From the NCBI GenBank assembly GCA_003225175.1, contig QIBA01000034.1, forward strand, positions 1 to 64,000: a stretch of 64,000 nt of DNA, written 5' to 3'. Shown here piece after piece: positions 1 through 64,000 of this stretch. The notes beneath the pieces are model-generated. The model did no database searches. It was not told where the DNA came from and was given only the letters and a program-made list of their open reading frames with translations. How positions within the stretch are numbered: position 1 is the stretch's first letter; every line of letters starts with the position of its first letter. This DNA comes from Acidobacteriota bacterium (GTDB taxonomy: Bacteria; Acidobacteriota; Terriglobia; Terriglobales; Acidobacteriaceae). The translations under genes were made by a program, and so were the position numbers.

Positions 1-1
1 C

Positions 2-1282
2 GGGCTAGTGCATATTCCTACGAACTGGGCGACGTTTGTACCGCCGGCCAAGGGCCAGAGCTATACCGATCCTGCCTTCGGCTGTGCCGTGAAACGCTTG
101 ACCGACAGCAGCATCGACGAAACCGACAGCAATGGAGCTCATCTCGGACTCACCCACGGCTATTCCACCTACACTCCGCTTAACAGCACCGACACCTTGG
201 TCTTCATCTGGGGTAGCGACGGTACCTTGAGGATCCGCGATACAACTGGCAACGTAGCGGTCTCGGCCGCCAACATGCCGGGCATGAACAACGGCCACCC
301 GCTGTGGGACGCAAGCAATGGCAACGTCTTCTACTACACCAGCGGTAACACCCTCTACAAGGGAACGGTGGGCGGCAGTTCGGTAGTCTCGACAGTGGTG
401 CACACCTTTACCGAGTACAGCGCTGGCATTAACTCCCCCGATAACGCCGATCTTTCTAAAGACGGAGATCACATCCTGCTGGTGGGGCAGAACGCGAACA
501 ACACCATGGATGTCTTTGTCTGGTCGCTGAGCCTGCAAAGCAAAACCTCCAAGTACACCACTTCCTGCACTATCTCCGGCAGCGTCACCGGCACCAACCA
601 GCCGGGCTGTGTACATGGGCTGCTGCTTGCCGCCAACAATCTGCCGGTCATCGGTTTTGGCGCCGAGGGCAGCGGAGCCGAACAGGGCGATCGTCTGTGG
701 AACGGCTCCTCGCTGATTCATTTGCAGGACTTCACCAACCATATCGATGTAGGTTCTGATCTGAACGGCAACCCGGTCTATCTGGAGAGCGGCAATTCCA
801 CTACCCTGGCCGGCATCACCAACCCGTGTCCCAGCGGCTGGGGACTTGATGTACGCCAGATGAACAACACCTCGTCCGCCATATGCCTGCTCGATAATCA
901 GCCAGCCTGGCATATCAGTTATCGTGGCAGCGCCTCGCAGCCCTGGTCGGTGATCTCTTTCTTCCAAGGCAACACACCGGGACCGGAATTTTTCACCAAC
1001 GACGGCAATTACCAAGCGCCTTCTTCCAGCAACTGGGCGCTATACGAGGACGAGCTCATTCTGGCGCGCATCGATGCCAACAACAGCAGCACGAAAATCT
1101 ATCGTCTGGCTCATGCCCGTACTCGCGCCATGGAGGACTTCGGAGCCCAGCCTCATGCCGCCATTAGTCGCGATGGCAAATACGTCATCTTCGACAGCAA
1201 CATGGCTCATCCCAACGGCTGTAGCGGAAACTGGCACGTCTCCACCGCTTGCACCGATGTCTATCTTATTAAGATCCAGTAG
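2..1282 (+). CDS. Secreted beta-propeller-like protein, 5' partial
   Basis: The reading frame is open to the first full codon of the window, so the true start and any signal peptide lie outside; the first usable start inside is a GTG at 8. The 424 visible residues are rich in Asn, Ser, Gly and Thr and contain repeated strand-turn units with 'SKDGDHILLVG' and 'SRDGKYVIFDS', typical of PD40/TolB-type propeller blades. Several Cys residues (for example around residues 187, 201, 275, 293 and 405) suggest disulfides and export. It converges on the glycosyltransferase gene, overlapping its 3' end by 14 bp. No enzyme motif is visible. It may be a surface protein linked to the polysaccharide locus, but that rests only on position. 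Confidence 0.6.
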   Translation, partial: GLVHIPTNWATFVPPAKGQSYTDPAFGCAVKRLTDSSIDETDSNGAHLGLTHGYSTYTPLNSTDTLVFIWGSDGTLRIRDTTGNVAVSAANMPGMNNGHPLWDASNGNVFYYTSGNTLYKGTVGGSSVVSTVVHTFTEYSAGINSPDNADLSKDGDHILLVGQNANNTMDVFVWSLSLQSKTSKYTTSCTISGSVTGTNQPGCVHGLLLAANNLPVIGFGAEGSGAEQGDRLWNGSSLIHLQDFTNHIDVGSDLNGNPVYLESGNSTTLAGITNPCPSGWGLDVRQMNNTSSAICLLDNQPAWHISYRGSASQPWSVISFFQGNTPGPEFFTNDGNYQAPSSSNWALYEDELILARIDANNSSTKIYRLAHARTRAMEDFGAQPHAAISRDGKYVIFDSNMAHPNGCSGNWHVSTACTDVYLIKIQ

Positions 1283-2549
1283 ATTGCAGCAGACTGTGTT
1301 CCGAAGGCGCATCCTGCACGACTTCCGACAATTCCGACTCAGCCAATACGGCTTTTAAAGGTAATACGCTGACAAAGAAGCTGGACAAAATCGCCTGAAC
1401 ACCCAGGCTAAGAAGAAGTATGTAGGGCATTAGAGATTGAAGTATTTGTTGCGTGGCTGCATAGTCAAGCGACCCAAGCTGGAGTGTTCTAGCTCTAATG
1501 AAAGATCCACCAACGCCCCAGAGAACAAGAGCTAAACCAAACAGCAAACCGACTTCTGGTGTCAGAAAGCGAAGTACGCTACTGAATCTCTTGTTGCGCG
1601 GCAACAGCCCTTCAGAAATAGCAAATATATTTGTAAACACGGCAAACCCAATTGCCTGCACAGCGAGAAGCAACGCGAGAGGCGCGCAAAGGACAGAGCC
1701 ATGGTCTAACAATACGTTCCCGAAATGATGTGGTCCTGAGAGCGCGAGAGTCGCAGCCAGTACACCTATTACCATGAGCAGCATTCCCGGATAAAAGAAA
1801 AGCCAGCGTGGACTGTACGAAAGCAGAAAATGAAGATGGCGCCAGCCGTCTCGCCATGTGCGGAGATGCGGCGGATGGCTCCTCCCATCCGGTGATAGAG
1901 TCGTCGGCACTTCTGTAATCCGCATGCCGAGCAGCGTAGCCCGCACTACCATTTCGCTTGCAAATTCCATTCCGCTCGTCCGGAGTCCCATTGTTTGCCA
2001 GGCAACTCGACTGAAGCCTCGCAGTCCGCAATGAAAATCCCCGCAAGGAGATTTGAAAAATAGGCGTCCGATTCGCGTGAGAACCGGGTTGCCAAGATAT
2101 CGGTGTAGCGCCGGCATCGCACCGGGCTTTATTCCGCCTTTGAACCTGTTGCCCATCACCAGATCGAAACCAGCGCGCAACTGCTGGAGAAAAACCGGCA
2201 AATCCCCAAAATCATAACTGTCATCGGCATCTCCCATAATGACGTACTTGCCGCGCGCTGCGTCAATTCCTCCCGTCAGGGCTGCTCCGTAACCTCGGCT
2301 TTCGACATGGACCACACGAGCTCCGCACGATCGCGCCAGCTCAGGAGAACCATCCGTGCTTCCGTTATCAGCCACGACGACTTCTCCGTCGATTTGCGTC
2401 TCTCGAAATGCGCGCAGCGCCTTTTCGATACAAGTTCGTAGTGTCTCTGCCTCGTTCAGACAAGGCATCACTACTGAGACTTCGGGAGCAATGGGAACAG
2501 GCAGTTTCCCTGCTTCAGCAACGAGCAGCGGAGAGCTAATGGCGGTCAT
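1269..2549 (-). CDS. Family 2 glycosyltransferase with C-terminal membrane domain (DPM1-like)
   Basis: Residues about 20-250 form a GT-A fold of the dolichol-phosphate-mannose synthase/GT2 type: 'SVVMPCLNEAETL' near the N-terminus, 'VVADNGSTDGS', and the metal-binding 'MGDADDSYDF'. The C-terminal third has about four hydrophobic helices, as in undecaprenyl-phosphate sugar transferases that make lipid-linked donors at the inner membrane. The start at 2549 (MTAISS) is chosen because GGAAAGGA precedes it by about 10 nt; an in-frame upstream ATG at 2597 would add 16 residues. It is the last gene of the minus-strand exopolysaccharide operon. It likely either primes or decorates the polymer; the sugar cannot be read from sequence. 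Confidence 0.85.
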   Translation of the reverse strand: MTAISSPLLVAEAGKLPVPIAPEVSVVMPCLNEAETLRTCIEKALRAFRETQIDGEVVVADNGSTDGSPELARSCGARVVHVESRGYGAALTGGIDAARGKYVIMGDADDSYDFGDLPVFLQQLRAGFDLVMGNRFKGGIKPGAMPALHRYLGNPVLTRIGRLFFKSPCGDFHCGLRGFSRVAWQTMGLRTSGMEFASEMVVRATLLGMRITEVPTTLSPDGRSHPPHLRTWRDGWRHLHFLLSYSPRWLFFYPGMLLMVIGVLAATLALSGPHHFGNVLLDHGSVLCAPLALLLAVQAIGFAVFTNIFAISEGLLPRNKRFSSVLRFLTPEVGLLFGLALVLWGVGGSFIRARTLQLGSLDYAATQQILQSLMPYILLLSLGVQAILSSFFVSVLPLKAVLAESELSEVVQDAPSEHSLLQSTGS

Positions 2550-2667
2550 GATGTAATGATCCTTTCCCTGAGAGCGGAGGTCCGATAGGCTTCTCAACGC
2601 CTACACTCGATCGTGTCGGTGGATGGGTCTTCTTTCCCGTAAAGTCGCTTCTCAGAGTTCTTGCAGA

Positions 2668-4221
2668 TCAATGAAGGGCGGTTTGCAATAGATTCGGCTG
2701 GCCCTGAATGTTATCTTTCGGAACCTTATAAACTTTGAAATCCGCATTCGAATAAGTCTCGATCAGCCTGCCTCGGTTCCGATTGAGGAATGTATGCCAA
2801 AGCGGTTCGTCGATAGGGGACTTGACGAGATAAGTCGCATGGATGCTTTCGATGTATTGCCAGAGCTGGCCATCGGTTCCCTCCGCGGGGTAAACCGATG
2901 TTAGCCGTTGTCCGAATAATCCCAGGGCTTTCGGTTTCCTGAATATAAAAACCGCCGTCGGTTCTGTGTTATTCCTCACATACTGGAAAAATGCCACGGT
3001 TTCTTTCTTCGCAATTCCGTCGGGGAAGGCTCCAAAGTCCATTCGTCTATATAGCACCGTGTAGGAGAGCGCAACGAGCAATATCACAATGGGAAATACA
3101 ACCGCCTGTCTCACTGCAAAGCCTTTCCATGTGAATTCACGGAATCCGGTAAGCGCGTAAAGTACATACAGCGGCGCAATTGGAAGCAGATACCGCAGGC
3201 CTGCCGGATAAGGGAGAACCAGAATCAGAGATAAATGCAACGGCAGATACAGGTCCCAGACGGCTGGCCTGCGAAGCTTCCTCAGATAACCGATTGCCGC
3301 GAGCGATGAAAGAAGGAGAAAAACGATATAGCGAATCGGCTTATCAGTTTCACTTGCCCAAAAAAGTGAAAGCGCCCTCGTATATTCAACTGTGTTTTGC
3401 AAAATGATTTTTGGGTTGGTCCAGATTTTCGGCAACGTACTTACATAACTTGCATCGCTAGAGCCAAACGCATTCTGCACTAACCAGAGCACAACAAAGA
3501 TGCCCGTGATGGTCACACCGAGTCGAGTGATTCGCCTGAAGCGAACCACTTCATAACCGAGCAAAGCCGGAATGAGCAGAATTCCCGTGGTGCGGGTTCC
3601 GTAGCAGAGATAAATCAGGACCGCCAATAAGACAGCACGGCTGATCCAGCCGCGCTCCAACTCCTTTTCGTAAGCGCGTTTAATGGCGAAGAAAGCTGTG
3701 AACAGGAACAAAGTAAACGGTACTTCAGATTGAATGCCATCTTTGATATACCAAAAGTTCGGATTAACTCCCACGATCGCGATTGCCGCAACGACGTAAG
3801 GAAATGGAAGCTCGTCGCGTATAAAGAAATAGAAGATCGCAAGAAACGCGATGAAGAGCACTACGTTTTCGACCTTCATTGCTGTGAGATTCAGGTCAAA
3901 GACTGCATAAATCGGAGAAAGAAGTAGTGGATAAACAGGGGGATAAGCCTTTGGACCCACGCCTGGATTTTGTGGATTAAACAGGTAATTCGATTTCATG
4001 TAACTTGAGTGATGAGCAATATCTGCCGCTTCCTGAATGTACAGCGCAAAATCATCACCCCAAGGCTGACCCGATCGTATAGTTAGCAAGTAAAACGTAC
4101 CAATTATTAGGATAAGCAGGATTACGATTCCGAGCCGTCGATCTCGACGGTACGATTCGATGCTGCGTTCAAAATCCTTGAGGTCAGGATTACCGTTTAA
4201 CGCTAGCTGTCCATCGATCAT
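2668..4221 (-). CDS. GT-C fold membrane glycosyltransferase (PMT/ArnT-like)
   Basis: This 517-residue integral membrane protein has roughly ten hydrophobic helices starting at 'LGIVILLILIIGTFYLL' (about residue 34). The first extracytoplasmic loop contains 'QPWGDDFALYIQEA', the acidic pair expected of GT39/GT83-type lipid-phosphate-sugar-dependent transferases. A soluble C-terminal tail of about 100 residues follows. Proteins of this class take sugars from polyprenyl-phosphate carriers at the periplasmic face, so a DPM1-like partner (the next gene, 1269-2549) would make its donor. That pairing is inference. It follows the dehydrogenase gene by 60 nt, so it is probably in the same transcript. 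Confidence 0.75.
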   Translation of the reverse strand: MIDGQLALNGNPDLKDFERSIESYRRDRRLGIVILLILIIGTFYLLTIRSGQPWGDDFALYIQEAADIAHHSSYMKSNYLFNPQNPGVGPKAYPPVYPLLLSPIYAVFDLNLTAMKVENVVLFIAFLAIFYFFIRDELPFPYVVAAIAIVGVNPNFWYIKDGIQSEVPFTLFLFTAFFAIKRAYEKELERGWISRAVLLAVLIYLCYGTRTTGILLIPALLGYEVVRFRRITRLGVTITGIFVVLWLVQNAFGSSDASYVSTLPKIWTNPKIILQNTVEYTRALSLFWASETDKPIRYIVFLLLSSLAAIGYLRKLRRPAVWDLYLPLHLSLILVLPYPAGLRYLLPIAPLYVLYALTGFREFTWKGFAVRQAVVFPIVILLVALSYTVLYRRMDFGAFPDGIAKKETVAFFQYVRNNTEPTAVFIFRKPKALGLFGQRLTSVYPAEGTDGQLWQYIESIHATYLVKSPIDEPLWHTFLNRNRGRLIETYSNADFKVYKVPKDNIQGQPNLLQTALH

Positions 4222-4281
4222 AAGATCTGAACCTCATCTACTCGCGGGAAGTGACATGCCGTGCCGCTAGAGGGCATCACT

Positions 4282-5649
4282 TCATGATGCAGCATATGCG
4301 GGCTCCCCGAAGAGCGCCGAGGGGGCCGACTCATGGACGGAAGCTTCCTGATTCACAGGGATCGAGACTCTGGACTGGGCTGGAGAGTGCAGGTCAATCA
4401 CCATTTGCTCCGCCCTGAGAAGCGTCGAGACTACTTCTTCGTCGATAGATTTTGTGCCAATGACCACAACCTCGCTGCCGCGAACTACTTCTTCCAAATC
4501 TGTCGAGAGGAGCATCCCAATATGAGGAATCTCGTCCTCGATAAATTTTCTATTGGAGCCGACCAAACGGCCGAGTGAAACATCGCGATCCCAGATCTGT
4601 ATTTGGCATCCTTCGCCCAGGAGGCGTTTGATTAGTTGTACGGAAGGGCTCTCACGCAGATCATCCGTTCCAGACTTGAAGCTCAAACCCAAAATACCAA
4701 TCTTCTTGTGCCTGGTGGCAAGTACGGTATCGATAGCACGCTCAAGATGAGCCTGATTGCTTGGCATAATGGCCCGCAATAACGGCAGATCGAGGTCGAG
4801 TTGCTTGGCACGGTATGTGAGTGCTCGCAGATCCTTCGGTAAACATGAGCCGCCAAAAGCGAATCCTGGCGTCAGGTAGGCTGGGGAAATATTGAGCCGC
4901 GTGTCGGAAAGAAAGATCTTTGTCACTGCATCTACGTCGACCTTCATTTCCTTGCACGCCGATCCAATCTCATTCGCAAACGCTACCTTCAGTGCATGGA
5001 ATGCGTTGCAGACGTATTTCACCATCTCGGCAACCGGGAGCGATGTTTCGCAGATTTGACCGGAGATTTCCTTGTACAGCTCGCGCAGAGGCGCAAGGTG
5101 AGCTGGATCATCGGCTCCCAAAACGGTAATCGCCGGATTCAAGAAGTCAGCCACGGCCGACCCTTCGCGGGTGAACTCTGGATTGGCGCAAACCGCAAAG
5201 TCAATCCCCACCCTTTTTCCGCTGGCGCCTTCGATGGCGGGGATGATCTTCGACTTTGCAGTACCGGGTAGCATCGTGCTACGAGGCACGACCCAGTGAA
5301 ACTCTTCTTTCGTCCGCAGGGCTCTGCCAATCTGCTCGCAGCTATACTGCACGCTGCTTAAATCCAGGCAACCGTTGTGCAAACTCGGAGTGCCAACGCA
5401 AACGAACGAGATCTCCGATTCACGTACGGCCAGGCCCGCGTCGAGAGTTGCCCGTAAGCGGCCGGCTTTGGAAGCGTCTGCTATCAATTGATTGAGCCCG
5501 GGCTCCATGACCGGCGCCTTGCCCGATTGCAACATTTCCACTTTTTCCGGGCTAACATCCACGCCAATGACATTGTGCCCTACGCTCGCGAAACAACCTG
5601 CAGTGACGGCACCGACGTATCCAAGACCAAACACACTGATTGATTTCAT
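4282..5649 (-). CDS. algD: GDP-mannose 6-dehydrogenase (AlgD-like) of the UDP-glucose/GDP-mannose DH family
   Basis: It oxidises a nucleotide sugar twice, with NAD+, to the uronic acid used for acidic polysaccharide. The N-terminus has the Rossmann signature 'FGLGYVGAVTAGC' (residues 7-19), and the active-site Cys269 lies in 'FGGSCLPKDLRALTYRA'. The central segment 'YVCNAFHALKVAFANEIG' and the C-terminal 'LGLSFKSGTDDLRESP' match Pseudomonas AlgD more closely than UDP-glucose dehydrogenases, so GDP-mannuronate is the preferred product call. At 455 residues it is slightly longer than AlgD, with a nonconserved tail. It sits between a GT4 gene (12 nt) and the GT-C gene. If correct, the exopolysaccharide contains mannuronate or a derivative; UDP-glucose as substrate is the alternative. 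Confidence 0.85.
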   Translation of the reverse strand: MKSISVFGLGYVGAVTAGCFASVGHNVIGVDVSPEKVEMLQSGKAPVMEPGLNQLIADASKAGRLRATLDAGLAVRESEISFVCVGTPSLHNGCLDLSSVQYSCEQIGRALRTKEEFHWVVPRSTMLPGTAKSKIIPAIEGASGKRVGIDFAVCANPEFTREGSAVADFLNPAITVLGADDPAHLAPLRELYKEISGQICETSLPVAEMVKYVCNAFHALKVAFANEIGSACKEMKVDVDAVTKIFLSDTRLNISPAYLTPGFAFGGSCLPKDLRALTYRAKQLDLDLPLLRAIMPSNQAHLERAIDTVLATRHKKIGILGLSFKSGTDDLRESPSVQLIKRLLGEGCQIQIWDRDVSLGRLVGSNRKFIEDEIPHIGMLLSTDLEEVVRGSEVVVIGTKSIDEEVVSTLLRAEQMVIDLHSPAQSRVSIPVNQEASVHESAPSALFGEPAYAAS

Positions 5650-5661
5650 AACGATTCCGAT

Positions 5662-6864
5662 TCAGGCAGGCTGCCGCTTATGCAGACTTTGAGAGGGGCG
5701 CAGGCGAGCGACTTCCAGAGTTACTGCATTGTCCGAGCCGTCGTAGAGCTGTTTCGTCTGACTGATAAGCCGCTCGAAGCTGAAGTCTCTTCGCACCCGC
5801 TCTTGCGCAACGGAGCCGAGTTTGGCGGCGCATTCCGGATTTCGCAGCAATCGCGAGATGGCTCTTGCCAGCGCTTCCGCATTATTGGGCGGAACGAGCA
5901 CGCCGTTAACTCCGTCCTGGACGACTTCGGTGATTCCCCCCACGCGAGTTGCCACAATCGGCAGGCCAGCCGCCATTGTCTCGAGAACTGAGTTGGGAAG
6001 CGCCTCTGATTCCGAAGCAAGAACTGAGAGATCGCAGCAAGCCAACAGCTCAGGGACATCTTCGCGGCATCCGAGGAAGAGCACATTCTTTTCGAGTCCA
6101 AGCTCCTTTACCATTTGCTGCAGTTTCACTCGTTCAGGTCCATCCCCGATCAGGAGAAATACGGTACCAGGGTGAGAGGCGCAGACCGTCGTCGCTGCCG
6201 TGATCAAATGAGCATGACCTTTCACCGCGTACAGGTTTGCCAGGACTGCAATGATCTTGGAATTTGCGCAGATATTTGGCAGCTTTTCAATCTTCTTCCT
6301 ACGGGAACAGGCAAAGCGATCAGCCTCTATGGCGTTGTAGATGACACGAATCCTTCGGCGCGCAATTTTGTCTCGCTTTACCAGTAGCTCACGAACCGAA
6401 ATCGAATTCACTACAACATGAGTTGACATTCGATAGAGAAACCGAAGTATCTTGTTCCTCCGCGTCGTATACCAATCGTGATCCGCAAGATATCTTCGGC
6501 TGGAAATAATCACTGGCACTCGCGCTAACCGAGCTGCTGGGATTCCCAGCAGATTTGCCCATAAGTCGTAAGCATGGAGTACGTGAAACTTTCCCCGATG
6601 AAGAAACTTGATCAGTCGAAACAGCTGATACAAACCGTTCAGCGACAACAGTGTCTTTTCTTTTCGAAACTCTACAATTTGAATACCAGCTTGCCGCAGA
6701 GTCTGAAGCAGTGGGCCTTCCGCCCGAAGACAGCCGACAGTCACCTGATATGAATCCGAATTCAACCGAATGGCAGTGTTTACTAACTGCGTTTCCGTGC
6801 CCCCGAGATTCAGCGTGTCTACAAGAAGTAGTACACGCTTCACGCAACTGCTGGATGGCCGCAT
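5662..6864 (-). CDS. Family 4 glycosyltransferase (GT-B)
   Basis: This is a 400-residue cytosolic GT-B enzyme that transfers a sugar from a nucleotide donor to the growing repeat unit. The N-terminal half has 'LVDTLNLGGTETQL', the acceptor-side glycine-rich loop of the family. The C-terminal half has 'FLLIGDGPERVKLQ' and the EX7E motif within 'SESEALPNSVLETMAAGLP' that binds the donor nucleotide. The length is normal for GT4. It lies 33 nt after the amidotransferase gene and 12 nt before algD, so it is co-transcribed. The sugar specificity cannot be deduced. Confidence 0.88.
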   Translation of the reverse strand: MRPSSSCVKRVLLLVDTLNLGGTETQLVNTAIRLNSDSYQVTVGCLRAEGPLLQTLRQAGIQIVEFRKEKTLLSLNGLYQLFRLIKFLHRGKFHVLHAYDLWANLLGIPAARLARVPVIISSRRYLADHDWYTTRRNKILRFLYRMSTHVVVNSISVRELLVKRDKIARRRIRVIYNAIEADRFACSRRKKIEKLPNICANSKIIAVLANLYAVKGHAHLITAATTVCASHPGTVFLLIGDGPERVKLQQMVKELGLEKNVLFLGCREDVPELLACCDLSVLASESEALPNSVLETMAAGLPIVATRVGGITEVVQDGVNGVLVPPNNAEALARAISRLLRNPECAAKLGSVAQERVRRDFSFERLISQTKQLYDGSDNAVTLEVARLRPSQSLHKRQPA

Positions 6865-6897
6865 GTCTGAAAAAGGAATGCTTGTTTTTAGCCTGCG

Positions 6898-8877
6898 TCA
6901 GGCCACTTCGGCTGCCGCTGTCCTTCTTCCGCTTACAGCCATCACGCTTGGGCTGAGAAAAGGCTTGCGCATGGGGACAGCAAAAGAGTGTAGCTGAGCC
7001 GCAGGTTCCAAAAAATTCCGATGCCACAGCTCAAAGATCAGTAAGTGCCACAGCTCCCAGGAACGATCTCGAATACCTTTACGATGCTCCTGTATTCTCC
7101 GGCGGACCTCCTGCTCGTTGAAGTACCCTCGCTGCGTGGTCTTCGGCTCAACCAAAATGTCGAGAAGCGCAGGAGAATGATCCTGCCGAAACCAGTGCAC
7201 CAGCGGCATAGAAAAGCCTTGCTTGGGCCGATATAGCACTTCGCGCGGAACTCCGAGTCGCTCCGCCAATTTCTTGAGCATGTATTTCGATTGTCCGAAG
7301 CGCCGTTTCCATTTTGGTGATAGAGCAGCTACCCACTCTGCAAGACAATGATCGAGCAGGGGTGCACGAACTTCGAGAGATGTCGCCATGCTCATTCGAT
7401 CCACTTTGGTCAGAATGTCCCCGGGCAAGTATGTCTTTGTATCCAGATATTGCGCCTCGCTCAGTGGATCGGAAGCAGGTCGTCCGGCAAAGTAGTCGAG
7501 AAATGAGTTGTAGGGCGATTCAACACTATCTGCCCATTCAGCAAAGCCGGTGCTAAATAGAGGGCGCTCTCGAACGCAAGTAGGAAGCAAAGACACACTG
7601 TCCAGGTAACGCTCGCGGCATGGCAACGATAGGTTGAACAAGAATCTGCGACCCCGCCATCCCGTGGGAACATGCGGATGGACGTATGCTCTGTACCATT
7701 CCCCGGTCCGAAAAGGGAAGGGAAGAATCCATTGGCGCCGGATGTGTGAGGTATACCGATCGTACCCGGCGAAAAGCTCGTCCCCACCATCTCCCGCCAG
7801 GGCTACAGTCACATGCTGGCGTGCCATTCGGGAAACGTGAAATGTAGGAACGATGGATGAATCACCAAACGGCTCTTCAAGATGGCAGGTTAGTTGGTTG
7901 ACTGTTTCTTCGATTTGCGGGTCAACAAACAGTTCGTGGTGTTCAGTATCAAAACGCTGCGCCACAAGGCGTGCATGACTCGCTTCATTGAAATCTGCAT
8001 GCGAGAAGCCAATCGAAAATGTTCTTACACGGCACGAACTGAATCGGGCCATCATGGCCACCACTGCGGAAGAATCGACGCCGCCGCTCAGAAGCGCACC
8101 CAAGGGAACATCGCTCATCAGGCGGATTCGCACGGCCTCGCTAAAACGCGCTTCCAATTCCTCTAAGCATTCTTCTTCCGATTTCGGATCAAACGAGCCA
8201 AGAGGTGGCAAGTCCCAATATTGGCGAATGTGAATTCGGCCTTTACTCCACTCCATCACGTGAGCAGGTGGTAGCTTGCGGATCTTTGTGAAGGCAGTGA
8301 GTGGATCCTGTATGTAACCGAAGTGGAAGAAATGAAGAACTCCCCGAGGATCGATCTCTAGCAGCTCAGGCGCAACTGCCAGAATGGCCTTGATCTCAGA
8401 GCCGAACAGCAGCCGGCCTTCACTGACGGCGTAATGAAGCGGTTTCTTACCGAAGCGATCGCGCCCAAGCACGAGCTTCTGACGGTTCTCGTCCCAGATT
8501 GCGAACGCGAACATTCCCCGCAGTTCACGTACGCAGGCCGTTCCGTATTCTTCGTACAAATGAACGATCACCTCGGTATCCGTGTTGGTGTAAAACTCGT
8601 GACCAAGGCCTTCAAGCTTTTCCCGCAGCTCTGGGAAATTGTAGATTTCTCCGTTAAAGACAACCCAGATCGTTCTGTCCTCATTGTGGATCGGCTGGTT
8701 TCCCGTAGATAGATCGATAATGCTCAGGCGTCGCATGCCGATGCCGGCACAGCCTTTCGCATAGATGCCTTCATCGTCAGGTCCTCGATGGACAATGGCC
8801 TGACACATGCGATGGACTTGCGCCGCCTCGGCTAGATAACTCTGGTCAGCGCCGACAATGCCTGCAATTCCGCACAT
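6898..8877 (-). CDS. asnB: Asparagine synthase-type glutamine amidotransferase
   Basis: The N-terminal glutaminase domain (residues 2-200) starts MCGIAG, so Cys2 becomes the catalytic N-terminal residue after Met removal; 'RRLSIIDLSTGNQP' and 'FNGEIYN' follow. The synthetase domain begins near residue 235 and has the ATP pyrophosphatase loop 'LLSGGVDSSAVVAM'. The 659-residue length is longer than E. coli AsnB, due to a C-terminal extension after about residue 620, and matches AsnB paralogues found in exosortase/exopolysaccharide loci. It would amidate an acidic group using glutamine and ATP. Its place among glycosyltransferases suggests it may act on a polysaccharide precursor or uronic acid rather than free aspartate; that is inference. 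Confidence 0.88.
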   Translation of the reverse strand: MCGIAGIVGADQSYLAEAAQVHRMCQAIVHRGPDDEGIYAKGCAGIGMRRLSIIDLSTGNQPIHNEDRTIWVVFNGEIYNFPELREKLEGLGHEFYTNTDTEVIVHLYEEYGTACVRELRGMFAFAIWDENRQKLVLGRDRFGKKPLHYAVSEGRLLFGSEIKAILAVAPELLEIDPRGVLHFFHFGYIQDPLTAFTKIRKLPPAHVMEWSKGRIHIRQYWDLPPLGSFDPKSEEECLEELEARFSEAVRIRLMSDVPLGALLSGGVDSSAVVAMMARFSSCRVRTFSIGFSHADFNEASHARLVAQRFDTEHHELFVDPQIEETVNQLTCHLEEPFGDSSIVPTFHVSRMARQHVTVALAGDGGDELFAGYDRYTSHIRRQWILPFPFRTGEWYRAYVHPHVPTGWRGRRFLFNLSLPCRERYLDSVSLLPTCVRERPLFSTGFAEWADSVESPYNSFLDYFAGRPASDPLSEAQYLDTKTYLPGDILTKVDRMSMATSLEVRAPLLDHCLAEWVAALSPKWKRRFGQSKYMLKKLAERLGVPREVLYRPKQGFSMPLVHWFRQDHSPALLDILVEPKTTQRGYFNEQEVRRRIQEHRKGIRDRSWELWHLLIFELWHRNFLEPAAQLHSFAVPMRKPFLSPSVMAVSGRRTAAAEVA

Positions 8878-8910
8878 TGGATCTATTGTGAGTACTTATA
8901 AGCTTCGAAT

Positions 8911-9726
8911 CTAGTTTGACTTGACTACAGATATTGGGACGGATCTTTCTACTTCTTTGGCAGGCGGATAAGTTTTGTAGTACTGGCCATAATACCGATG
9001 CTCTGCATCGTTCCATTCGTTAGCGACGATTCCAAGTGGCTTCAAGTTTTCCGTCTTCAACGCTTCTTTCAGGAGGGGCTTCGGTGTTCGTGCCTGACGC
9101 ACGACCACCAGGCTTCCATCGGACAAGCCGGCCAGGAAGGTAGAGTCCGCAACTGGCACTAGAGGGGGCGAGTCGATGATCACGAAGTCGAACCAGGAAG
9201 CGACTTGGTTCAGCATATCCGCGAAGCGTTGGGATTGCAGGATTTCCATTGGCGACTCACTGCATCGACCAGCTCCCAAGTACCAGAGTGACAGGCCTTC
9301 TACCCTTCTTAAGAAGCTAACGATGCCCTCTGAGTCGTTCCACCAATCGCTTAAACCTGGCTGAGTATGGCTGCCCAGCAAATCCCGCAACCCTGACTGG
9401 TGCATGTCACAATCCATAAGCAAGATTCGCTGCCCTTGTTGCACCAGCGTCACAGCCAGATTGGCCGATATCACGCTCTTCCCTTCCCCCTTAATACTGC
9501 TCGTAACCAGGAGCTTCTTCAGCTGCTGCCGTTTTTGGAAATTTCGCAGGCGAAGAGCCAGTACGCGAAATTTTTCAGCGCCGGGACTGGCCTGGTCGGT
9601 GAATGCCACCAGGTGCTGTGGCTGTACAACCAGCTGAATCACTGGAACGTGATCCACTTCGATGGCGTTTGTATCGAACTCCCGCAGTACCTCCGCCTCG
9701 CCATTCAAAGCGAAAATCTTATTCAT
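8911..9726 (-). CDS. Stand-alone BY-kinase (CpsD/CapB-type tyrosine autokinase)
   Basis: This is the cytosolic kinase half of a capsule-type tyrosine kinase, controlling polymer export through cycles of autophosphorylation. Walker A is 'SSIKGEGKS' (residues 76-84), Walker A' is 'ILLMDCDMHQ' (101-110) and Walker B is 'FVIIDSPPL'. The C-terminus has a tyrosine cluster in 'HRYYGQYYKTY', the usual autophosphorylation tail. It lacks the membrane domain found in Wzc; that role is taken by the gene immediately upstream, whose stop is 4 nt from this start, so the two are translationally coupled. Walker A carries Ile-Lys where most family members have a Pro-rich turn, but the key Gly-Lys-Ser is intact. 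Confidence 0.88.
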   Translation of the reverse strand: MNKIFALNGEAEVLREFDTNAIEVDHVPVIQLVVQPQHLVAFTDQASPGAEKFRVLALRLRNFQKRQQLKKLLVTSSIKGEGKSVISANLAVTLVQQGQRILLMDCDMHQSGLRDLLGSHTQPGLSDWWNDSEGIVSFLRRVEGLSLWYLGAGRCSESPMEILQSQRFADMLNQVASWFDFVIIDSPPLVPVADSTFLAGLSDGSLVVVRQARTPKPLLKEALKTENLKPLGIVANEWNDAEHRYYGQYYKTYPPAKEVERSVPISVVKSN

Positions 9727-9730
9727 TCTT

Positions 9731-11335
9731 TTAACCCTTGTAGTAGGAAAGTACGGTCACCACTGGGATTACAGCAAAGATAAGTAACGCGGCACCCGTC
9801 TGCAATCGCTGATGCCAGCAGGCTCTACTCTGCTCTTCAGCGGTTTGAAGGAGGGGAATTGAGACCAGAATTGGAACTGGTGTAATGGTGAGCAAGTCTT
9901 CTCCAGAATGAATCTGTTCGTCCATTGCCTCGACCAATACGGTTACGCCCGCGCCAATCCCAGTACCTAAGATCAGGCCCAGCAGACTGAATTTCAGCCG
10001 ATCAGGAAAATACGGCTTCTGAGGAAAGTTCGCTGGATCAATGATGCGGAACTGCTCACCCTCCTGGCGCTTCTCCAGGTTGGTAGCCATTTCCGACTGC
10101 ATCTTTTTGTTCAGCAATGATTCATAGTTCGTGCGAGATTGTTCGTGGTCACGAGTGATGGCAGCCAGCTGCTGCTCTCGCACAGGAGTGAGGTTCAGGC
10201 GACTCTGATATGCATCAAGCTGGGCTTCCAGTCGGCTGATCTCCTGCTGGCGATTAGCAATCTCAAGTTTGTTGGACTTGATCTGCCCTTCGATTTGTAA
10301 CATCGGCGAGATCGCTTGCAACTCGGAGAGAGTCCGTGGCCGTCCAGCTATTTCCATTTCCTCGTCGCGTTTACTAGAGTTCGATTCGGCGTCTACTTGC
10401 TGCTTCAGGGCCTCGGCATCCGCGATCTGCCGCTTTAAGCGCAAAACGTCCGGATGCCGAGGCGTGTCACGTGAGCTTATATCTGCGAGCTCTGCTCTAA
10501 GCTTGTCGAGCTCCTCATCAAGCGTGAGCGGATTGCCTTTGGAATCGCCGCGGCGAACGGCAAGCTGCGAACGCACGCTCTTATATTGATTGAGCAGCGA
10601 TTCCAGGTACAGCTTTTGCTGGTTTGCCTGATCCAGAGCTTCAGTAGCAGCCTGTAACCGAGTCTGTAGGCCGGAGAGTATCTGTATGTTGGTCTGTAAT
10701 TGTTCCGGCAGTTCCCCTAGATATTTAGCCTTGAAATCACGAAGCCGCTCCTCCTGATCTGCCAGATTCTGGCCAGCCCGTTCCAGCTGACTTTCGAGGA
10801 ATCTTGTGGTCTCTTCCGAGAGCTGTTGCCGATTGTGTAAATTCTCTTCAATGAATAATGAGCTGAGTTGCCGAGTGACCTGTTGAGCTAACGTTGGATT
10901 GCCCGCGGAGTACGAGATCTTGAACGCCGAGAGCTCCCAGGGGCGCCCAGGCGCTTGTACCAGCTCAATTTTGACGTCTCTCCGCATTCCTTCCACTGCG
11001 AGATCGGCGTCAGAGTTATTCCGTTTGTTGCTGTACAAATGAAATGTATTGATGACTCCCAGCAGCCTGGTTCGACTCAGAATTTGCTGCGTCATGCTCT
11101 GCAAGCGCTGTTGCAGGTCGACAGCGACATTCGGAACAACATATTGTTCCGGCACTTTTTGCTGCTCGACAATAATCACCGTCTCGGACCGGTACTTCGG
11201 GGGAATCAACCACGCCGCCACCATCACCGCCGCCCATACTGCGAACATTGGTAGTAACAGCCACCACTGCCGCCGGCGAATTACCGAGAAGTAGTACTGC
11301 AGCGTTCCTGCTGGTGACTTCTGCGGATTATTCAT
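9731..11335 (-). CDS. Polysaccharide co-polymerase (Wzz/GumC-type chain-length protein)
   Basis: It sets chain length and links polymerisation to export in the inner membrane. Residues 1-20 are cytosolic, TM1 is about 23-46 ('LLLPMFAVWAAVMVAAWLIP'), and a long periplasmic coiled-coil region rich in Gln, Glu, Leu and Arg covers about 180-410. A Pro-rich 'FPQKPYFPDR' then leads into TM2 (about 445-465). A third hydrophobic stretch closes the protein, which is unusual for Wzz and may place the C-terminus outside the cytosol. The start ATG overlaps the stop of the upstream barrel gene by 4 nt and its own stop is 4 nt from the BY-kinase start. The pair therefore resembles a Wzc split in two. Confidence 0.88.
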   Translation of the reverse strand: MNNPQKSPAGTLQYYFSVIRRRQWWLLLPMFAVWAAVMVAAWLIPPKYRSETVIIVEQQKVPEQYVVPNVAVDLQQRLQSMTQQILSRTRLLGVINTFHLYSNKRNNSDADLAVEGMRRDVKIELVQAPGRPWELSAFKISYSAGNPTLAQQVTRQLSSLFIEENLHNRQQLSEETTRFLESQLERAGQNLADQEERLRDFKAKYLGELPEQLQTNIQILSGLQTRLQAATEALDQANQQKLYLESLLNQYKSVRSQLAVRRGDSKGNPLTLDEELDKLRAELADISSRDTPRHPDVLRLKRQIADAEALKQQVDAESNSSKRDEEMEIAGRPRTLSELQAISPMLQIEGQIKSNKLEIANRQQEISRLEAQLDAYQSRLNLTPVREQQLAAITRDHEQSRTNYESLLNKKMQSEMATNLEKRQEGEQFRIIDPANFPQKPYFPDRLKFSLLGLILGTGIGAGVTVLVEAMDEQIHSGEDLLTITPVPILVSIPLLQTAEEQSRACWHQRLQTGAALLIFAVIPVVTVLSYYKG

Positions 11336-12639
11336 CGATGCTGCCTGCTAACTGGAGCCGTGAAGTTATAAATCAGCGACGCTGATAGTCGATTGTGATT
11401 TGCCAAATTTGCTGCCACCGGATTTGAGGTTGTTGCATGGGCATGCCAGTAACGAACATCCAAGGACAACCGTGGTGTGATGGCGCGCGTCGCGCCAAAC
11501 GCAACAGAAACATAGGAGAGTGGCTCAGTACGTACTGCTAATCCTTGAGCATGGTCCTCAGAAGCAAGCGCGTTGATCTTCCAACGACGAGTGAGCACCT
11601 GTCTCACTTCGGCGCTCGTACTGGAGAGTCGGACAATACCTTCTAGAGCTGCTCCATCGCTGATCCTCCGGTTCCATCCCAGCAATAAGGTTGTACTTTT
11701 GCGCGAGCACACGTAGTTAGCTCCGCCCGTCCAGCTCCATTCCTTTTGCCGCGAAAGAGCACTGATTGTCTCTGAGAGACTCGAGCCAGAGTCAGTGCGA
11801 AAAGCTGAGTGTTCCGGTCCCAAGAAAAATGTGAGCTTATTCGAAGCAGTGAGCAGCATCGCCTGAGTGTAAAGAACCCTTTCAACAAGAGACCGCGAAT
11901 GAGGATCTCTTGAAACGAGTTCCTGAACATTCCAATCCACTCCGATCGAATTATGCCTGGTCAATCGATAGGAATAGAAGGTGTTCGCGCTGGCGGCTCT
12001 CGCGGCGCCGAGTTCCCGCGCATCGGATGAAGAAGTGTAACTAACGTTGTAGAACGTCCCGTTCAACCCAACCATGGATCGAGGTCCCAAGCTGTACGCT
12101 AAATCCATGCCTGCCTGCTCATTGTTCATTCTTGCCGTTGTGATGATGTTGCTATTTAGCAAATTAGCGGCGCCTGACGTGGATATGAGCTGTGAGGTTT
12201 GCAGCTGATCGAATGCGTTGTTCGTCCTCAGGAATGTCTCGTGAGCGCGTAGTCTGAGGCGCTTTGTGACTGCGAGTTCCAGACTGCCATTGAGAAATTC
12301 GGACGGGAGATTGTACGTACCGAGTACCCTGCTGTTCGAGAAGCCGGGACGATAGTCAATCGCCCATTTTGCTGCTGGCCTGGAGACATTCCATCCTACG
12401 TGAGGCTCGACGATGGTGAGCAAGTCTGATTGCTTACTTCGAGCAGTACCTAATGCGTCGTCGTCGAAATCAACGGAGGTGCGCAGACCGAGTGAAAATG
12501 AATTTTCCCGTATGCCACCCTCTTGGGTTGCGAATAATGGGATTTCGCCGGGTAGAATTGGATCGCTCAAGCTTTGTGCCTGCAACCTTGCTTCACTCAC
12601 GAGCAAGAGAGCCGCGAATATCAAGAGTTTCAGGCACAT
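11332..12639 (-). CDS. Outer-membrane beta-barrel protein of the exopolysaccharide locus
   Basis: A signal peptide (residues 1-21, ending ARLQAQ) precedes a 410-residue mature part made of alternating hydrophobic and polar strands with Ser, Asn, Arg and Thr, ending in 'ASLIYNFTAP', a typical barrel end. It resembles the putative exosortase/PEP-CTERM-associated barrel proteins of exopolysaccharide clusters (GumB/BcsC-like role, low sequence conservation). It would form or help the outer-membrane pore for the polymer. Its position between the Wza-like gene (10 nt) and the co-polymerase (4-nt overlap) supports that. No catalytic motif is seen. Confidence 0.75.
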   Translation of the reverse strand: MCLKLLIFAALLLVSEARLQAQSLSDPILPGEIPLFATQEGGIRENSFSLGLRTSVDFDDDALGTARSKQSDLLTIVEPHVGWNVSRPAAKWAIDYRPGFSNSRVLGTYNLPSEFLNGSLELAVTKRLRLRAHETFLRTNNAFDQLQTSQLISTSGAANLLNSNIITTARMNNEQAGMDLAYSLGPRSMVGLNGTFYNVSYTSSSDARELGAARAASANTFYSYRLTRHNSIGVDWNVQELVSRDPHSRSLVERVLYTQAMLLTASNKLTFFLGPEHSAFRTDSGSSLSETISALSRQKEWSWTGGANYVCSRKSTTLLLGWNRRISDGAALEGIVRLSSTSAEVRQVLTRRWKINALASEDHAQGLAVRTEPLSYVSVAFGATRAITPRLSLDVRYWHAHATTSNPVAANLANHNRLSASLIYNFTAPVSRQHR

Positions 12640-12649
12640 TCGAGTTCCG

Positions 12650-13279
12650 TCATGGAACTACCACTGTGTCATGTGGTTGAAGCTGAATGTCTGCAGTAAG
12701 ATCTGTGCCCTTGATAACTTGTTTGTAGTTGAACGGAAGCCGGACGCGCGTTCCATTCACATTCCCGCGGAGCACGTAGATCTTCGTTGCCTTAGCGAAA
12801 TCGCGAAGCCCGCCTGCCATGGCGATCGCGTCAAGAACCGTCATCGGGCCGCTGATCACGTATAAGCCCGGCTTCTCTACTTCGCCAACAATGTTAAATT
12901 TTTGGCTTTTCGCTTCTTGTACCAGAACGGTTACTTCAGGAGTGGACAAGTAAGTACCAAGCTGGTGCCGAATCTCGTTCTGTAGCTCTGTTGGTGTGCG
13001 ACCGTTCGCCATGATATCGCCGACTAACGGCAGCGAAATATTTCCGTCGGGTCGCACAGGCAACGTTCGTGAGATTTCTGGCTCTTTCCATACATTCACA
13101 GCCAAAACGTCGCCTGGACCAATTACGTACTGATTGGCAGGCACCGGTACACTCACCGCTGCGGAAGCTGCGGCAGAATCGCCGTCAATACCGCTCTTGC
13201 CTGTTTGACCAGCAAGATAAAGGGAAAGAACCAGAGCAATCGCGATTGTGGCCGGTCGCAGAAAGTAATTTGATCCCAT
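12650..13279 (-). CDS. Polysaccharide export protein (Wza/Poly_export family)
   Basis: This is the periplasmic/outer-membrane exporter component. Residues 1-25 are a signal-anchor without a lipobox Cys. The Poly_export domain starts at 'YVIGPGDVLAVNVWKEPEIS' (about residue 51) and an SLBB-like domain follows from 'FNIVGEVEKPGLYVISGPMT'. It has about 209 residues, the short form with one SLBB domain, compared with about 380 in E. coli Wza, so the barrel in the next gene probably supplies the membrane-spanning part. The start at 13279 (MGSNYF) is preferred to an ATG three codons upstream, though the two cannot be separated. It is 30 nt after the antiterminator gene. Confidence 0.88.
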   Translation of the reverse strand: MGSNYFLRPATIAIALVLSLYLAGQTGKSGIDGDSAAASAAVSVPVPANQYVIGPGDVLAVNVWKEPEISRTLPVRPDGNISLPLVGDIMANGRTPTELQNEIRHQLGTYLSTPEVTVLVQEAKSQKFNIVGEVEKPGLYVISGPMTVLDAIAMAGGLRDFAKATKIYVLRGNVNGTRVRLPFNYKQVIKGTDLTADIQLQPHDTVVVP

Positions 13280-13309
13280 ATTAGTCACTTCAGCAGTTGC
13301 TGGAGCTTC

Positions 13310-13852
13310 TTATGCCGGCTCGAGGTCGTAGCCTTCAATGGTGATGGACAGTGAGCGTTGAATACTTGCGACCGAAATTACTAGTTTCTTTTGCCCGTTT
13401 GTGATCAAGATACCCTCCAATCCGTCCAGTGCGCCGCCACGCACTCGCACACGCTGTCCTATCTTGAGGAACGGATATTGTGAGAGAGGAATCTTCGTCA
13501 TTAGCAGAGTCTTAATATCTTCGATCTCGCTTTCTGGAATGGGGATAGCTTCGCGCTGCGGTCCAACAAAACCCAAAGCCCCCCAGGTGCGCAGAATGGC
13601 GAGACGAGCATTGATATGGAGGTGCGCATGAACAAACACATAACCGGGGAACAAAGGCACTTGCACTACCTTGCGCCGGTCACTCCAGTGATGCACTTCA
13701 TTTAACACTGGCAGATATGAATCGATGTGCTTCTCGCTTAGTTCCGTGACGACTTTCTTTTCATGGCGTGGACGCGTCTGTACTGCGTACCATTGAGCCT
13801 CAGGCAACGTTGGAATCGTCGTTTCGTGTGGTATGACTTGTACGCTGCCCAT
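13310..13852 (-). CDS. UpxY/RfaH-type NusG-family antiterminator
   Basis: A 180-residue specialised NusG paralogue. The NGN domain opens with 'QWYAVQTRPRHEKKVVTEL' and includes 'PLFPGYVFVHAHL'. The KOW domain has 'IGQRVRVRGGALDGLEGIL'. Family members placed first in surface-polysaccharide operons (UpxY in Bacteroides, LoaP, RfaH) load on RNA polymerase at the operon leader and suppress termination through the long transcript. Being the first gene of a minus-strand operon of about 12.6 kb fits that. The 154 nt between it and the upstream regulator gene would be its leader. Confidence 0.88.
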   Translation of the reverse strand: MGSVQVIPHETTIPTLPEAQWYAVQTRPRHEKKVVTELSEKHIDSYLPVLNEVHHWSDRRKVVQVPLFPGYVFVHAHLHINARLAILRTWGALGFVGPQREAIPIPESEIEDIKTLLMTKIPLSQYPFLKIGQRVRVRGGALDGLEGILITNGQKKLVISVASIQRSLSITIEGYDLEPA

Positions 13853-14006
13853 AGCTTCGCCCTCTAAGTCCCATCGCTCGGACCCTGATTAGAACCTCAC
13901 TTTCCTTGTTGCTAAATGACCGGTGCAAACTCGCCAAAACTCACCGGCTGCGGGAAGCGCTCTCGTTTTGCGAGGTCGCTTCCTATTCCAAACACTGCTT
14001 ACATCT
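13853..14006 (-). promoter_or_regulatory. Leader/promoter region of the exopolysaccharide operon
   Basis: This 154-nt gap lies between the GAFTGA-less regulator and the antiterminator gene. It contains an imperfect dyad, CCGGTG (13920-13925) and CACCGG (13942-13947), enclosing near-direct repeats AAACTCGCC and AAAACTCACC. No convincing -24/-12 (TGGCAC-N5-TTGC) element could be placed by eye. It could be an operator or an RNA hairpin recognised in the leader by the antiterminator. Confidence 0.35.
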
Positions 14007-15059
14007 CTATCGCGTCTGCTGCACGCCAGCTTGCCAGTCAGCTTTTCCTGGCGCAGCGGCAGCCATGCCAACATCCTTCAGTTTGTAAAGCAGCGCACGA
14101 TAACTAATATTCAGCGCACAAGCCGCTCGCCTGCGGTTCCACTTGTTTGCATGCAACACTTTCAAAATCGCTTCACGTTCAAGCTCGCGAACGGCTTTCT
14201 TCGTCAGTTCCTTCAGCGATACTGCGCCAGGCGATGAGAGCTGTTTCGTATTCTGCTCACTTGCTCGTCCCAAGAGTTCCTGGCAAACGGCTTCTTCGCA
14301 GCCGAAAAGGACATAGCGCCTCAACAAATTCTCGAGCTCACGAATATTTCCTGGCCATGAATAATTGAGTAAGAAGTGCATCATTTCCTGCGACGGACGC
14401 TTGGCCTCGCCGGCATATGCGTTGCTGAAGAAACTCAGGAAATGCGCGGTGAGATCTGGTATATCGGCGGTCCGCTCGCGCAAAGGAGGAACACGCAGTG
14501 TGAGTACGTTAATCCGATAAAGCAAGTCCCTGCGGAAATCGCCTCGCTCTGCCGCACTCTCCAACGCACAAGTGGTCCCGCAGATCAGTCGGAGGTTCAG
14601 TTTGCATCGCTTGAGATTTACGCTACAAAGCCTACCCTCTTGCAGTAGCCGTAGTAGTTTTGCCTGCAGGCTTGCGCTCGTCTCAGATATTTCGTCGAGA
14701 AATAAAGTGCCGTGACAACCAGAGTGAGCGGAACTTAAAGTAGCGCGAGGTATACCTTTTACAGCCTCGGCATAAGATTCCAGAAAGTCATCAAAGCTCT
14801 CAGGGATGTTAGAGCATCTCAGCTTTACGAACACTCCCGACATCCATGGCGATCGCTGGTGCAGCATTCGCGCGAGAATGTCCTTTCCCGTGCCGCTCTC
14901 TCCTTCTATCAGCACCGGCATATCCAAAGCGGCTATTTTCTCAATTCGACTCTGCAGTGCCTTCATGTGTTCGGAATGACCGAAGAAGATTGTGTCAGGA
15001 GGCAATTGGTTGAGTTCCTGATGCGGCCATGAACTCGTAGTCAATGAAGAGGGCGCCAT
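14007..15059 (-). CDS. Sigma-54-activator-like AAA+ regulator lacking GAFTGA
   Basis: A 350-residue NtrC-family protein without a receiver domain. The AAA+ domain has Walker A 'GESGTGKD' (53-60), Walker B 'GTLFLDEIS' (117-125) and arginine-finger region 'FRRDLLYRINVL', and the C-terminus has a Fis-type HTH in 'ALNISYRALLYKLKDVG'. The stretch that should read LFGYE-GAFTGA is replaced by 'FLESYAEAVKGIPRA' (about 92-106), so the loop that contacts sigma-54 is missing. By family knowledge such proteins cannot open sigma-54 promoters alone; they work with sigma-70, act as repressors, or modify a partner. It lies directly upstream of the exopolysaccharide operon and follows an intact activator gene (15501-16616), a likely partner. 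Confidence 0.85.
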   Translation of the reverse strand: MAPSSLTTSSWPHQELNQLPPDTIFFGHSEHMKALQSRIEKIAALDMPVLIEGESGTGKDILARMLHQRSPWMSGVFVKLRCSNIPESFDDFLESYAEAVKGIPRATLSSAHSGCHGTLFLDEISETSASLQAKLLRLLQEGRLCSVNLKRCKLNLRLICGTTCALESAAERGDFRRDLLYRINVLTLRVPPLRERTADIPDLTAHFLSFFSNAYAGEAKRPSQEMMHFLLNYSWPGNIRELENLLRRYVLFGCEEAVCQELLGRASEQNTKQLSSPGAVSLKELTKKAVRELEREAILKVLHANKWNRRRAACALNISYRALLYKLKDVGMAAAAPGKADWQAGVQQTR

Positions 15060-15201
15060 GAATATCGCGTTCGCTTGATACGTTTGCGATCGCGCCTATC
15101 AGAGCATGTTGGATTCCAAATCGTTTTGGAGTCAGAGATTCGCGATGGCTGCGCACCTGTTTCTCGGCTAAGTATCGGCATGCGCAACGACTTGCGATAA
15201 A

Positions 15202-15220
15202 TTGACACGATTTGTGCCAA
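15202..15220. promoter_or_regulatory. 19-bp dyad upstream of the GAFTGA-less regulator
   Basis: TTGACAC and GTGCCAA are separated by five bases (GATTT), a near-perfect inverted repeat about 143 nt upstream of the start at 15059. The minus-strand half TTGGCAC looks like a sigma-54 -24 element, but no TTGC follows at the correct 12-bp offset, so an operator is more likely than a promoter. Confidence 0.35.
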
Positions 15221-15355
15221 CCTCATGAGAATCAATATTTATGCTGTTTTCGCAGCGAGGTGAAGTGAAAAGATTTTCGCGCGCAAAAATTTTCTGACGA
15301 GAGCTGCGGCTTGGGTTTATTACGTGAACCAGAAAGTAGCTTTGCCGGTCCGTCC

Positions 15356-15374
15356 CTGCAACTCAAAGTTGCAG
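15356..15374. promoter_or_regulatory. Perfect 8-bp inverted repeat in the regulator intergenic region
   Basis: CTGCAACT and AGTTGCAG flank the trinucleotide CAA. It lies in the 441-nt gap between the two activator genes, about 127 nt past the stop of the intact activator. There is no T-run, so it is not a standard terminator. Nothing else gene-like is visible in this gap. Confidence 0.3.
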
Positions 15375-15500
15375 GCGCTGAGTGCCGAAACGAACGAGAC
15401 AGAAATTCAAATGCAAGTTCTGTTCTCAGAGATCGATGCAACAGCAGCACACGAGGAATACTGAGGAATTGGAAAAGCTTTGCCGACGCGTGCCGTTCAG

Positions 15501-16616
15501 CTATGCGGAGAGCTCGGTGGGATAGTTTTCCTTCGCTCCGTCGATGCCGTATTCGCGCATTTTATAGATCAGAGCTCGCGAGGAGATGTTGAGGATCCGA
15601 GCAGCATCTTTGCGATTTCCGCGCGATAATTCCAGAGCTCCAATGATCGCCTGCCGCTCGGCTTGTTCTTTCAGTCCGCGAACAAGCGATTTCAAATCGG
15701 TGGCCTTCATTGAAAATGTGCTGGTGGCGCTCTGTTGCGAGCTGCTCGCGCGGTATGTTTCGGGCAGCAAGTGAGCTACTGCCTTTTTCTCATCGCGCAC
15801 AATGAGATAGCGCTTCACGAAATTCTCGAGTTCGCGCACGTTTCCCGGCCAGGAATAGCGCAAGCACGCCTTTAGCAGGTCTGGCGTGAGCGGCAGCGGT
15901 TCACAACCGAGTACAGCTGCTTGTGCAGAGATGAAATGCTGAAGAAGAACCGGAATGTCCTCTATCCTCTCGCGAAGCGGGGGGATCTGCAGCGAGAACG
16001 CATTCAGTCGATAGTAGAGATCTTCCCGAAACTTTTTCGTTCTTATCGCACGAGCAATATCAACGTTCGTAGCTGCCAACACACGGACATCGACACGAAT
16101 AGGCTTCGCGCTTCCCAGCCGGCAGTACTCGCCGTCCTGCAATACCTGCAGCAGCTTCGCCTGTGGTTCCGGCGGCATTTCGGCGATCTCATCCAGAAGA
16201 ATTGTGCCTTTATTGCAGGCCTCGAACTTTCCCGCCGTGGCTTTCGTCGCGCCGGTAAACGCTCCAGCCTCATAGCCAAACAGTTCGCTTTCAAGCAATT
16301 CCGCCGGAAGGGCGGCGCAGTTAACTTTTAGGAATGGCCGATTTTTGCGCAACGAGACATGGTGAATGAGGCGAACGACGACTTCTTTTCCTGCTCCGGT
16401 TTCTCCCAGAATCAGCACCGGCAGATTAGTCTGTGCGACGAGATCCACCATGCAGCGAACTTCGCGCATCGCCCGACTGTGACAGACAAAGAACAAGCCC
16501 TCGGCGATCCCCTCAATGAGAGGAATTTCAGCAGGCGGGAGGGCGACGGGAGTGGGCGCAACCGGCGCGCAGGCTTCTTTCTGGGCGGCAGACGAAGACC
16601 AAGTGGCACCGCTCAT
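15501..16616 (-). CDS. Sigma-54-dependent transcriptional activator
   Basis: A 371-residue enhancer-binding protein with a short N-terminal region (about 45 residues, Ala/Pro-rich) and no receiver, PAS or GAF domain. The AAA+ domain is complete: Walker A 'GETGAGKE' (71-78), sigma-54 contact loop 'GYEAGAFTGAT' (114-124), Walker B 'GTILLDEIA' (137-145) and arginine fingers in 'KFREDLYYRLNAF'. A Fis-type HTH closes the protein ('ARILNISSRALIYKMREYG'). With no sensory domain, activity is probably set by expression level or by a partner protein. It is first in a minus-strand series leading to the exopolysaccharide operon, which it probably activates. Confidence 0.9.
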   Translation of the reverse strand: MSGATWSSSAAQKEACAPVAPTPVALPPAEIPLIEGIAEGLFFVCHSRAMREVRCMVDLVAQTNLPVLILGETGAGKEVVVRLIHHVSLRKNRPFLKVNCAALPAELLESELFGYEAGAFTGATKATAGKFEACNKGTILLDEIAEMPPEPQAKLLQVLQDGEYCRLGSAKPIRVDVRVLAATNVDIARAIRTKKFREDLYYRLNAFSLQIPPLRERIEDIPVLLQHFISAQAAVLGCEPLPLTPDLLKACLRYSWPGNVRELENFVKRYLIVRDEKKAVAHLLPETYRASSSQQSATSTFSMKATDLKSLVRGLKEQAERQAIIGALELSRGNRKDAARILNISSRALIYKMREYGIDGAKENYPTELSA

Positions 16617-17140
16617 TGCAAGAACCTCTTTCTTGAGGGACTAACTCTGCAAATCCTCGGTCCTAAGTAGAGCGCACCGGGAACTCCAGCCATGCGAACA
16701 AAGGAACGTACCTTCTTGGCTCGAACGCAATCACACAATGCCACAGAGAGGTGCGAACTGGTATTCAAAGCAGAATCAACTCATTGCCCGTGCTGCTTAG
16801 GCTTAGAGTCTTACCAGTTGAAAACACCCTGAAGCAGAAAGGACAAATACTCGATTCCCCGGTCGCCAACTCAGAGCCTTCACAATTGCACGAAGGCCAC
16901 GCAAATCCAGCGGCTCCGATGACTTGCCACCGCTTCGGAGCAGCAAACGGCTATGGAGACTCTGGAAAACCAGAGTGCCTCCGTGAAGAAAACAGATGCG
17001 AGTTGATGCACGCAGGGTTGTGCATCCTTTTGCGAAGTTTTTGCATTTCTACTTCTACAGCTAACAACAGGCATTCGCGGTGACGCATTTTCTCTTTTGA
17101 AACTTTTCAGGAGACTGTTTAAGTTTCAAGAGAGGCCCTT

Positions 17141-17180
17141 GTCCTATAGGACATGTCCGTACGGTTATGCGGACATGTCC
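17141..17180. promoter_or_regulatory. Strong compound palindrome, candidate activator-binding site
   Basis: Two copies of GGACATGTCC (17149-17158 and 17171-17180), each itself a perfect palindrome, are spaced 22 bp apart, about two helical turns. Extended by one base they also form an 11-bp inverted repeat (17149-17159 with 17170-17180) around a 10-nt loop. GTCCTATAGGAC (17141-17152) overlaps the first. The array lies about 90 bp upstream of the PilZ start and 525 bp upstream of the sigma-54 activator start, between divergent genes, and looks like an enhancer or operator for a dimeric regulator. The rest of 16617-17140 shows nothing recognisable. Confidence 0.55.
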
Positions 17181-17268
17181 TTCAGTAATTAGCAAGTTAC
17201 CGCAGAACGCATGATGCTGCTGCAAGTGGGTTCCCCCGGGTTTCCGCCCAATTTTCTCTTGGACAAAC

Positions 17269-17595
17269 GTGACTCTAGCCCCCCAGCGTCGCTTTCCGAG
17301 ATTTCAGTTCCACGAGAACGTCAGAATCGGTATCAGCAGAGGGGAAATTCCTACCTACGTAGATGGAAGGGGAGTCGATTTGGCTGAAGGAGGCGCCGGC
17401 ATAAGCACCAGCACCAAGCTTCAGGTAGGCGACACTGTGCATTTGCAGATCCCGTTGGCTCCCGAACCTCTGCACCTTCCCGCACGCGTTTGCTACCAAT
17501 ATGGAACGGAATATGGCTTCGAATTCGTGGCCCTCGGGATTCCAGAACGAGAATACATACGAGAGAGCTGCAAATTGTTGATGCGGATTGGCTAA
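17269..17595 (+). CDS. PilZ-domain protein (probable c-di-GMP binder)
   Basis: A single-domain PilZ protein of 108 residues starting at GTG. The N-terminal motif RxxxR is present as 'RRFPR' (residues 7-11). The second motif, normally D-x-S-x-x-G, reads 'DLAEGG' with Ala for Ser, which may weaken binding. The core strands end with 'YQYGTEYGFEFV'. It would bind c-di-GMP in the cytosol and change conformation. It is divergent from the exopolysaccharide regulator across the 17141-17180 palindromes, suggesting c-di-GMP control of polymer production, by position only. Confidence 0.75.
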   Translation: MTLAPQRRFPRFQFHENVRIGISRGEIPTYVDGRGVDLAEGGAGISTSTKLQVGDTVHLQIPLAPEPLHLPARVCYQYGTEYGFEFVALGIPEREYIRESCKLLMRIG

Positions 17596-17760
17596 AACGG
17601 CTTTTAGCTTCGGCGTAATAGCTCTAGGCAAGGCCTTCCGCGCGGAAAGAAAGATTCCGCTTGCGGTATGAATCACTAGCTGTGCGATTCCCGGGATCAA
17701 CGTAGCCGCCGGTCAGTGTGGCCAGGTGGCTGATCGTAGTCGGTTCAATTTTGAACTTTC

Positions 17761-18159
17761 TTACCCTCGGGAGTGGACGGCATGGTGAGCGAGTTGGTTG
17801 GCTTCGCGGTTCGACTCGCGGCTGATGTGAGAGATCGCGAAATCAAAGGAACGGGCCAGCTTGCGGCAGGTCCAGTGGAGGGAGTACAGGCGCGGGCTGC
17901 GACATGCGTACTCGCCTGTCATCTGACGGACTACCACCTGAGAGTCGGAGAAAACGTGCAGCACCTTAGCCTTCAGCTTCAGAGCGTGCTGCAAAGCCTC
18001 GAGCAAGGCGACGTATTCGGCAACATTATTGTCCTGATGCCCTATCCACTTTGAGATCCGGATCTTCTCGCCTTGAGAGTCCTGGAGCACGACGCCAATC
18101 CCGGAAGGTCCGGGACTGCCGTGGGAACCACCATCAACATGTGCAAGAAAAATTGACAT
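17761..18159 (-). CDS. RNase HI-like protein (RVT_3 type)
   Basis: This 132-residue protein has the RNase H fold and would cut RNA in RNA/DNA hybrids. Three of the four carboxylates are in place: D9 in 'AHVDGGSHG', E48 in 'NNVAEYVALLEAL' and D72 in 'VFSDSQVVV'. The fourth, normally in R-x-x-N-x-x-A-D-x-L-A, is Asn121 ('REANQLAHHA'). The length matches the short archaeal/Bacillus-type RNase HI group without a hybrid-binding domain. It is a single gene with about 165 nt on one side and a gene-poor region on the other. Activity is probable but may be altered by the Asp-to-Asn change. Confidence 0.75.
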   Translation of the reverse strand: MSIFLAHVDGGSHGSPGPSGIGVVLQDSQGEKIRISKWIGHQDNNVAEYVALLEALQHALKLKAKVLHVFSDSQVVVRQMTGEYACRSPRLYSLHWTCRKLARSFDFAISHISRESNREANQLAHHAVHSRG

Positions 18160-18465
18160 CTGCTTTCGTTCTACTCACAAAATGCGTCAACTCTGCTCGG
18201 CGGTCAAGTGAATGTTTGGACTCGTCCCAAAGTTCTTGCGATTTGAGTTTGTGGAAACAATGTGAAAAATGAGTACGTAATCAAAATCGCTGGCATAAGT
18301 GGTGGTTCGTCAGTGTTTTGCCCTGTCAGTTTTCCAGAGCTTTGAAATTGCCTATGCACCAATCATTAGCGTTGACACTTATGGTCGTGATCTTTAGATT
18401 AAGTCGCGTCGACGGCTGAAAGGTTCAGTGCCTATCAAGTTGCTGAACCGAAGTAGGCTGGGTGA

Positions 18466-18668
18466 TCAACCCGGTGGAGCGATCCACAGGGTGACCAGAC
18501 CCGAAAAAACCGGCGGACACTGCGAGGTGCAGCCGGGGTTTGGAACTGCGAAAGCAGTGATCGCATCAGGGGCTGTGACGGTACATGTATCCACGTCGGT
18601 AACTCCCTCGCAGGAGTTGCTGGCTGGAGCATAACCAATGTCGCAGCCCTTTTAATTTTTCCTCCCAT
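18466..18668 (-). pseudogene. Small secreted protein, frameshifted remnant (candidate)
   Basis: On the minus strand an ATG at 18668 with GGAAGGAAAG about 5 nt upstream begins 'MGGKIKRAATLVML', which looks like the start of a signal peptide. In another frame the same stretch reads a Cys-containing segment, 'SCEGVTDVDTCTVTAPD' then 'PNPGCTSQCPPVF', ending 'LWIAPPG' at a TGA (18466-18468). Joining the two needs one frameshift near 18630. The second part has the look of an exported, disulfide-bonded peptide. No family is recognised and the call is tentative. Confidence 0.35.
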
Positions 18669-19231
18669 CGTATTCTTTCCTTCCGAATTCTCATTGTTGT
18701 TTGTGCCACGACACGGCATCTCGCCAGCTGCGCTCAAAATGGACGGCTGAGGTCTACCAGTTGGGACGCGGTGGTGTGGCTCAAAATGGAACAATTCTGG
18801 ATGCGATTCGCGCAGGAAGGAATCGCTGCGAGTCGAGAGTTTCGAAATCAGTTCGTATTCCACTTCACCGCAGACTGTTAACTCTTATTGCTAAATTGGG
18901 AACCTGGCCTTCATATGTCATGTGCGCTCGTGCAGTCTTGCGCGCATGACTTCTTCGTTGCGAAAGATGTTGTCACGCGGTCTCCTCCAACATTATCAAT
19001 TACCTGGCTCGCTTAGAACACCTTTCAATTGGAACGTAATTCAAGCTCGGAGCTGCGCTGTTTGCCTCATCGCTCTCCGACTGAACTTCAAACCCAGAAT
19101 GCGGGTTCATGCGCTGATGTGATGAATCCCGAAATGGTACCTCGGGGAACAAAGGATTTGAGGATTCCAAGAGTGCTCGTGCGAGTTCACTGCACACGGA
19201 ATCCGGTTTCACGCGAAGAGTCGTATTCTCT
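18669..19231. other. Gene-poor stretch
   Basis: Several short open frames occur on both strands, but none has a convincing ribosome-binding site, a hydrophobic signal or a recognisable motif. The same is true of 18160-18465. The stretch is best read as decayed or non-coding DNA. Confidence 0.4.
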
Positions 19232-19375
19232 GAAGTCAAAGCCTGGGTACGTCTCCGAACAGGAGATCAGGTGTGAATGCGAGGACCTCGGTTTGCGGAT
19301 TTGTGGGTCCCTCGTCCGCGAGCGCGTAAATCACCAGGCTTGAGTTCTTACCAAGTACGAATACCCGAGAGCCAC
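19232..19375 (-). pseudogene. Duplicated C-terminal fragment of the lipoprotein gene 22235-23500
   Basis: About 144 bp match 22231-22374 with roughly 15 substitutions and no gaps. The match begins a few bases before the position of the stop codon of the intact gene and covers its last 45 or so codons. The stop itself is not kept cleanly. It is a detached, diverging copy with no start, about 3 kb from its parent and in the same orientation. Confidence 0.8.
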
Positions 19376-19670
19376 ACCCCAAGACCAGAGCTTACACCGT
19401 AAACCGACACACGGCAGGAAGGCAGCAATTCGCGACAAGCGATTGGCCGCGAGCTCTTGGCTGCTGGTACCCGGGAGCCGCTAGAAGACGCCGAAGATCT
19501 TTGGTGTACAAACGACAACCCAGCTGGGAACTCTGGGGAGAGGTGTCCGGGTTCTCTGGCCTTTGTTCCTGGAAATGGGAAGAGTGCCGCTCCGACCTTA
19601 CGAAAGCCGACGGAGAATGGAACGACAGAAAAGTGAGCCGATGACAGTCTAACAATTGAGCAGAGTTATC

Positions 19671-19818
19671 AAGTGTGTGTGGCCCTACCTGCCCGTAGCT
19701 TGAGCGCAGATTGGGAATCATCCTGCATGCAGCGGGAATTGTCCGGAAATTGGACAGAGTCAGATCAAAAGTGTGTGCTGGCCCGACCTGCCGGTACGTG
19801 AGTGCCATATTGGGAATC
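19671..19818. repeat. Two imperfect copies of a 50-bp unit
   Basis: Copy 1 (19671-19719) and copy 2 (19769-19818) share GTGTGTG, GGCCC, ACCTGCC and ATTGGGAATC in the same order. On the minus strand the copies encode 'IPN....Y.QVGP.HT.D' twice within a 155-codon open frame (19392-19859), but that frame has no other sign of coding. A short intergenic repeat is the simpler reading. Confidence 0.45.
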
Positions 19819-19935
19819 GGCTTCACCCGCTCTGGCAACGTGCCTCCCACCATCGGCATCTTTCGAAGCGCCCCTTTTACTTCCTACAACTCTCTCATTA
19901 ATCAACTTTTCCCCTGGAGAAAAGAATGAGTTGCC

Positions 19936-20832
19936 ATGAAGAAGCTACTTGGTTTAGTGACCGTCGCGGCCTGCCTGGGTCTTGCGCTGTTCCTGAGGGC
20001 ACAGACCCTGGGCCAAACAACTCCTACCACCACAGCTCAAAGCACTCTGTCCCCCGATCAAGTCACTAGGCTGCTGCAGAGCTCGTTGGCGATCATGAGT
20101 GCGATTCCCGAGCCAGCCGACGACCCGCTGCTTGACGCCAATGGAAACGTGGTGCTCGACGCATCTGGGAATCCCGTATCGGATCCAAACGAGCAGTTTC
20201 ACAGCGTGAAGCCTCAGGAGTTCGACCCCGGGCATACCAATCTGGTGCAGTCGGCCTGGCTCAATGGGATCGGCTGCCCTACGAACGCGACAATTGCGAT
20301 TGCGAACGCGACTGGCACGGGAATCGCAAGTTTTCACACATCTACGGACCCGGGCTGCCCGACTGGCGATGTGAAGGACCAGCACAACGAAGGTCTTCTG
20401 CTTGTGAAAACCGGCCCGAGCGAGAACTTTGCTTCAGCCACTGCCGAGTTGAAGAAGGTGAAAGGCACTGTTCTCACCGAGCTCGGTTGGGACATCAGAA
20501 AGAGTCCCACGCTCGGCGGGACCTCCAGCCCGCAAGGATCACATTGCGGTGGGGGAGCGCCGCGCTGGAACATCAGCACCGATATGGGATTTTTCTTTCT
20601 TGGCTGCAACACCGGCACGATTCAGTTATTCAGCAATGCCTGGATACGCATGCGCTGGGGCGCCCCCGAACTGCTGGCTGCGGGGATTCCGGCGAGCGCT
20701 AAGGTCCAGAGAATTCAGATTGTCTTTGACGAGGGGACCGACACCGGGCCTGATTTCTTTGGTGCGGCTGTCCTCGACAACATCGACGTGAACGACATCC
20801 TCGTTGGACACGGCGCCACCGACGCGAACTGA
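19936..20832 (+). CDS. Secreted protein of unknown function
   Basis: I do not recognise a family. The ATG at 19936 is preceded by GGAGAAAAG. Residues 1-22 form a signal peptide ('LLGLVTVAACLGLALFLRAQ' follows MKK). The mature N-terminus is Thr/Gln-rich, followed by a short internal duplication 'LLDANGNV' / 'VLDASGNP' (about 66-81). The rest is a compact domain with about five Cys residues ('NGIGCPTN', 'DPGCPTGD', 'GSHCGGGA', 'FLGCNTG') and a C-terminal 'DNIDVNDILVGHG' that resembles a lectin-like or adhesion strand pair. It is probably periplasmic or released, and stands alone between repeats. Confidence 0.7.
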   Translation: MKKLLGLVTVAACLGLALFLRAQTLGQTTPTTTAQSTLSPDQVTRLLQSSLAIMSAIPEPADDPLLDANGNVVLDASGNPVSDPNEQFHSVKPQEFDPGHTNLVQSAWLNGIGCPTNATIAIANATGTGIASFHTSTDPGCPTGDVKDQHNEGLLLVKTGPSENFASATAELKKVKGTVLTELGWDIRKSPTLGGTSSPQGSHCGGGAPRWNISTDMGFFFLGCNTGTIQLFSNAWIRMRWGAPELLAAGIPASAKVQRIQIVFDEGTDTGPDFFGAAVLDNIDVNDILVGHGATDAN

Positions 20833-20848
20833 ATTGTAGACCCATTAT

Positions 20849-20867
20849 GGGCGGCACTTGCCCGCCC
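20849..20867. terminator. GC-rich hairpin after the secreted protein gene
   Basis: GGGCGG (20849-20854) pairs with CCGCCC (20862-20867) around a 7-nt loop, 17 nt after the stop at 20832. There is no T-tract, so a rho-independent terminator is only tentative. Confidence 0.35.
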
Positions 20868-20969
20868 CTGATGGGGCGCGGGCCAGCGCTAAAACGCATC
20901 GTCTGTTCGTCTCGCTTTGTCGCGAGGCTGGAAAGCCTCGCTCCTCGGATGAATCCTGGGGCTCCGGGA

Positions 20970-21153
20970 GAAGCAGCGATAAGCAATTCGCAATAAGCAA
21001 TTAGCTCGAAACGCAGCGATTAGCGGGAAGCCGCTAGCCGTGCAGGCTATCCGATTTTGTCCGGTTTTGTCTTAGCTAATTGCTGATCGCGAATTGCCGC
21101 TTTAAGCCGTTGCCGTAGCTAATTGCTAATTGCTGCCTTTCCAGCTAATTGCT
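20970..21153. repeat. Cluster of AGCAATTAGC / GCTAATTGCT decamers
   Basis: The decamer appears once forward (20996-21005) and four times in reverse complement (21075-21084, 21118-21127, 21125-21134, 21144-21153), with further partial copies such as AGCAATTCGC and AGCGATTAGC. The last copy overlaps the stop codon of the gene at 21152. A unit AATTAGCTCGAAA...GCGATTAGC near 21000-21024 recurs at 22195-22219. This is the main content of the 319-nt gap between the two genes. Confidence 0.75.
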
Positions 21154-22156
21154 AGCGTTTGAACCAGTACAGGAGAATGCCGTAGCCCACGCCGGCAGGA
21201 TCGCTCGTCCTTGCAGACTGAAAGGCCATGAACCGTCCATCAGTCGAAATTACCGGGTTCGATGCCTTTCCGCCTTCGTAATCGTTGAAGTGTGTTAGCC
21301 GGGTAAAGTCCTTTCCGGCTCCGTCGAGTTTCAGCTTCCAGATGTCAATGTTGCCGGAGCCGCGCTTGCCGCCTAGCTGCTCGCACTGACGGTCGGCTTC
21401 GACCGTCGTGTAGAGTCCATCCGGGAAGATGCCTTCCACTTCGTTATACGTTCCCGGAGCTTTTGAGAAGTTCGTCACCTGACCGCTTTCGAGATCAATG
21501 CCCATGACAGACGCATGTCCCTCTGGTTCATAGCAGGTGAAAGTCATCTTGGTATCGTTGTCGTAGAAGTCCTGGGCTTCGAGTACACACCCTCGGTCTT
21601 TGCTTTCGTACACCGTTCTCTTGTTGATCAGCTTGGGCGCGCCGGAAGGATCTAAGTCCGCCATCATTAGCCGTGAAGCCTCGGGCGCAAGATCGGGGGA
21701 TTGGGCAGCGACCTGTGAAAACGCAATCTTTAGATTCTTCTTCGAAATCGCTGCGCCCTCACTCATCTTCTGGCCTAGCTTCACCGGCTTGGCTCCGCGC
21801 TCTTTGCTCAAGAACCAGAGTTCGTTGTCGCGGGTCCGACTGATGTGGGTATCTTCGAAGCGATCGGGGCCGATCAGGAGGTAGTCCCCGGTCACCAGAT
21901 ACATGACTCGGAGGAAGGCGGCGCCGGGAACATTACACGTCAAACATTGAATGATGCGCGACTTCAGGTCGACGACCATAGCGTCGCCAAAACTCTTAGC
22001 CATGAAGGCGACTCGCTGATTGTCCGGGGAGATGTCCGCACGTTCGCCGAAATGGGTCAGGATCTCGACGTTAGCAGGAAGATGCTCGAGCGGATTACCA
22101 GGAATCCTTTCCGCCAGCGGACCGACTAAAGCAAAAAGCAGAATTGAGAGCCGCAT
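21152..22156 (-). CDS. Secreted PD40/TolB-like beta-propeller protein
   Basis: A 334-residue protein with a short signal-like N-terminus ('MRLSILLFALVGPLAERIPG'). Repeated motifs 'ADISPDNQRVAFMAKSF', 'AAISKKNLKIAFSQVAA' and 'PVISTDGRFMAFQSART' are blade-start strands of WD40-like PD40 propellers. Four Cys are visible ('QCLTCNVP', 'GCVLEAQDF', 'TCYEPEG'). It probably binds a protein or sugar partner in the periplasm. It is flanked on both sides by the same short repeats (20970-21153 and 22195-22227). No partner gene is evident. Confidence 0.7.
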   Translation of the reverse strand: MRLSILLFALVGPLAERIPGNPLEHLPANVEILTHFGERADISPDNQRVAFMAKSFGDAMVVDLKSRIIQCLTCNVPGAAFLRVMYLVTGDYLLIGPDRFEDTHISRTRDNELWFLSKERGAKPVKLGQKMSEGAAISKKNLKIAFSQVAAQSPDLAPEASRLMMADLDPSGAPKLINKRTVYESKDRGCVLEAQDFYDNDTKMTFTCYEPEGHASVMGIDLESGQVTNFSKAPGTYNEVEGIFPDGLYTTVEADRQCEQLGGKRGSGNIDIWKLKLDGAGKDFTRLTHFNDYEGGKASNPVISTDGRFMAFQSARTSDPAGVGYGILLYWFKR

Positions 22157-22194
22157 CTGGAGATGCTAGTTGAAAAGCAGCGATTCGAAAGCAG

Positions 22195-22227
22195 AATTAG
22201 CTCGAAAAGTAGCGATTAGCAATTAGC
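22195..22227. repeat. Second cluster of AGCAATTAGC-type repeat
   Basis: GAATTAGCTCGAAAAGTAGC and the decamer AGCAATTAGC (22218-22227) repeat the unit seen at 21000-21026. The two clusters bracket the gene 21152-22156. Confidence 0.7.
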
Positions 22228-22234
22228 TTTGAAT

Positions 22235-23500
22235 TCAAAGCTTGGGTACATCTCCGAACAGGAGATCAGGTGTGAATGCGAGGATCTCAGTTTGCGGATT
22301 TGTTGGTCGCTCATCCGCGAGCGCGTAAATCATCAGGCTTGAGCTCTTACCAAGCACGAATATCCGAGAGCCATAGCGTGGAATGTAAATGCGGTCGGTT
22401 GCGCCAACCGGGATTTGCTGGACAGGCGCCGAGCTGATCGCTCCGGTCATCGGATCGAAGGTGAACCGTGCGAGCACCGCCGAAAGTGGGGTCGATATCT
22501 TTGCGTCCAGCATCTGCAAAACGGCGTACAAAGCATTGTGCGGCTCGTCGAGCGCGGCGCCACGCACAACTGGCCCCGAGCAATCTGTTCCGAACTGTTC
22601 AGTGCGAGCGGCGAAGCCTGCTACTCCTTCGCCTGTGATGGACATCACTGTCAGTGCGTTCTGCTCGCTGTTGTAGCTGACTTGGAAGCTTCCATCGCGA
22701 GTGTATGCCAACGGTTGTGAACCGCCCGAAATTAAACAAAAGTTGGCAGTTGTAAGCACAGGCGCAGGCTGGCCTCCCGGCTTGAACGAAGCAAAACTTG
22801 AAGGAACTCCGTCCTTGCTTACGGTGGCGAAAGCCGGCAAGGGACCGGGTTGGGTGTGAGCAAAAATGTATGACGTGCCATAGAGGAGCTGTGTTTTCTC
22901 GCCATATGCCAGATCGCTGAAGGTGGGAACTGAATATCGATCAATGGATGGTGTAACGTCGGTCGGCCCTGTGATGGTTCCGTCTGGATCGTAGTGAAAG
23001 AGCAGGAGGTGGCCGGGCGTATCGAAGTAGCCTCCGAAAACGTATGAAATCAGGTAAACGGCCTTGAGCTCCGGCACTACTGCGATACTTCCGGCAACCT
23101 CGCCCGCTGGTATAGGAACTTCAGCGGCCGAGAGTAGATGCGCTGAGTTGCCGTCGTAGCGAAATGCCAGCAGTTGACGGCTGGCGTGAATCCAGTCGAC
23201 GCTTGAGCGCAGCTGTCCAAACATCAACTGCGCCTTGGGATCAGTTCCCCCAGGCAAAAACAACCCCGACAATTTGACTGTGTCACTCACGTTGACGGAA
23301 GCGCTGGCTATGAGCACTGCTTGCAATTGTGAAGTGTTTGAGTCGTTGTCGTAATGCATGGCCCACACGCTCTCAATAGCAGGAGCGTCTTGATTCGTTC
23401 CCTGCTCGGTAGTTGCATCGGAGTTCGCAGTTCCACGGCATCCGAAGATCCAGGCGCTAAGAACGATAAGTAAGGCGGCGGCGGCAACTCTGCCGGGCAT
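22235..23500 (-). CDS. Putative lipoprotein of unknown function (YncE-like propeller)
   Basis: Residues 1-21 are a signal peptide ending 'SAWIFGC', a plausible lipobox with Cys21 as lipidation site. The 400-residue mature part contains repeated loop-strand units ('QLLAFRYDGNSAHLLSA', 'AVLARFTFDPMTGAISS', 'NALTVMSITGEG'), as in proteins that tabulate values on beta-propeller blades. No catalytic motif is visible. The C-terminal 45 codons exist as a diverged copy at 19232-19375. The start at 23500 lies just next to the recombinase remnant on the other strand. Confidence 0.6.
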   Translation of the reverse strand: MPGRVAAAALLIVLSAWIFGCRGTANSDATTEQGTNQDAPAIESVWAMHYDNDSNTSQLQAVLIASASVNVSDTVKLSGLFLPGGTDPKAQLMFGQLRSSVDWIHASRQLLAFRYDGNSAHLLSAAEVPIPAGEVAGSIAVVPELKAVYLISYVFGGYFDTPGHLLLFHYDPDGTITGPTDVTPSIDRYSVPTFSDLAYGEKTQLLYGTSYIFAHTQPGPLPAFATVSKDGVPSSFASFKPGGQPAPVLTTANFCLISGGSQPLAYTRDGSFQVSYNSEQNALTVMSITGEGVAGFAARTEQFGTDCSGPVVRGAALDEPHNALYAVLQMLDAKISTPLSAVLARFTFDPMTGAISSAPVQQIPVGATDRIYIPRYGSRIFVLGKSSSLMIYALADERPTNPQTEILAFTPDLLFGDVPKL

Positions 23501-23508
23501 GACGAATT

Positions 23509-23986
23509 ATGAGAGCAGGTGCGAGCTGCGGGTTGGCTTATACGCCATCGGTCATCGCTCGCATTCAACGACTGAAGAAAATGGAAGTCGAAATCATTGG
23601 GGAGGAAAGGGAGCGAAGAAGCGCTTTAAGCTGGTGCGATCCGACGGGCCGAAAGATCTTCCAATCGCTCCGCAGAGGCGCTCCGCTCAGCGACGGCAAC
23701 GTCCTGCGGCGCCACCTCCGCCCCGCAGCCATAAAGCTCGGCCTGGATCCGAAGAAGGCCACTTGGCGTTCACTGCGAACATCCTGCACCACGTGGATGG
23801 TCGAGGCCGGAGCAAACCCGAAGGATGTACAAGGACAGATGCGACACGCTCGCATCTCCCACCACTATGGACATCTATGCGCAGTACGTTCCCGAGAGTC
23901 AGCGGCGGGCGATTGAGCGCACGATGACGATGGTGGAAACACGACAAGCTCAGTTGCAGCAGTTCGAGAGCACGCGAGTCAACTGA
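23509..23986 (+). pseudogene. Tyrosine recombinase (phage-type integrase), truncated and frameshifted
   Basis: Only the C-terminal catalytic part remains. 'GAPLSDGNVLRRHLRPA', 'TWRSLRTSCTTWMVEAGA' and 'DVQGQMRHARIS' (catalytic Arg and His boxes) are read in one frame. The expected continuation 'TTMDIYAQYVPESQRRAIE', with the nucleophilic Tyr, is in another frame starting at 23861 and ending at TGA 23984-23986. One extra C in CTCCCACC (23856-23863) causes the shift. The N-terminal core-binding domain and first Arg box are absent. The end lies 70 bp from a tRNA-Ala 3' end, so this is likely the integrase of a lost genomic island. Confidence 0.85.
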
Positions 23987-24055
23987 ATTGGAACGATTTG
24001 GAACGGAAAATCCAGCGTGATTGCCTCAAGCGAGCGCGCTAAGTGGTTGAAAACG

Positions 24056-24076
24056 TGGTGGAGCTAGTCGGGATCG
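24056..24076 (-). other. tRNA-Ala 3'-end fragment, probable attachment site
   Basis: On the minus strand this reads CGATCCCGACTAGCTCCACC plus A, which matches the T-loop to CCA end of bacterial tRNA-Ala (E. coli: CGATCCCGCTTAGCTCCACCA). The rest of a tRNA is absent. It lies just after the recombinase remnant, as att sites do in tRNA-integrating islands. Confidence 0.7.
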
Positions 24077-24426
24077 GCGCGCCATCTACCTTGAAAACAG
24101 GCGAGTAATTGATTTCGCTGCATCCTACAATTCGCAAAATGCCGGAACTTCCAGCAATCCCGAATTCATTGTACGTTTATTGTACGGTGATTGTGTTCTG
24201 AAGCAACGGTTTTTTTCTTCCCGTTTGCGGAAATGGATTTCTTTGGAAGCCGAGTCGGCTCACAATCACGATGCATTCGCTTATCTGCCCCGAGCGAGGA
24301 GTTTGGAGGAGCGAAGACCAGAACTGGCGCGACACCCAGGTGGAAGCAACTGAAGTCTGACTTCATTGCGAACAAATCTGGACCTTCACTCAACGTGACA
24401 TACGCTTGGACGCTTGGCAGGAGCTG

Positions 24427-24516
24427 GTGGCGGATCAGCCTTTTGTATTTTTCCGAATACAGCAGGTTTGTTTAGAACTCAGCGATGGACTTTAACCTGT
24501 GTTACCGCCGTGAAAG
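24427..24516 (-). repeat. 90-bp direct repeat copy A with tRNA-Glu-like segment
   Basis: It matches 25073-25161 with about ten differences and one 1-bp gap. At its right end, the minus strand reads CTTTCACGGCGGTAACA, the anticodon loop to variable region of tRNA-Glu(UUC), then a decayed T-loop. No full tRNA can be folded. It is likely a duplicated attachment region or a relic of a tRNA-Glu locus. Confidence 0.65.
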
Positions 24517-25061
24517 CGGCCCTTAAGCTAGATCAGTTAACAAATACAAGGCACGGGTCGTTCAACAATGCCTGGTAAGGAGCAGCAAACCCGGCAGGGC
24601 ACGGACTTTCATTGTACCGTTCTTGTACCGCAAGAAACGTGTAAACAGCTGGTCCCAGTAGGGGAAGACATTTTTTGAATTTGGACCTGTTGGATTAATG
24701 GTCGATGTTGATTGAAGTGACTTCCTGGCATTTCTCGGCACAGCTCGCTATGCCTATTTCCAAATGTTACTTTCCTCCTACTTCGGAGCAAGAAGACTCC
24801 GCAAACAATTCCGGCCATTTCCCGTAAACGCGCCGATCACATCACTAAATGAGTAAGCGAATGAAGCTTCTCTGCCCTCAAGAACCTCACGAACCTGGCG
24901 GATGTCGTCGCGATCGAGACGAGACCTCTTCCATGCAATGGTGCTGGAAACCAGATAAGTTATTGATGATAAAGGGCGATAAAGCGGGGTTGATGTCAAG
25001 AAACCGGCAGAATCGCCCTAGTTTGACACCAAATTTGACACCAAGAAAATTGGGCGCAATC
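24517..25061. other. Non-coding interval between the 90-bp repeats
   Basis: No gene with a start signal or motif is visible. Short phrases such as TTTGACACC (twice near 25020-25041) and TTGTACCG (near 24613-24630) recur. It may be what remains of an inserted element. The same holds for 25166-25610 upstream of the arabinose isomerase gene, where no promoter could be assigned. Confidence 0.4.
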
Positions 25062-25090
25062 AAAGGCTGATAGTGGCGGATCAGCCTTTT
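25062..25090. terminator. Hairpin spanning the edge of repeat copy B
   Basis: AAAGGCTGA (25062-25070) pairs with TCAGCCTTT (25081-25089), extended by one T-A pair, followed by TTTT on the plus strand and AAA/TTT on the other. It would end transcription in both directions. Only half of it is repeated at 24427, so the repeat boundary falls inside the loop. Confidence 0.55.
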
Positions 25091-25161
25091 ATGTTTTCCG
25101 AATACAGCAGGTTCGTTTAGAACTCAGCGATGGATTTGAACCCGTGTTACCGCCGTGAAAG
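25073..25161 (-). repeat. 90-bp direct repeat copy B with tRNA-Glu-like segment
   Basis: This is the better-preserved partner of 24427-24516: the minus strand reads CTTTCACGGCGGTAACA and then GGGTTCAAATCC, matching tRNA-Glu from anticodon loop to T-loop, but the T-stem 3' half and acceptor do not pair. The two copies are 646 bp apart, in the same orientation. Confidence 0.7.
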
Positions 25162-25610
25162 TCCGATACCCTGTTGGAACTGATTGAAAAACTGCGACAC
25201 GAGTGGCTACCTAAAGCAGTTTCGGCGCGGGTAGAAAGGATTCGTGGATCATAATTGGACCATAGCTGGACCATGAGTTTCGTCTCCCTGGATGATCCTC
25301 CGCCACTCCCAGGTAGATTCGCATTTTGCTTTTTTCGTGTTATCCGCAACTAAAGTGCGACGACGTCTAAGAGCACTTAAGCAGTGACATTCTAAACGTA
25401 CTTCTCGGACTCACTCATTTTTTTGGTTGGTCTCCGACACAAACGCAATCGTTCCGGTTTGTGGTTGGAATGCTGAGGAAGTGAACCAGCCTATCTACGC
25501 CCGCATGATAGCATTCGCCAAAAGCGTGTCTTCAACTTACGAACACTGAGAGAGTTCTACGTTATGCACTATTGCCTCTTAGACACGCCTTCACGGGAAA
25601 AAATGGGGCA

Positions 25611-27128
25611 ATGATTGATCTTAAACACCTCGAAGCTTGGTTCGTGACGGGAAGCCAGCATCTTTATGGGCAGCAGACACTGGATCAGGTCGCGACGCAT
25701 TCGCGAGAGATCGCAGCAGCGCTGGACAGGTCATCCACTGTGCCGGTGAAGATCGTTTTCAAACCGCTGCTCACTACGCCGGAGTCGATCTACCAGCTTT
25801 TCCTCGAAGCCAACAGCTCAGCAAACTGTGTTGGCCTCATCATGTGGATGCATACATTCTCGCCGGCAAAAATGTGGATCCAGGGATTGAGAGCACTCCG
25901 CAAGCCGTTTGTGCATCTGCACACGCAATTCAACCGCGAGCTGCCATGGGCGACGATCGACATGGACTTCATGAATTTGAATCAGTCGGCACACGGCGAT
26001 CGCGAGTTTGGATTTCTCACCAGCCGCGGACGCAGGCGGCGGAAGATAATCGTCGGATTCTGGCAAGACGAAGATGTCACCCGCGAACTCGCAACCTGGC
26101 TGCGTGCGGCGAGCGCATGGCACGACGCGCAGCATCTGAAGATCGCGCGCTTCGGCGACAACATGCGCAAAGTCGCGGTCACAGAGGGTGACAAGGTCGA
26201 AGCCGAGATGCGCCTCGGATATTCGGTGAACGGATACGGAATGGGCGATCTGGTTGACCACTGTAAGCGTGTCAACGACTCCGATGTAGAGAGACTCATT
26301 TCCCAGTATGAGGAATCATATGCCGTCACCGAGCCGCTACGGACACGCGGAGAAAAGCGCCCATCATTGCGAGAGGCGGCGCGAATCGAGTTGGGGCTGC
26401 GCCATTTCCTTGAAGACGGCAACTTCAAAGCTTTTACCGATACGTTTGAAGATTTGCATGGCGTGCCGCAGTTGCCCGGAGTTGCGGTGCAACGTCTCAT
26501 GGCCGACGGGTACGGTTTTGGTGCCGAGGGCGACTGGAAAACGGCGGCTCTGGTGCGCGCAATGAAAGTGATGGCCTCCGGACTCAAAGGCGGAACGTCG
26601 TTCATGGAGGATTACACCTACGATCTGAAGAATGGCGGCATGGTGCTGGGCGCGCACATGCTGGAGATCTGCCCTTCGATTGCCGACGGACGACCGTCTC
26701 TTGAGATTCATCCTCTGAGCATCGGCGGGAAGGCAGATCCTGTGCGTCTAGTCTTTGATGCCGGGCGGGGACCGGCGGTCAACGCATCGATCGTTGACAT
26801 AGGAGATCGCTTCCGTATGATCGTCAATCAAGTCGGCACGGTTCCGCCTGAGCATCCGCTGCGTAAATTGCCTGTGGCGAGAGCGGTTTGGATTCCAGAG
26901 CCAAATCTGAAAGTCGGTGCGGGGGCATGGATTCTGGCCGGCGGAGCGCACCACACTGGATTCAGCCTCGCCTTAACTGCGCAGCACTTAGAAGACTTCG
27001 CCTCGATTGCCGATATAGAATTTCTGTTGATTGATGCAAAAACCACTATTTCGGAGTTCAAAAAAGAGCTCCGCTGGAATGACGTGTTTTACCGGTTGAC
27101 CGCTCTCGGGAATCAATTCCCGTTGTAG
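25611..27128 (+). CDS. araA: L-arabinose isomerase
   Basis: This cytosolic enzyme converts L-arabinose to L-ribulose with a divalent metal. The start at 25611 ([20 protein letters not shown]) matches the family N-terminus; an upstream in-frame start at 25572 would add 13 unrelated residues. Family blocks seen are '[16 protein letters not shown]', '[15 protein letters not shown]', '[11 protein letters not shown]', '[16 protein letters not shown]' (metal-binding Glu) and '[10 protein letters not shown]' (metal-binding His). At 505 residues the length is normal. No kinase or epimerase gene is beside it; it faces a GH39-like glycosidase gene tail to tail (30 nt), consistent with use of arabinose from plant hemicellulose. 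Confidence 0.95.
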
Positions 27129-27158
27129 TACAAAGTGAGCCGGAAGGTGGTAGCCGCG

Positions 27159-28901
27159 TCACCAGCTCAGTTGCAACAGAGACACAGACTGTCGCGGAAG
27201 GGTAACGTCTACAGTCATCTCTCGGTTCTTCGAGGATACCCAAATGGGAGAATCACTCTGGTGAAGCTGACTTGCGGCCTCCAACGTTGCGTATTGCTCT
27301 GGTGATGGCGATTGTGGCGATCCCATACTCTTCCACGTAGTCCAAGAATTGCTGTGGTCCTCGTCGATGCGATACTGCCGCAGCAAAAGTCGCTTCGCGT
27401 TCTTAGGAAGGCCACTGATGATCAATCGTACTTTCGTCGCCACTCCGACTACATCTTCGTCACAATAGTGCCACGTCAGGACTGAAACCTCACGATCCCG
27501 AGCAACCGCCAAGCTATCGACATCCGGCTTCTGCACACCCTCTGCGAGCATGCTGAGCAAAGGTATTCGCCTGCTGTTCTCTGTTTTCACCCGACTGCCC
27601 TGCATCATTCCCAGCATTCGAAAAAGGTTCAGCACCGGCTTATCAATGCCATTAGTCGCCAGAGTGCGAAAACCGTCGAAATAGGGCTGGCCTTCAAATT
27701 CAAAAGCCCAGGTCAGCGTGCCATCAATGTTGGCTTGCTCACGATCGGCTAATTCGAAGATGTTCTTCAACATCACAGCTGTGTACGCCGGATAGAGCGT
27801 CCCATTTCGGTACGAGTTCTGCGGATAAACGCGCGCCGAACATGCCGCGCATCCCTCAGGATCCGATTCGCTCAGTATGATAGGCAGATCGCGAAATTTT
27901 GCGAACGAGCGCACAATCCGGAAACCTTCGCGAACATCCTGCAATTGCTTCGCAATTCCCATTCGCACGCGCCCATCGACAACCGAAGGGCGACCCTTTG
28001 CATGGTAAGTGATGAAATCGAGTGGAGCACCAGCATTCCCATTCCCGAAATTAGTGCCGTGATCGCAGTGTTCAAGGAAGTGCCTGAGGAATGCCGCTGC
28101 CTGCGGACTCGCTGGTCCCGTCGTTGCGGGACCGCCGATCCTGGCCGACGGAAGAGCGCGCTTCACAGCGCTTGCAGTGTAGTCGTACAGTTTTTCGTAT
28201 TCTTCTGGCGTTCCGTGCCAATAAAAAATATCGGGCTCGTTCCACACCTCCCAATACCACGACTCAACCTCCTGCTGGCCGTATTTTTCTACACAGTGTC
28301 GCACCCACTGATAGACAAGTTCTTCCCACTTGCGGTAATCACGAGGGGGGTAAGACCAACCGATGGCATAGTCCTTATTCGCCGCGCCCGGAATCCAAGT
28401 TGGGCGATAGGGCTCGGGCTTTGATGACAGCGCTTGTGGCATGAATCCAATTTCTACAAACGGCCTAGCTCCCGCCAGCAGATAAGTCTCAAAGATGCGA
28501 TCGATGATCTTCCAGTCGTAGATTGCTTTTCCCGCCGAATCCTCGATGTAGGCGTTCGTAGATCCCCACTTGAGTCCAGCGCCGCCATCACCAGTCGCCA
28601 GGAGAAAATGTGTGCGAATGTAAACCGGAGAGCTGCTCAGTGCTCCAAGCTCATTCACCAGCTTTGTTCCGTTCACAGTGTAGGTGTAGTTTGGCTCGTC
28701 GTATCCGAAATAGGAATAGATCGGTCTGAAGGACCCGATTGGTTGCGACGCATCGACTCGGATGGATATCTGCTCTTGTCCGTGTGCAGCCACGGCAACC
28801 ATTAACTCGAGGAGAATGAGCCACGCGATCTTACTCCTGCGACTCGTATTCAAGGGTTTGAGGAGATTTCTCGCAGCCGCGTCAATAATCCTGGACTTCA
28901 T
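27159..28901 (-). CDS. GH39-like secreted glycosidase (beta-xylosidase type)
   Basis: A 580-residue clan-A glycoside hydrolase. A long signal peptide (residues 1-42, ending 'VAAHGQ') is followed by a TIM-barrel domain. The acid/base Glu is in 'WEVWNEPDIFYWHGT', and the likely nucleophile is the Glu of 'LPIILSESDPEG'. 'FEIGFMP'-like strand 'PFVEIGFMPQALSS' also fits GH39. The C-terminal 150 residues form a beta-sandwich. Expected activity is cleavage of xylosides or related pentosides outside the cytosol. It sits tail to tail with araA and near a GH51 remnant, so the region once processed arabinoxylan. Confidence 0.8.
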   Translation of the reverse strand: MKSRIIDAAARNLLKPLNTSRRSKIAWLILLELMVAVAAHGQEQISIRVDASQPIGSFRPIYSYFGYDEPNYTYTVNGTKLVNELGALSSSPVYIRTHFLLATGDGGAGLKWGSTNAYIEDSAGKAIYDWKIIDRIFETYLLAGARPFVEIGFMPQALSSKPEPYRPTWIPGAANKDYAIGWSYPPRDYRKWEELVYQWVRHCVEKYGQQEVESWYWEVWNEPDIFYWHGTPEEYEKLYDYTASAVKRALPSARIGGPATTGPASPQAAAFLRHFLEHCDHGTNFGNGNAGAPLDFITYHAKGRPSVVDGRVRMGIAKQLQDVREGFRIVRSFAKFRDLPIILSESDPEGCAACSARVYPQNSYRNGTLYPAYTAVMLKNIFELADREQANIDGTLTWAFEFEGQPYFDGFRTLATNGIDKPVLNLFRMLGMMQGSRVKTENSRRIPLLSMLAEGVQKPDVDSLAVARDREVSVLTWHYCDEDVVGVATKVRLIISGLPKNAKRLLLRQYRIDEDHSNSWTTWKSMGSPQSPSPEQYATLEAASQLHQSDSPIWVSSKNREMTVDVTLPRQSVSLLQLSW

Positions 28902-29311
28902 TTGGAAGCAAGCTCTTGTAGGTGAAATTTCAGCTGGTCGTTTACTGACTGCAACGCTAATGCACTACAGTTTTCGACAATCCAGTCTGGTCTAGCCTTC
29001 TGTAGCTCCGCATGGTAACAGTCGTGGGAAAAGCGATTAGCGGGAGCCAGCGCCGTTTCCCGCCTTGATATCTGCCGGAGCATCGTCAGCAACAATACAA
29101 TTCGCAGATGAGAATCCCAAGGATTCTCGCGCTGCAGTTCGCGAAACATTCATACCGATATTTCATCATTGTGACGCCCGAAGCTGCATTGTCCTTGGGC
29201 CCGGTAACCGAGTTGGAATCATCCACAGTTGAACCCTCGCGAATCCGAAAAATTGCGATGGGCCGACCGTTAAATTTAGATCATTTGCACAATTTCGGTA
29301 TCGGGGAGGTT

Positions 29312-29461
29312 ATGAAGAGAGCTCTTTCTCGAAGGGCCTTTTTGCAGCGTACGGCCGCTGTCGGTGCGGCTACCCTCATTCGTGAAGTGGTACTAGCCAC
29401 GCGTGGTACTAGCCACGCATGGCCGCCGTGCGAGCAAGGATGTAAAAAACCTCGATGCTGA
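29312..29461 (+). pseudogene. Truncated Tat-signal gene with a 16-bp tandem duplication
   Basis: ATG at 29312, after GGGGAGG (29304-29310), begins 'MKRALSRRAFLQRTAAVGAA', a clear twin-arginine signal. The coding then hits GTGGTACTAGCCACGC repeated back to back (29387-29402 and 29403-29418) and ends at 29461 with no mature domain. Removing one copy shifts the frame but still stops after about 54 codons. It is a decapitated exported protein, probably an oxidoreductase or hydrolase. Nothing else is visible in the flanking gaps 28902-29311 and 29462-29700. Confidence 0.6.
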
Positions 29462-29700
29462 TGAAGCTTTCAATTTCAACAATCATTGACCCTTCAGCGA
29501 AGCGCCGGCCCCCGTCAACAATGTGAACAGCACATTCCCGACTAATGACGATGCCCGAATTGGTCTATAAACGCAGCGGAATAGGTTTTGAAGTCTTCGT
29601 ATCCCTTGAGTACAGGCCGAAATAACCAAAAAGCCGCGTAGCCTTCTTGGTTTCAAAGCGCCTTTGCTATCGTGATGGGACGCGCCCGAGGTGACGCACC

Positions 29701-30783
29701 ATGAATCGTCGCGAATTCACGAAGCTCTCCGCTCTTGCTCTGGCAGGGAGATACCTGCCCATCCACGCCTACAGCGGAGCAAACAAGCCGATCGGCTATG
29801 CGGCCGTCGGGCTGGGTACTATTTCTGACATCTTCATGAGAGCATGCGCAAGCTCGCAGACCGCGAAGATCACCGCGCTCGTCACAGGACATCCCGACAC
29901 GAAGGGCGCGAAGTATTCGGCGATGTATGGCGTCCCCAAAACCTCGATCTACACGTACGAGACGTTTGATCGGATCCGCGAGAACTCGGATGTCGATGCG
30001 ATTTACGTAGGCTTGCCGAACAGCATGCACTGCGAGTACACCGTGCGCGGCGCGCAAGCGGGAAAGCATGTTTTATGCGAGAAGCCGATGGCCATTTCGA
30101 GCACCGAATGCCACAAAATGATCGATGCCTGCCGGCAAGCCAAGGTCAAACTGATGATCGGCTACCGCGTGCACTACGAGCCATTGTGGAAGCAGGCGAT
30201 CCGGATCATCCAATCGGGCCAGCTCGGGCAGTTGGAATCGCTGCATGGTGGCTTCTTCGGGCAGCAGCGACCGGGCGCATGGCGACTTACAAAGGCTTTC
30301 GGTGGCGGTGGCGCGCTGCTGGATTTGGGGATTTATCCGCTCAACGCGATTCGTCATATCACCGGCGAGGAGCCGACGAATTTCACTGCTGTCATCGCGA
30401 CGCGTGAGCGCAGCGGCCGTTTCAGCGATGTGGAACAGTCGATGGAATGGACGATGAAGCTGCCCTCCGGCATCATCGCATCCTGTGGGTGTTCATACGG
30501 TCAACGCGGGCCAAGCATTCTTAGTATCAACGGCGAGACCGGCTATCTAGTGATGGAACCCGCTTTTAACTACGAAGGTGTCCGGCTGCATGGTGAAATC
30601 GGCGGAAAGAAGATCGAGCAGGTGAGCGATGAAAGACATCCGTATCAATTTACGATTGAGGCGGAACATTTCGCCGACTGCATCCGCAACAACCAGGAAC
30701 CGGAGGCGCCGGGCGAAGAAGGGTTGAAGGATATGCTCGCCATCGAAGCTATTTACAAAGCAGCAGGAGCGCCGATTGCCTGA
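29701..30783 (+). CDS. Tat-exported Gfo/Idh/MocA family oxidoreductase
   Basis: A 360-residue NAD(P)-dependent sugar oxidoreductase. The N-terminus has the Tat motif 'NRREFTKLSALALAG', so it is folded with cofactor in the cytosol and then exported, as for glucose-fructose oxidoreductase. The Rossmann domain starts with 'GYAAVGLGTISD', 'VLCEKPMAISSTEC' carries the family Lys-Pro, and 'GGALLDLGIYPLNAIRHI' carries the catalytic Asp/His-like helix. A VOC protein gene follows by 52 nt and probably shares its transcript. The substrate is unknown; a cyclitol or pentose derivative is plausible in this setting. Confidence 0.9.
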   Translation: MNRREFTKLSALALAGRYLPIHAYSGANKPIGYAAVGLGTISDIFMRACASSQTAKITALVTGHPDTKGAKYSAMYGVPKTSIYTYETFDRIRENSDVDAIYVGLPNSMHCEYTVRGAQAGKHVLCEKPMAISSTECHKMIDACRQAKVKLMIGYRVHYEPLWKQAIRIIQSGQLGQLESLHGGFFGQQRPGAWRLTKAFGGGGALLDLGIYPLNAIRHITGEEPTNFTAVIATRERSGRFSDVEQSMEWTMKLPSGIIASCGCSYGQRGPSILSINGETGYLVMEPAFNYEGVRLHGEIGGKKIEQVSDERHPYQFTIEAEHFADCIRNNQEPEAPGEEGLKDMLAIEAIYKAAGAPIA

Positions 30784-30835
30784 GCACAATGGGGCACTCA
30801 GTGCGCTCTGGACAGATGAAAGTAGGGAGCCAACG

Positions 30836-31758
30836 ATGAAAGTATTAACGGCGTTGATGATTGTCACGCTTTTGTCGCTGGCAGACGGCGCGACCGGTCA
30901 AGAGCGGCCTAAGGTTACCAGCATCTCGCACATCGCTGTCTACACCACCGATCCGGCGAAAGCGCAAAGGTTTATGTCCATGATCTGGGCGCGGTAAAAG
31001 GACCGGACCCGGAGAATCCCGCGGACGTCCGGTACTACTTCAGCGCTGCTCAGTTTGTGGAAGTGTTGCCATTGCCGGCGGGTCCCACGTCGGTCGATCG
31101 TTTAGATCATGCGGCATTCAACACGTCCGATACAGGCACAATGCGCAAGTACCTCCACGCGCAGGGTGTCGAAGAGCCTTCGGCGGTAACGATCGCAAGC
31201 GATGGAAGCCAATATTTCGAGGTGAAGGATCCTGAAGGGAACAAGATTCAGTTCGTGCAGCCGGCCGCCCATCCTGTGCCCGTGTCTGAGAATCCGCTTA
31301 GCAGTCGCGTCATTCATATCGGATACCTCGTGCACGACCCTGCGGCCGAGGATACGTTTTTTCGCACCCTGCTCGGCTTTCGCCCGTACTGGCACGGCGG
31401 CATGAAGGAAGGCGTGACGGACTGGGTCTCCCAGCAAGTCCCTGACGGCAGCGACTGGCTCGAATACATGCTGGTACATGGAGCGGAGAAAACCGGTATT
31501 CCTGCGTCAATGTCACAGGAAGCATTCGGCGTGTTGGACCACTTTTCTCTCGGCGTAAAGAACATGGAAAAATCGGTCACGCTCTTGTATGAGGGCGACA
31601 GACTTACGGCCCGGCATTCTCAGGCGCAGATTGGGCGCGACGGGAAGTGGCAATTCAACCTGTACGACCCGGACGGAATTCGAGTGGAATTGATGGAGTT
31701 CCAACCCGCAGGGAAACCGTGCTGCTCACCGTTTCTCCTGCCCAGTCCAGCGAATTAA
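30836..31758 (+). pseudogene. Secreted tandem-VOC (glyoxalase-like) protein, frameshifted
   Basis: ATG 30836 follows GTAGGGAG. The first frame encodes a signal peptide and 'ISHIAVYTTDPAKAQRF', then stops at 30995. The second frame continues 'YVHDLGAVKGPDPENPADV' through 31758. The two join without a gap if one T is restored in TTTAT (30971-30975). The restored product is about 307 residues with two VOC modules: 'SHIAVYTTDP' and 'IHIGYLVHDPAAEDTFF', metal ligand candidates including the Glu of 'IRVELMEF'. It follows the oxidoreductase gene. It may be a real pseudogene or a sequencing error in a T-run. Confidence 0.85.
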
Positions 31759-32082
31759 CACTGACAGACGAAGAAACCGATGTCACGTGTCAGCGCAAGA
31801 CTCGAGCGAAGCGTCCTCTACTACCTCACTTCTGATCCTCTCTCAAGTTGTAGTCAGCTGGTTGCAGCACAGGTCCCCTGTCCCCGGACTTGTCCCAATT
31901 TGGGTGGCCCCCAGGGACAGTCCGTTAATGGCAGCGTAGACGTCACATGGACCGGCCGGTCGCTGCGGAGAAAACATTGGAACCTGCGCCGTTCTGTGCC
32001 GCCATCTTCGACGTGGCGGAGGTCAACGCAAAACGTCAGTGCAAACGTAACCGCAACATGGATTCTCGTTTTCACGCTTTTC
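31759..32082. other. Intergenic stretch with short dyads
   Basis: No gene is supported. CTGTCCC (31878-31884) and GGGACAG (31914-31920) form an inverted repeat enclosing the palindrome CCCAATTTGGG (31893-31903). Their role is unknown. Confidence 0.4.
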
Positions 32083-32505
32083 CTATCTGCCTGGTTCAGG
32101 CACCTGAGTAGAGAGTATGTGGTCCTCAATGTGAGGCTTAGCGGCGGCAACGCTTGCTGCCACAAATCGATAAAGGGTAATACTCGCAGGAGCGATGGAT
32201 AGTGTTTCTGGTACTGACGACAGTCCTGTTTCTTTAACCTCGACTTCCGGCTGCTTATCAAGCGCGTTGGCAGCGTCGCGAGTAGGTCCCGTCATTTGCC
32301 ACATGTGAGCTTCATTCGCCAATTGCGCACCCTCGAGATGTAAGTTGAGAGACTGAGGCTCTTGTGTCGGATTGACGATCGCTATTGTCAGAAACTTGCG
32401 ATCGCCGGTGAATGCGGCGGAGATATCCAACGGATACGTTGGGCTGCCGGGACTGGTGGCGGGCTGTTCGCCGCCGACGGGCCTGTGCTATGGTCCAGAT
32501 GCAAT
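32083..32505 (-). pseudogene. C-terminal remnant of a GH51 alpha-L-arabinofuranosidase
   Basis: The last 115-140 codons of the family are recognisable: 'SPTYPLDISAAFTGDRKF', 'LTIAIVNPTQEPQSLNLHL' and 'LSIAPASITLYRFV' belong to the C-terminal beta-sandwich of GH51. An in-frame TAG (32488-32490) interrupts the upstream part at a point where 'GP-HRPVGG' would be continuous, and the catalytic barrel is missing altogether. The DUF4136 gene begins right beyond the break. A TTG at 32430 could start translation, but the domain has no independent function. It supports past arabinan or arabinoxylan use alongside araA. Confidence 0.75.
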
Positions 32506-32535
32506 GCTAAGAGACAGTAAGCTGGCAATTAGGGT

Positions 32536-33096
32536 TCAGTTCGTGCCGGGAGGAAATCCCTTTAGCAGCTTGAGTATTGACTTGTCGATCAATTCAAGAG
32601 ACTTTGACTTGCGCTCGACATCCAGTTTTACTTTAGCCGTTCCGCTCCACACCACTTTGTTCGCCGCACGATCGATGAAGTCGATTCGAAGTGTTCCCTC
32701 TGGAACGTAGGTAGCCGACGAAGCAGCATAACCAGCGGCACCCGTCCACATCGTGGCATTTATTGCGGGCGGCGCGCCGGCGTAAGTCGGCGAGATCGGT
32801 ACGCCCGCAGCTTGATTGACTCCAAATTCCGTACCTCCCTCAGGAATTAGGATGAGATCGCCATCGCTTTCCGTTCTGGCGAAACCTTTAGATTTCAGTT
32901 CATGGTCGAGTGAGCCGACAATGGACGCGTGCAGCAACGGACGAGTTGGCTGGATGCCCGGCTCCGCTACCGTGTAGGTTTTGTATCGCGAGAAGTCGAC
33001 ACTCTTGTCGTATCCTACTTTTATTTTTTGAGCCGTTGCGCTCGTGATCGCCATGATGACTAGAAACATCGCCATCAGGCTCTTGAAAAGGTTCAT
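32536..33096 (-). CDS. DUF4136 family secreted protein
   Basis: A 186-residue exported protein: signal peptide at 1-22 (ending 'TSATAQ'), then the family signature 'VDFSRYKTYTVAEPG' and 'HELKSKGFARTESDGDLIL'. 'LRIDFIDRAANKVVWSGTA' and 'LLKGFPPG' near the end are also typical. Members are small periplasmic or outer-membrane-associated proteins of unknown role, common in Acidobacteriota. There is no lipobox Cys. A paralogue is at 52198-52761. It is divergent from the first OmpA-like gene, with a 225-nt shared upstream region in which no promoter could be assigned. Confidence 0.85.
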   Translation of the reverse strand: MNLFKSLMAMFLVIMAITSATAQKIKVGYDKSVDFSRYKTYTVAEPGIQPTRPLLHASIVGSLDHELKSKGFARTESDGDLILIPEGGTEFGVNQAAGVPISPTYAGAPPAINATMWTGAAGYAASSATYVPEGTLRIDFIDRAANKVVWSGTAKVKLDVERKSKSLELIDKSILKLLKGFPPGTN

Positions 33097-33321
33097 TGAT
33101 CCTCCGATTTAAACGCGACATCCAAATACGTTCGTCCGCACAGGTGTCCTGTGAGCACATTAGAGAGCACTGGAGGAGTAAGAACCTGTCACTATTGAGA
33201 GTTAGCCAGCGAAGCCTAAATAGAGTTGGACAGGGTCGTACTAAGTCTCCGGTATTTTTGCCAGTGCCTAGGGATCAACGGCGTATATAGCTTGGGCAGA
33301 AGATTCCAAGGAGCAATACGC

Positions 33322-34230
33322 ATGAAGAGAATCAATGTCTCGGCCCTTGCCTTAATCTTCACGCTTGCCTGCACGGCGCTGACTTCCGCCTTCGGTGGTG
33401 ACACAAGAACGGTTAAGGGATTAATTACGGCGCGTACTGCTGACACAATCACAGTCCGAGCCGATGGTGCGGCCCAGACAATCACGCTAACCGACGAAAC
33501 GAAAGTGCAGTCGCCAAAAGGACTCGGTATACGGAAGGAGCAAATGTCGTGGGCCAGCCTGATCCCGGGCCTCAAAGTTCAGGTGAAGGCCGTTCCCGAC
33601 GCTTCCGGAAATCTCATCGCTAAAGAAATCAAGTTCAGCAAAGATGATTTGCAAACTGCCAGCATGATCCAAGCAGGTTTGACGCCAACCGAAGAGAAGG
33701 TTGCAGCGAATGCGCAAAACATTGGTACGAATCAAGAGAACATCGCTGCCAATAAAGAAAACATTGCCGTGAACTCAGCCAATATCGGAGCTAATAAAGC
33801 GCAGATCGCATCCAATCAACAGGAAGTGAGCCGCCGGTTCGAGCAACTGGCCGACTACGAAGTGAAAACTGGGGCGAAGATTTACTTCCGTTCTGGCGAA
33901 TCCACGCTCGGAGCCGATGACAAGGCTGCTCTCTCTCAACTTGCCGCCGAGGCGACCAAGCTCTCGGGTTACATCGTCGAAGTACAGGGATTTGCTGATG
34001 CGGTTGGAAACGCAACCGCCAATCAGAGTCTGAGCAAAGAGCGCGCGTATGCGGTGGTTAATTACCTCATGCAGGAAGGGAACATTCCTCCGCGGCACAT
34101 CGTGTCTCCTGGAGCAATGGGTATTGCCAGACCAGCTGCTTCGAACGAGACATCGCAAGGCAGATCGGCAAACCGCCGTGTCGAAGTTAGAGTGATGGTC
34201 AACAAAGGAATTTTGTCGGCCAGTCAGTAA
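33322..34230 (+). CDS. DUF5666-coiled coil-OmpA envelope protein (copy 1)
   Basis: The start at 33322 (MKRINVSAL) has AAGGAG 8 nt upstream. A signal peptide of about 25 residues is followed by a small beta-barrel DUF5666 domain ('VKGLITARTADTITVRAD' onward, about 30-110). Next is a heptad repeat of the type N-I-x-x-N-x-x (about 133-168: 'QNIGTNQENIAANKENIAV'). An OmpA-like peptidoglycan-binding domain ends the protein ('VQGFADAVG', 'SLSKERAYAVVNYL', 'SANRRVEVRV'), with the Asp and Arg that grip diaminopimelate present. It lacks the usual 8-strand membrane barrel. It likely sits in the periplasm, anchored to cell wall. A paralogue is at 39329-40225. Confidence 0.9.
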   Translation: MKRINVSALALIFTLACTALTSAFGGDTRTVKGLITARTADTITVRADGAAQTITLTDETKVQSPKGLGIRKEQMSWASLIPGLKVQVKAVPDASGNLIAKEIKFSKDDLQTASMIQAGLTPTEEKVAANAQNIGTNQENIAANKENIAVNSANIGANKAQIASNQQEVSRRFEQLADYEVKTGAKIYFRSGESTLGADDKAALSQLAAEATKLSGYIVEVQGFADAVGNATANQSLSKERAYAVVNYLMQEGNIPPRHIVSPGAMGIARPAASNETSQGRSANRRVEVRVMVNKGILSASQ

Positions 34231-34285
34231 ACCAGAGAACATTCTGCAAAGCTTTCTCAAGCGGGAAGCTCCGGCGTCGCAATAA

Positions 34286-34307
34286 GGGGCCAATCCGGCC
34301 TATTTTT
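34286..34307 (+). terminator. Weak terminator after OmpA-like copy 1
   Basis: GGCC (34288-34291) and GGCC (34297-34300) pair around AATCC, followed by TATTTTT. The stem is only four to five base pairs, so confidence is low. Confidence 0.35.
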
Positions 34308-34459
34308 GTCACAACACGGCCGTTGAGACGCCTTTGAATCCAAGATGAAACTGTTTGCTTTTACCTGCTGAAGAGTAGTGCCGTGGGAGATCAGCGTCTC
34401 GCATTATTGACAGATGCCCTTGCTGCCGCTGCGACCTATAAGACTCTCAGGAGACAGTG

Positions 34460-35839
34460 ATGAAGCTTGAAGGCAAATGTGTGCTCCTCCGATCGTCAAT
34501 CGCGATCCTCTGCACAATTGTGCTCTTGCCAAGAGAGACCTTGGCGTATCTGTTGCCACCTGTGTCGACTCTGGTTGCATGGCAACAACAGCAAGGCACT
34601 GCAATTCCATCTGAGCAGCTGGATTCTCTTGTCGCACCGATTGCGCTCTATCCAGACCCACTGTTGGCCCAAGTGCTGGTGGCATCCACTTATCCTCTCG
34701 AAATCATTCAGCTTCAGCAGTGGCTAGGTAAAAACAAAACTCTTAAGGACAAAGCGCTTGTCGACGCTGTTGCGAAGCAAAGTTGGGATGCCAGCATTCA
34801 GGCGCTCGCGGCTCTTCCCGACGTGGCAAACCGCCTGGCAAACGACATTCAGTGGACCACCGACGTCGGAAATGCCTTCTTAGCGCAGCAGAGCGATGTA
34901 ATGGATGCCGTTCAGCGGATGCGACAAAAGGCCAAGGATAGGGGCACGTTGAAATCGACCGAGCAGCAGACGGTCGAAACCAGGTTGGTCGAAAAGAAGA
35001 ATGTCATTGTCATCGAACAATCCAATCCGCAAGTTGTATATGTACCTTCTTACGATCCGGTAGTTGTGTGGGGAGCGCCATATTATCCTTACCCGCCGAT
35101 CTACTATCCAGTCGGGTACTACGCAGCGGGAATGGCACTTTCGTTCGGAGTTGGCGTAATGATGGGGGCGTTCTGGAGCGGTGGTTGGGGCTGGGGCTCC
35201 GGGTGGGGCGGAAACAACGTTTACATCAACCACAACAATAATTTCAATCGCAATAGCAACATCGGTGGGAACCGCAATAATATCGGTGGAAACCGGCCGT
35301 CACAGTTACCGGCTGGGGACCGCGGCAATTTTGGCAATCGCGGAAGCCTTGGCGGTCGCGGTAACAGTCCGTCTACACTTCCTGCCGGCCGCGAGAATGC
35401 CAGAAGTAACTGGCAACACAATCCTGATCATCGCGGTGGTGCTCCATATCGGGACCGCGCCACTGCGGACCGATTCGGAGGAGCAGCGCGCGGTGATTCA
35501 CTTGCAAAGCGCCAGACGGGTGCTCGACAACAGCTTGGCCGACAAGGTGGCAATCTATCCAGCTTTCGCTCTGGCGGTGGCGTGAGCAACCGCGCCGGTG
35601 GAGCCGGTTTGAGTAATCGGAGTGGTGGAGGTCTCGGCGGTTCATCATTGGGAGGCGGAGCCGATCGCATTGGAAGCCGTGATCTCTCCCGTAGTGGTGG
35701 CGGAAACCGTGATGCGTTCGGCGGAGGTACCCGGGGGTATAGCGGATCGAGCGCCCGCAGCAGCAGCAGTCGCGGCTCTTCGAGTATGGGATCTCGAGGC
35801 GGCGGTGGCTTCCGAGGCGGCGGTGGGCGGCGCAGGTAA
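34460..35839 (+). CDS. DUF3300 family exported protein with Gly/Arg-rich tail
   Basis: The ATG at 34460 follows CAGGAGAC by 5 nt (a GTG one codon earlier is also possible). After a signal segment (residues about 8-30), the DUF3300 domain spans about 50-230: 'LDSLVAPIALYPDPLLAQVL', 'SWDASIQALAALPDV' and 'PQVVYVPSYDPVVVWG'. A Tyr/Pro and Gly/Trp-rich stretch with one hydrophobic segment follows, then about 190 residues of low complexity rich in Gly, Arg, Ser and Asn, ending 'GGGGFRGGGGRRR'. The family is of unknown function and often precedes DUF2950, as here (45 nt). The tail is likely disordered and positively charged, suited to binding an anionic polymer. Confidence 0.88.
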   Translation: MKLEGKCVLLRSSIAILCTIVLLPRETLAYLLPPVSTLVAWQQQQGTAIPSEQLDSLVAPIALYPDPLLAQVLVASTYPLEIIQLQQWLGKNKTLKDKALVDAVAKQSWDASIQALAALPDVANRLANDIQWTTDVGNAFLAQQSDVMDAVQRMRQKAKDRGTLKSTEQQTVETRLVEKKNVIVIEQSNPQVVYVPSYDPVVVWGAPYYPYPPIYYPVGYYAAGMALSFGVGVMMGAFWSGGWGWGSGWGGNNVYINHNNNFNRNSNIGGNRNNIGGNRPSQLPAGDRGNFGNRGSLGGRGNSPSTLPAGRENARSNWQHNPDHRGGAPYRDRATADRFGGAARGDSLAKRQTGARQQLGRQGGNLSSFRSGGGVSNRAGGAGLSNRSGGGLGGSSLGGGADRIGSRDLSRSGGGNRDAFGGGTRGYSGSSARSSSSRGSSSMGSRGGGGFRGGGGRRR

Positions 35840-35884
35840 ACGGCGGCTGAATCGCAGAAAACGAAAACTTGCCGGAGGACACAC

Positions 35885-36919
35885 ATGAGATCGGTATCCC
35901 AGAATGGAACTCGGTCACGCGCAATTGGCCTTCTCGTCGCCTGTGCGATGGTATCCGCGTCGGGCCTGTTCGCCACCGCGCAAGACGCCGTGCCCAAAAC
36001 GGTCTCAGCGACCATGAGTGCTGGTTCCTCAGTAGAAAAGTTTGACACCCCGCAGCAAGCTGCAGATGCGCTGGTCGGTGCAGCCGAAAAATTCGACGTC
36101 GATACGCTGACGAAGATTTTTGGCCCGGATGGTAAAGACATTGTTGTTACAGGCGAAACCGCGCAAGACCGGCAGCACGCCACCGATTTTGCCGCTCAGG
36201 CCCGAGAAAAGAAAACCATTTCAGTAGGTTCGAAGAATGGAAATCGAGCGTTCATTCTGGTTGGCAGTCAAGACTGGCCCTTTCCGGTGCCGCTTGTGAA
36301 GAGAGAAGGCAAGTGGTCTTTCGATGCCAAGGCTGGCCGGCAAGAACTCGTGTACCGTCGAATTGGGGCGAATGAACTGGATGCAATTCAGCTTTGCCAC
36401 GGTTACGTCGAAGCGCAGGATGAGTATGCCCTACAGAAGCGGGAGGGCTACGAAGTGAATCAGTACGCTCAGCGCATCATTAGCACTCCTGGAAAACAAG
36501 ATGGCCTGGCTTGGCAAAATGCCGACGGCACATGGGGCGGTCCGGTGGGTGAAAAAATTGCGCGTGCGATCGAGCAGGGTTATACGGCGGGTTCGGAGTA
36601 CCACGGCTACTACTTCAAGATCCTGAAGGGGCAGGGTCTGGCTGCGCCCCTTGGCCAAATCGACTTTGTGGTAAAGGGCGTGATGATCGGGGGCTTTGCT
36701 CTAGTGGCAGCGCCAGCGCGGCACGACGTGACAGGAGTGAGGACGTTTATCGTCAGTCACGACGGCGTTGTCTACGAGAAGGATCTTGGACCGAACACAC
36801 GCGATCAGTTTAGGAAGATGGAGCTTTTCAATCCAGACAAGTCCTGGACACCAGTGCAGGAGGAAGACGAGCAAACTGCTTCTCAGCTGTCTTCTCTCGT
36901 TCCTACTACCCAAAATTGA
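35885..36919 (+). CDS. DUF2950 family exported protein
   Basis: This 344-residue protein has a signal peptide (about 1-33, ending 'LFATAQ') and the family blocks 'FDTPQQAADALVGAAEKFD', 'FPVPLVKREGKWSFDAKAG', 'GYVEAQDEYA' and 'YHGYYFKILKGQG'. The start has GGAGGACACAC before it. DUF2950 proteins are periplasmic, of unknown role, and usually adjacent to a DUF3300 gene; the two are 45 nt apart here and surely co-transcribed. The pair may act together on the envelope, but there is no biochemical evidence in the sequence. Confidence 0.88.
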   Translation: MRSVSQNGTRSRAIGLLVACAMVSASGLFATAQDAVPKTVSATMSAGSSVEKFDTPQQAADALVGAAEKFDVDTLTKIFGPDGKDIVVTGETAQDRQHATDFAAQAREKKTISVGSKNGNRAFILVGSQDWPFPVPLVKREGKWSFDAKAGRQELVYRRIGANELDAIQLCHGYVEAQDEYALQKREGYEVNQYAQRIISTPGKQDGLAWQNADGTWGGPVGEKIARAIEQGYTAGSEYHGYYFKILKGQGLAAPLGQIDFVVKGVMIGGFALVAAPARHDVTGVRTFIVSHDGVVYEKDLGPNTRDQFRKMELFNPDKSWTPVQEEDEQTASQLSSLVPTTQN

Positions 36920-37044
36920 GTGGCCTTTTCGTAAGACGAGGCAGAGTCTCGCATGTTGCAAATGTGGCTGGCCTAATTTCCATTCCTTGCTCTGGAGCAC
37001 TGTGTTGAACAACCATCTCTGCTAAGGTAGGAGGATTAGCATCA

Positions 37045-37629
37045 GTGCTAGAAGATCTATTTGTTTTGGAGTACAGTTTGCGAGTTTTGTTTCGAAACAA
37101 TCTTCTATTATCTCTCCTACTTCTAATCTCTCTTTGGGGTGCAGCCTCCCCCAGCGCGGCCGAGAGCACATCTTTGTCCGACACCTCGTATCGCCTCCAT
37201 TTGTTTCACACCCACACTGGCCAAAGGCTCGACATTGTTTATCGACGTGGGAACACGTACGATCCTGACGCCCTCGCAGAGTTGAATGAGTACTTACGAG
37301 ATCACCGGACCGGCACTGTTCATGAATATGACCCGCGAGTATTCGACCTGCTACACGATTTGACCGCCGCTCTGGGGCGTCCAGACGGAGAGATCGACGT
37401 ATTGTGTGGCTACCGGACACCGTGGAGCAACGAGTATCTCAGGATGCATGGGCATGGCATCGCGCGGCACAGCCTCCACATGCAGGCGATGGCGATCGAT
37501 ATTCGGGTACCGGGCGTGCGCACTTCCAAACTGCGCGACACAGCTCTCGCACTGCAGCGCGGTGGCGTGGGCTACTACGCCAGCTCGGACTTCGTCCATG
37601 TCGACGTCGGGCGCCTGCGCCGCTGGTAA
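37045..37629 (+). CDS. DUF882/YcbK-like peptidase M15 family protein
   Basis: A 194-residue protein with an N-terminal signal-anchor (about 13-40). The start GTG at 37045 follows GGAGG by 10 nt. The M15-type zinc site is visible: 'GYRTPWSNEYLR', 'RHSLHMQAMAIDIRVPG' (His and Asp ligands) and 'SSDFVHVDVGRLRRW' (C-terminal His). By family it trims peptidoglycan side chains or handles murein in the periplasm. It lies tail to tail with an L,D-transpeptidase (9-nt gap); in E. coli the homologues ycbK and ycbB (ldtD) are also neighbours. Confidence 0.85.
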   Translation: MLEDLFVLEYSLRVLFRNNLLLSLLLLISLWGAASPSAAESTSLSDTSYRLHLFHTHTGQRLDIVYRRGNTYDPDALAELNEYLRDHRTGTVHEYDPRVFDLLHDLTAALGRPDGEIDVLCGYRTPWSNEYLRMHGHGIARHSLHMQAMAIDIRVPGVRTSKLRDTALALQRGGVGYYASSDFVHVDVGRLRRW

Positions 37630-37638
37630 TTTCCCAAC

Positions 37639-39324
37639 TTATGGGTACGGATAGCCCTTTGCCAGTGCCTGGGCTAGCTTCGCGTCGTGCCCGTAGATGT
37701 CATGATAGAAGTGAACTTCGTTGTTCTCATAGGCCAGGGCAGTCGCGTAGACAATAAAGACGGGGACCCGCTGAGTGAGGCCTACTGTGACGTTGTCACT
37801 ACCTTCCTTCATTCCTTGCTGCACACGATCCAGCGTCCATCCTGGATTGTTGCGCAGCACCCAGGCGGCAAGTTCGGCCGGCTTTTCGACGCGGATGCAG
37901 CCGTGGCTGAAATCACGGCGAGTGCGCGCAAAGAGCTGGGGTGATGGAGTGCTGTGCAGATAGACGTTGTGTTCATTCGGGAATATTAGCTTGACCAGGC
38001 CGAGGGCATTGTTTGATCCAGGCTTTTGCCGCACCGCCAGCTCACCTGCCTGAAGCTGGGCGAGCACTTCATCTGAAATTGCGCCAGAGGTGACGACTTT
38101 GCCGTCGATGGTGGTGACCTCGTAATTCTTCTTTGCTATGTAGCTGCGGTCGCGCTTGATAGCGGGAACGATTTCGCCACGCAGGATGCTCGGTGGAACG
38201 TTCCAATATGGACGCAGCACGACAAAAGTCATGTCGCGCGAGAAGACGGGCGTTTGGGTGCGTAGCGCCTTTCCAACCACAACACGCATATCGAGAGTGA
38301 CTGTATTCTTATCGTCCAAGGCTCGAAGGTGGAAATCGGGAACGTTAACGATAATCGGAGGCGCAGCGAACTCACTGGGAAGCCAACGCCAGCGTTCGAG
38401 CGTGAGCTGCAATTGCCGAACTCGCTCCGATAGAGGCACATTCAGCTGGTTGACCGTAGCTGCGCCGAGTCGGCCATCCTCATCAAGTCCATGACGACGC
38501 TGAAAGCGTTTGACTCCCTCAGCCAAGGTGGCATCATAAATCTGAGGATCACTGGGATTAGCATCAGGCGGCAAATCGCCGATCAGACGCAGAAGGCGCG
38601 AAAGCCGTGGGACACCTGCATATTGCTGACCGGGGTCGATGGCCTTTGCTGGAACGGGAAGCTTTTCGCCGTTATCCTGGCAGGCCAACTGCACATATCT
38701 ATCTAGAGCCTGCTCCGTGCGACGATATCCTGGAAACGGAGGCTCTATTGTATCCAGCAGCGCAGGGATATCTTTCGCGGTCAACAACCGTTCGCGAACG
38801 AAGTGAGCCAGGTCGTACTTCTTATGATCGATATCCAAGCCGAAGTTGAAATGCTTCGGGTTGATGCGTCCGATGTGAAGATCGGAGACGTAACGCATCG
38901 TGCAGACACTGAGTGCAACGTCAAAAGCCGAAGGATCGCCGCCTGCGCCCTTCAACCCCTGCACACGATCATTCCAGCGTGACGCGTCGTAGTCTTCGGG
39001 TTCGAGCCCGTTTTGCGCGGCATCACGAAATCGCTCGATCATCACGAGAGCTTGCGAACTTGGGGCATTTCCCTGAAGCCATGCCGGAGCGTAGCCGACC
39101 GGCTCGTAGAACTTCTGCAGCCAAACTCGATAATCGCTGAAGTTCCGCCAGCGCATGCTGTCGAGACTTCCCGCAGTGACGATGCTCTGAATTCGCGACG
39201 GGGGCTGCGCGATTGCAAAACAGCTCAACAGGATCGCAATAAGGATTTGCCTGGGAACCATGTTGCCGAACACGCGTGCCAACCGCTCACGTGAGCACTG
39301 GTTCGGGTTTGAACCTTTACGCAT
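37639..39324 (-). CDS. L,D-transpeptidase (YcbB/LdtD type)
   Basis: This large YkuD enzyme (561 residues) makes 3-3 crosslinks in peptidoglycan. Order: signal-anchor (about 23-40), scaffold domain, peptidoglycan-binding domain ('AEGVKRFQRRHGLDEDGRLG'), then the YkuD catalytic domain with 'NVYLHSTPS' and the active-site Cys476 in 'FSHGCIRVEKP'. The length matches YcbB. The start at 39324 is 4 nt from the stop of the OmpA-like gene, so translation is probably coupled; an ATG at 39261 is an alternative nearer the hydrophobic segment. Beta-lactam-tolerant crosslinking and OmpA anchoring in one operon suggests wall-to-outer-membrane reinforcement. Confidence 0.92.
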   Translation of the reverse strand: MRKGSNPNQCSRERLARVFGNMVPRQILIAILLSCFAIAQPPSRIQSIVTAGSLDSMRWRNFSDYRVWLQKFYEPVGYAPAWLQGNAPSSQALVMIERFRDAAQNGLEPEDYDASRWNDRVQGLKGAGGDPSAFDVALSVCTMRYVSDLHIGRINPKHFNFGLDIDHKKYDLAHFVRERLLTAKDIPALLDTIEPPFPGYRRTEQALDRYVQLACQDNGEKLPVPAKAIDPGQQYAGVPRLSRLLRLIGDLPPDANPSDPQIYDATLAEGVKRFQRRHGLDEDGRLGAATVNQLNVPLSERVRQLQLTLERWRWLPSEFAAPPIIVNVPDFHLRALDDKNTVTLDMRVVVGKALRTQTPVFSRDMTFVVLRPYWNVPPSILRGEIVPAIKRDRSYIAKKNYEVTTIDGKVVTSGAISDEVLAQLQAGELAVRQKPGSNNALGLVKLIFPNEHNVYLHSTPSPQLFARTRRDFSHGCIRVEKPAELAAWVLRNNPGWTLDRVQQGMKEGSDNVTVGLTQRVPVFIVYATALAYENNEVHFYHDIYGHDAKLAQALAKGYPYP

Positions 39325-39328
39325 TCTC

Positions 39329-40225
39329 TTACTCAGCCAAACCGCGGTTTACCAGGACCTGAACTTCCGCGCGTCTGTTTCCCTCGCGGCCTTGGCTTGA
39401 TACATTTGACGATGCGGGATGAGACTCGCCCATCGCTCCTGGCATCAGTACACGTCTCACAGGAATATTGCCTTCCTGTTGCAGGAATGCAATCACCGAA
39501 GCAGCACGGTGCATGCTGAGTTGTTGATTCACGTCAGCTCGCCCGCTGGAATCGGTATAGCCCTCCACCTCGACGAGATATGCCTTGAGTGACACAGCGC
39601 TTTGTGCCAATTGCGTCAGATCGCTTTTGGCCTTCTCGGAAAGAGTTGCACTGCCGGCCGGAAAGTACACGTTCACCGAGTACTTCACATCGTAGTCAGC
39701 CAGCTTTGAAAATCTCTGATTAATAGTTTGGATCTGCCGTTGACTAGCCTCAATATTTTGTTGGTGTGCCTGAATGGCGCCTTCGTGTGCTTGGATGGTT
39801 TGCGCATTGCTTTGAACCTGCTGCTGCGTGTCGGTCAGTTTCATCTCTACTGGAACTAACCCTGCCTTAATTGCAGATGCCATTCTTAAATCGCTCCCTG
39901 AGAAGTTGATATTCTTGGCAAGCACGCGGCCGGGGCTACTGCCCATTCCTTGCACTTTGATCCAGAGCCCAGGGACGAGGCTATCTGGCGGCATCTGCTT
40001 TTTCCGAAACAAGCCTCGTGGCGTGCTGATTTTTGTGAATTCCGTCAACAACACGGCGATCTCGCCGGATTCTTTGGTTCTCATTGTCAGCGAATCGTTG
40101 TTTACCGAAACAACGTATCCTTCAAGTTTTACTGTTTGACCGGTACTAACACAGAATGCTGGAGGCAACGCAAGGCAGAACACAAGTAGTTGGCACAGTC
40201 CGATTCGCCGAATTATTACGGTCAT
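39329..40225 (-). CDS. DUF5666-coiled coil-OmpA envelope protein (copy 2)
   Basis: The start at 40225 (MTVIIRR) has GGAGG 6 nt upstream; a longer frame from 40255 is less likely. The signal peptide is about residues 1-30. The DUF5666 domain ('VKLEGYVVSVNNDSLTMRT') is followed by a Gln/Ile heptad region ('QSNAQTIQAHEGAIQAHQQ') and an OmpA domain with 'VEGYTDSSGRADVNQQLS' and 'EGNRRAEVQVL', both peptidoglycan-contact residues in place. The architecture is that of 33322-34230, but the coiled-coil sequence differs. It is first in a pair with the L,D-transpeptidase gene. Confidence 0.9.
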   Translation of the reverse strand: MTVIIRRIGLCQLLVFCLALPPAFCVSTGQTVKLEGYVVSVNNDSLTMRTKESGEIAVLLTEFTKISTPRGLFRKKQMPPDSLVPGLWIKVQGMGSSPGRVLAKNINFSGSDLRMASAIKAGLVPVEMKLTDTQQQVQSNAQTIQAHEGAIQAHQQNIEASQRQIQTINQRFSKLADYDVKYSVNVYFPAGSATLSEKAKSDLTQLAQSAVSLKAYLVEVEGYTDSSGRADVNQQLSMHRAASVIAFLQQEGNIPVRRVLMPGAMGESHPASSNVSSQGREGNRRAEVQVLVNRGLAE

Positions 40226-40622
40226 GACATCCTCCTTTTTGTTTCTAATTCCCACACTTGGCCTGCCGGTCGATTTCGCGACCCATTGTTCGCTTGGCCA
40301 AGTGACTCATTGATCTTGCCTAGCCAAGCTTGACCCGACTCTCCTCATAATGTTGGTTCGTGAAGGGGGCGCAGTCACCATATTCGACTCGACTCTTGTT
40401 CTGGACCAACTGTGACTTTTGTCAGTCGAAGGCTGTTCACACGCGACGTGGGAATCAAAACCGTTTTCGGGCCGACAAAGACAGGTAAGAAGTTGCACTG
40501 GTATTTTTGACATCTTCCCAAGCCGAATGATGCGGCCATATCCTGAGCCCGTTTCACGGTAAAACTACAACAGCGTGACTTAAGACTCTCCAACCGAACA
40601 ACAACACACAAGGAGAAGAATC
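40226..40622. promoter_or_regulatory. Divergent upstream region of OmpA copy 2 and DUF892
   Basis: This 397-nt gap must hold the promoters for both directions. The only clear signals are GGAGG before 40225 and AAGGAGAAG before 40623. No promoter hexamers or palindromes stood out by eye, and no coding sequence is supported. Confidence 0.4.
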
Positions 40623-41138
40623 ATGCCAATTAAGAATCCAAGGGAGTTGTTTGTGCATATGTTGAGCAACTTGCGGCAGGGAACCGAGCGAGCTACTAAG
40701 CTCGTTCAGGAATTTACCCACAATGTGCAGGACACAGACGTACGGGAGGCACTGGAAGCGCGGATTTTCGTCTCCCAAAAAATTCTTGATACCCTTGACC
40801 AATGTTTCAAACTCATCGGTGAGCAGCCAGTAAAAGTCAGCGGACGCCTGTACGACGCGTTTGTCGAAGACTTCCGCAGCGAACTGGCCGATATACAAAA
40901 TCCCACGGTCCGAAACCTATTCATTCTTGCAAAGGCGAATCAGGTGCTTCACCTTCGTATCGCCGAGTACAGATCCCGGCTCGCGGCCGCTGATCTATCG
41001 GGTCACTTCGCCGTTGGCGTACTGCTTGAAAGCTGCCTTGCGGACAAACTCGCGTTCGTCGAGCGGACGAGTCGTCTGCTCCAAAACCTAACTGCAACCA
41101 AGATGGTCGAGAAAATTGCTGCGAGGGCAGTTGCATAA
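40623..41138 (+). CDS. DUF892 (YciE/YciF family) ferritin-like stress protein
   Basis: A 171-residue cytosolic all-helical protein. 'NPRELFVHMLSNLRQGTER', 'LEARIFVSQKILDTLDQCF' and 'ADLSGHFAVGVLLESCLADK' fit the four-helix YciF fold, with Glu and His residues that could bind iron ('EYRSRL', 'GHFAV'). The start follows AAGGAGAAGAATC. YciE/YciF proteins are induced by stress in enterobacteria. It stands among envelope-stress genes, divergent from OmpA copy 2. The family call is less certain than for its neighbours because the metal ligands are not all evident. Confidence 0.65.
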   Translation: MPIKNPRELFVHMLSNLRQGTERATKLVQEFTHNVQDTDVREALEARIFVSQKILDTLDQCFKLIGEQPVKVSGRLYDAFVEDFRSELADIQNPTVRNLFILAKANQVLHLRIAEYRSRLAAADLSGHFAVGVLLESCLADKLAFVERTSRLLQNLTATKMVEKIAARAVA

Positions 41139-41259
41139 ACAGACGCTGCAACCAAGCTGACCGTCTCTATTTAATCACTCACCTTAACTTGCGCCGGCTC
41201 ACACATCGTCGATCCGGCGCACAACAACATTGATTCCTGACAAGAAAGCGCTTGTTTAT

Positions 41260-42453
41260 CTAGAACGCTTCGCTTACTCCCATTCCGAAAGTATGTCCGT
41301 TCTTTCCGGCCGCGATGTCGGCGCGAAGGTTTACGTGGTAGGCCTTGCTGAGCATAAAGCGCAGCCCGCCGCCGCCTGCGGGGAGAAATGCGGTGCTGTA
41401 AAAAAATTCCCTCGCACCCGGCGCAACCCCACCTATGCCTCCGAACCCGACGATCCCGAAGCGTTTCGGCAAAGGCAGGCGGTACTCCAATTGCGTTGCC
41501 ACCATGTAGCGGTCAATGTAGCGCCCGGCTTCATAGCCGCGCAGCTCGTTATTGGTGCCATAGATGCAATTCCCGTAAAACGGAGGAGCACCGCCGGTCC
41601 CGCAGAAGTACGCGTTATAGGCAAGAACTTGTTTTTTCTTCAGACCCCAATATTTGTTGAAGCTTACGCGGTACGACTGAAATGAGTACTTGCTTCCTAG
41701 CCCCATGGCAAAGAAATCCGAGGTGAGGTCGAAGAATGTGCCGGATTCTGGATAAAAACGATTAGGGCGGCTATCGCGGTTAAGTCGAAACCCGAGCGCC
41801 GTCAGCTTAGTATTCAGAGTGAGTCCCGATGGAATGAGAACGAGATCGCTCCCTCCCGGTTCGCGCATGATCGAGGAATGTCCCGTTAGGAGGCGGGGAC
41901 CTAGGAAAAACTTCCATTTAAGCTTGCGCAGGAATTCGCCCAAAAACACTGAACCGTCTTGCTTCAGAGGCAATTGGAATCCCGCATTGCCGGCGCTCGC
42001 TCCAATACCATACAGGTTGTAATTCAGATTGCCCTGGAGAAAGGCAGCGCTAGCGTGGTAGGTGTCGCGCTTCATATAGAGCTGCCCGGCTACGGCAAAC
42101 GCGCGACTGCCGTTATTCGTAATTAAGCCCGCCGCCCCGAGAACCGAAGGAGGAGAAACTTCATCCTCCCTATCGAGCCGAAAGATGTATGCCAAGACGG
42201 GAATGATGCCGGTCCCCAATGCCGGACTCGAGATTGGAATAGGAGCAACCACGAACTCCCCGCGGCGCAATATTCGTTTCTTCTGGTCAGAACTCTTGGT
42301 CGAAGCTGAAGCGTCACTCGATTGAGTACCATCTTGAGATGAGCTAGGAGTACTTTGACCGGCTGACGGCCGGCACAGCAGCACGATTACAAGAAGAATT
42401 GCCACCTTGAACAACGAGTGATCCGGAAACCGCAGTATCGTAGCGGGAAGCAC
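41260..42453 (-). CDS. BamA/Omp85-like barrel protein without POTRA domains
   Basis: A 397-residue protein with a signal peptide (about 14-32) and a Ser/Gln-rich linker (33-60), then directly a 16-strand-type barrel. 'NNELRGYEAGRYIDRYM' carries the Arg-Gly-Tyr of the lid loop, and it ends 'GHTFGMGVSEAF', with the terminal Phe usual for outer-membrane insertion. Bacterial surface antigen family members without POTRA domains are known in environmental bacteria; function is unclear (insertion or transport). It is transcribed alone on the minus strand, convergent with the DUF892 gene. Confidence 0.8.
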   Translation of the reverse strand: MLPATILRFPDHSLFKVAILLVIVLLCRPSAGQSTPSSSQDGTQSSDASASTKSSDQKKRILRRGEFVVAPIPISSPALGTGIIPVLAYIFRLDREDEVSPPSVLGAAGLITNNGSRAFAVAGQLYMKRDTYHASAAFLQGNLNYNLYGIGASAGNAGFQLPLKQDGSVFLGEFLRKLKWKFFLGPRLLTGHSSIMREPGGSDLVLIPSGLTLNTKLTALGFRLNRDSRPNRFYPESGTFFDLTSDFFAMGLGSKYSFQSYRVSFNKYWGLKKKQVLAYNAYFCGTGGAPPFYGNCIYGTNNELRGYEAGRYIDRYMVATQLEYRLPLPKRFGIVGFGGIGGVAPGAREFFYSTAFLPAGGGGLRFMLSKAYHVNLRADIAAGKNGHTFGMGVSEAF

Positions 42454-42895
42454 AAGTGACCTGTTTCGAGATCAGGAGTGATTGTTGACTGATCTCGAGG
42501 CCGGCACTTATTCGTGGCCAGCGTCATCTAGTTTGCGTCCCATGCTTAATTGCAGCATCCGTCAAAACTGCCAGCTCTGCATGCTGTAGAAGACGAGGCT
42601 GATCGTTCCCCATTTGCATAGAGTACCAGCACGTGCCCACTCGCTTATTGGCACTGAAAGAAGTACTAGTTCTGATCGCTTCTTCTTCGGTTCTAAGCTT
42701 GCTTCAACGTTCACTGAGCAAGTATGGGATGAAAGAGTAGAGGCAGCGCCAAAGGAAATGGCTAATCCAGGACACAGAACTCGCAGCCGCTGTAAACTAT
42801 CAGTTCTGCCAGTTATCTCAGATGTGTTGAGTTGGTTAGGATCAGCGTGAACTGCGAAGCTTAACGCCTAAGCGGCAAATTTCAGGAGGTACACT
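42454..42895. other. Gap without recognisable gene
   Basis: The 442 nt upstream of the small secreted-protein gene contain one short open frame (42614-42850) without a motif. Only AGGAGG (42884-42889) for the next gene is clear. Confidence 0.4.
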
Positions 42896-43240
42896 GTGCA
42901 AAGACCCGCGTTCGCTGCGGTCGCACTATTTTTGCTCGCGGCGACGCCACTATTCTGTCAAGAACATCATTCAAAATGGCGGGTTGGGACGATCATGGCT
43001 GTTGCAGCGCACAACACGGACAGCAGCGAGGTTCACAAATATGATGTTTCGATCAAAGTGGGCAGAACTATGTATGTCGTACTTTATGCGCCGCCCGACG
43101 GGACAGACAAGATTACTCACCGCGCTGGACTCGACTTGTTGGTATCGGTCGGAGCAAAGACAATGGCTTTCAACAACCTTCTTGGACGCAAGATCGAGGT
43201 GCCGATCCTCAGTCGTAAGCCAATGACCCCTTCTACATAA
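42896..43240 (+). CDS. Small secreted protein of unknown function
   Basis: GTG start with an excellent AGGAGG 6 nt upstream. Residues 1-21 form a signal peptide ending 'TPLFCQ'. The 90-residue remainder ('KWRVGTIMAVAAHNT', 'YDVSIKVGRTMYVVLYAPP', 'LLGRKIEVPILSRK') looks like a small beta-barrel with strand-turn-strand periodicity, as in DUF5666-type or OB-like domains. I do not recognise a specific family. The next small gene follows by 27 nt, so the two probably form an operon. Confidence 0.7.
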   Translation: MQRPAFAAVALFLLAATPLFCQEHHSKWRVGTIMAVAAHNTDSSEVHKYDVSIKVGRTMYVVLYAPPDGTDKITHRAGLDLLVSVGAKTMAFNNLLGRKIEVPILSRKPMTPST

Positions 43241-43267
43241 ACAGTAGCTGCGAGCAGCAGGTAACCC

Positions 43268-43519
43268 ATGAATCGCGCCGTGAAGTCGTCTTTTATGTCC
43301 AGCCAATCAACTCTGCTAACCGATGGAATGATCCGTGTGAAGATTTCATATTTAGATTCGGCGACAAATTACCGTGAATTTCTGCCGGGGAGCCCCGGTG
43401 CGTTTAAACGTCGAATTAGGTGGGCAGCGATCAAGGCGGGAATTGCTGAACACGGAGCACTTGGCATCGTCGTGTTTATCTCTGTCGCACTCGTCACGAT
43501 TGCGCGGTTCCTCGAGTAG
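43268..43519 (+). CDS. Small single-span membrane protein
   Basis: An 83-residue hypothetical protein. The C-terminal segment 'ALGIVVFISVALVTIARFL' (about 63-81) is a membrane helix preceded by basic residues ('FKRRIRWAAIKAG'), so the N-terminal 60 residues should be cytosolic. A weak AGG lies before the ATG. It is 27 nt after a well-supported gene. The remaining 218 nt to the next gene hold nothing recognisable. Confidence 0.5.
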   Translation: MNRAVKSSFMSSQSTLLTDGMIRVKISYLDSATNYREFLPGSPGAFKRRIRWAAIKAGIAEHGALGIVVFISVALVTIARFLE

Positions 43520-43737
43520 ACCCGAAACCATCTCTCATCGGGCTGATGACGCCGAGCACGTCCGCGATCTCAAAGCGGAAAATCCGCTGTTGAGACTAGA
43601 AGGTAGTGACGGGCGAGTCCTTGCGCCGACGCAATATCATATTCAATCAGCGGGACGGAGATCCTGAAGAGTAGTGCTATTGGAACCAGACTGATTTTCA
43701 ATCCAACTGTTAGGCTGCGATCGGCTCTATCGGCAAC

Positions 43738-45174
43738 TCATTCAACTTCCGAGACTAAGTAAAGGAATTGCTTCTGGCGTTCTACCCTCAGTACGACAGG
43801 AGAGCCAGATGAGAGCTTCGCCAACGCCGCACGAATCTCGGCGACGCTTCGAACCGTTTTCCCATTGATGGCGTGAATTAGATCGCCAACCTTTAAGGAT
43901 GTTTCCGTGCCCTCACGCTTTTCGCACTTTGCCGTTACCAAAACACCGGACCGCATCCTGATGCCCGTCAATGTCTCAGCTACATTGTTATCGACGTCCA
44001 AGCCGACGATATCCAAGATGCCTATCAGATTCCTATCCACATCCACTGCCTGACCTAGCGGATCAGCGTCCGGGGCTTTCTCGACAACAACGACGTTGGC
44101 ATCGATGTTTTTTTTCCCGCGCAGTAGCCGCAGTCTTACGTGTTCTCCTGGCTTTCGTCGATATATCGAAGTGAGAAACTGTAAGGAGCTCTGGACGGGC
44201 CGGTCGTCCACCCCTGTAATTACATCTTGAGATTCAACCCCCGCTTTTTCCGCCGAGAGCCCGGGACGCACATCGGACACGATCACCCCTGTGTCTTCCG
44301 GCAGTTTGAGGCCGGCTGCCATGCCGGGAGTGATCGTTTGAACATTCACTCCGATGTCGCCTTCAATCACGCGACCAGACTTGCGGAGTTGCTCGTACAC
44401 AAAGCTGACGGTGTCACTGGGTATGGCAAGTCCGGCCCGTTCGGCCTTCAACATCGCCGAGTTGATGCCAACCAGGTTGCCGGCTGTATCTACCAGGGCA
44501 CCACCGCTGTTTCCCGGATTGATTGCCGCGTCAGTTTGAATATAAATGCGCGGACTGTCGGGATCAATTTGTCTTGCAACGGAACTGACAATGCCTATTG
44601 TTGCTGCATTTCGCATCCCGAGTGGACTACCGAAAGCCACCACCATTTGGCCTTGCTGCAGATTTTCGTAGTTCGCAAACTGGAGAGTCGGAAGCCTACT
44701 GGCTCGAATTTTGAGCACAGCGAGGTCTGTCTCGTGATGTACACCGACAATTACAGCATCAAAGGTTCTTCCCGGAACCTCTAGATATGTCCTGATCGGC
44801 ATTTCCGCCTCGCGAGTCGGATTGAGGATAACCTGCACGCGCTTTGCACCCTCAACCAGATGGGCGTTCGTAACGATATAGCCATTTGAATCGAGTATCA
44901 CTCCTGCTCCCGATAGCCGTTGCTTCACAAGATTGCGACCATTGTCGTCGTCGCTCTCTTGACGGTCGTCGTCTACACCGTATCCCAACACTTTCACTTC
45001 AACTACAGCTGGCGACACCCGCTCCGCAAGCTCTTTGAGCGAGCTGTTCAACTCGTCTAGCAGACCCTGCCGCAAAAGCACGCTTTGCGCGCTTCCTTGC
45101 GTCGTGATAATTAGCCCGAATACGAGCAATCGACCTAAGGCGTTCAACGCGGCACCGGCTTCGGATAATCTCAT
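43738..45174 (-). CDS. HtrA/DegP-type serine protease
   Basis: Periplasmic quality-control protease of 478 residues. The start at 45174 (MRLSEAGAAL) has GAGGAAGG about 7 nt upstream, preferred to an ATG 16 codons earlier. After a signal peptide (about 1-30), the trypsin-like domain has the triad H105 ('VTNAHLVEG'), D150 ('ETDLAVLK') and S223 ('NPGNSGGALVD'). One PDZ domain follows at about 265-355 ('GDIGVNVQTITPGMAAGL'); a second, partial PDZ closes the protein ('LKVGDLIHAINGKTVRSV'). An acidic insert 'DDDRQESDDDNG' precedes the protease core. It would degrade or refold damaged envelope proteins. Confidence 0.92.
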   Translation of the reverse strand: MRLSEAGAALNALGRLLVFGLIITTQGSAQSVLLRQGLLDELNSSLKELAERVSPAVVEVKVLGYGVDDDRQESDDDNGRNLVKQRLSGAGVILDSNGYIVTNAHLVEGAKRVQVILNPTREAEMPIRTYLEVPGRTFDAVIVGVHHETDLAVLKIRASRLPTLQFANYENLQQGQMVVAFGSPLGMRNAATIGIVSSVARQIDPDSPRIYIQTDAAINPGNSGGALVDTAGNLVGINSAMLKAERAGLAIPSDTVSFVYEQLRKSGRVIEGDIGVNVQTITPGMAAGLKLPEDTGVIVSDVRPGLSAEKAGVESQDVITGVDDRPVQSSLQFLTSIYRRKPGEHVRLRLLRGKKNIDANVVVVEKAPDADPLGQAVDVDRNLIGILDIVGLDVDNNVAETLTGIRMRSGVLVTAKCEKREGTETSLKVGDLIHAINGKTVRSVAEIRAALAKLSSGSPVVLRVERQKQFLYLVSEVE

Positions 45175-45547
45175 GATGAACCTTCCTCTTGTGCTTGAGT
45201 GACTCTTATGAGTCACAGTCAAAATCGGATGTGCTGATGTTGCCGGACATTATTTGAATCCCGCAACGCCCCACGCAGAAACTCCTTTCCTGCTCCTCAG
45301 ACAACCTCTCGCAATAACGGACACATACAAATGGGTATTTGAACATGGTAGAACTCTACTTTCGCTAATACTACTAGTACAAATACAAGCACAGCTTACG
45401 CAACGGCTTAATCGAGGAAACACATTATGCTTAGTAGGCCAGCGATGATTCACTAGAAGAAGTACCAGTTGCTCGCCCATAAGAACTGGCGGTAACACTA
45501 ACCGCACGATAATTCGCGACTCCAGAACCGGAAAGCGGGGATAACAT

Positions 45548-45760
45548 TTGTTCGCAGACTGTGAATATCACTGGGTGCAAGTGTATCGGGGAGAGCTGCG
45601 CGAGAGACAATCGGAACTGAAGGAAGCGCAAACGGCTTGCCCAACTCGGGAGCTGAACTGGAATTCCTCAGATAACATTACGCGGTGGTCTGACGAAATG
45701 TATCGGATCCGACGATTCCAATCTTGTCCTGCCCGACAACAAAGGCTAAGGCAATTGTTC
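45548..45760 (+). pseudogene. PAS-domain remnant of a sensor kinase
   Basis: The frame encodes 'ELKEAQTACPTRELNWNSS' and 'ITRWSDEMYRIRRFQ', which lines up with the PAS N-terminal part common in sensor kinases (a form like L-x-E-A-Q ... W-N ... W-S-x-E-x-x-R-I-F). Important positions are eroded and it stops before the fold is complete. It lies about 210 nt upstream of an intact PAS kinase, from which it may be a leftover duplicate or a former upstream part. Confidence 0.5.
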
Positions 45761-45837
45761 ACAGTTGAGAGTTGAGAACAGCTTAAAAGAAGTGTAGTAG
45801 AAGCGTGGCAAACCGAAACATTTCCGATACTGATCTG

Positions 45838-45866
45838 GAGTTTATCCGCCCCGATGGAATAAACTC
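45838..45866. promoter_or_regulatory. Inverted repeat upstream of the sensor kinase
   Basis: GAGTTTAT (45838-45845) and ATAAACTC (45859-45866) flank a 13-nt spacer, about 105 nt upstream of the kinase start. No T-tract follows, so an operator is as likely as a hairpin. Apart from the PAS remnant nothing else is seen in 45175-45970. Confidence 0.4.
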
Positions 45867-45970
45867 TGGAGATCTACTCGCGGCGAAGCGGAGCGCGATG
45901 TGAGTGGGCGGAAACTCGGAATCCGCGGAACAACCCACATGTTGCATATCGCAAAGGCTTGGAGGAAAGC

Positions 45971-46984
45971 GTGCAAGACATTCAGGACCGGTTTTTCACG
46001 ATAGCAGACTCAGCTCCGGTACTGATATGGATGTCAGATCCCGACAACCTCCGCACATACTTCAATCGTAGTTGGCTTGACTTCACTGGGCGATCTCTCG
46101 AGGAAGAGCTCGGCCAAGGCTGGATTCAAGGAGTTCACCCGGAAGACATCACGAATTTCTTAGAGTCTTACACCAAGGCCTTCGATAAACATGTACCGTT
46201 CACGATTGTGTATCGTATTAGGAGGCATGATGGCGAATATCGCTGCCTTGTCGATACCGGTGCGCCGACCTTCAATTCTGATGGCTCATTCGCTGGCTAT
46301 ATTGGCTCTTATATCGATGAGACTGATCGGCTAGCAGCAGAAGAGGTGCTGCGCAATGTCAGCAGGAAATTAATTGACGCTCAGGAGAAAGAACGAAAAC
46401 GGATCGCGAGAGAGCTTCACGACGACATCAACCAGCGCTTGGCGATGGTGGCCATTGAGCTCCGACAACTTGATTCGGCGCCGATGGTTCAGACAAAGCA
46501 TCACGAGCGCATCGAGCGATTGCTCAAACGTACAACAGAGATAAGCTTTGATCTACAAGCGTTATCACACGAGTTGCACTCTGTGACTTTGGAGCACTTG
46601 GGTCTTACTGCGGCCATGAGAAGCTTCTGCAACAATCTAGGCCGTGATCAAAAGGTGAAGGTCGAATTCGCCGATAGAAATGTTCCGGATTCAATCCCGC
46701 CAGAAATTGCGCTCGCACTGCTTCGCGTGGCTCAGGAAGGCGTACATAATGCAGTGCAGCACAGTGGAGTACGGAAGTTCCAAATGGAGCTGGTGGGAAC
46801 AACCGCAGAGATTCAACTCACAATTCGCGATTTCGGCGTGGGCTTCGATCCTGATCAAGCAACGAAAGGCGAAGGGCTAGGCTTATTGAGCATGAAGGAA
46901 CGCATTGCTGCGTTCAATGGGACCTTATCAATTCTCTCGAAGCCTAAACAGGGGACTGTACTAATCGTGCGCATTCCCATGTAA
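45971..46984 (+). CDS. PAS-containing NarX/DegS-type sensor histidine kinase
   Basis: A 337-residue soluble kinase with no membrane segment. The GTG at 45971 is chosen since GGAGG (45961-45965) lies 5 nt upstream. PAS domain at about 5-125 ('IADSAPVLIWMSDPD', 'GQGWIQGVHPED', 'FAGYIGSYIDETDR'). HisKA_3 follows, with phospho-acceptor His150 in 'RKRIARELHDDINQRL'. The HATPase has 'ALLRVAQEGVHNAVQHS' (N box), 'DFGVGFD' (G1) and 'GLGLLSMKERI' (G2). It belongs to the family partnered with NarL/LuxR-type response regulators, but none is next to it, so it is an orphan. A cytosolic PAS suggests redox, gas or small-molecule sensing. Confidence 0.92.
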   Translation: MQDIQDRFFTIADSAPVLIWMSDPDNLRTYFNRSWLDFTGRSLEEELGQGWIQGVHPEDITNFLESYTKAFDKHVPFTIVYRIRRHDGEYRCLVDTGAPTFNSDGSFAGYIGSYIDETDRLAAEEVLRNVSRKLIDAQEKERKRIARELHDDINQRLAMVAIELRQLDSAPMVQTKHHERIERLLKRTTEISFDLQALSHELHSVTLEHLGLTAAMRSFCNNLGRDQKVKVEFADRNVPDSIPPEIALALLRVAQEGVHNAVQHSGVRKFQMELVGTTAEIQLTIRDFGVGFDPDQATKGEGLGLLSMKERIAAFNGTLSILSKPKQGTVLIVRIPM

Positions 46985-47117
46985 GTCTTAAGTATATAAA
47001 TGTCGGATTTGATCCATGCCGAGAGTTATGCGAGTAGAGCTATACCTTGCGGCACCTAGAACAGGCAGTTACGAGGATTGGGCTGATTGCTGAACTGGGT
47101 ACTTGCGGCTCTACCTC

Positions 47118-48131
47118 TTAAAATATCATCCGGCGAGATGCTAATTGCACGCGGGGCCTGAGCTTGGCAGGGCGTGATCTGAGCACCGGTTCATGAGTCT
47201 TTTGCTGTGCTTCTGGCTTCTGCGAACCTGCGAGCTTGAGCAAATGCGCCTTTACTTCGTCAAATTGCGAAGTGTTCACAATGTACGACTCTCGTTGCGG
47301 CAAGACTCTGGCAATTTCGATTTGGCTTTTCTTGATACGACTCGTCATTAACGGATGGGTCGAGAGTAATCCTCCCCATTTGCCGACATTGTTCTCTTCA
47401 GCACTAGCCCGCTCCAGGAATGAGATGAATGCCTCTGGGTCATAGCCGGCCGCATACAAATATTCCAAACCAAGATAGTCTGCCTCGGACTCGAAGCCTC
47501 GAGAGAATTTGAGCATTTCCATCGGCTTCATAAAGCCGACAACCAGATGAACCGCCTGGCCTACCAGTCCTCCGCCAGCCAAGTCCAGCGGCAATGACAT
47601 GAGGCTCAACATGTTAGCGCGAGTCATCTGGCGAGTAGCGTGGCGGGCGGCCACGTGTGCAATCTCATGGGCCATAACTCCCGCAAGTTCAGCTTCATTT
47701 TCAGCGATCAGAATGACCCCGTGGTTCACATACAAAAAGCCGCCTGGTAGGGTGAACGCGTTCAGCTCGTCAGAATCAACAACCTTGATCGTAAACGGCA
47801 CTTTGGCATCGGAATGACTGACCACCATTTGGCCGATTCGATTCACATATTCGGTGACCCCGGGATCGTCGAGGAGTTTTAGGTTACGCTCGACGACTGC
47901 GGAATATTCCTTGCCAAGAGCAATTTCACTATCAAGGGAGTACCAGTTGCCGAAGCCTGTGTGGCCGAGATTCCGGTGGCCAATGCGGCCGACGTCATCT
48001 TTGTCATGAAGATGCTTACGGCTGTCCCGAATGTCTGGAGACACTGACGGGAGGGAATCGGTCATTTGCGCTGGTGCTGAGTTTGCGAAAATCGGGCAAA
48101 GTGTCAGGAAAAGTACTAATTTCGATCTCAT
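47118..48131 (-). CDS. M48 family metalloprotease (BepA/Oma1-like)
   Basis: A 337-residue periplasmic zinc protease. The start at 48131 (MRSKLVLFLT) begins a signal peptide of about 22 residues; an upstream ATG at 48167 adds 12. The zinc motif HEIAH (155-159) is in 'LAGVMAHEIAHVAARHA', and the third ligand is the Glu of 'FESEADYLG'. It lacks the C-terminal TPR domain of E. coli BepA, ending in a basic low-complexity tail ('RSRPAKLRPRVQLASRR'). Its role would be in clearing or assembling outer-membrane proteins. It is the second protease in this envelope island, after HtrA. Confidence 0.9.
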   Translation of the reverse strand: MRSKLVLFLTLCPIFANSAPAQMTDSLPSVSPDIRDSRKHLHDKDDVGRIGHRNLGHTGFGNWYSLDSEIALGKEYSAVVERNLKLLDDPGVTEYVNRIGQMVVSHSDAKVPFTIKVVDSDELNAFTLPGGFLYVNHGVILIAENEAELAGVMAHEIAHVAARHATRQMTRANMLSLMSLPLDLAGGGLVGQAVHLVVGFMKPMEMLKFSRGFESEADYLGLEYLYAAGYDPEAFISFLERASAEENNVGKWGGLLSTHPLMTSRIKKSQIEIARVLPQRESYIVNTSQFDEVKAHLLKLAGSQKPEAQQKTHEPVLRSRPAKLRPRVQLASRRMIF

Positions 48132-48263
48132 AGCCAGCTGCCCCGCTTCCTGAATTCGTGAACGCATCCATGCTGGTTTGCGGCAAGCAGAAGATGAACT
48201 GGCAAGTTTGCCAGAAGTCTATTGTTGTCGTGGTAGGTAGGCGCAAAGATCACGTTGCCAGGG

Positions 48264-48950
48264 TCAATGGCAAGAATCATTGTCCTCATATTTGCCTCCG
48301 GCTAACATCGCGCTGAGGAATTCGGAGCAGCGTGCGATCGCTTGATAGTCAGAGTCTCTCTCTAGAGCGTCCGTACTCATTGAATAATGTCCAGTACTCA
48401 TCGATTTGCGAGCATCGACAAGCCTGCGGTTCCATCGGTCGACGTGGTTAAAATGATTCGTCAACAATCGTAGAGATTCCTGATCGGCATGAGTTGAGGT
48501 ATCTACCGTTGCAAGGTGAAGGCCTTCGGCCGCGCGATCATGAAACACTACCAGGCGGCTGCCATCTCCAGGTAGACCACGTTGCAGTGCATGTGCGATT
48601 GTTGTATGCCAATCCTTGATGATGGCGAGATCTTTGAGAGCTGCTGTCTTAAAATTTCTCGTCATCCCTTCAACCGGTGCGCCGGCCGGAGCAGACGCTA
48701 CTGCTGTCGGAAACGTCAGAACCAATTCACCTTTCTGCACACTTGCGGAACCTTGGCCGATGCGCGCAAGCGCCTCGACGTCAACAAACGCCTCTCCGTT
48801 TATTCGATAAACGAGAATTTGCCCGCTGTGACCATTTAGCACAAGTGTAAGTTCCTGAACGTCTGACTGGGCATACGCAATAGCTGCAAAGGTCAACAAT
48901 ACGAATATGAGTATCGATAGTGCTCGTTTCTGACTAGGCACAAACCACAT
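48264..48950 (-). CDS. Secreted protein of unknown function
   Basis: A 228-residue protein with signal peptide (about 10-27, ending 'AIAYAQ'). Residues 30-78 ('LVLNGHSGQILVYRINGEA', 'VDVEALARIGQGS') resemble a copper-amine-oxidase N-like/stalk fold that binds cell wall in other families. The C-terminal half is helical ('LRLLTNHFNHVDRWNRRLV') and contains Cys near the end. I do not recognise a named family. It is 132 nt before the M48 gene on the same strand and may share its transcript. Confidence 0.6.
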   Translation of the reverse strand: MWFVPSQKRALSILIFVLLTFAAIAYAQSDVQELTLVLNGHSGQILVYRINGEAFVDVEALARIGQGSASVQKGELVLTFPTAVASAPAGAPVEGMTRNFKTAALKDLAIIKDWHTTIAHALQRGLPGDGSRLVVFHDRAAEGLHLATVDTSTHADQESLRLLTNHFNHVDRWNRRLVDARKSMSTGHYSMSTDALERDSDYQAIARCSEFLSAMLAGGKYEDNDSCH

Positions 48951-49132
48951 TTAGACACTCCTGCTGGGGCCTCGACGCGGGGCGACAGGCGTTAAGCATG
49001 AATAGATGAGGGCAACCAATAATTGTGTACTGGCAAGAATCACAGGTGAACACTATTCCAGGTACACAGAGCCAGCCTAAGCCTGCAAGTTCTACCAGTG
49101 CCGCTTTACCTCCGTGAGACCACAATGAGATC

Positions 49133-50827
49133 GTGAAGTATCTTGTCCGCCACACCCTCTTGCGGAGATTCTCACTTATAAGAGTGCGGTTCATCGGCCG
49201 TCATTTACTCTTGGCTTGCCTGCTTTGCACTTCGACGTGGGCACAACTGCCAAGCGGAGAACCTGCTACACCTTCCGCTCTGGCACGAAAGGATCCACTC
49301 GGACGCAGCACTCCTCGCGGAACTGTTCTGGGCTTCCTGCTCGCCGCCGGCAAGAAAGACAACCAAGTCGCTGCGCAATATCTCAACGCTCGCGAAGGCC
49401 CAAAGGCGACCGCTGCTCTTGCCGGCGAACTCTATGTTGTCCTGAACAGGCGGCTACCAGCACGTCTCAATGAGATTAGCGACCGGCCCGAGGGCACTGC
49501 CACAAGTCTGCTTCGGCCGGATCTATATCTAGTCGGCACCATCAACGGAACCAATCTAGAGGTCACTCTTGAGCGTTTTGAGAGAGAGGACAGCGGCCAA
49601 ATTTGGCTATTCTCCCGCGCAACCCTGGAAGCTATTCCCGCAATCTATGAGGAGACCCACCAAATATCAGCTGAGGATATCTTTCCACAAGCCTTCGTGA
49701 ACAATTACCTATTAGGAATTCCTGCCTATGAATGGGTTTTTGTATTTGTCGGCCTTCCTCTCATCTACTTTTTGACGGCATTGTTGAATCGTTTATTGTT
49801 GCCGGTTGTTGGCTGGTTTCTCAACCGTTTCCGGCGGCGGACAGATCAACGTCCGCGACAAGTATTACCGCAACCGATTCGTTTACTGATTGTCGCAGCC
49901 TCTATTCGTTGGCTGCTCTTGGAGATGGGTCTTTCCCTCATCGCGCGGCAGTTCTGGTCAACCTTGGCCACGCTCATTACGATCTGCGCCTCTGTGTGGC
50001 TCTCGATTTTGATCAACCGCGGAAGCGAGCAATACGTTCGCGCTCGCCGGCAAAGCCGAAATGCATCGGGAGGGGCTTCCGTTCAGCGTCTGATACGCCG
50101 ATCCGTTGACTTGGTATTCGTGTTTGTTGGTTTTCTGGTCATGCTCCGGCATTTCGGGATAAGCCCGACAGGCGCACTGGCCGGCCTCGGCGTTGGTGGC
50201 ATTGCAATCGCGCTGGCAGCCCAGAAGACTCTCGAAAATGTAGTTGGCGGCATCTCGCTAATCATGGATGAGGCGGTGCGAGTGGGAGACGTTCTCAAGG
50301 TAGGAGAAGTCACGGGCACCGTTGACGATATCGGCCTGAGATCGATCAGGATCCGAACTCTTGATCGGACAATGCTCGTTATTCCCAACGGCCAGCTTGC
50401 GAACATGAATCTGGAGATTATCTCTTGTCGCGACAAATTCTGGTTTCACCCCACAATCACTCTGCGCTACGAGACTACATCTGCTCAAATAAGCTCCATG
50501 ACAGAAGGCGTCGAAAATCTGCTGACAGCCCATCCACACATCGACAGGGATTCAGTTCGCGTGCGATTGTTTCAGATGGCCAGCTTTTCCCTGAATGTTG
50601 ACGTATTTGCATACGTGTATGCATTAGATTGGAATCAGTTCTTGCGAATTCAAGAAGATCTTCTACACGGCATAATGGCCATCGCACAGCAGATCGGCGC
50701 CCAGTTTGCCTTCCCGTCGCAAACCACGTATCTCGTTACGGATTCGACAAAGAACGACTCTGCAGCTGAGTTATTGTTGCCGGAACGACTGCCCCAACCA
50801 CTGAACGCCGCTTCAGCAGCTCGTTGA
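49133..50827 (+). CDS. MscS family mechanosensitive channel
   Basis: A 564-residue inner-membrane channel that opens on osmotic downshock. The GTG start is followed by a signal-like segment (about 23-37) and an extra periplasmic domain of about 150 residues. Next come four or five membrane helices from 'EWVFVFVGLPLIYFLTALL' (about 201) onward. The pore helix is 'GALAGLGVGGIAIALAAQ' and the MscS beta domain 'VRVGDVLKVGEVTGTVDDIG' follows, with 'PNGQLANMNLEI'. The C-terminal alpha/beta domain is normal. No close start signal could be found, so the exact start is uncertain. Confidence 0.92.
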   Translation: MKYLVRHTLLRRFSLIRVRFIGRHLLLACLLCTSTWAQLPSGEPATPSALARKDPLGRSTPRGTVLGFLLAAGKKDNQVAAQYLNAREGPKATAALAGELYVVLNRRLPARLNEISDRPEGTATSLLRPDLYLVGTINGTNLEVTLERFEREDSGQIWLFSRATLEAIPAIYEETHQISAEDIFPQAFVNNYLLGIPAYEWVFVFVGLPLIYFLTALLNRLLLPVVGWFLNRFRRRTDQRPRQVLPQPIRLLIVAASIRWLLLEMGLSLIARQFWSTLATLITICASVWLSILINRGSEQYVRARRQSRNASGGASVQRLIRRSVDLVFVFVGFLVMLRHFGISPTGALAGLGVGGIAIALAAQKTLENVVGGISLIMDEAVRVGDVLKVGEVTGTVDDIGLRSIRIRTLDRTMLVIPNGQLANMNLEIISCRDKFWFHPTITLRYETTSAQISSMTEGVENLLTAHPHIDRDSVRVRLFQMASFSLNVDVFAYVYALDWNQFLRIQEDLLHGIMAIAQQIGAQFAFPSQTTYLVTDSTKNDSAAELLLPERLPQPLNAASAAR

Positions 50828-50923
50828 AGCTTCGATCTTGTCTTCCTTTCACCATAGATAACTATTCAACAGGCTGTAACTCTTGCCAGTGTTACCCACG
50901 CTCAGTGGTCTCTAGAGTGCCAC

Positions 50924-50957
50924 TTGATATCGACACTCTGTTGATATCGAAACTGAG
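50924..50957. promoter_or_regulatory. Tandem 17-bp direct repeat upstream of the barrel gene
   Basis: TTGATATCGACACTCTG (50924-50940) is followed at once by TTGATATCGAAACTGAG (50941-50957); the first 13 bases differ at only one position and GATATC is itself a palindrome. The pair is 55 nt upstream of the start at 51012, a good place for an operator, two sites on different helix faces. Confidence 0.45.
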
Positions 50958-51011
50958 TGGAAGGTGACAAAGCTTGCCTTCCGAACAGCATTGAGACAAA
51001 CGGAGAAAACA

Positions 51012-51668
51012 ATGACTTTAACAAAACTTTTTGCCTTCGGAACAGTTCTGCTGCTCGGAGTAGCTGCAATGGCGCAGGAGTACCCAAAGGCAGAGCTTTC
51101 CTTCGACTACTCGTACATGCATTTCGCTCCGGCCCAGGCATTCACGAACAACAAGAGTCTGAATGGCGGTGGCGGAGCATTCGTTTATAACCTCAACCAC
51201 ATTCTTGGCGTAAAGATGGACCTGCAGGGATACAACAGTTTTACGGAGTCTTTCGTTATTCCTGCCACTTCAGCACTTCCTTCTGGAGCCCATGGTACTG
51301 CGTCAGGTAACTTATTTACATATCTCTTTGGTCCGCAGCTTAAGTTTCGCAGCCAGCATATGGAGCTGATGACGGAAGCGTTGGCCGGTGCCGCACACAG
51401 CAATGTTTACGGCTCCGCGTTTAAGACACTCTGCCAGCCAATTGCCGGAAGCTGCGGCGGCACCCAGAGCTCACCCTCAAACAATGGATGGGCAATGATG
51501 CTTGGCGGTGGAATCGACTTTCCCATCAACCATACCGTGTCGATTAGAGCAGCGGAGCTCGATTACGTCCTAACCCGCTTCGGGAACTTCTTCACGCACT
51601 CTAACGCCAATCAGAATAACTTCCGGTACACAACTGGAGTCATCTTTAACTTCGGTCACGGTCAGTAG
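51012..51668 (+). CDS. Small outer-membrane beta-barrel protein
   Basis: Start ATG 51012 with GGAGAAA upstream; the frame is open further but without a start signal. Signal peptide 1-21 ('LLLGVAAMAQ'), then a 197-residue domain of the OmpW/OmpA-barrel (outer-membrane protein beta-barrel) type: 'ELSFDYSYMHFAP', 'NLFTYLFGPQLKF', 'MLGGGIDFPIN', ending 'YTTGVIFNFGHGQ'. Two Cys ('LCQPIAGSCGG') may form a surface-loop disulfide. It has eight predicted strands. It is common in Acidobacteriota but of unknown function. A strong hairpin follows the stop. Confidence 0.8.
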   Translation: MTLTKLFAFGTVLLLGVAAMAQEYPKAELSFDYSYMHFAPAQAFTNNKSLNGGGGAFVYNLNHILGVKMDLQGYNSFTESFVIPATSALPSGAHGTASGNLFTYLFGPQLKFRSQHMELMTEALAGAAHSNVYGSAFKTLCQPIAGSCGGTQSSPSNNGWAMMLGGGIDFPINHTVSIRAAELDYVLTRFGNFFTHSNANQNNFRYTTGVIFNFGHGQ

Positions 51669-51686
51669 ATCTGACAACCGCATTTT

Positions 51687-51719
51687 CCGTGGGGGCACTC
51701 CCTGGCAAGGCTCCCACGG
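51687..51719 (+). terminator. Hairpin after the barrel gene
   Basis: CCGTGGGGGC (51687-51696) pairs with GCTCCCACGG (51710-51719), ten base pairs with one G-T wobble, 18 nt after the stop. No T-tract follows, so it may act with Rho or only protect the mRNA end. Confidence 0.5.
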
Positions 51720-52079
51720 GATCTGCAGGTAGTTGTAGTTCGTTTTGTACTCCAAAGCGCCGTGGCCCTCCCCTCCGGTTTGTGCAAACTCAGTCAACAT
51801 CTTGTGATTTCCGAATCTAGAATGAGAACATCTTGTGATCACGTTTGCCGCGATGGTCGATTTTGCACGGTTCCTCGCAGCGACGGACACTTTGCGGCCG
51901 ACGCAGTCGCGCGCTTGAGCTCGAATGCTGTCATTCCCGGCGTGCACGCAAGTGGATATCCCACACGTCCCTGCCATTTTGCCCGCGCTCGGACCACGAT
52001 GCAACCAGAACCAAGCCCGGGAGTCAAACAAGAAAGAGTGTGAAAAGTTTGACCAGAAATCAGCAGTTTACAAACGTTA

Positions 52080-52199
52080 GAACGACGGTATTTTCATCCG
52101 TCGTTCGTACTTAGGAACAGTCCTTCGTAGTTGCAGTACAGGAGAGTGTGGCGGATCGGTAGTGGTCGCCGATCCGATCTTACCCAGTCAGTACTGACT
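52080..52199. terminator. Three consecutive hairpins downstream of the DUF4136 gene
   Basis: GAACGACGG (52080-52088) pairs with CCGTCGTTC (52098-52106); GGATCGG (52153-52159) with CCGATCC (52169-52175); and AGTCAGTACTGACT (52186-52199) is a perfect palindrome that overlaps the stop codon (52198-52200). They sit between convergent genes and would end transcription from either side. The 360 nt from 51720 to 52079 show no gene. Confidence 0.5.
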
Positions 52200-52761
52200 A
52201 TGTCTTCGCTTTCGGCGGATAATTCTTGAAGAGCTTAGCCACGGCTTTATTGAGATTTTTTTCCTGCTTTTCAGGCTTGGCCTTCGGATCGAGTGTCTTG
52301 CTGGCGACGCCTCGCCAAACCAAGGTGTGATTTGTTGAGTCATACATGTCAACCACGAGCTGGCCGGTATATATGGTTGACGTTTGTCCGGTAGTCATGG
52401 AAGATCCGCCCATCCCTCCGTACCAGCCGCCCCGATACCATCCGCCCCCGTATCCCCAGTCAGTGCTATACGAAGTAAATTGTTTGTCCTGGCCGATCGC
52501 GGTTTGATATCCAAGAAAAATATCTGCCTGATCTGAATCCACTTTGCTTAAGCCTTTCGCCGCTAACTGCGCGTCGATCGACGACTTAACTTGCTTGTCT
52601 ACGATATCGTTGGGAGTTTGCGCCCCCTTAATCAGAACCCACTTATACGTTTTAAACTTGCTAAAGTTTTCGGTCTTATCAAAGTTATAACGAACGTCTT
52701 GTGCGCCGACAAAACTTATTGCCACCAGCAGCACAGCAGACAAACAAGTGATTCTTGACAT
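52198..52761 (-). CDS. DUF4136 family secreted protein (second copy)
   Basis: Start at 52761 (MSRITCLSAV), with GGAGAAGCGT just before; the frame extends to 52923 but without a good start. Signal peptide about 1-20 ('VAISFVGAQ'), then 'VRYNFDKTENFSKFKTYKW' and 'DAQLAAKGLSKVDSDQADI', the DUF4136 signature. A Gly/Trp/Tyr-rich stretch ('WGYGGGWYRGGWYGGMGG') in the middle is unusual compared with the copy at 32536. The end 'VVDMYDSTNHTLVWRGVAS' and 'KLFKNYPPK' is typical. It is exported; function unknown. Confidence 0.88.
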   Translation of the reverse strand: MSRITCLSAVLLVAISFVGAQDVRYNFDKTENFSKFKTYKWVLIKGAQTPNDIVDKQVKSSIDAQLAAKGLSKVDSDQADIFLGYQTAIGQDKQFTSYSTDWGYGGGWYRGGWYGGMGGSSMTTGQTSTIYTGQLVVDMYDSTNHTLVWRGVASKTLDPKAKPEKQEKNLNKAVAKLFKNYPPKAKT

Positions 52762-53109
52762 ACGCTTCTCCACTTCTAGATTTAACAATGCCAGCCCGAG
52801 CCTGTCTTTGAGGAGTGTTATGTGCTGAAACTCACGGGAGTAGACAGGTGCCGTTCGAGGTTTCCTGCACAGGATGATAGGCGGTGAAAGGCTGAAGCGG
52901 GCACTGGCAAACCTGCCAGACACAACCGGGCAGTTTCAAGTGCCGGAGAAAGAACCGGACCCTATCGTCCGCAGATTTCAACATCGGGCACCTTGTAACA
53001 GTTCCCCGCTTCATGACCGATAACTCTGCCTGCATCGCTGAGACTTTTGACAGTTTGTTGTGACGGTTGGCAGCAGAATACTCGGCTCACAAACACTGGA
53101 GGTGCACTC

Positions 53110-54585
53110 ATGATCTTTAATAGAGGGAAGGCATGTCTGGGCTGCCTCATTGTCCTGCTGCTCTACGCGAGTGCTATGTGCTCGCAGAGTTCAGATCCGT
53201 CGGCGGCTGCGGTTGAAGCACTTCGGCAGCAACTCGCAAGCCTGCAGACCCAAATGGCGGATGTTCAGAATCAGCTCAACAAGCTCTCTGCACGCACTAC
53301 TGACTCACAGTCATCGGGTAGCCCGGCTGCTCAGCAGTCCTCTGACAAAAAAGAAGAGTTAACTGAGGAGTTGAACAAACAGGCGAAGCACCAAACGGGC
53401 GAAGCCGTGGCAACTTATGAGACCTACTCTCAGGATCCTCAAGCGGCTCCCCGAGTGGACAACTTGCCGCTTGATCCAAATTTCCCTGGATATTTTCGGC
53501 TACCCGGCACGAAAACGCTCTTGAAGATCGGCGGCTACTTTAAGAGCGACTTCATCCGCGATCTCAGGCCCGCGGGCGATCCGGAGCGCTTTATCCCTTC
53601 CAGTATTCCCGTTCCCACAAGCGGGGGTGGAACGAACTCTACGGTATCGGTGCGGCCGACTCGGCTAAACCTCGACTTCTTAATTCCGTTGGAAGACGTG
53701 GGGAGCGTACGGTTCTTCGTGGAAGGAGACCTCTTCGGCTCCAGTTCAACCACGCCACGCATGCGGCATGCATATGCGCAAATGAAGAACTTTCTGATCG
53801 GCCAGACATTCTCAAATTTCCAGGATCCGGATTCCGGTCCCGATCAACTCGATTTCCAAGGTCCGAACGCGCAGGTGTCACTCCGTAATCCGCAGTTCCG
53901 CTACAGCATTCCGTTGGGGCAAAAAACTACTTTTAGGCTAGCGCTCGAAAAAGCTTCATCGGACATCGCTTTCACGACTCCAGAGTTCAAGGCGCTACCC
54001 AGTAACCAAGCTCCGGACGGAACCGCGACTCTTCGTCATGACATGGAAAGAGGACACATACAGCTATCTGGACTATTCCGAAGTGTGGGAGCCTTCTTAC
54101 CAAACGGGGTTAGTGATTCGGTATTTGGGTGGGGATTTAACTTCACTGGATCGCATAAGACATTTGGTAAGGATACTTTCGTCTACCAAGGCGTATATGG
54201 CCATGGCATTGAGCGATACTTGAACGATACATCCGGATTGGGCATCGACGCTGCTGTAACGAGCACGCAGGATCCCCATTTGAAGGCCGTTCCCGTCGTT
54301 GCCGCTTATGGAAGTTATCAACATTTCTGGATGGATAGAGTGCGGTCCTCTGTTATGTACGGATTTGTGCAAGTCGACAATACCAATTTCCAGCCCGGCA
54401 CTGTTTTCCACCAAAGCAACTACACATCCGCAAACGTTATCTGGAATGTGGTTGGATCGTTGCATGTTGGCACAGAATTTCTGTACGGCTGGGTGGTGAA
54501 GAAAGACGGCTCAACGGGAAATGTTCCCCGACTCATGCTGAGCGCGAAATACAACTTTGTGAAAGCTCAGAAAACCGCGAACTAG
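53110..54585 (+). CDS. DcaP-like outer-membrane porin
   Basis: A 491-residue porin for small carboxylates. The start at 53110 (MIFNRGKACLG) follows TGGAGGTGCACTC. After the signal peptide (about 1-26) there is a periplasmic coiled coil ('LRQQLASLQTQMADVQNQL', about 38-62), then a barrel: 'GYFRLPGTKTLLKIGGYFK', 'VSVRPTRLNLDFLIP', 'GSVRFFVEGDLFG', 'LIGQTFSNFQDPDSGPDQLDF' and a final 'LMLSAKYNFVK'. The coiled coil and the 'GxxKSD' strand match DcaP of Acinetobacter, which admits dicarboxylates. It is 57 nt upstream of the decarboxylase and probably its substrate-entry route. Confidence 0.85.
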   Translation: MIFNRGKACLGCLIVLLLYASAMCSQSSDPSAAAVEALRQQLASLQTQMADVQNQLNKLSARTTDSQSSGSPAAQQSSDKKEELTEELNKQAKHQTGEAVATYETYSQDPQAAPRVDNLPLDPNFPGYFRLPGTKTLLKIGGYFKSDFIRDLRPAGDPERFIPSSIPVPTSGGGTNSTVSVRPTRLNLDFLIPLEDVGSVRFFVEGDLFGSSSTTPRMRHAYAQMKNFLIGQTFSNFQDPDSGPDQLDFQGPNAQVSLRNPQFRYSIPLGQKTTFRLALEKASSDIAFTTPEFKALPSNQAPDGTATLRHDMERGHIQLSGLFRSVGAFLPNGVSDSVFGWGFNFTGSHKTFGKDTFVYQGVYGHGIERYLNDTSGLGIDAAVTSTQDPHLKAVPVVAAYGSYQHFWMDRVRSSVMYGFVQVDNTNFQPGTVFHQSNYTSANVIWNVVGSLHVGTEFLYGWVVKKDGSTGNVPRLMLSAKYNFVKAQKTAN

Positions 54586-54642
54586 GCTGAGCTGAATCTG
54601 CGCCATGAAGCACCATAACCCGCAACAATCTGGAGGAAGGTG

Positions 54643-57429
54643 ATGAGTATTGCAGCAACTGCACAAGGCACTCGTGTTGATCAGTTCTTTACCGCAGCAG
54701 AAGCCCGGTTTGACCGGTGGCGGACACTGTTGGACGCAGCGCGCGCCTGGGAGGCAGGAAAAGAGAAAGATTCAAGTTCGACGTTTGCTGCCCTCCAGGA
54801 ATTGAAACAATGGGAGGATTACTTCGCTTATCCCGGTCCCATTCTGATGCGCAGTCTGGAGGAAAGCATCGCCTCTGGTGATCTGAGACGAACCGTTCGA
54901 TTGGTCCAGTTGATCCACGTTGCTCTTCTTACGCATTCATATCGCAGTAATCCGGCTGAGTGGGACGGAGAAGAACAGCCGGTCAGGTTAGGAGAGGGTC
55001 TTCCCGGCGGAGACGACGCTGCCGCTCACCGCCCATATTTTGAAGTGCTGGTCGTTACACCTCTCCGTCGGGATGCCTGGCCCGAAATGGCACAGGAGTA
55101 TAAAAAGCTCCGTCGTCCGCAGGACAGGTTCATTTACGAATTGGTCTTTGTCGGGAGCTTTGAAGACGCAGTACTCGCATCGATTGTGAACGGCAATATC
55201 GAGTCGGTAATCGCATCCGATGGCGTTCCGTTCGCCTCCTCTCATGATGCACCGGTTTTACGTGAGTTTCTGCTGGCGAATCTGCCCTCTCATGCGTTCA
55301 GTACGCGTTCTGGCGAGCAGACTCTGGAGCTCGCAAGAGCGCTGAAGCAGATTCGTCCGGAGCTCGACATTTTTCTTCTCAGCGGAAGCGAAGTGGAAAA
55401 GATCGCAGGCGATGCCACCGCTGCGGAATATATCCGACGGATTTTCTATCAAGTCGAAGAACCGCTGGAGCTGCATCTCAGCATCCTGGATGCAATTGCG
55501 GACCGATTTGAAACTCCTTATTTTGACAATCTACAGAAATATGCCCAACGTCCCATGGGCACCTTTCATGCGCTGCCGGTAGCGCGCGGGAAATCGATTT
55601 TCAAGTCGAATTGGATTCGAGATATGGGCAGGTTCTACGGCATGAACCTGTTCCTCGCGGAATCATCCGCTACCACAGGCGGTCTCGACAGTCTGCTGGA
55701 ACCCACCGGGAACGTAAAGGTCGCCCAGGAGAAGGCCGCTCGAGCCTTTGGGGCGGACCATGTATTCTTCGTCACGAACGGCACTTCAACGTCGAACAAG
55801 ATGGTTGAGCAGGCGTTGCTGGGTCCCGACGATATCATGCTCGTCGATCGAAACTGCCACAAATCACATCACTATGGTGCGGTTCTTTCTGGAGCACTTC
55901 CTCTTTATCTTGAAGCCTATCCTCTGAGGAAATTCTCGATGTATGGAGCAGTTCCTTTGGCCTCCATAAAACAAGCCCTACTCGAACTGAAAGCCGAAGG
56001 AAAACTGGACCGTGCTCGACTTCTTGTCCTCACCAACTGCACTTTCGACGGACATATCTACAACGTTGAACGCGTGATGGAAGAATGCCTGGCCATCAAA
56101 CCTGACCTGATTTTCCTGTGGGACGAAGCATGGTTTGGATTTGCCAGATGGACTCCGTTCTATCGCCGGCGCACGGCGATGGGAGCTGCAGCCATTCTGG
56201 AGCGTAAGTTTAAAGATCCCGCGTATCACAGGGCCTATGAGGAGCAAAAGAAAAAGTTGGGAGATAACCTCGACCTCTCGAATCCAGAGGTACTAAAGAC
56301 GCGTCTCTTGGCCGATCCTGACAAAGTACGGCTGCGAGTGTACCAGACGAACTCGACACACAAATCAATGTCTTGCTTGCGTCAAGGGTCGATGGTCCTG
56401 GTCAAAGATCAGGATTATCACACTGTAGAAGAGCAGTTCCATGAAGCGGTGTTCACTCATGCCTCTACTTCGCCCAACCTCCAGATCATTGCATCGATCG
56501 ATGTGGCACGCCGCCAAATGGAGTTGGAGGGATACGAGCTGGTAAATCGAGCGATTCAATTGGCTCTTGACGTGCGCCGTGAAGTTAATTCGCACCCGTT
56601 GGTTTCAAAATATTTCCATGTTGCCGGAGCGGACGAGATGATTCCGGAAGAATTCCGCGCTTCCGGATTCGTGGATTACCTGGTTCCTGGCACAAACTGG
56701 TCCACCAGTCTGAAATGCCTGCGCGACGATGAAGTTGCGCTCGACGTGACGCGGCTGACGTTAGTGTGTGGAAGTGCCGGTTTCGACGGCACGCAATTCA
56801 AGAACATACTCGCCGCAGATTACGATATTCAGCTAAACAAAACCTCCCGCAATAGCGTGCTGCTGCAAACCAACATCAATAACACTCGCAGCGACATTGC
56901 ACATTTAATCAAAGTCCTCGTCGGAATTTCGCAACAGATAGACGTGAAACTTCAGCGTGGCGGCAAACAGGCACAGCAAGCCTTCGCGGCACGCGTAAAG
57001 TCTCTGATGGAGGATGTGCCTGATCTTCCAAATTTCACTAGCTTTCACAACACGTTCCGACAAAATCCGGCGAGCACAACCAGCGAGGGCGACATGCGCT
57101 CTGCTTTCTTCGGAGCATATCGCGAGGAACAGTGTGAGCATGTGAAGCTCTCGAGTGCGGAAATCGATCGGCGTCTGAAGGAGGGTCCCGAGCTGGTCTC
57201 TGCCAACTTTGTGATTCCCTACCCGCCTGGATTTCCGATCATGGTTCCCGGCCAAGTGATCAATCGGGAAACGATCGAGTTTATGCGCAAGCTGGACGTC
57301 AAAGAAATCCACGGATTCGCTGCGGCGCTTGGCTTGAAACTGCTCACGCCAGCGTATCTCGAAGCTGCCGGCGGTCGCGGCAAAGGTATTGAACAGCCAA
57401 AGCGCGTGGCGCGGAGTTCTGCTGCTTAG
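54643..57429 (+). CDS. PLP-dependent Orn/Lys/Arg decarboxylase family protein, enlarged
   Basis: Cytosolic fold-type I decarboxylase of 928 residues (typical members have 710-760). The start follows TGGAGGAAGGTG; an in-frame GTG one codon earlier is possible. An N-terminal wing-like domain (about 1-330, 'PYFEVLVVTPLRRDAW', 'IESVIASDGVPFASS') precedes the PLP core: 'VFFVTNGTSTSNKMV', 'DRNCHKSHHYGAVLSG', 'IFLWDEAWFGFARW' and 'NSTHKSMSCLRQGSM', where Lys about 573 holds PLP. The C-terminal domain has 'IPYPPGFPIMVPGQ'. The reaction would be amino acid to amine plus CO2, consuming a proton; arginine, lysine or ornithine cannot be chosen by sequence. It is linked to an antiporter and aspartate 4-decarboxylase downstream. 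Confidence 0.9.
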   Translation: MSIAATAQGTRVDQFFTAAEARFDRWRTLLDAARAWEAGKEKDSSSTFAALQELKQWEDYFAYPGPILMRSLEESIASGDLRRTVRLVQLIHVALLTHSYRSNPAEWDGEEQPVRLGEGLPGGDDAAAHRPYFEVLVVTPLRRDAWPEMAQEYKKLRRPQDRFIYELVFVGSFEDAVLASIVNGNIESVIASDGVPFASSHDAPVLREFLLANLPSHAFSTRSGEQTLELARALKQIRPELDIFLLSGSEVEKIAGDATAAEYIRRIFYQVEEPLELHLSILDAIADRFETPYFDNLQKYAQRPMGTFHALPVARGKSIFKSNWIRDMGRFYGMNLFLAESSATTGGLDSLLEPTGNVKVAQEKAARAFGADHVFFVTNGTSTSNKMVEQALLGPDDIMLVDRNCHKSHHYGAVLSGALPLYLEAYPLRKFSMYGAVPLASIKQALLELKAEGKLDRARLLVLTNCTFDGHIYNVERVMEECLAIKPDLIFLWDEAWFGFARWTPFYRRRTAMGAAAILERKFKDPAYHRAYEEQKKKLGDNLDLSNPEVLKTRLLADPDKVRLRVYQTNSTHKSMSCLRQGSMVLVKDQDYHTVEEQFHEAVFTHASTSPNLQIIASIDVARRQMELEGYELVNRAIQLALDVRREVNSHPLVSKYFHVAGADEMIPEEFRASGFVDYLVPGTNWSTSLKCLRDDEVALDVTRLTLVCGSAGFDGTQFKNILAADYDIQLNKTSRNSVLLQTNINNTRSDIAHLIKVLVGISQQIDVKLQRGGKQAQQAFAARVKSLMEDVPDLPNFTSFHNTFRQNPASTTSEGDMRSAFFGAYREEQCEHVKLSSAEIDRRLKEGPELVSANFVIPYPPGFPIMVPGQVINRETIEFMRKLDVKEIHGFAAALGLKLLTPAYLEAAGGRGKGIEQPKRVARSSAA

Positions 57430-57765
57430 GCACAGATACGGGAGATCTTCCGAAGCAGGTCGAGAGTAACTTGCGGGAGGGGTGGCTTGGCTGAGCTCTG
57501 CCTGCGCGTGGGACTGCTTTGTCCCCTTTTGAAACTGCGAAGCAAGGATGCTCCAGTTCATCACTGACAGGTTTACCAGTTGTTGGTCCTGCCGATTCTT
57601 CTGATTATGAATAGCGCAAACCAAGATTGAGAGCACCAGCAGCTATTCACTTCTGCGGCGTGGCTCTCAAACGAAGCCCTGTCAAAAAAAGCTTCGTCAA
57701 GCGGACTCTTGGGCTTCCTGCTCTCGACCTCTGCGCGGAGCGGGTTGAAATACAGAGGTGACTAC

Positions 57766-59529
57766 ATGTTTTCCTGGTTCGCAGCAACCCTCCGTCAATA
57801 CCCGGAGATCGCTATCTTTCTCACACTCGCGCTGGGTTACTTTTTCGGCAAATTTCAATTCCGCGGCCTCGGTCTGGGATCGGTCACTGCCACGCTGTTG
57901 TCGGGTGTCCTGATCGGACAGATCGGAATTACGATTTCGACGCCTCTTAAGGCGACCGTGTTCTTAATGTTTCTGTTTGCTGTTGGCTACGGAGTCGGGC
58001 CACAGTTCGTTCGCGGCGTCGCGAAAGATGGAGGACCACAAGCCCTGTTTACTGTTGTCCAATGTGCGCTCTGCCTGGCGGTGCCGATCGTAATCGTCAA
58101 ATTAGTCGGTTATGACCTTGGCTATGCAGCAGGACTTTACTCGGGCTCTCAAACAATCTCTGCGGCCATGGGACTCTCAACCGACGCAATCAACCGATTG
58201 GGGCTCGGCGCCGACCAAACGAAGGCGCTACTCAACTCAATGCCAATAGCTTATGCCGTGAGTTACATCTTTGGGACGGTCGGTTCGGCGATCGTCATCG
58301 GATTGCTTGGCCCTGCGCTGCTCCGTTTCGATCTCGCCAAAGCCTGCAAGGATTACGAGGAGAAACATGGCGGAACGAAGGATCTTGGTGGGGCGGGCAC
58401 TGCGTGGCACCGATGGGAAGTACGGGCATTCCGTGTGCTCGCGAACAGCAGAGTCAACGGTTTGCGAGCTGCGGAAGCGGAATCGCTTGTTCCCAACGCG
58501 CGCGTTTTTGTCCTGCGCCTGCGTCGAAATGGAGTGATTGAGGAAGCAGCTGCAGACACAGTATTGCGCGAGGGCGATGTAATAGCAGTTGTAGGTGCTC
58601 GTGAAGTACTCGTAAACATTATCGGCGAGCGAGCGAAGTTAGCTGCGGTTGCAGGAGGGCGCGAAGGTACTGCGATTGGCGGGCAATCTGCACTAGAAGT
58701 TGATGATCCTGAACTCTTGAGCGTTCCAGTCGAGGGCATCGATGTTTGTCTAACTAAGAAAGAGGTGGACGGAAAGACTCTTGCTGAGATTGCGCACCAA
58801 CCCGGTGCTCGCGGCGTTTTTCTGCGGAAGATTACGCGAGGCGCAGTCGCTACGTCCATTCCCATCCTGCCGAACACGAAGATATTCCGTGGCGACATTC
58901 TCAGCATCGCCGGCCGCACTCAAGACACCGCTGCAGCCATCAAGATGATTGGCGTTCCTGATCGTGCTACGGATGTGGCCGACGTGGCGTTCATCGGCGC
59001 CGGAATCGCAGTCGGCGCACTGATCGGCGCGCTAGTTTGGAAAGTAGCAGGCATACCGATAACCCTTTCAACTGCGGGCGGCGCGCTCATCTCCGGACTT
59101 GTGTGCGGATGGCTGCGCTCGGTCCGGCCGACATTTGGCCGCATACCCTCCTCGACCGTATGGTTCATGAACTCCGTCGGCCTCAACATCTTTATTGCAA
59201 TAGTCGGCATCTCGGCGGGTCCAGGCTTCGTGAATGGCTTGCGGACACAGGGCATAAGTCTCTTTCTGTGGGGTGCCGTTGCCACAACAGTGCCGCTTGT
59301 TTTGGGCATGTACATCGGCAAGTACCTCTTCCGGTTCCACGACGCGATCTTGCTCGGCATCGTTTCTGGCGCGCGCACGACGACAGCTTCCCTAGGGCTC
59401 GTCTGCGATCGGGGGAAGAGCCAGGTTCCGGCGCTTGGGTACACAGTGACCTACGCAGTTGGTAACACATTCCTCACAATCTGGGGCATGGTGCTGATCG
59501 TGCTCTTAACCTTCGGATCTTCCAAATAA
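57766..59529 (+). CDS. aspT: AspT-type aspartate:alanine antiporter
   Basis: A 587-residue inner-membrane exchanger of the AAEx family. ATG 57766 is chosen (AGAGGTG upstream) over a GTG at 57709. The N-terminal half has five to six helices ('[19 protein letters not shown]'), followed by two cytosolic TrkA_C (RCK-type) domains at about 210-380 ('[18 protein letters not shown]', '[18 protein letters not shown]'), then the second membrane half with a matching '[17 protein letters not shown]' and '[14 protein letters not shown]' motif. It swaps external aspartate for internal alanine, a net charge movement that builds proton-motive force. The gene for aspartate 4-decarboxylase follows by 16 nt. 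The 336-nt gap before it holds nothing but a possible promoter. Confidence 0.9.
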
Positions 59530-59545
59530 CAACGAGGAGAAAATC

Positions 59546-61174
59546 ATGGACCTTATGGACCTCAGCAAGTTCGAGACGTTGAGCCCGTTCGAGATCAAAG
59601 ACGAGCTGATCAAACTCGCTAAGAAAACCTCCCGTACAACTCAATCAGCATTTCTCAATGCCGGCCGCGGCAACCCGAATTGGATCGCGACCACTCCGCG
59701 CGAGGGCTATTTTCTGCTAGGTCAGTTCGCAATCACGGAGAGCAAACGTGTAATGGAGCACCCGGCAGGTCTTGGCGGAATGCCGCAGGCTCAAGGCATC
59801 GCCGGCCGGCTTGACGAATGGCTTGCGAAGCACGCAGAAATGCCCGGCGCTTCCTTCCTGTCATCAATGGTGACATTTGCCGTAAAGAAGTTCGGATTTG
59901 AGCGCGACGCCTTTGTGCATGAGCTCGTCGATTCCATCATTGGCGATAACTATCCGGTGCCAGATCGAATGCTCGTACACAACGAGCGCATTGTGCACGA
60001 GTATCTGATGTGGGCCGTCTGCGGAGATCCGGTTCCAACCGGCAAGTTCGATCTGTATGCTGTCGAGGGCGGGACCGCGGCGATGTGTTACATCTTCAAA
60101 TCACTGAAGATGAATCGCCTGCTGCGTCCGGGCGACACCATTGCACTGGGCACACCCATCTTCACGCCCTATCTTGAGCTGCCTCATCTCGAGGACTATG
60201 GTTTGAACTTCGTCACCATTCATGCTCCTCAGGAAAACCGTTTTCAGTTCACTGACGCAGAACTCAAAAAGCTCGAGGATCCCAAAATCAAAGCGTTCTT
60301 TCTCGTAAATCCAGGTAACCCGACGGGAATGGCGCTGAGCCGCGAGGTCATCGGTAAAATCGCAACGTTGGTTAAGACGAAGCGTCCCGATCTTTTGCTC
60401 CTCACGGACGATGTGTACGGTACCTTCGTCGAAAACTTCCGATCGCTACTCGGTGAGTTGCCGCACAATACGATCGGAGTCTACTCCTATTCGAAATATG
60501 TCGGCTGTACCGGATGGCGGCTCGGGGTCATCGCGATCCACGAAGACAACATCTTTGACAAGATGATTGCGAAGCTTCCTGAAGCCGATCTGAAAGCGCT
60601 CGACAAACGCTATGGCGCACTCACTCTGGAACCGCGCAAAGTCAAGTTCATCGATCGGATTGTTGCTGACAGTCGCGACGTAGCTCTCAACCATACGGCT
60701 GGGCTCGCACTGCCTCAACAAGTAATGATGAGTATGTTCTCGCTTGCCGAACTGATGGATACCTCCAAGAAATATCAAAAGGCATGTATGGAGATCTTGC
60801 ATCGCCGTGCCTGGGCTTTGATCGGAGGCCTGGGCTTGGAGGTCACGCCGAATCCGTTGTACGACGCCTACTACGGATTAATTGACTTCGAGTTCTGGGC
60901 GCGCAAGAACATCGGCGAAGAAGCGGTTGAGTATCTCAAGAAGAATGTGCATCCGCTGGACCTTGCTTTTCGTTTGGCGGAGGATCGTGGAATTGTGTTG
61001 CTCAATGGTAGCGGCTTCGAAGCGCCAAACTGGTCACTACGTGTGTCATTGGCCAATCTCGACGACGAGGCGTATGAAGAGATTGGGCGCGGCGTTCGGT
61101 CGATCGCACGGGGATATCGAGATGCACACGAAGCTGCGAAGCGGGCCGAGAAAGCCAGGAAGGCAGTCGCCTAG
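59546..61174 (+). CDS. aspD: Bifunctional aspartate 4-decarboxylase / aspartate aminotransferase
   Basis: A PLP enzyme that converts L-aspartate to L-alanine and CO2, consuming a cytosolic proton. The start follows ACGAGGAGAAAATC. Family features: 'FLNAGRGNPNWIATTPREG' near the N-terminus, 'VEGGTAAMCYIF', 'FLVNPGNPTGMALS' (aminotransferase signature), and the PLP Lys (about 316) in 'YSYSKYVGCTGWRLG'; 'NWSLRVSLANLDD' carries the carboxylate-binding Arg. The 542-residue length is normal for the dodecameric ASD group, longer than ordinary aminotransferases. Coupled with aspT it forms the AspD-AspT energy/acid-resistance cycle known from Tetragenococcus and Comamonas. Confidence 0.95.
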   Translation: MDLMDLSKFETLSPFEIKDELIKLAKKTSRTTQSAFLNAGRGNPNWIATTPREGYFLLGQFAITESKRVMEHPAGLGGMPQAQGIAGRLDEWLAKHAEMPGASFLSSMVTFAVKKFGFERDAFVHELVDSIIGDNYPVPDRMLVHNERIVHEYLMWAVCGDPVPTGKFDLYAVEGGTAAMCYIFKSLKMNRLLRPGDTIALGTPIFTPYLELPHLEDYGLNFVTIHAPQENRFQFTDAELKKLEDPKIKAFFLVNPGNPTGMALSREVIGKIATLVKTKRPDLLLLTDDVYGTFVENFRSLLGELPHNTIGVYSYSKYVGCTGWRLGVIAIHEDNIFDKMIAKLPEADLKALDKRYGALTLEPRKVKFIDRIVADSRDVALNHTAGLALPQQVMMSMFSLAELMDTSKKYQKACMEILHRRAWALIGGLGLEVTPNPLYDAYYGLIDFEFWARKNIGEEAVEYLKKNVHPLDLAFRLAEDRGIVLLNGSGFEAPNWSLRVSLANLDDEAYEEIGRGVRSIARGYRDAHEAAKRAEKARKAVA

Positions 61175-61240
61175 CCGGAGCTTACGCATTGCGATGGCTA
61201 TAACTCGTGCTCTTCATTGAATCCAGGAATTAGACTGATT

Positions 61241-61739
61241 TCAAAAACCGTATAGCGATGCGGCCAATCGTTGCAGTCCACGATCCTGAGCAATGATGTC
61301 GAGATGAATGGAGGTCCAGTCAGCCAGAAGCAGATTTTCATGTCCCTCTCCGTCGTACGTTTTCACATAGCCGCTGCAGGTTTCGTAGCGATCGATGCGA
61401 AGAGGTGCTTCTCCCTTCAATGGCGAGAACTGATAGCCGATGGTCACTCTGGGAATCGCAAAATGGGCATCCCGTGCGCTTGTACGGCCACCGTGTGCCA
61501 CAGCATCCACATGAAAGGAATCGTCGACGCCCCGGTTCCTTGCCGACTAATTGGGCCATGCTGGGTAAAGAGCCACAAGTTGGACAATAGCTTCGGAGCC
61601 AGCGCTCTTCATCGCGCCATTTACGAAACGCTTCTATCAGGGGGCTAGGTAGCGGGACAGTCCTTTCCAGCCAATGTTCGCAGCAATCCAGGAACAGACG
61701 TAGAGAATGGGGCATCGTAGAGTAGCCAACCCACAGCAA
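61241..61739 (-). pseudogene. FdhE-like formate dehydrogenase accessory protein, broken
   Basis: The Cys-rich rubredoxin-like part of FdhE is recognised: 'LRSYCPTCGSLPSMAQL', 'RFLSCGCCGTRWPYKRTGC' and 'CPFCDSQSD' in one frame (61338-61739). The continuation 'EAPLRIDRYETCSGYVKTY' and 'TSIHLDIIAQDRGLQ' lies in another frame that ends at 61241. One extra G in GAAGGGAGAAG (near 61412) explains the switch. The N-terminal half of the family (about 120 residues) is absent or out of frame. No formate dehydrogenase gene is present in the window. Confidence 0.75.
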
Positions 61740-61900
61740 GGCTAGCCGCGTTCACGCCGCCCAATTCGGTATTCAGAGTCTTGCTGGCCTCTGAACGAAA
61801 AGGCCTGAATCTGGCAAAGATCAAGCGTTCACTTAGGACATCGCTGGAAAGTCTCTAGCGTTGAGCCTCCGGAACTGGAACGACACTGAAGGCGGAAGGC

Positions 61901-62839
61901 ATGAAACTGACCAACGCTGCGTGTTGCGTTTTGATCTTCGTGCTGCCGCTGTTCGTGCTTGCCGCTTCCGGCAAGCACTCCAAGTCTCAGAATTCCCCTC
62001 AACAGACTGAATCGACGCCCCAAGCGAATTCCGATTCCTCCAAGGGCGAACATTTCACCGACAATCCTGCCGATCCATCGCTTTATGCCGGCACTGACAC
62101 ATGCAAAACGTGTCACGAGGACATCGGCAAGACCTACGATCACAGCCCACACTGGAAGACAATGCTCAATCACCGTGGCGTGCAGTATCAGGGATGAGAG
62201 GCCTGTCACGGACCGGGCAAGGCACACGCCGAAGCAGGCGGCGATATTACAAAGATCATCCGCTTTAAAGAACTCTCGCGCGAAGAATCGAGCAAGCGCT
62301 GCCTAAGCTGCCATGAGTTCGGAGAGGAGCACGCCAACTTCCTCCGGTCGGAACATTTAGAAAATAACGTAGGCTGCATTGACTGCCATTCGGCACACCA
62401 TCCCAAAGTGGAACGTGCTCTTCTGATGATGGCCCAGCCAATGCTGTGTTACGGCTGCCACCTCGAAATCAAACCACAGTTCTCCAAACCCGTTCACCAT
62501 CGCGTGGACGAGGGCCTGATGTCGTGCAGCAATTGTCATAATCCGCATGGCGGGTTCATGACGCGCCGGCTGCGTTCGACCGCTGCACAGGATCAGGTTT
62601 GCTTTGGCTGCCATACAGACAAGGCGGGACCTTTCGTCTTTGAGCACGCGCAGTGAAGACCGGAGGCTGCGTCTCCTGCCACACTCCCCCATGGTTCGTC
62701 GAATCCGCGCCTGCTGAAGCGCAGCCAAGTCAATGTGCTCTGCCTGGAGTGCCACACGCTCACGGTGGATTCGGCGGCTCCCGGCATTCCGTCATTCCAT
62801 AACCAGGCGCAGAAATACCAGGCCTGCACTCGGTTATGA
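61901..62839 (+). pseudogene. DmsE-type decaheme cytochrome c, broken
   Basis: Signal peptide 1-23, then c-type heme motifs in order: CKTCH, (TGA)EACH, CLSCH, CIDCH, CYGCH, CSNCH, CFGCH, CVSCH, CLECH, and the first Cys of a tenth ('YQACT'). The family is the periplasmic decaheme DmsE/MtrA-like group. Damage: TGA at 62195-62197 exactly replaces the first Cys of the second heme motif; a C is missing at about 62653 (expected GCGCCAGTG); an extra C lies in CCCCC near 62690; and the tenth motif is cut off by fusion with the next gene. It cannot make a whole protein as given. Confidence 0.85.
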
Positions 62840-63299
62840 GCAGCACATGGAGCGATCTAAACAGACTAGTTTCTGCCTGTCCTGCCACCTTATGGAGCCC
62901 TACGGGCGCAGCCTGCAGGTTGATGATCCAACCTGGCTTCCCGCTTCCCAGTTCCAGAACAACCGCGTGCCTCGCGAGCAAGCTTGCTACACCTGCCACA
63001 GCGATTACGTCATGTACGGCAGCATGAAGGCGAAGTGGCGCGGGCTTCATCACATTTACGCGCAGTACTTAGGGAATCCCAAGCCTCCGCTCCATCTTTA
63101 CCGTCCCTACAACAACCGCGAGTGTCTGCACTGCCACGCCGGATCGCGGACCTTTGAGGAAGGCGCAACTCACAATGCCGATCCTCAGATCATGGCCGAT
63201 ATAAAGAGCAACAGGATGTCATGCTTGACCTCCGGGTGCCATGACCAGATTCACAACACTACCAAGCTCAACGAAGTGAAGTATTGGAACGCGAAATGA
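62832..63299 (+). pseudogene. NapC/NirT-like multiheme cytochrome, N-terminally truncated
   Basis: The frame encodes 'GYEQHMERSKQTSFCLSCH' then CYTCH and CLHCH motifs and an unusual CX4CH at the end ('SCLTSGCHDQIH'). 'CLSCHLMEP' is the heme-1 form with a distal Met found in NapC/NirT quinol dehydrogenases. The N-terminal membrane anchor is missing; instead the sequence joins directly to the tail of the decaheme gene, as after a deletion. It may be translated from an internal start but would lack quinone access. The following gene overlaps its stop. Confidence 0.75.
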
Positions 63300-63568
63300 G
63301 TGTCGAAATTCAAATAACCGAGATCGAACGGCGCCTACGGATTGCGGGAGCCCTCATATTCCTCGGCCTGCTGATCGAGGCCCTTACGCTGCAGTGGAAC
63401 AGTCCTATGACCTTTCTTGTGTTTTTGGGATTAGGCGGCCTTCTCATTGGTCTTGGGGTAGTCTTCTATCTCTTTTCCCTTGTATCCTCTTCTACCCCTG
63501 AGGACTCCTCGAGAGCCCCTCGGCTGCGAAACAGTCGGGACTCAGATCGCATAATCGCGGAGAACTAA
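63296..63568 (+). CDS. Small membrane protein of unknown function
   Basis: A 90-residue protein starting ATG 63296, which overlaps the stop of the cytochrome remnant (ATGA). Two membrane helices are visible: 'IAGALIFLGLLIEALTL' (about 16-32) and 'TFLVFLGLGGLLIGLGVVFYL' region (about 38-60). The C-terminal 30 residues are polar with Ser, Arg and Asp, probably cytosolic. Such small two-helix proteins often sit in respiratory operons. No family is recognised. Confidence 0.6.
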   Translation: MSVEIQITEIERRLRIAGALIFLGLLIEALTLQWNSPMTFLVFLGLGGLLIGLGVVFYLFSLVSSSTPEDSSRAPRLRNSRDSDRIIAEN

Positions 63569-63651
63569 GAGATCGTCCCAACCTGCCCCACTTTCGCATA
63601 CGGTTGAAAAAGATCAGATTAATGAGTGACCGGTCCATCCTTTATTAGGTG

Positions 63652-64000
63652 TTATTCAGGTTTGCCCAGCCACGAATACTGCCAGCCGACAGATACACTT
63701 TGGAAATTGCCGCCGAATCTCACGTATGCACCTCTGCTATAGCTGAATTTCAGAGACTGGTGGAAGTTGATCGGTACCGAAACCGTTCCTCCGATTCTGG
63801 AATTTGACTGCAGGCTGATTGGGCTTTCAATTCCATTCAGAGTAGTTCTGCCTCCACGCCAGAAGTTGCAATCCAGCGATGCCCATAATCGGGGCCGCAC
63901 ATCGTAACTCAAATGTCCTTCGAAGGCGACTACAGGTTTCTGAGATTGCGTGTTTTTGCCGGCGGAAAATTGGTTTCGCGAAAAGAAGTCGTGATTCGTC
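63652..64000 (-). CDS. Phenol_MetA_deg-type outer-membrane barrel, 5' partial
   Basis: The 3' part of a minus-strand gene that runs off the right end of the window (open frame to 63999). 'TNHDFFSRNQFSAGKNTQS', 'VAFEGHLSYDVRPRLWASLD', 'SRIGGTVSVPINFHQSLKF' and 'YSRGAYVRFGGNFQSVSVG' fit the C-terminal strands of the Phenol_MetA_deg/transporter barrel family of outer-membrane proteins. The protein ends 'WQYSWLGKPE'. The shorter frame starting at 63912 (TTG) is only an internal codon. Function: probable uptake of aromatic or hydrophobic compounds, by family. Confidence 0.75.
   Translation of the reverse strand, partial: TNHDFFSRNQFSAGKNTQSQKPVVAFEGHLSYDVRPRLWASLDCNFWRGGRTTLNGIESPISLQSNSRIGGTVSVPINFHQSLKFSYSRGAYVRFGGNFQSVSVGWQYSWLGKPE

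What the first reader, a model, noticed from the sequence alone, without database searches (positions are those of the whole stretch)
53110..61174. Porin, basic amino-acid-type decarboxylase, AspT antiporter and aspartate decarboxylase as one module
AspD-AspT alone is a known electrogenic cycle. Here it is joined by a second, unusually long decarboxylase and a DcaP-type porin for carboxylates, giving a complete path from outer membrane to decarboxylation and exchange. It may let a soil acidobacterium gain proton-motive force and resist acid. Whether AspT also serves the second decarboxylase is open.
Basis: partly seen in the sequence, partly recalled or inferred. Interest (0 to 1): 0.65.

Follow-up and report, generated by a model that had tools for sequence, protein, structure and literature searches.

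The report
Acid amino acid decarboxylation–antiport gene module
A soil bacterium carries a gene cluster that probably imports acidic amino acids, strips off CO2 and swaps the product out again, to make energy and use up acid; one of its two decarboxylases belongs to a family whose substrate is not known.

Summary
AspT and AspD pass their NCBIfam cut-offs.

ODC is normal in length for its own family, that of M. tuberculosis Rv2531c (structure solved, activity unknown), but lies in a distinct clade. In 66 of 80 loci an AspT-family gene lies within 450 bp on the same strand; AspD is in 29 of 80. The seven relatives examined outside the clade have no AspT in their loci.

ODC is probably not a basic-amino-acid enzyme. 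Where classical enzymes have an acid (CadA E526 or AdiA's Asp at the CadA 530 position), all 96 long sequences have Asn and Arg. Two relatives (G070, G031) have a glutamate decarboxylase instead of ODC in the cluster. I predict glutamate, or else aspartate, as substrate.

The close porin is in 6 of 150 family genomes, all six with AspT, five with AspD. A congener has a second antiporter between ODC and AspT that is missing here. The exact gene order was seen only here; the gene set recurs. Nothing was tested biochemically.

The parts
53110..54585 (+). DcaP-type outer-membrane porin gene
   Evidence: PF19577 56.7 bits and PF02530 33.3 bits, both over cut-off; PDB 6eus DcaP-like E 1.4e-13; close homologues (47-100% identity, own gene counted) in 6 of 150 family genomes, all six with PF06826
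54643..57429 (+). Long (928 aa) PLP-dependent decarboxylase of Orn/Lys/Arg fold, Rv2531c family, AspT-linked clade; by alignment Schiff-base Lys574, PLP-N Asp494, Asn732 at CadA Glu526, Arg736 at CadA Pro530
   Evidence: PF01276 235.6 bits; phmmer to 9n0o 729 bits; AlphaFold model pLDDT 75.8, pTM 0.79, VIA-align Z 49.3 to 9n0o_B over 758 residues, 42% identity; family alignment; clade tree
57430..57765 (+). 336-nt gap between decarboxylase and AspT, where congener G108 carries a second AspT-family gene (AspT2)
   Evidence: L114 order POR-ODC-AspT2-AspT1-AspD; blastn: gap positions 142-193 (E 0.005) and 256-335 (E 2.8e-6) match L114 12642-12693 and 12758-12831, beyond the AspT2 ORF (10882-12585); no match inside that ORF with E under 1
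57766..59529 (+). AspT: aspartate-alanine exchanger family antiporter (PF06826 halves and TrkA_C domains); the only PF06826 protein found in this genome
   Evidence: TIGR03802 619.3 bits, cut-off 546.95; PF06826 and TrkA_C, two stretches each; PDB 8y1x AspT E 3.6e-51; own-genome search finds only this gene, as two half-matches
59546..61174 (+). AspD: L-aspartate 4-decarboxylase
   Evidence: TIGR03801 782.8 bits, cut-off 435.1; PDB 2zy2 E 1.4e-157, residues 7-532 aligned

Best explanation
The locus is an acidic-amino-acid decarboxylation-antiport module. The DcaP-type porin lets aspartate/glutamate-type anions into the periplasm. AspT brings aspartate(1-) in against alanine(0) out, and AspD turns aspartate into alanine plus CO2, consuming a cytoplasmic proton; net result, charge separation and alkalinisation. 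The long Rv2531c-family enzyme is a second decarboxylase of the same kind of cycle, acting on an acidic amino acid, most likely glutamate (product GABA), with aspartate alpha-decarboxylation (product beta-alanine) as the next candidate. In relatives a second AspT-family carrier (AspT2) probably served one of the two decarboxylases; here it is missing, so the single AspT serves AspD and perhaps also the long enzyme. Shown: gene content, family membership, conservation, AspT linkage of one decarboxylase clade, the AspT2 difference. Inferred: substrates, transport, energy gain, acid resistance.
For: AspT and AspD over curated cut-offs; the AspD-AspT cycle is known (PMC9508256 passages). ODC has an AspT on the same strand within 450 bp (ORFs taken stop to stop) in 66 of 80 loci, in the locus in 70 of 80; AspD is in 29 of 80, so ODC-AspT is the steadier pair. 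One of the ten without, L033, ends inside an AspT. The AspT-linked ODCs form one clade (25 of 32 dereplicated rows, SH-aLRT 100, stem 1.19); the 7 rows outside have no AspT in their loci. Charge reversal: the acid at CadA 526 or 530 is present in all 24 acidobacterial classical rows aligned and in CadA, LdcC, SpeF and AdiA, while 96 of 96 long rows have Asn and Arg. A glutamate decarboxylase takes ODC's part in G070 (TIGR01788 535.6 bits, cut-off 380.4; transcribed order AspD-AspT-porin-AspT2like-GAD) and a GAD 72% identical to it in G031; none of 80 ODC loci shows a GAD. The own genome has two PF00282 proteins, neither listed for TIGR01788 at E 1e-20. Glutaminase is the second gene after ODC in Devosia L073; a remoter porin sits with asparaginase, aspartase, DcuA/B, an AspT and glutaminase in G026 L184. 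Second carriers fall under the Asp:Ala cut-off of 546.95 (G108 AspT2 545; G106 527.1; G070 518; Bradyrhizobium ODC-linked carrier 381.7), as another substrate would allow. HdeA/HdeB and carbonic anhydrase genes lie in the Rhizobium cluster L118.
Against: No substrate was measured. The GAD swap rests on 2 genomes, and in G031 the porin and second AspT are broken; the G070 'AspT2' is only 37% identical to G108 AspT2 and 35% to AspT1, so its type is unsure. Glu526 is not diagnostic by itself: 23 of 24 acidobacterial classical rows have Ala there and AdiA has Thr. Arg736 is also in the seven relatives without AspT, so it does not track AspT linkage, and Rv2531c has Ile there. 9 of 44 Bradyrhizobium loci show ODC with no AspT in the locus. 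Congener G054 has ODC (contig ends inside it) but no PF06826, no AspD (E 1e-60) and no close porin in its assembly. Close-porin genome G038 has neither ODC nor AspD, and its AspT lies about 20 kb away. Window AspT has Gly where T. halophilus AspT has Arg76. The 336-nt gap allows two transcripts.
Confidence: 0.55

Rival explanations
1. The long enzyme is a classical basic-amino-acid (Lys/Arg/Orn) decarboxylase with its own unlinked antiporter, and its place beside AspT-AspD reflects a mixed acid-resistance island rather than one shared cycle.
For: Fold and PLP motifs are those of the Orn/Lys/Arg family; HdeA/HdeB in L118; loss of Glu526 alone is common among classical enzymes.
Against: Misses all six Lys/Arg/Orn NCBIfam cut-offs by wide margins; Asn/Arg where classical enzymes have an acid; ODC stays next to AspT without AspD in the locus in 43 of the 84 loci counted; no APC-type amine antiporter among the neighbour families shown (first 25 of 91 families).
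Confidence: 0.13
2. The long enzyme is an aspartate alpha-decarboxylase (product beta-alanine) or otherwise uses the same aspartate pool, and the one AspT serves both enzymes.
For: A carrier most like the window's AspT lies next to ODC with no AspD in the locus in L047, L099, L116, L117 and L119; AspT carries aspartate (PMC9508256); the genome gave no PanD hit.
Against: The enzyme found in ODC's place is GAD, not PanD; glutaminase in L073; ODC is in only 4 of 150 family genomes, so it is no general beta-alanine source.
Confidence: 0.2
3. The long enzyme is not a decarboxylase but catalyses another PLP reaction (aminotransferase or lyase), as PGAP labels its remoter relatives.
For: Remoter relatives are annotated 'aminotransferase class I/II-fold' or 'beta-eliminating lyase-related'; Arg736 could hold a substrate carboxylate (inference); Rv2531c activity is unknown (PMC12910592 passages).
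Against: Orn/Lys/Arg decarboxylase architecture over most of the chain, antiporter partner and the GAD swap point to a decarboxylation-exchange cycle; the ~60% identical plasmid relatives are annotated 'decarboxylase'.
Confidence: 0.12

Closest known systems
AspD-AspT proton-motive cycle (Tetragenococcus halophilus)
   Same: Both proteins present, adjacent, over family cut-offs
   Different: Joined by a porin and a second decarboxylase; window AspT has Gly at the T. halophilus Arg76 position
Rv2531c of M. tuberculosis (PDB 9N0N/O/P), putative amino acid decarboxylase of unknown activity
   Same: Similar length, same fold, 42% identity over 758 aligned residues, Asn at the CadA E526 position
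   Different: Window enzyme is in a clade linked to AspT; Rv2531c has Ile where the window has Arg736. Rv2531c itself was not in my tree and its neighbourhood was not examined
GadB-type glutamate decarboxylase with antiporter
   Same: GAD takes the second-decarboxylase part in the clusters of G070 and G031
   Different: Another PLP family (PF00282); carriers beside it are AspT-type (that E. coli GAD uses GadC is recalled)
CadA/AdiA/SpeF acid-inducible decarboxylases
   Same: Orn/Lys/Arg fold, STHK-type Schiff-base motif
   Different: Window enzyme is about 170-215 residues longer than these four E. coli enzymes, misses equivalog cut-offs, lacks the acid at CadA 526/530; carrier is AspT-type
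DcaP porins of Acinetobacter (6eus)
   Same: PF19577 match over the barrel part (residues 185-504)
   Different: Distant in sequence; substrate untested

Membership tests
Aspartate-alanine antiporter AspT (TIGR03802) | Score over the curated cut-off and two PF06826 halves | tested here: met
   619.3 bits against 546.95; two PF06826 stretches and TrkA_C
Aspartate-alanine antiporter AspT (TIGR03802) | Arg76 in TM3 of T. halophilus AspT, said to be involved in transport (title in the reference list of PMC9508256) | tested here: not met
   Counting from residue 12 in the alignment, Arg76 is the R of GYRVGP; the window has GYGVGP. Whether it defines the family is not known; carriers over the cut-off also have Gly
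Aspartate-alanine antiporter AspT (TIGR03802) | Electrogenic Asp:Ala exchange | not testable with these tools
   Needs proteoliposomes
Aspartate 4-decarboxylase AspD (TIGR03801) | Score over cut-off and full-length match to solved AspD with the PLP-Lys segment kept | tested here: met
   782.8 bits against 435.1; 2zy2 aligned over query 7-532, YSYSKY and NAGRGNPN segments present
Aspartate 4-decarboxylase AspD (TIGR03801) | Enzyme activity | not testable with these tools
   Needs assay
Orn/Lys/Arg decarboxylase superfamily (PF01276) | PF01276 major domain and STHK Schiff-base motif | tested here: met
   235.6 bits against 27; STHKS with K574, D494
Orn/Lys/Arg decarboxylase superfamily (PF01276) | C-terminal domain PF03711 over cut-off | tested here: inconclusive
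   23.7 bits against 24.2
Lysine/arginine/ornithine decarboxylase (named-enzyme level) | NCBIfam cut-off of a named enzyme model | tested here: not met
   Best is LdcC 184.5 against 968; ADC 174.5 against 1167; ODC 151 against 794; six models in all
Lysine/arginine/ornithine decarboxylase (named-enzyme level) | Acid at CadA 526 (proposed lysine-binding residue, PMC5607190 passages) or, as in AdiA, at CadA 530 (my reading of the alignment) | tested here: not met
   Asn732 and Arg736; 96 of 96 long rows against an acid in all 24 acidobacterial classical rows and four E. coli enzymes
Rv2531c family | Similar length, full-length similarity and same fold | tested here: met
   phmmer 729 bits, residues 22-908; VIA-align Z 49.3, rmsd 2.2, 758 aligned
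Glutamate decarboxylase | Glutamate to GABA activity | not testable with these tools
   Predicted from context only
DcaP porin (PF19577) | PF19577 over gathering score | tested here: met
   56.7 bits against 27
DcaP porin (PF19577) | Carboxylate permeation | not testable with these tools
   Needs growth or bilayer assay

The most novel reading that the evidence does not exclude
The AspT-linked clade of the Rv2531c family is an unrecognised class of glutamate (acidic amino acid) decarboxylase on the Orn/Lys/Arg fold, its active site charge-reversed, forming with AspT-type carriers a second acid-amino-acid energy and acid-resistance cycle that replaces GAD in the same cluster.
Probability: 0.35. 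Interest if true: 0.75.

Novelty: new variant of a known kind. Interest (0 to 1): 0.56.

Why it matters
The activity of Rv2531c is an open question even with a solved structure (PMC12910592, passages). Genome context gives this clade of its family a carrier, a porin and a known enzyme (GAD) found in its place, so its substrate becomes a short, cheap test. If right, a fold known to me only for basic amino acids has moved to acidic ones, and a second decarboxylation-antiport cycle exists in soil bacteria of several phyla.

Tried and rejected
Arg736 as a marker of AspT linkage: rejected, it is also in the seven unlinked relatives. Loss of Glu526 as proof against a basic substrate: rejected, 23 of 24 acidobacterial classical rows have Ala there; only the pair of positions 526 and 530 separates the groups. 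A consistent extra neighbour gene: 104 neighbour ORFs, picked by me out of 164 called around 25 loci, gave no Pfam family in more than 4 members (Na_Ca_ex 4, TPR_14 4, MscS 3; first 25 of 91 families shown). A canonical GadB in the own genome: two PF00282 proteins, TIGR01788 not listed at E 1e-20. Promoter and terminator scan of 52000-64000: fewer promoter-like sites than shuffles (3 against 6.6), terminator-like sites as shuffles (11 against 12.6), so no transcript can be drawn. GAD, glutaminase, aspartase and asparaginase as general partners in ODC loci: of the 80 loci, GAD in 0, glutaminase in L073 only, aspartase and asparaginase in none. Geometry from the AlphaFold model: active-site loops are under pLDDT 50 (498-503, 572-581, 608-629), so not used. 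Clade-specific residues: 21 positions separate the AspT-linked rows from the 7 others, several around K574 (575-577) and at 738, 742, 746; suggestive only. In the fold comparison rows below the decarboxylases are other PLP enzymes of the same general fold. Literature searches naming AspT with decarboxylase terms found 0 papers. Passages of PMC8503589 and PMC8983666 were read and not used.

Limits of the counts. One search covers loci L033-L112, the best 80 of 306 confirmed places, 44 of them Bradyrhizobium. The phylum sample (396 genomes, E <= 1e-100) gave 4 genomes with an ODC relative: the own genome and 3 of the unlinked type. The family sample (150) gave 29 matching genomes, 4 of them long type; the other 25, classical enzymes or fragments, were set aside. 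Of 36 plasmid records covering 80% of the query I looked at 8. Locus L139 is a short contig with about 4 kb on one side of ODC only. Four of 12 porin loci show glutaminase beside the porin.

Full report
OBSERVATION. ORF listing and translation confirm four + strand genes at the stated place: porin ATG 53110-54585, decarboxylase ATG 54643-57429 (928 aa), AspT ATG 57766-59529 (open from TTG 57709), AspD 59546-61174. Gaps from these coordinates are 57, 336 and 16 nt. Family scans: DcaP porin PF19577 56.7 bits (cut-off 27), OKR_DC_1 PF01276 235.6 (27), PF06826 and TrkA_C for AspT; TIGR03802 619.3 (546.95) and TIGR03801 782.8 (435.1). Solved relatives: Rv2531c 9n0o/9n0n for the decarboxylase, DcaP-like 6eus for the porin, AspD 2zy2, AspT 8y1x and others. 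The own genome has one PF06826 protein, one PF01276 protein and one match to the long decarboxylase, all at this locus. That the organism is an acidobacterium is inferred from the nearest named records, acidobacterial MAGs at 75-77% identity.

THE LONG DECARBOXYLASE. It is not unusual within its own family: the Rv2531c chain of 947 aa aligns over window residues 22-908. An AlphaFold model from 35 sequences (pLDDT 75.8, pTM 0.79) matches 9n0o_B with Z 49.3, rmsd 2.2, 758 residues, 42% identity, then ornithine, arginine and lysine decarboxylases at Z 26.9-31.8 with rmsd 6.8-9.0. A 2026 review says that the structural study did not clarify Rv2531c's activity (PMC12910592, passages read). The window enzyme misses all six Lys/Arg/Orn NCBIfam cut-offs widely.

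SUBSTRATE RESIDUES. MAFFT, a profile search and hhalign agree that the window motif QLNKTSRNS aligns with CadA VVEKTGPYN: Asn732 at CadA E526, which a docking paper proposes as a lysine-binding residue (PMC5607190, passages), and Arg736 at CadA P530. Both are invariant in the 35-row alignment and in 96 of 96 long rows, 93 of them with distinct C-terminal stretches. In the same alignment every classical-length row has an acid at one of the two places: 23 acidobacterial rows Ala/Asp, one Glu/Asp; CadA and LdcC Glu/Pro, SpeF Glu/Leu, AdiA Thr/Asp. So the long family has lost the acid and gained an Arg. Limits: Glu526 alone is not diagnostic; the Arg is also in the seven relatives without AspT; Rv2531c has Asn but Ile in place of the Arg; and I could not place these residues in three dimensions. 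I read this as evidence against a basic substrate and moderate evidence for a carboxylate one.

LINK TO AspT. Of 306 confirmed relatives in the genome collection the best 80 were kept. In 66 of these 80 an AspT-family gene lies on the same strand within 450 bp of the decarboxylase; 70 of 80 have one in the locus, 55 have two or more, 29 have AspD. Outside Bradyrhizobium 35 of 36 are adjacent, and the exception (L033) ends inside an AspT. In Bradyrhizobium 31 of 44 are adjacent and 9 have none in the locus. Annotated plasmids agree: Ensifer L116 aspT-decarboxylase-aspT and Rhodobacter L117 decarboxylase-aspT-aspT, no aspD listed within 9 kb; Rhizobium L118 decarboxylase-aspT-aspD, with HdeA/HdeB and carbonic anhydrase near; Phyllobacterium L119 decarboxylase-aspT-porin. 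More distant relatives L120-L123 list no AspT (PLSDB gene tables are incomplete, but tblastn also found none). A tree puts the AspT-linked enzymes in one clade (25 of 32 dereplicated rows, SH-aLRT 100, stem 1.19); the 7 rows outside (L120-L123, L138-L140) have none in their loci, and the three acidobacterial genomes behind L138-L140 have no PF06826 match at all. The carriers belong to several paralogous groups (136 proteins; tree of 57 rows, one of them E. coli YbjL). Window AspT passes the Asp:Ala cut-off; the second carriers do not (G108 545, G106 527.1, G070 518, G026 523.1; Bradyrhizobium ODC-linked 381.7; cut-off 546.95).

RELATIVES IN THE SAME FAMILY. In 150 family genomes the long decarboxylase is in 4 (G000, G108, G106, G054), AspD in 5 (G000, G108, G106, G070, G031; E <= 1e-60), PF06826 in 15, a porin like this one in 14, six of them close (47-100% identity). 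All 6 close-porin genomes have AspT (p 3.5e-7) and 5 of 6 have AspD (p 1e-8; Fisher, uncorrected for relatedness). ODC goes with AspT in 3 of 4 (p 0.003). G108, of the same genus, has POR-ODC-AspT2-AspT1-AspD. G106 has AspT1-AspD-(about 1 kb)-POR-ODC, with an AspT2 (67% to that of G108) about 13 kb upstream of AspT1 and a third carrier on another contig. Named acidobacterial MAGs L034 and L035 have ODC-AspT1-AspD-AspT2, L035 with a divergent porin upstream. Planctomycete L043 has POR-ODC-AspT1-(Na_sulph_symp carrier)-AspD. So the exact four-gene order was seen only in the window, but the set is shared. Counter-cases: G054 has ODC on a 3370-bp contig that ends in it and no PF06826, AspD or close porin match elsewhere; G038 has the close porin and an AspT about 20 kb apart on one contig, without ODC or AspD.

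MISSING AspT2. In G108 the second carrier lies between ODC and AspT1. In the window that interval is 336 nt; its later part matches the G108 stretch between AspT2 and AspT1, and no match inside AspT2 has E under 1. As relatives of AspT2 are in L034, L035 and G106, loss in the window's lineage is the simpler reading.

THE GAD SWAP. Two genomes with AspD but no long decarboxylase, G070 and G031, have a glutamate decarboxylase in the cluster: G070, transcribed order AspD-AspT1-POR-AspT2like-GAD on one strand; G031, GAD and AspT on one strand, POR, second AspT and AspD on the other. The G070 protein scores 535.6 against the TIGR01788 cut-off 380.4; the G031 one is 72% identical to it. None of 80 ODC loci shows a GAD by tblastn. 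The own genome's two PF00282 proteins are not listed for TIGR01788 at E 1e-20, and PanD is not found. Glutaminase is the second gene after ODC in Devosia L073. In G026 L184 a remoter porin and an AspT lie with asparaginase, aspartase, DcuA/B and glutaminase, and remoter porins adjoin a glutaminase in G040, G119, G026 and G054, 4 of the 12 porin loci. These contexts are of acidic amino acids and their amides. In G031 the porin is split over two ORFs and the second AspT carries a stop, so that cluster looks to be decaying. Two genomes are few.

MECHANISM. Known: AspT exchanges Asp(1-) for Ala(0), AspD converts Asp to Ala, and the cycle generates a proton-motive force (PMC9508256, passages). AspT relatives include succinate and glutamate exporters (PMC9527358, abstract start in a search listing). 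DcaP3 of Acinetobacter is needed for growth on di- and tricarboxylates (PMC12338516, abstract). Inferred: the porin supplies the anion; the long enzyme runs the same cycle on glutamate (or on aspartate at the alpha carbon); each turn removes a proton from the cytoplasm. With only one AspT in this genome, either it serves both enzymes or the long enzyme uses an unknown route.

VERDICT. The 'basic amino-acid-type' label should be read as fold only. The finding is a new variant of a known kind (decarboxylation-antiport cycle), with a testable substrate prediction for part of an enzyme family of unknown activity. Three searches of the held open-access library for the linkage found no paper; that covers only the held library and those terms.

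Noticed in passing
window 61901-63300: A multihaem c-type cytochrome gene after AspD is broken: read in one frame it has several CxxCH motifs but a stop where the first Cys of one such motif is expected, and more stops further on; it looks like a pseudogene.
   Followed up: partly
window 49133-50827; L114:4610-6298; L182:3949-5697: An MscS-type mechanosensitive channel gene lies near or beside the porin in the window genome, in G108 and in G038.
   Followed up: no
L148:4524-9321: In G031 the porin is split over two ORFs and the second AspT holds a stop, while AspD and the GAD-AspT pair are open: a decaying cluster.
   Followed up: partly
L184:3216-13504: G026 has a compact asparagine/aspartate/glutamine cluster: DcuA/B, aspartase, asparaginase, AspT-like carrier, DcaP-like porin, glutaminase.
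   Followed up: partly
L158, L159, L160, L161: Remoter DcaP-like porins adjoin a glutaminase gene in four genomes (G040, G119, G026, G054), 4 of 12 porin loci.
   Followed up: no
G000 whole genome: No PanD (PF02261) hit in the window's genome, so its source of beta-alanine is unclear.
   Followed up: no
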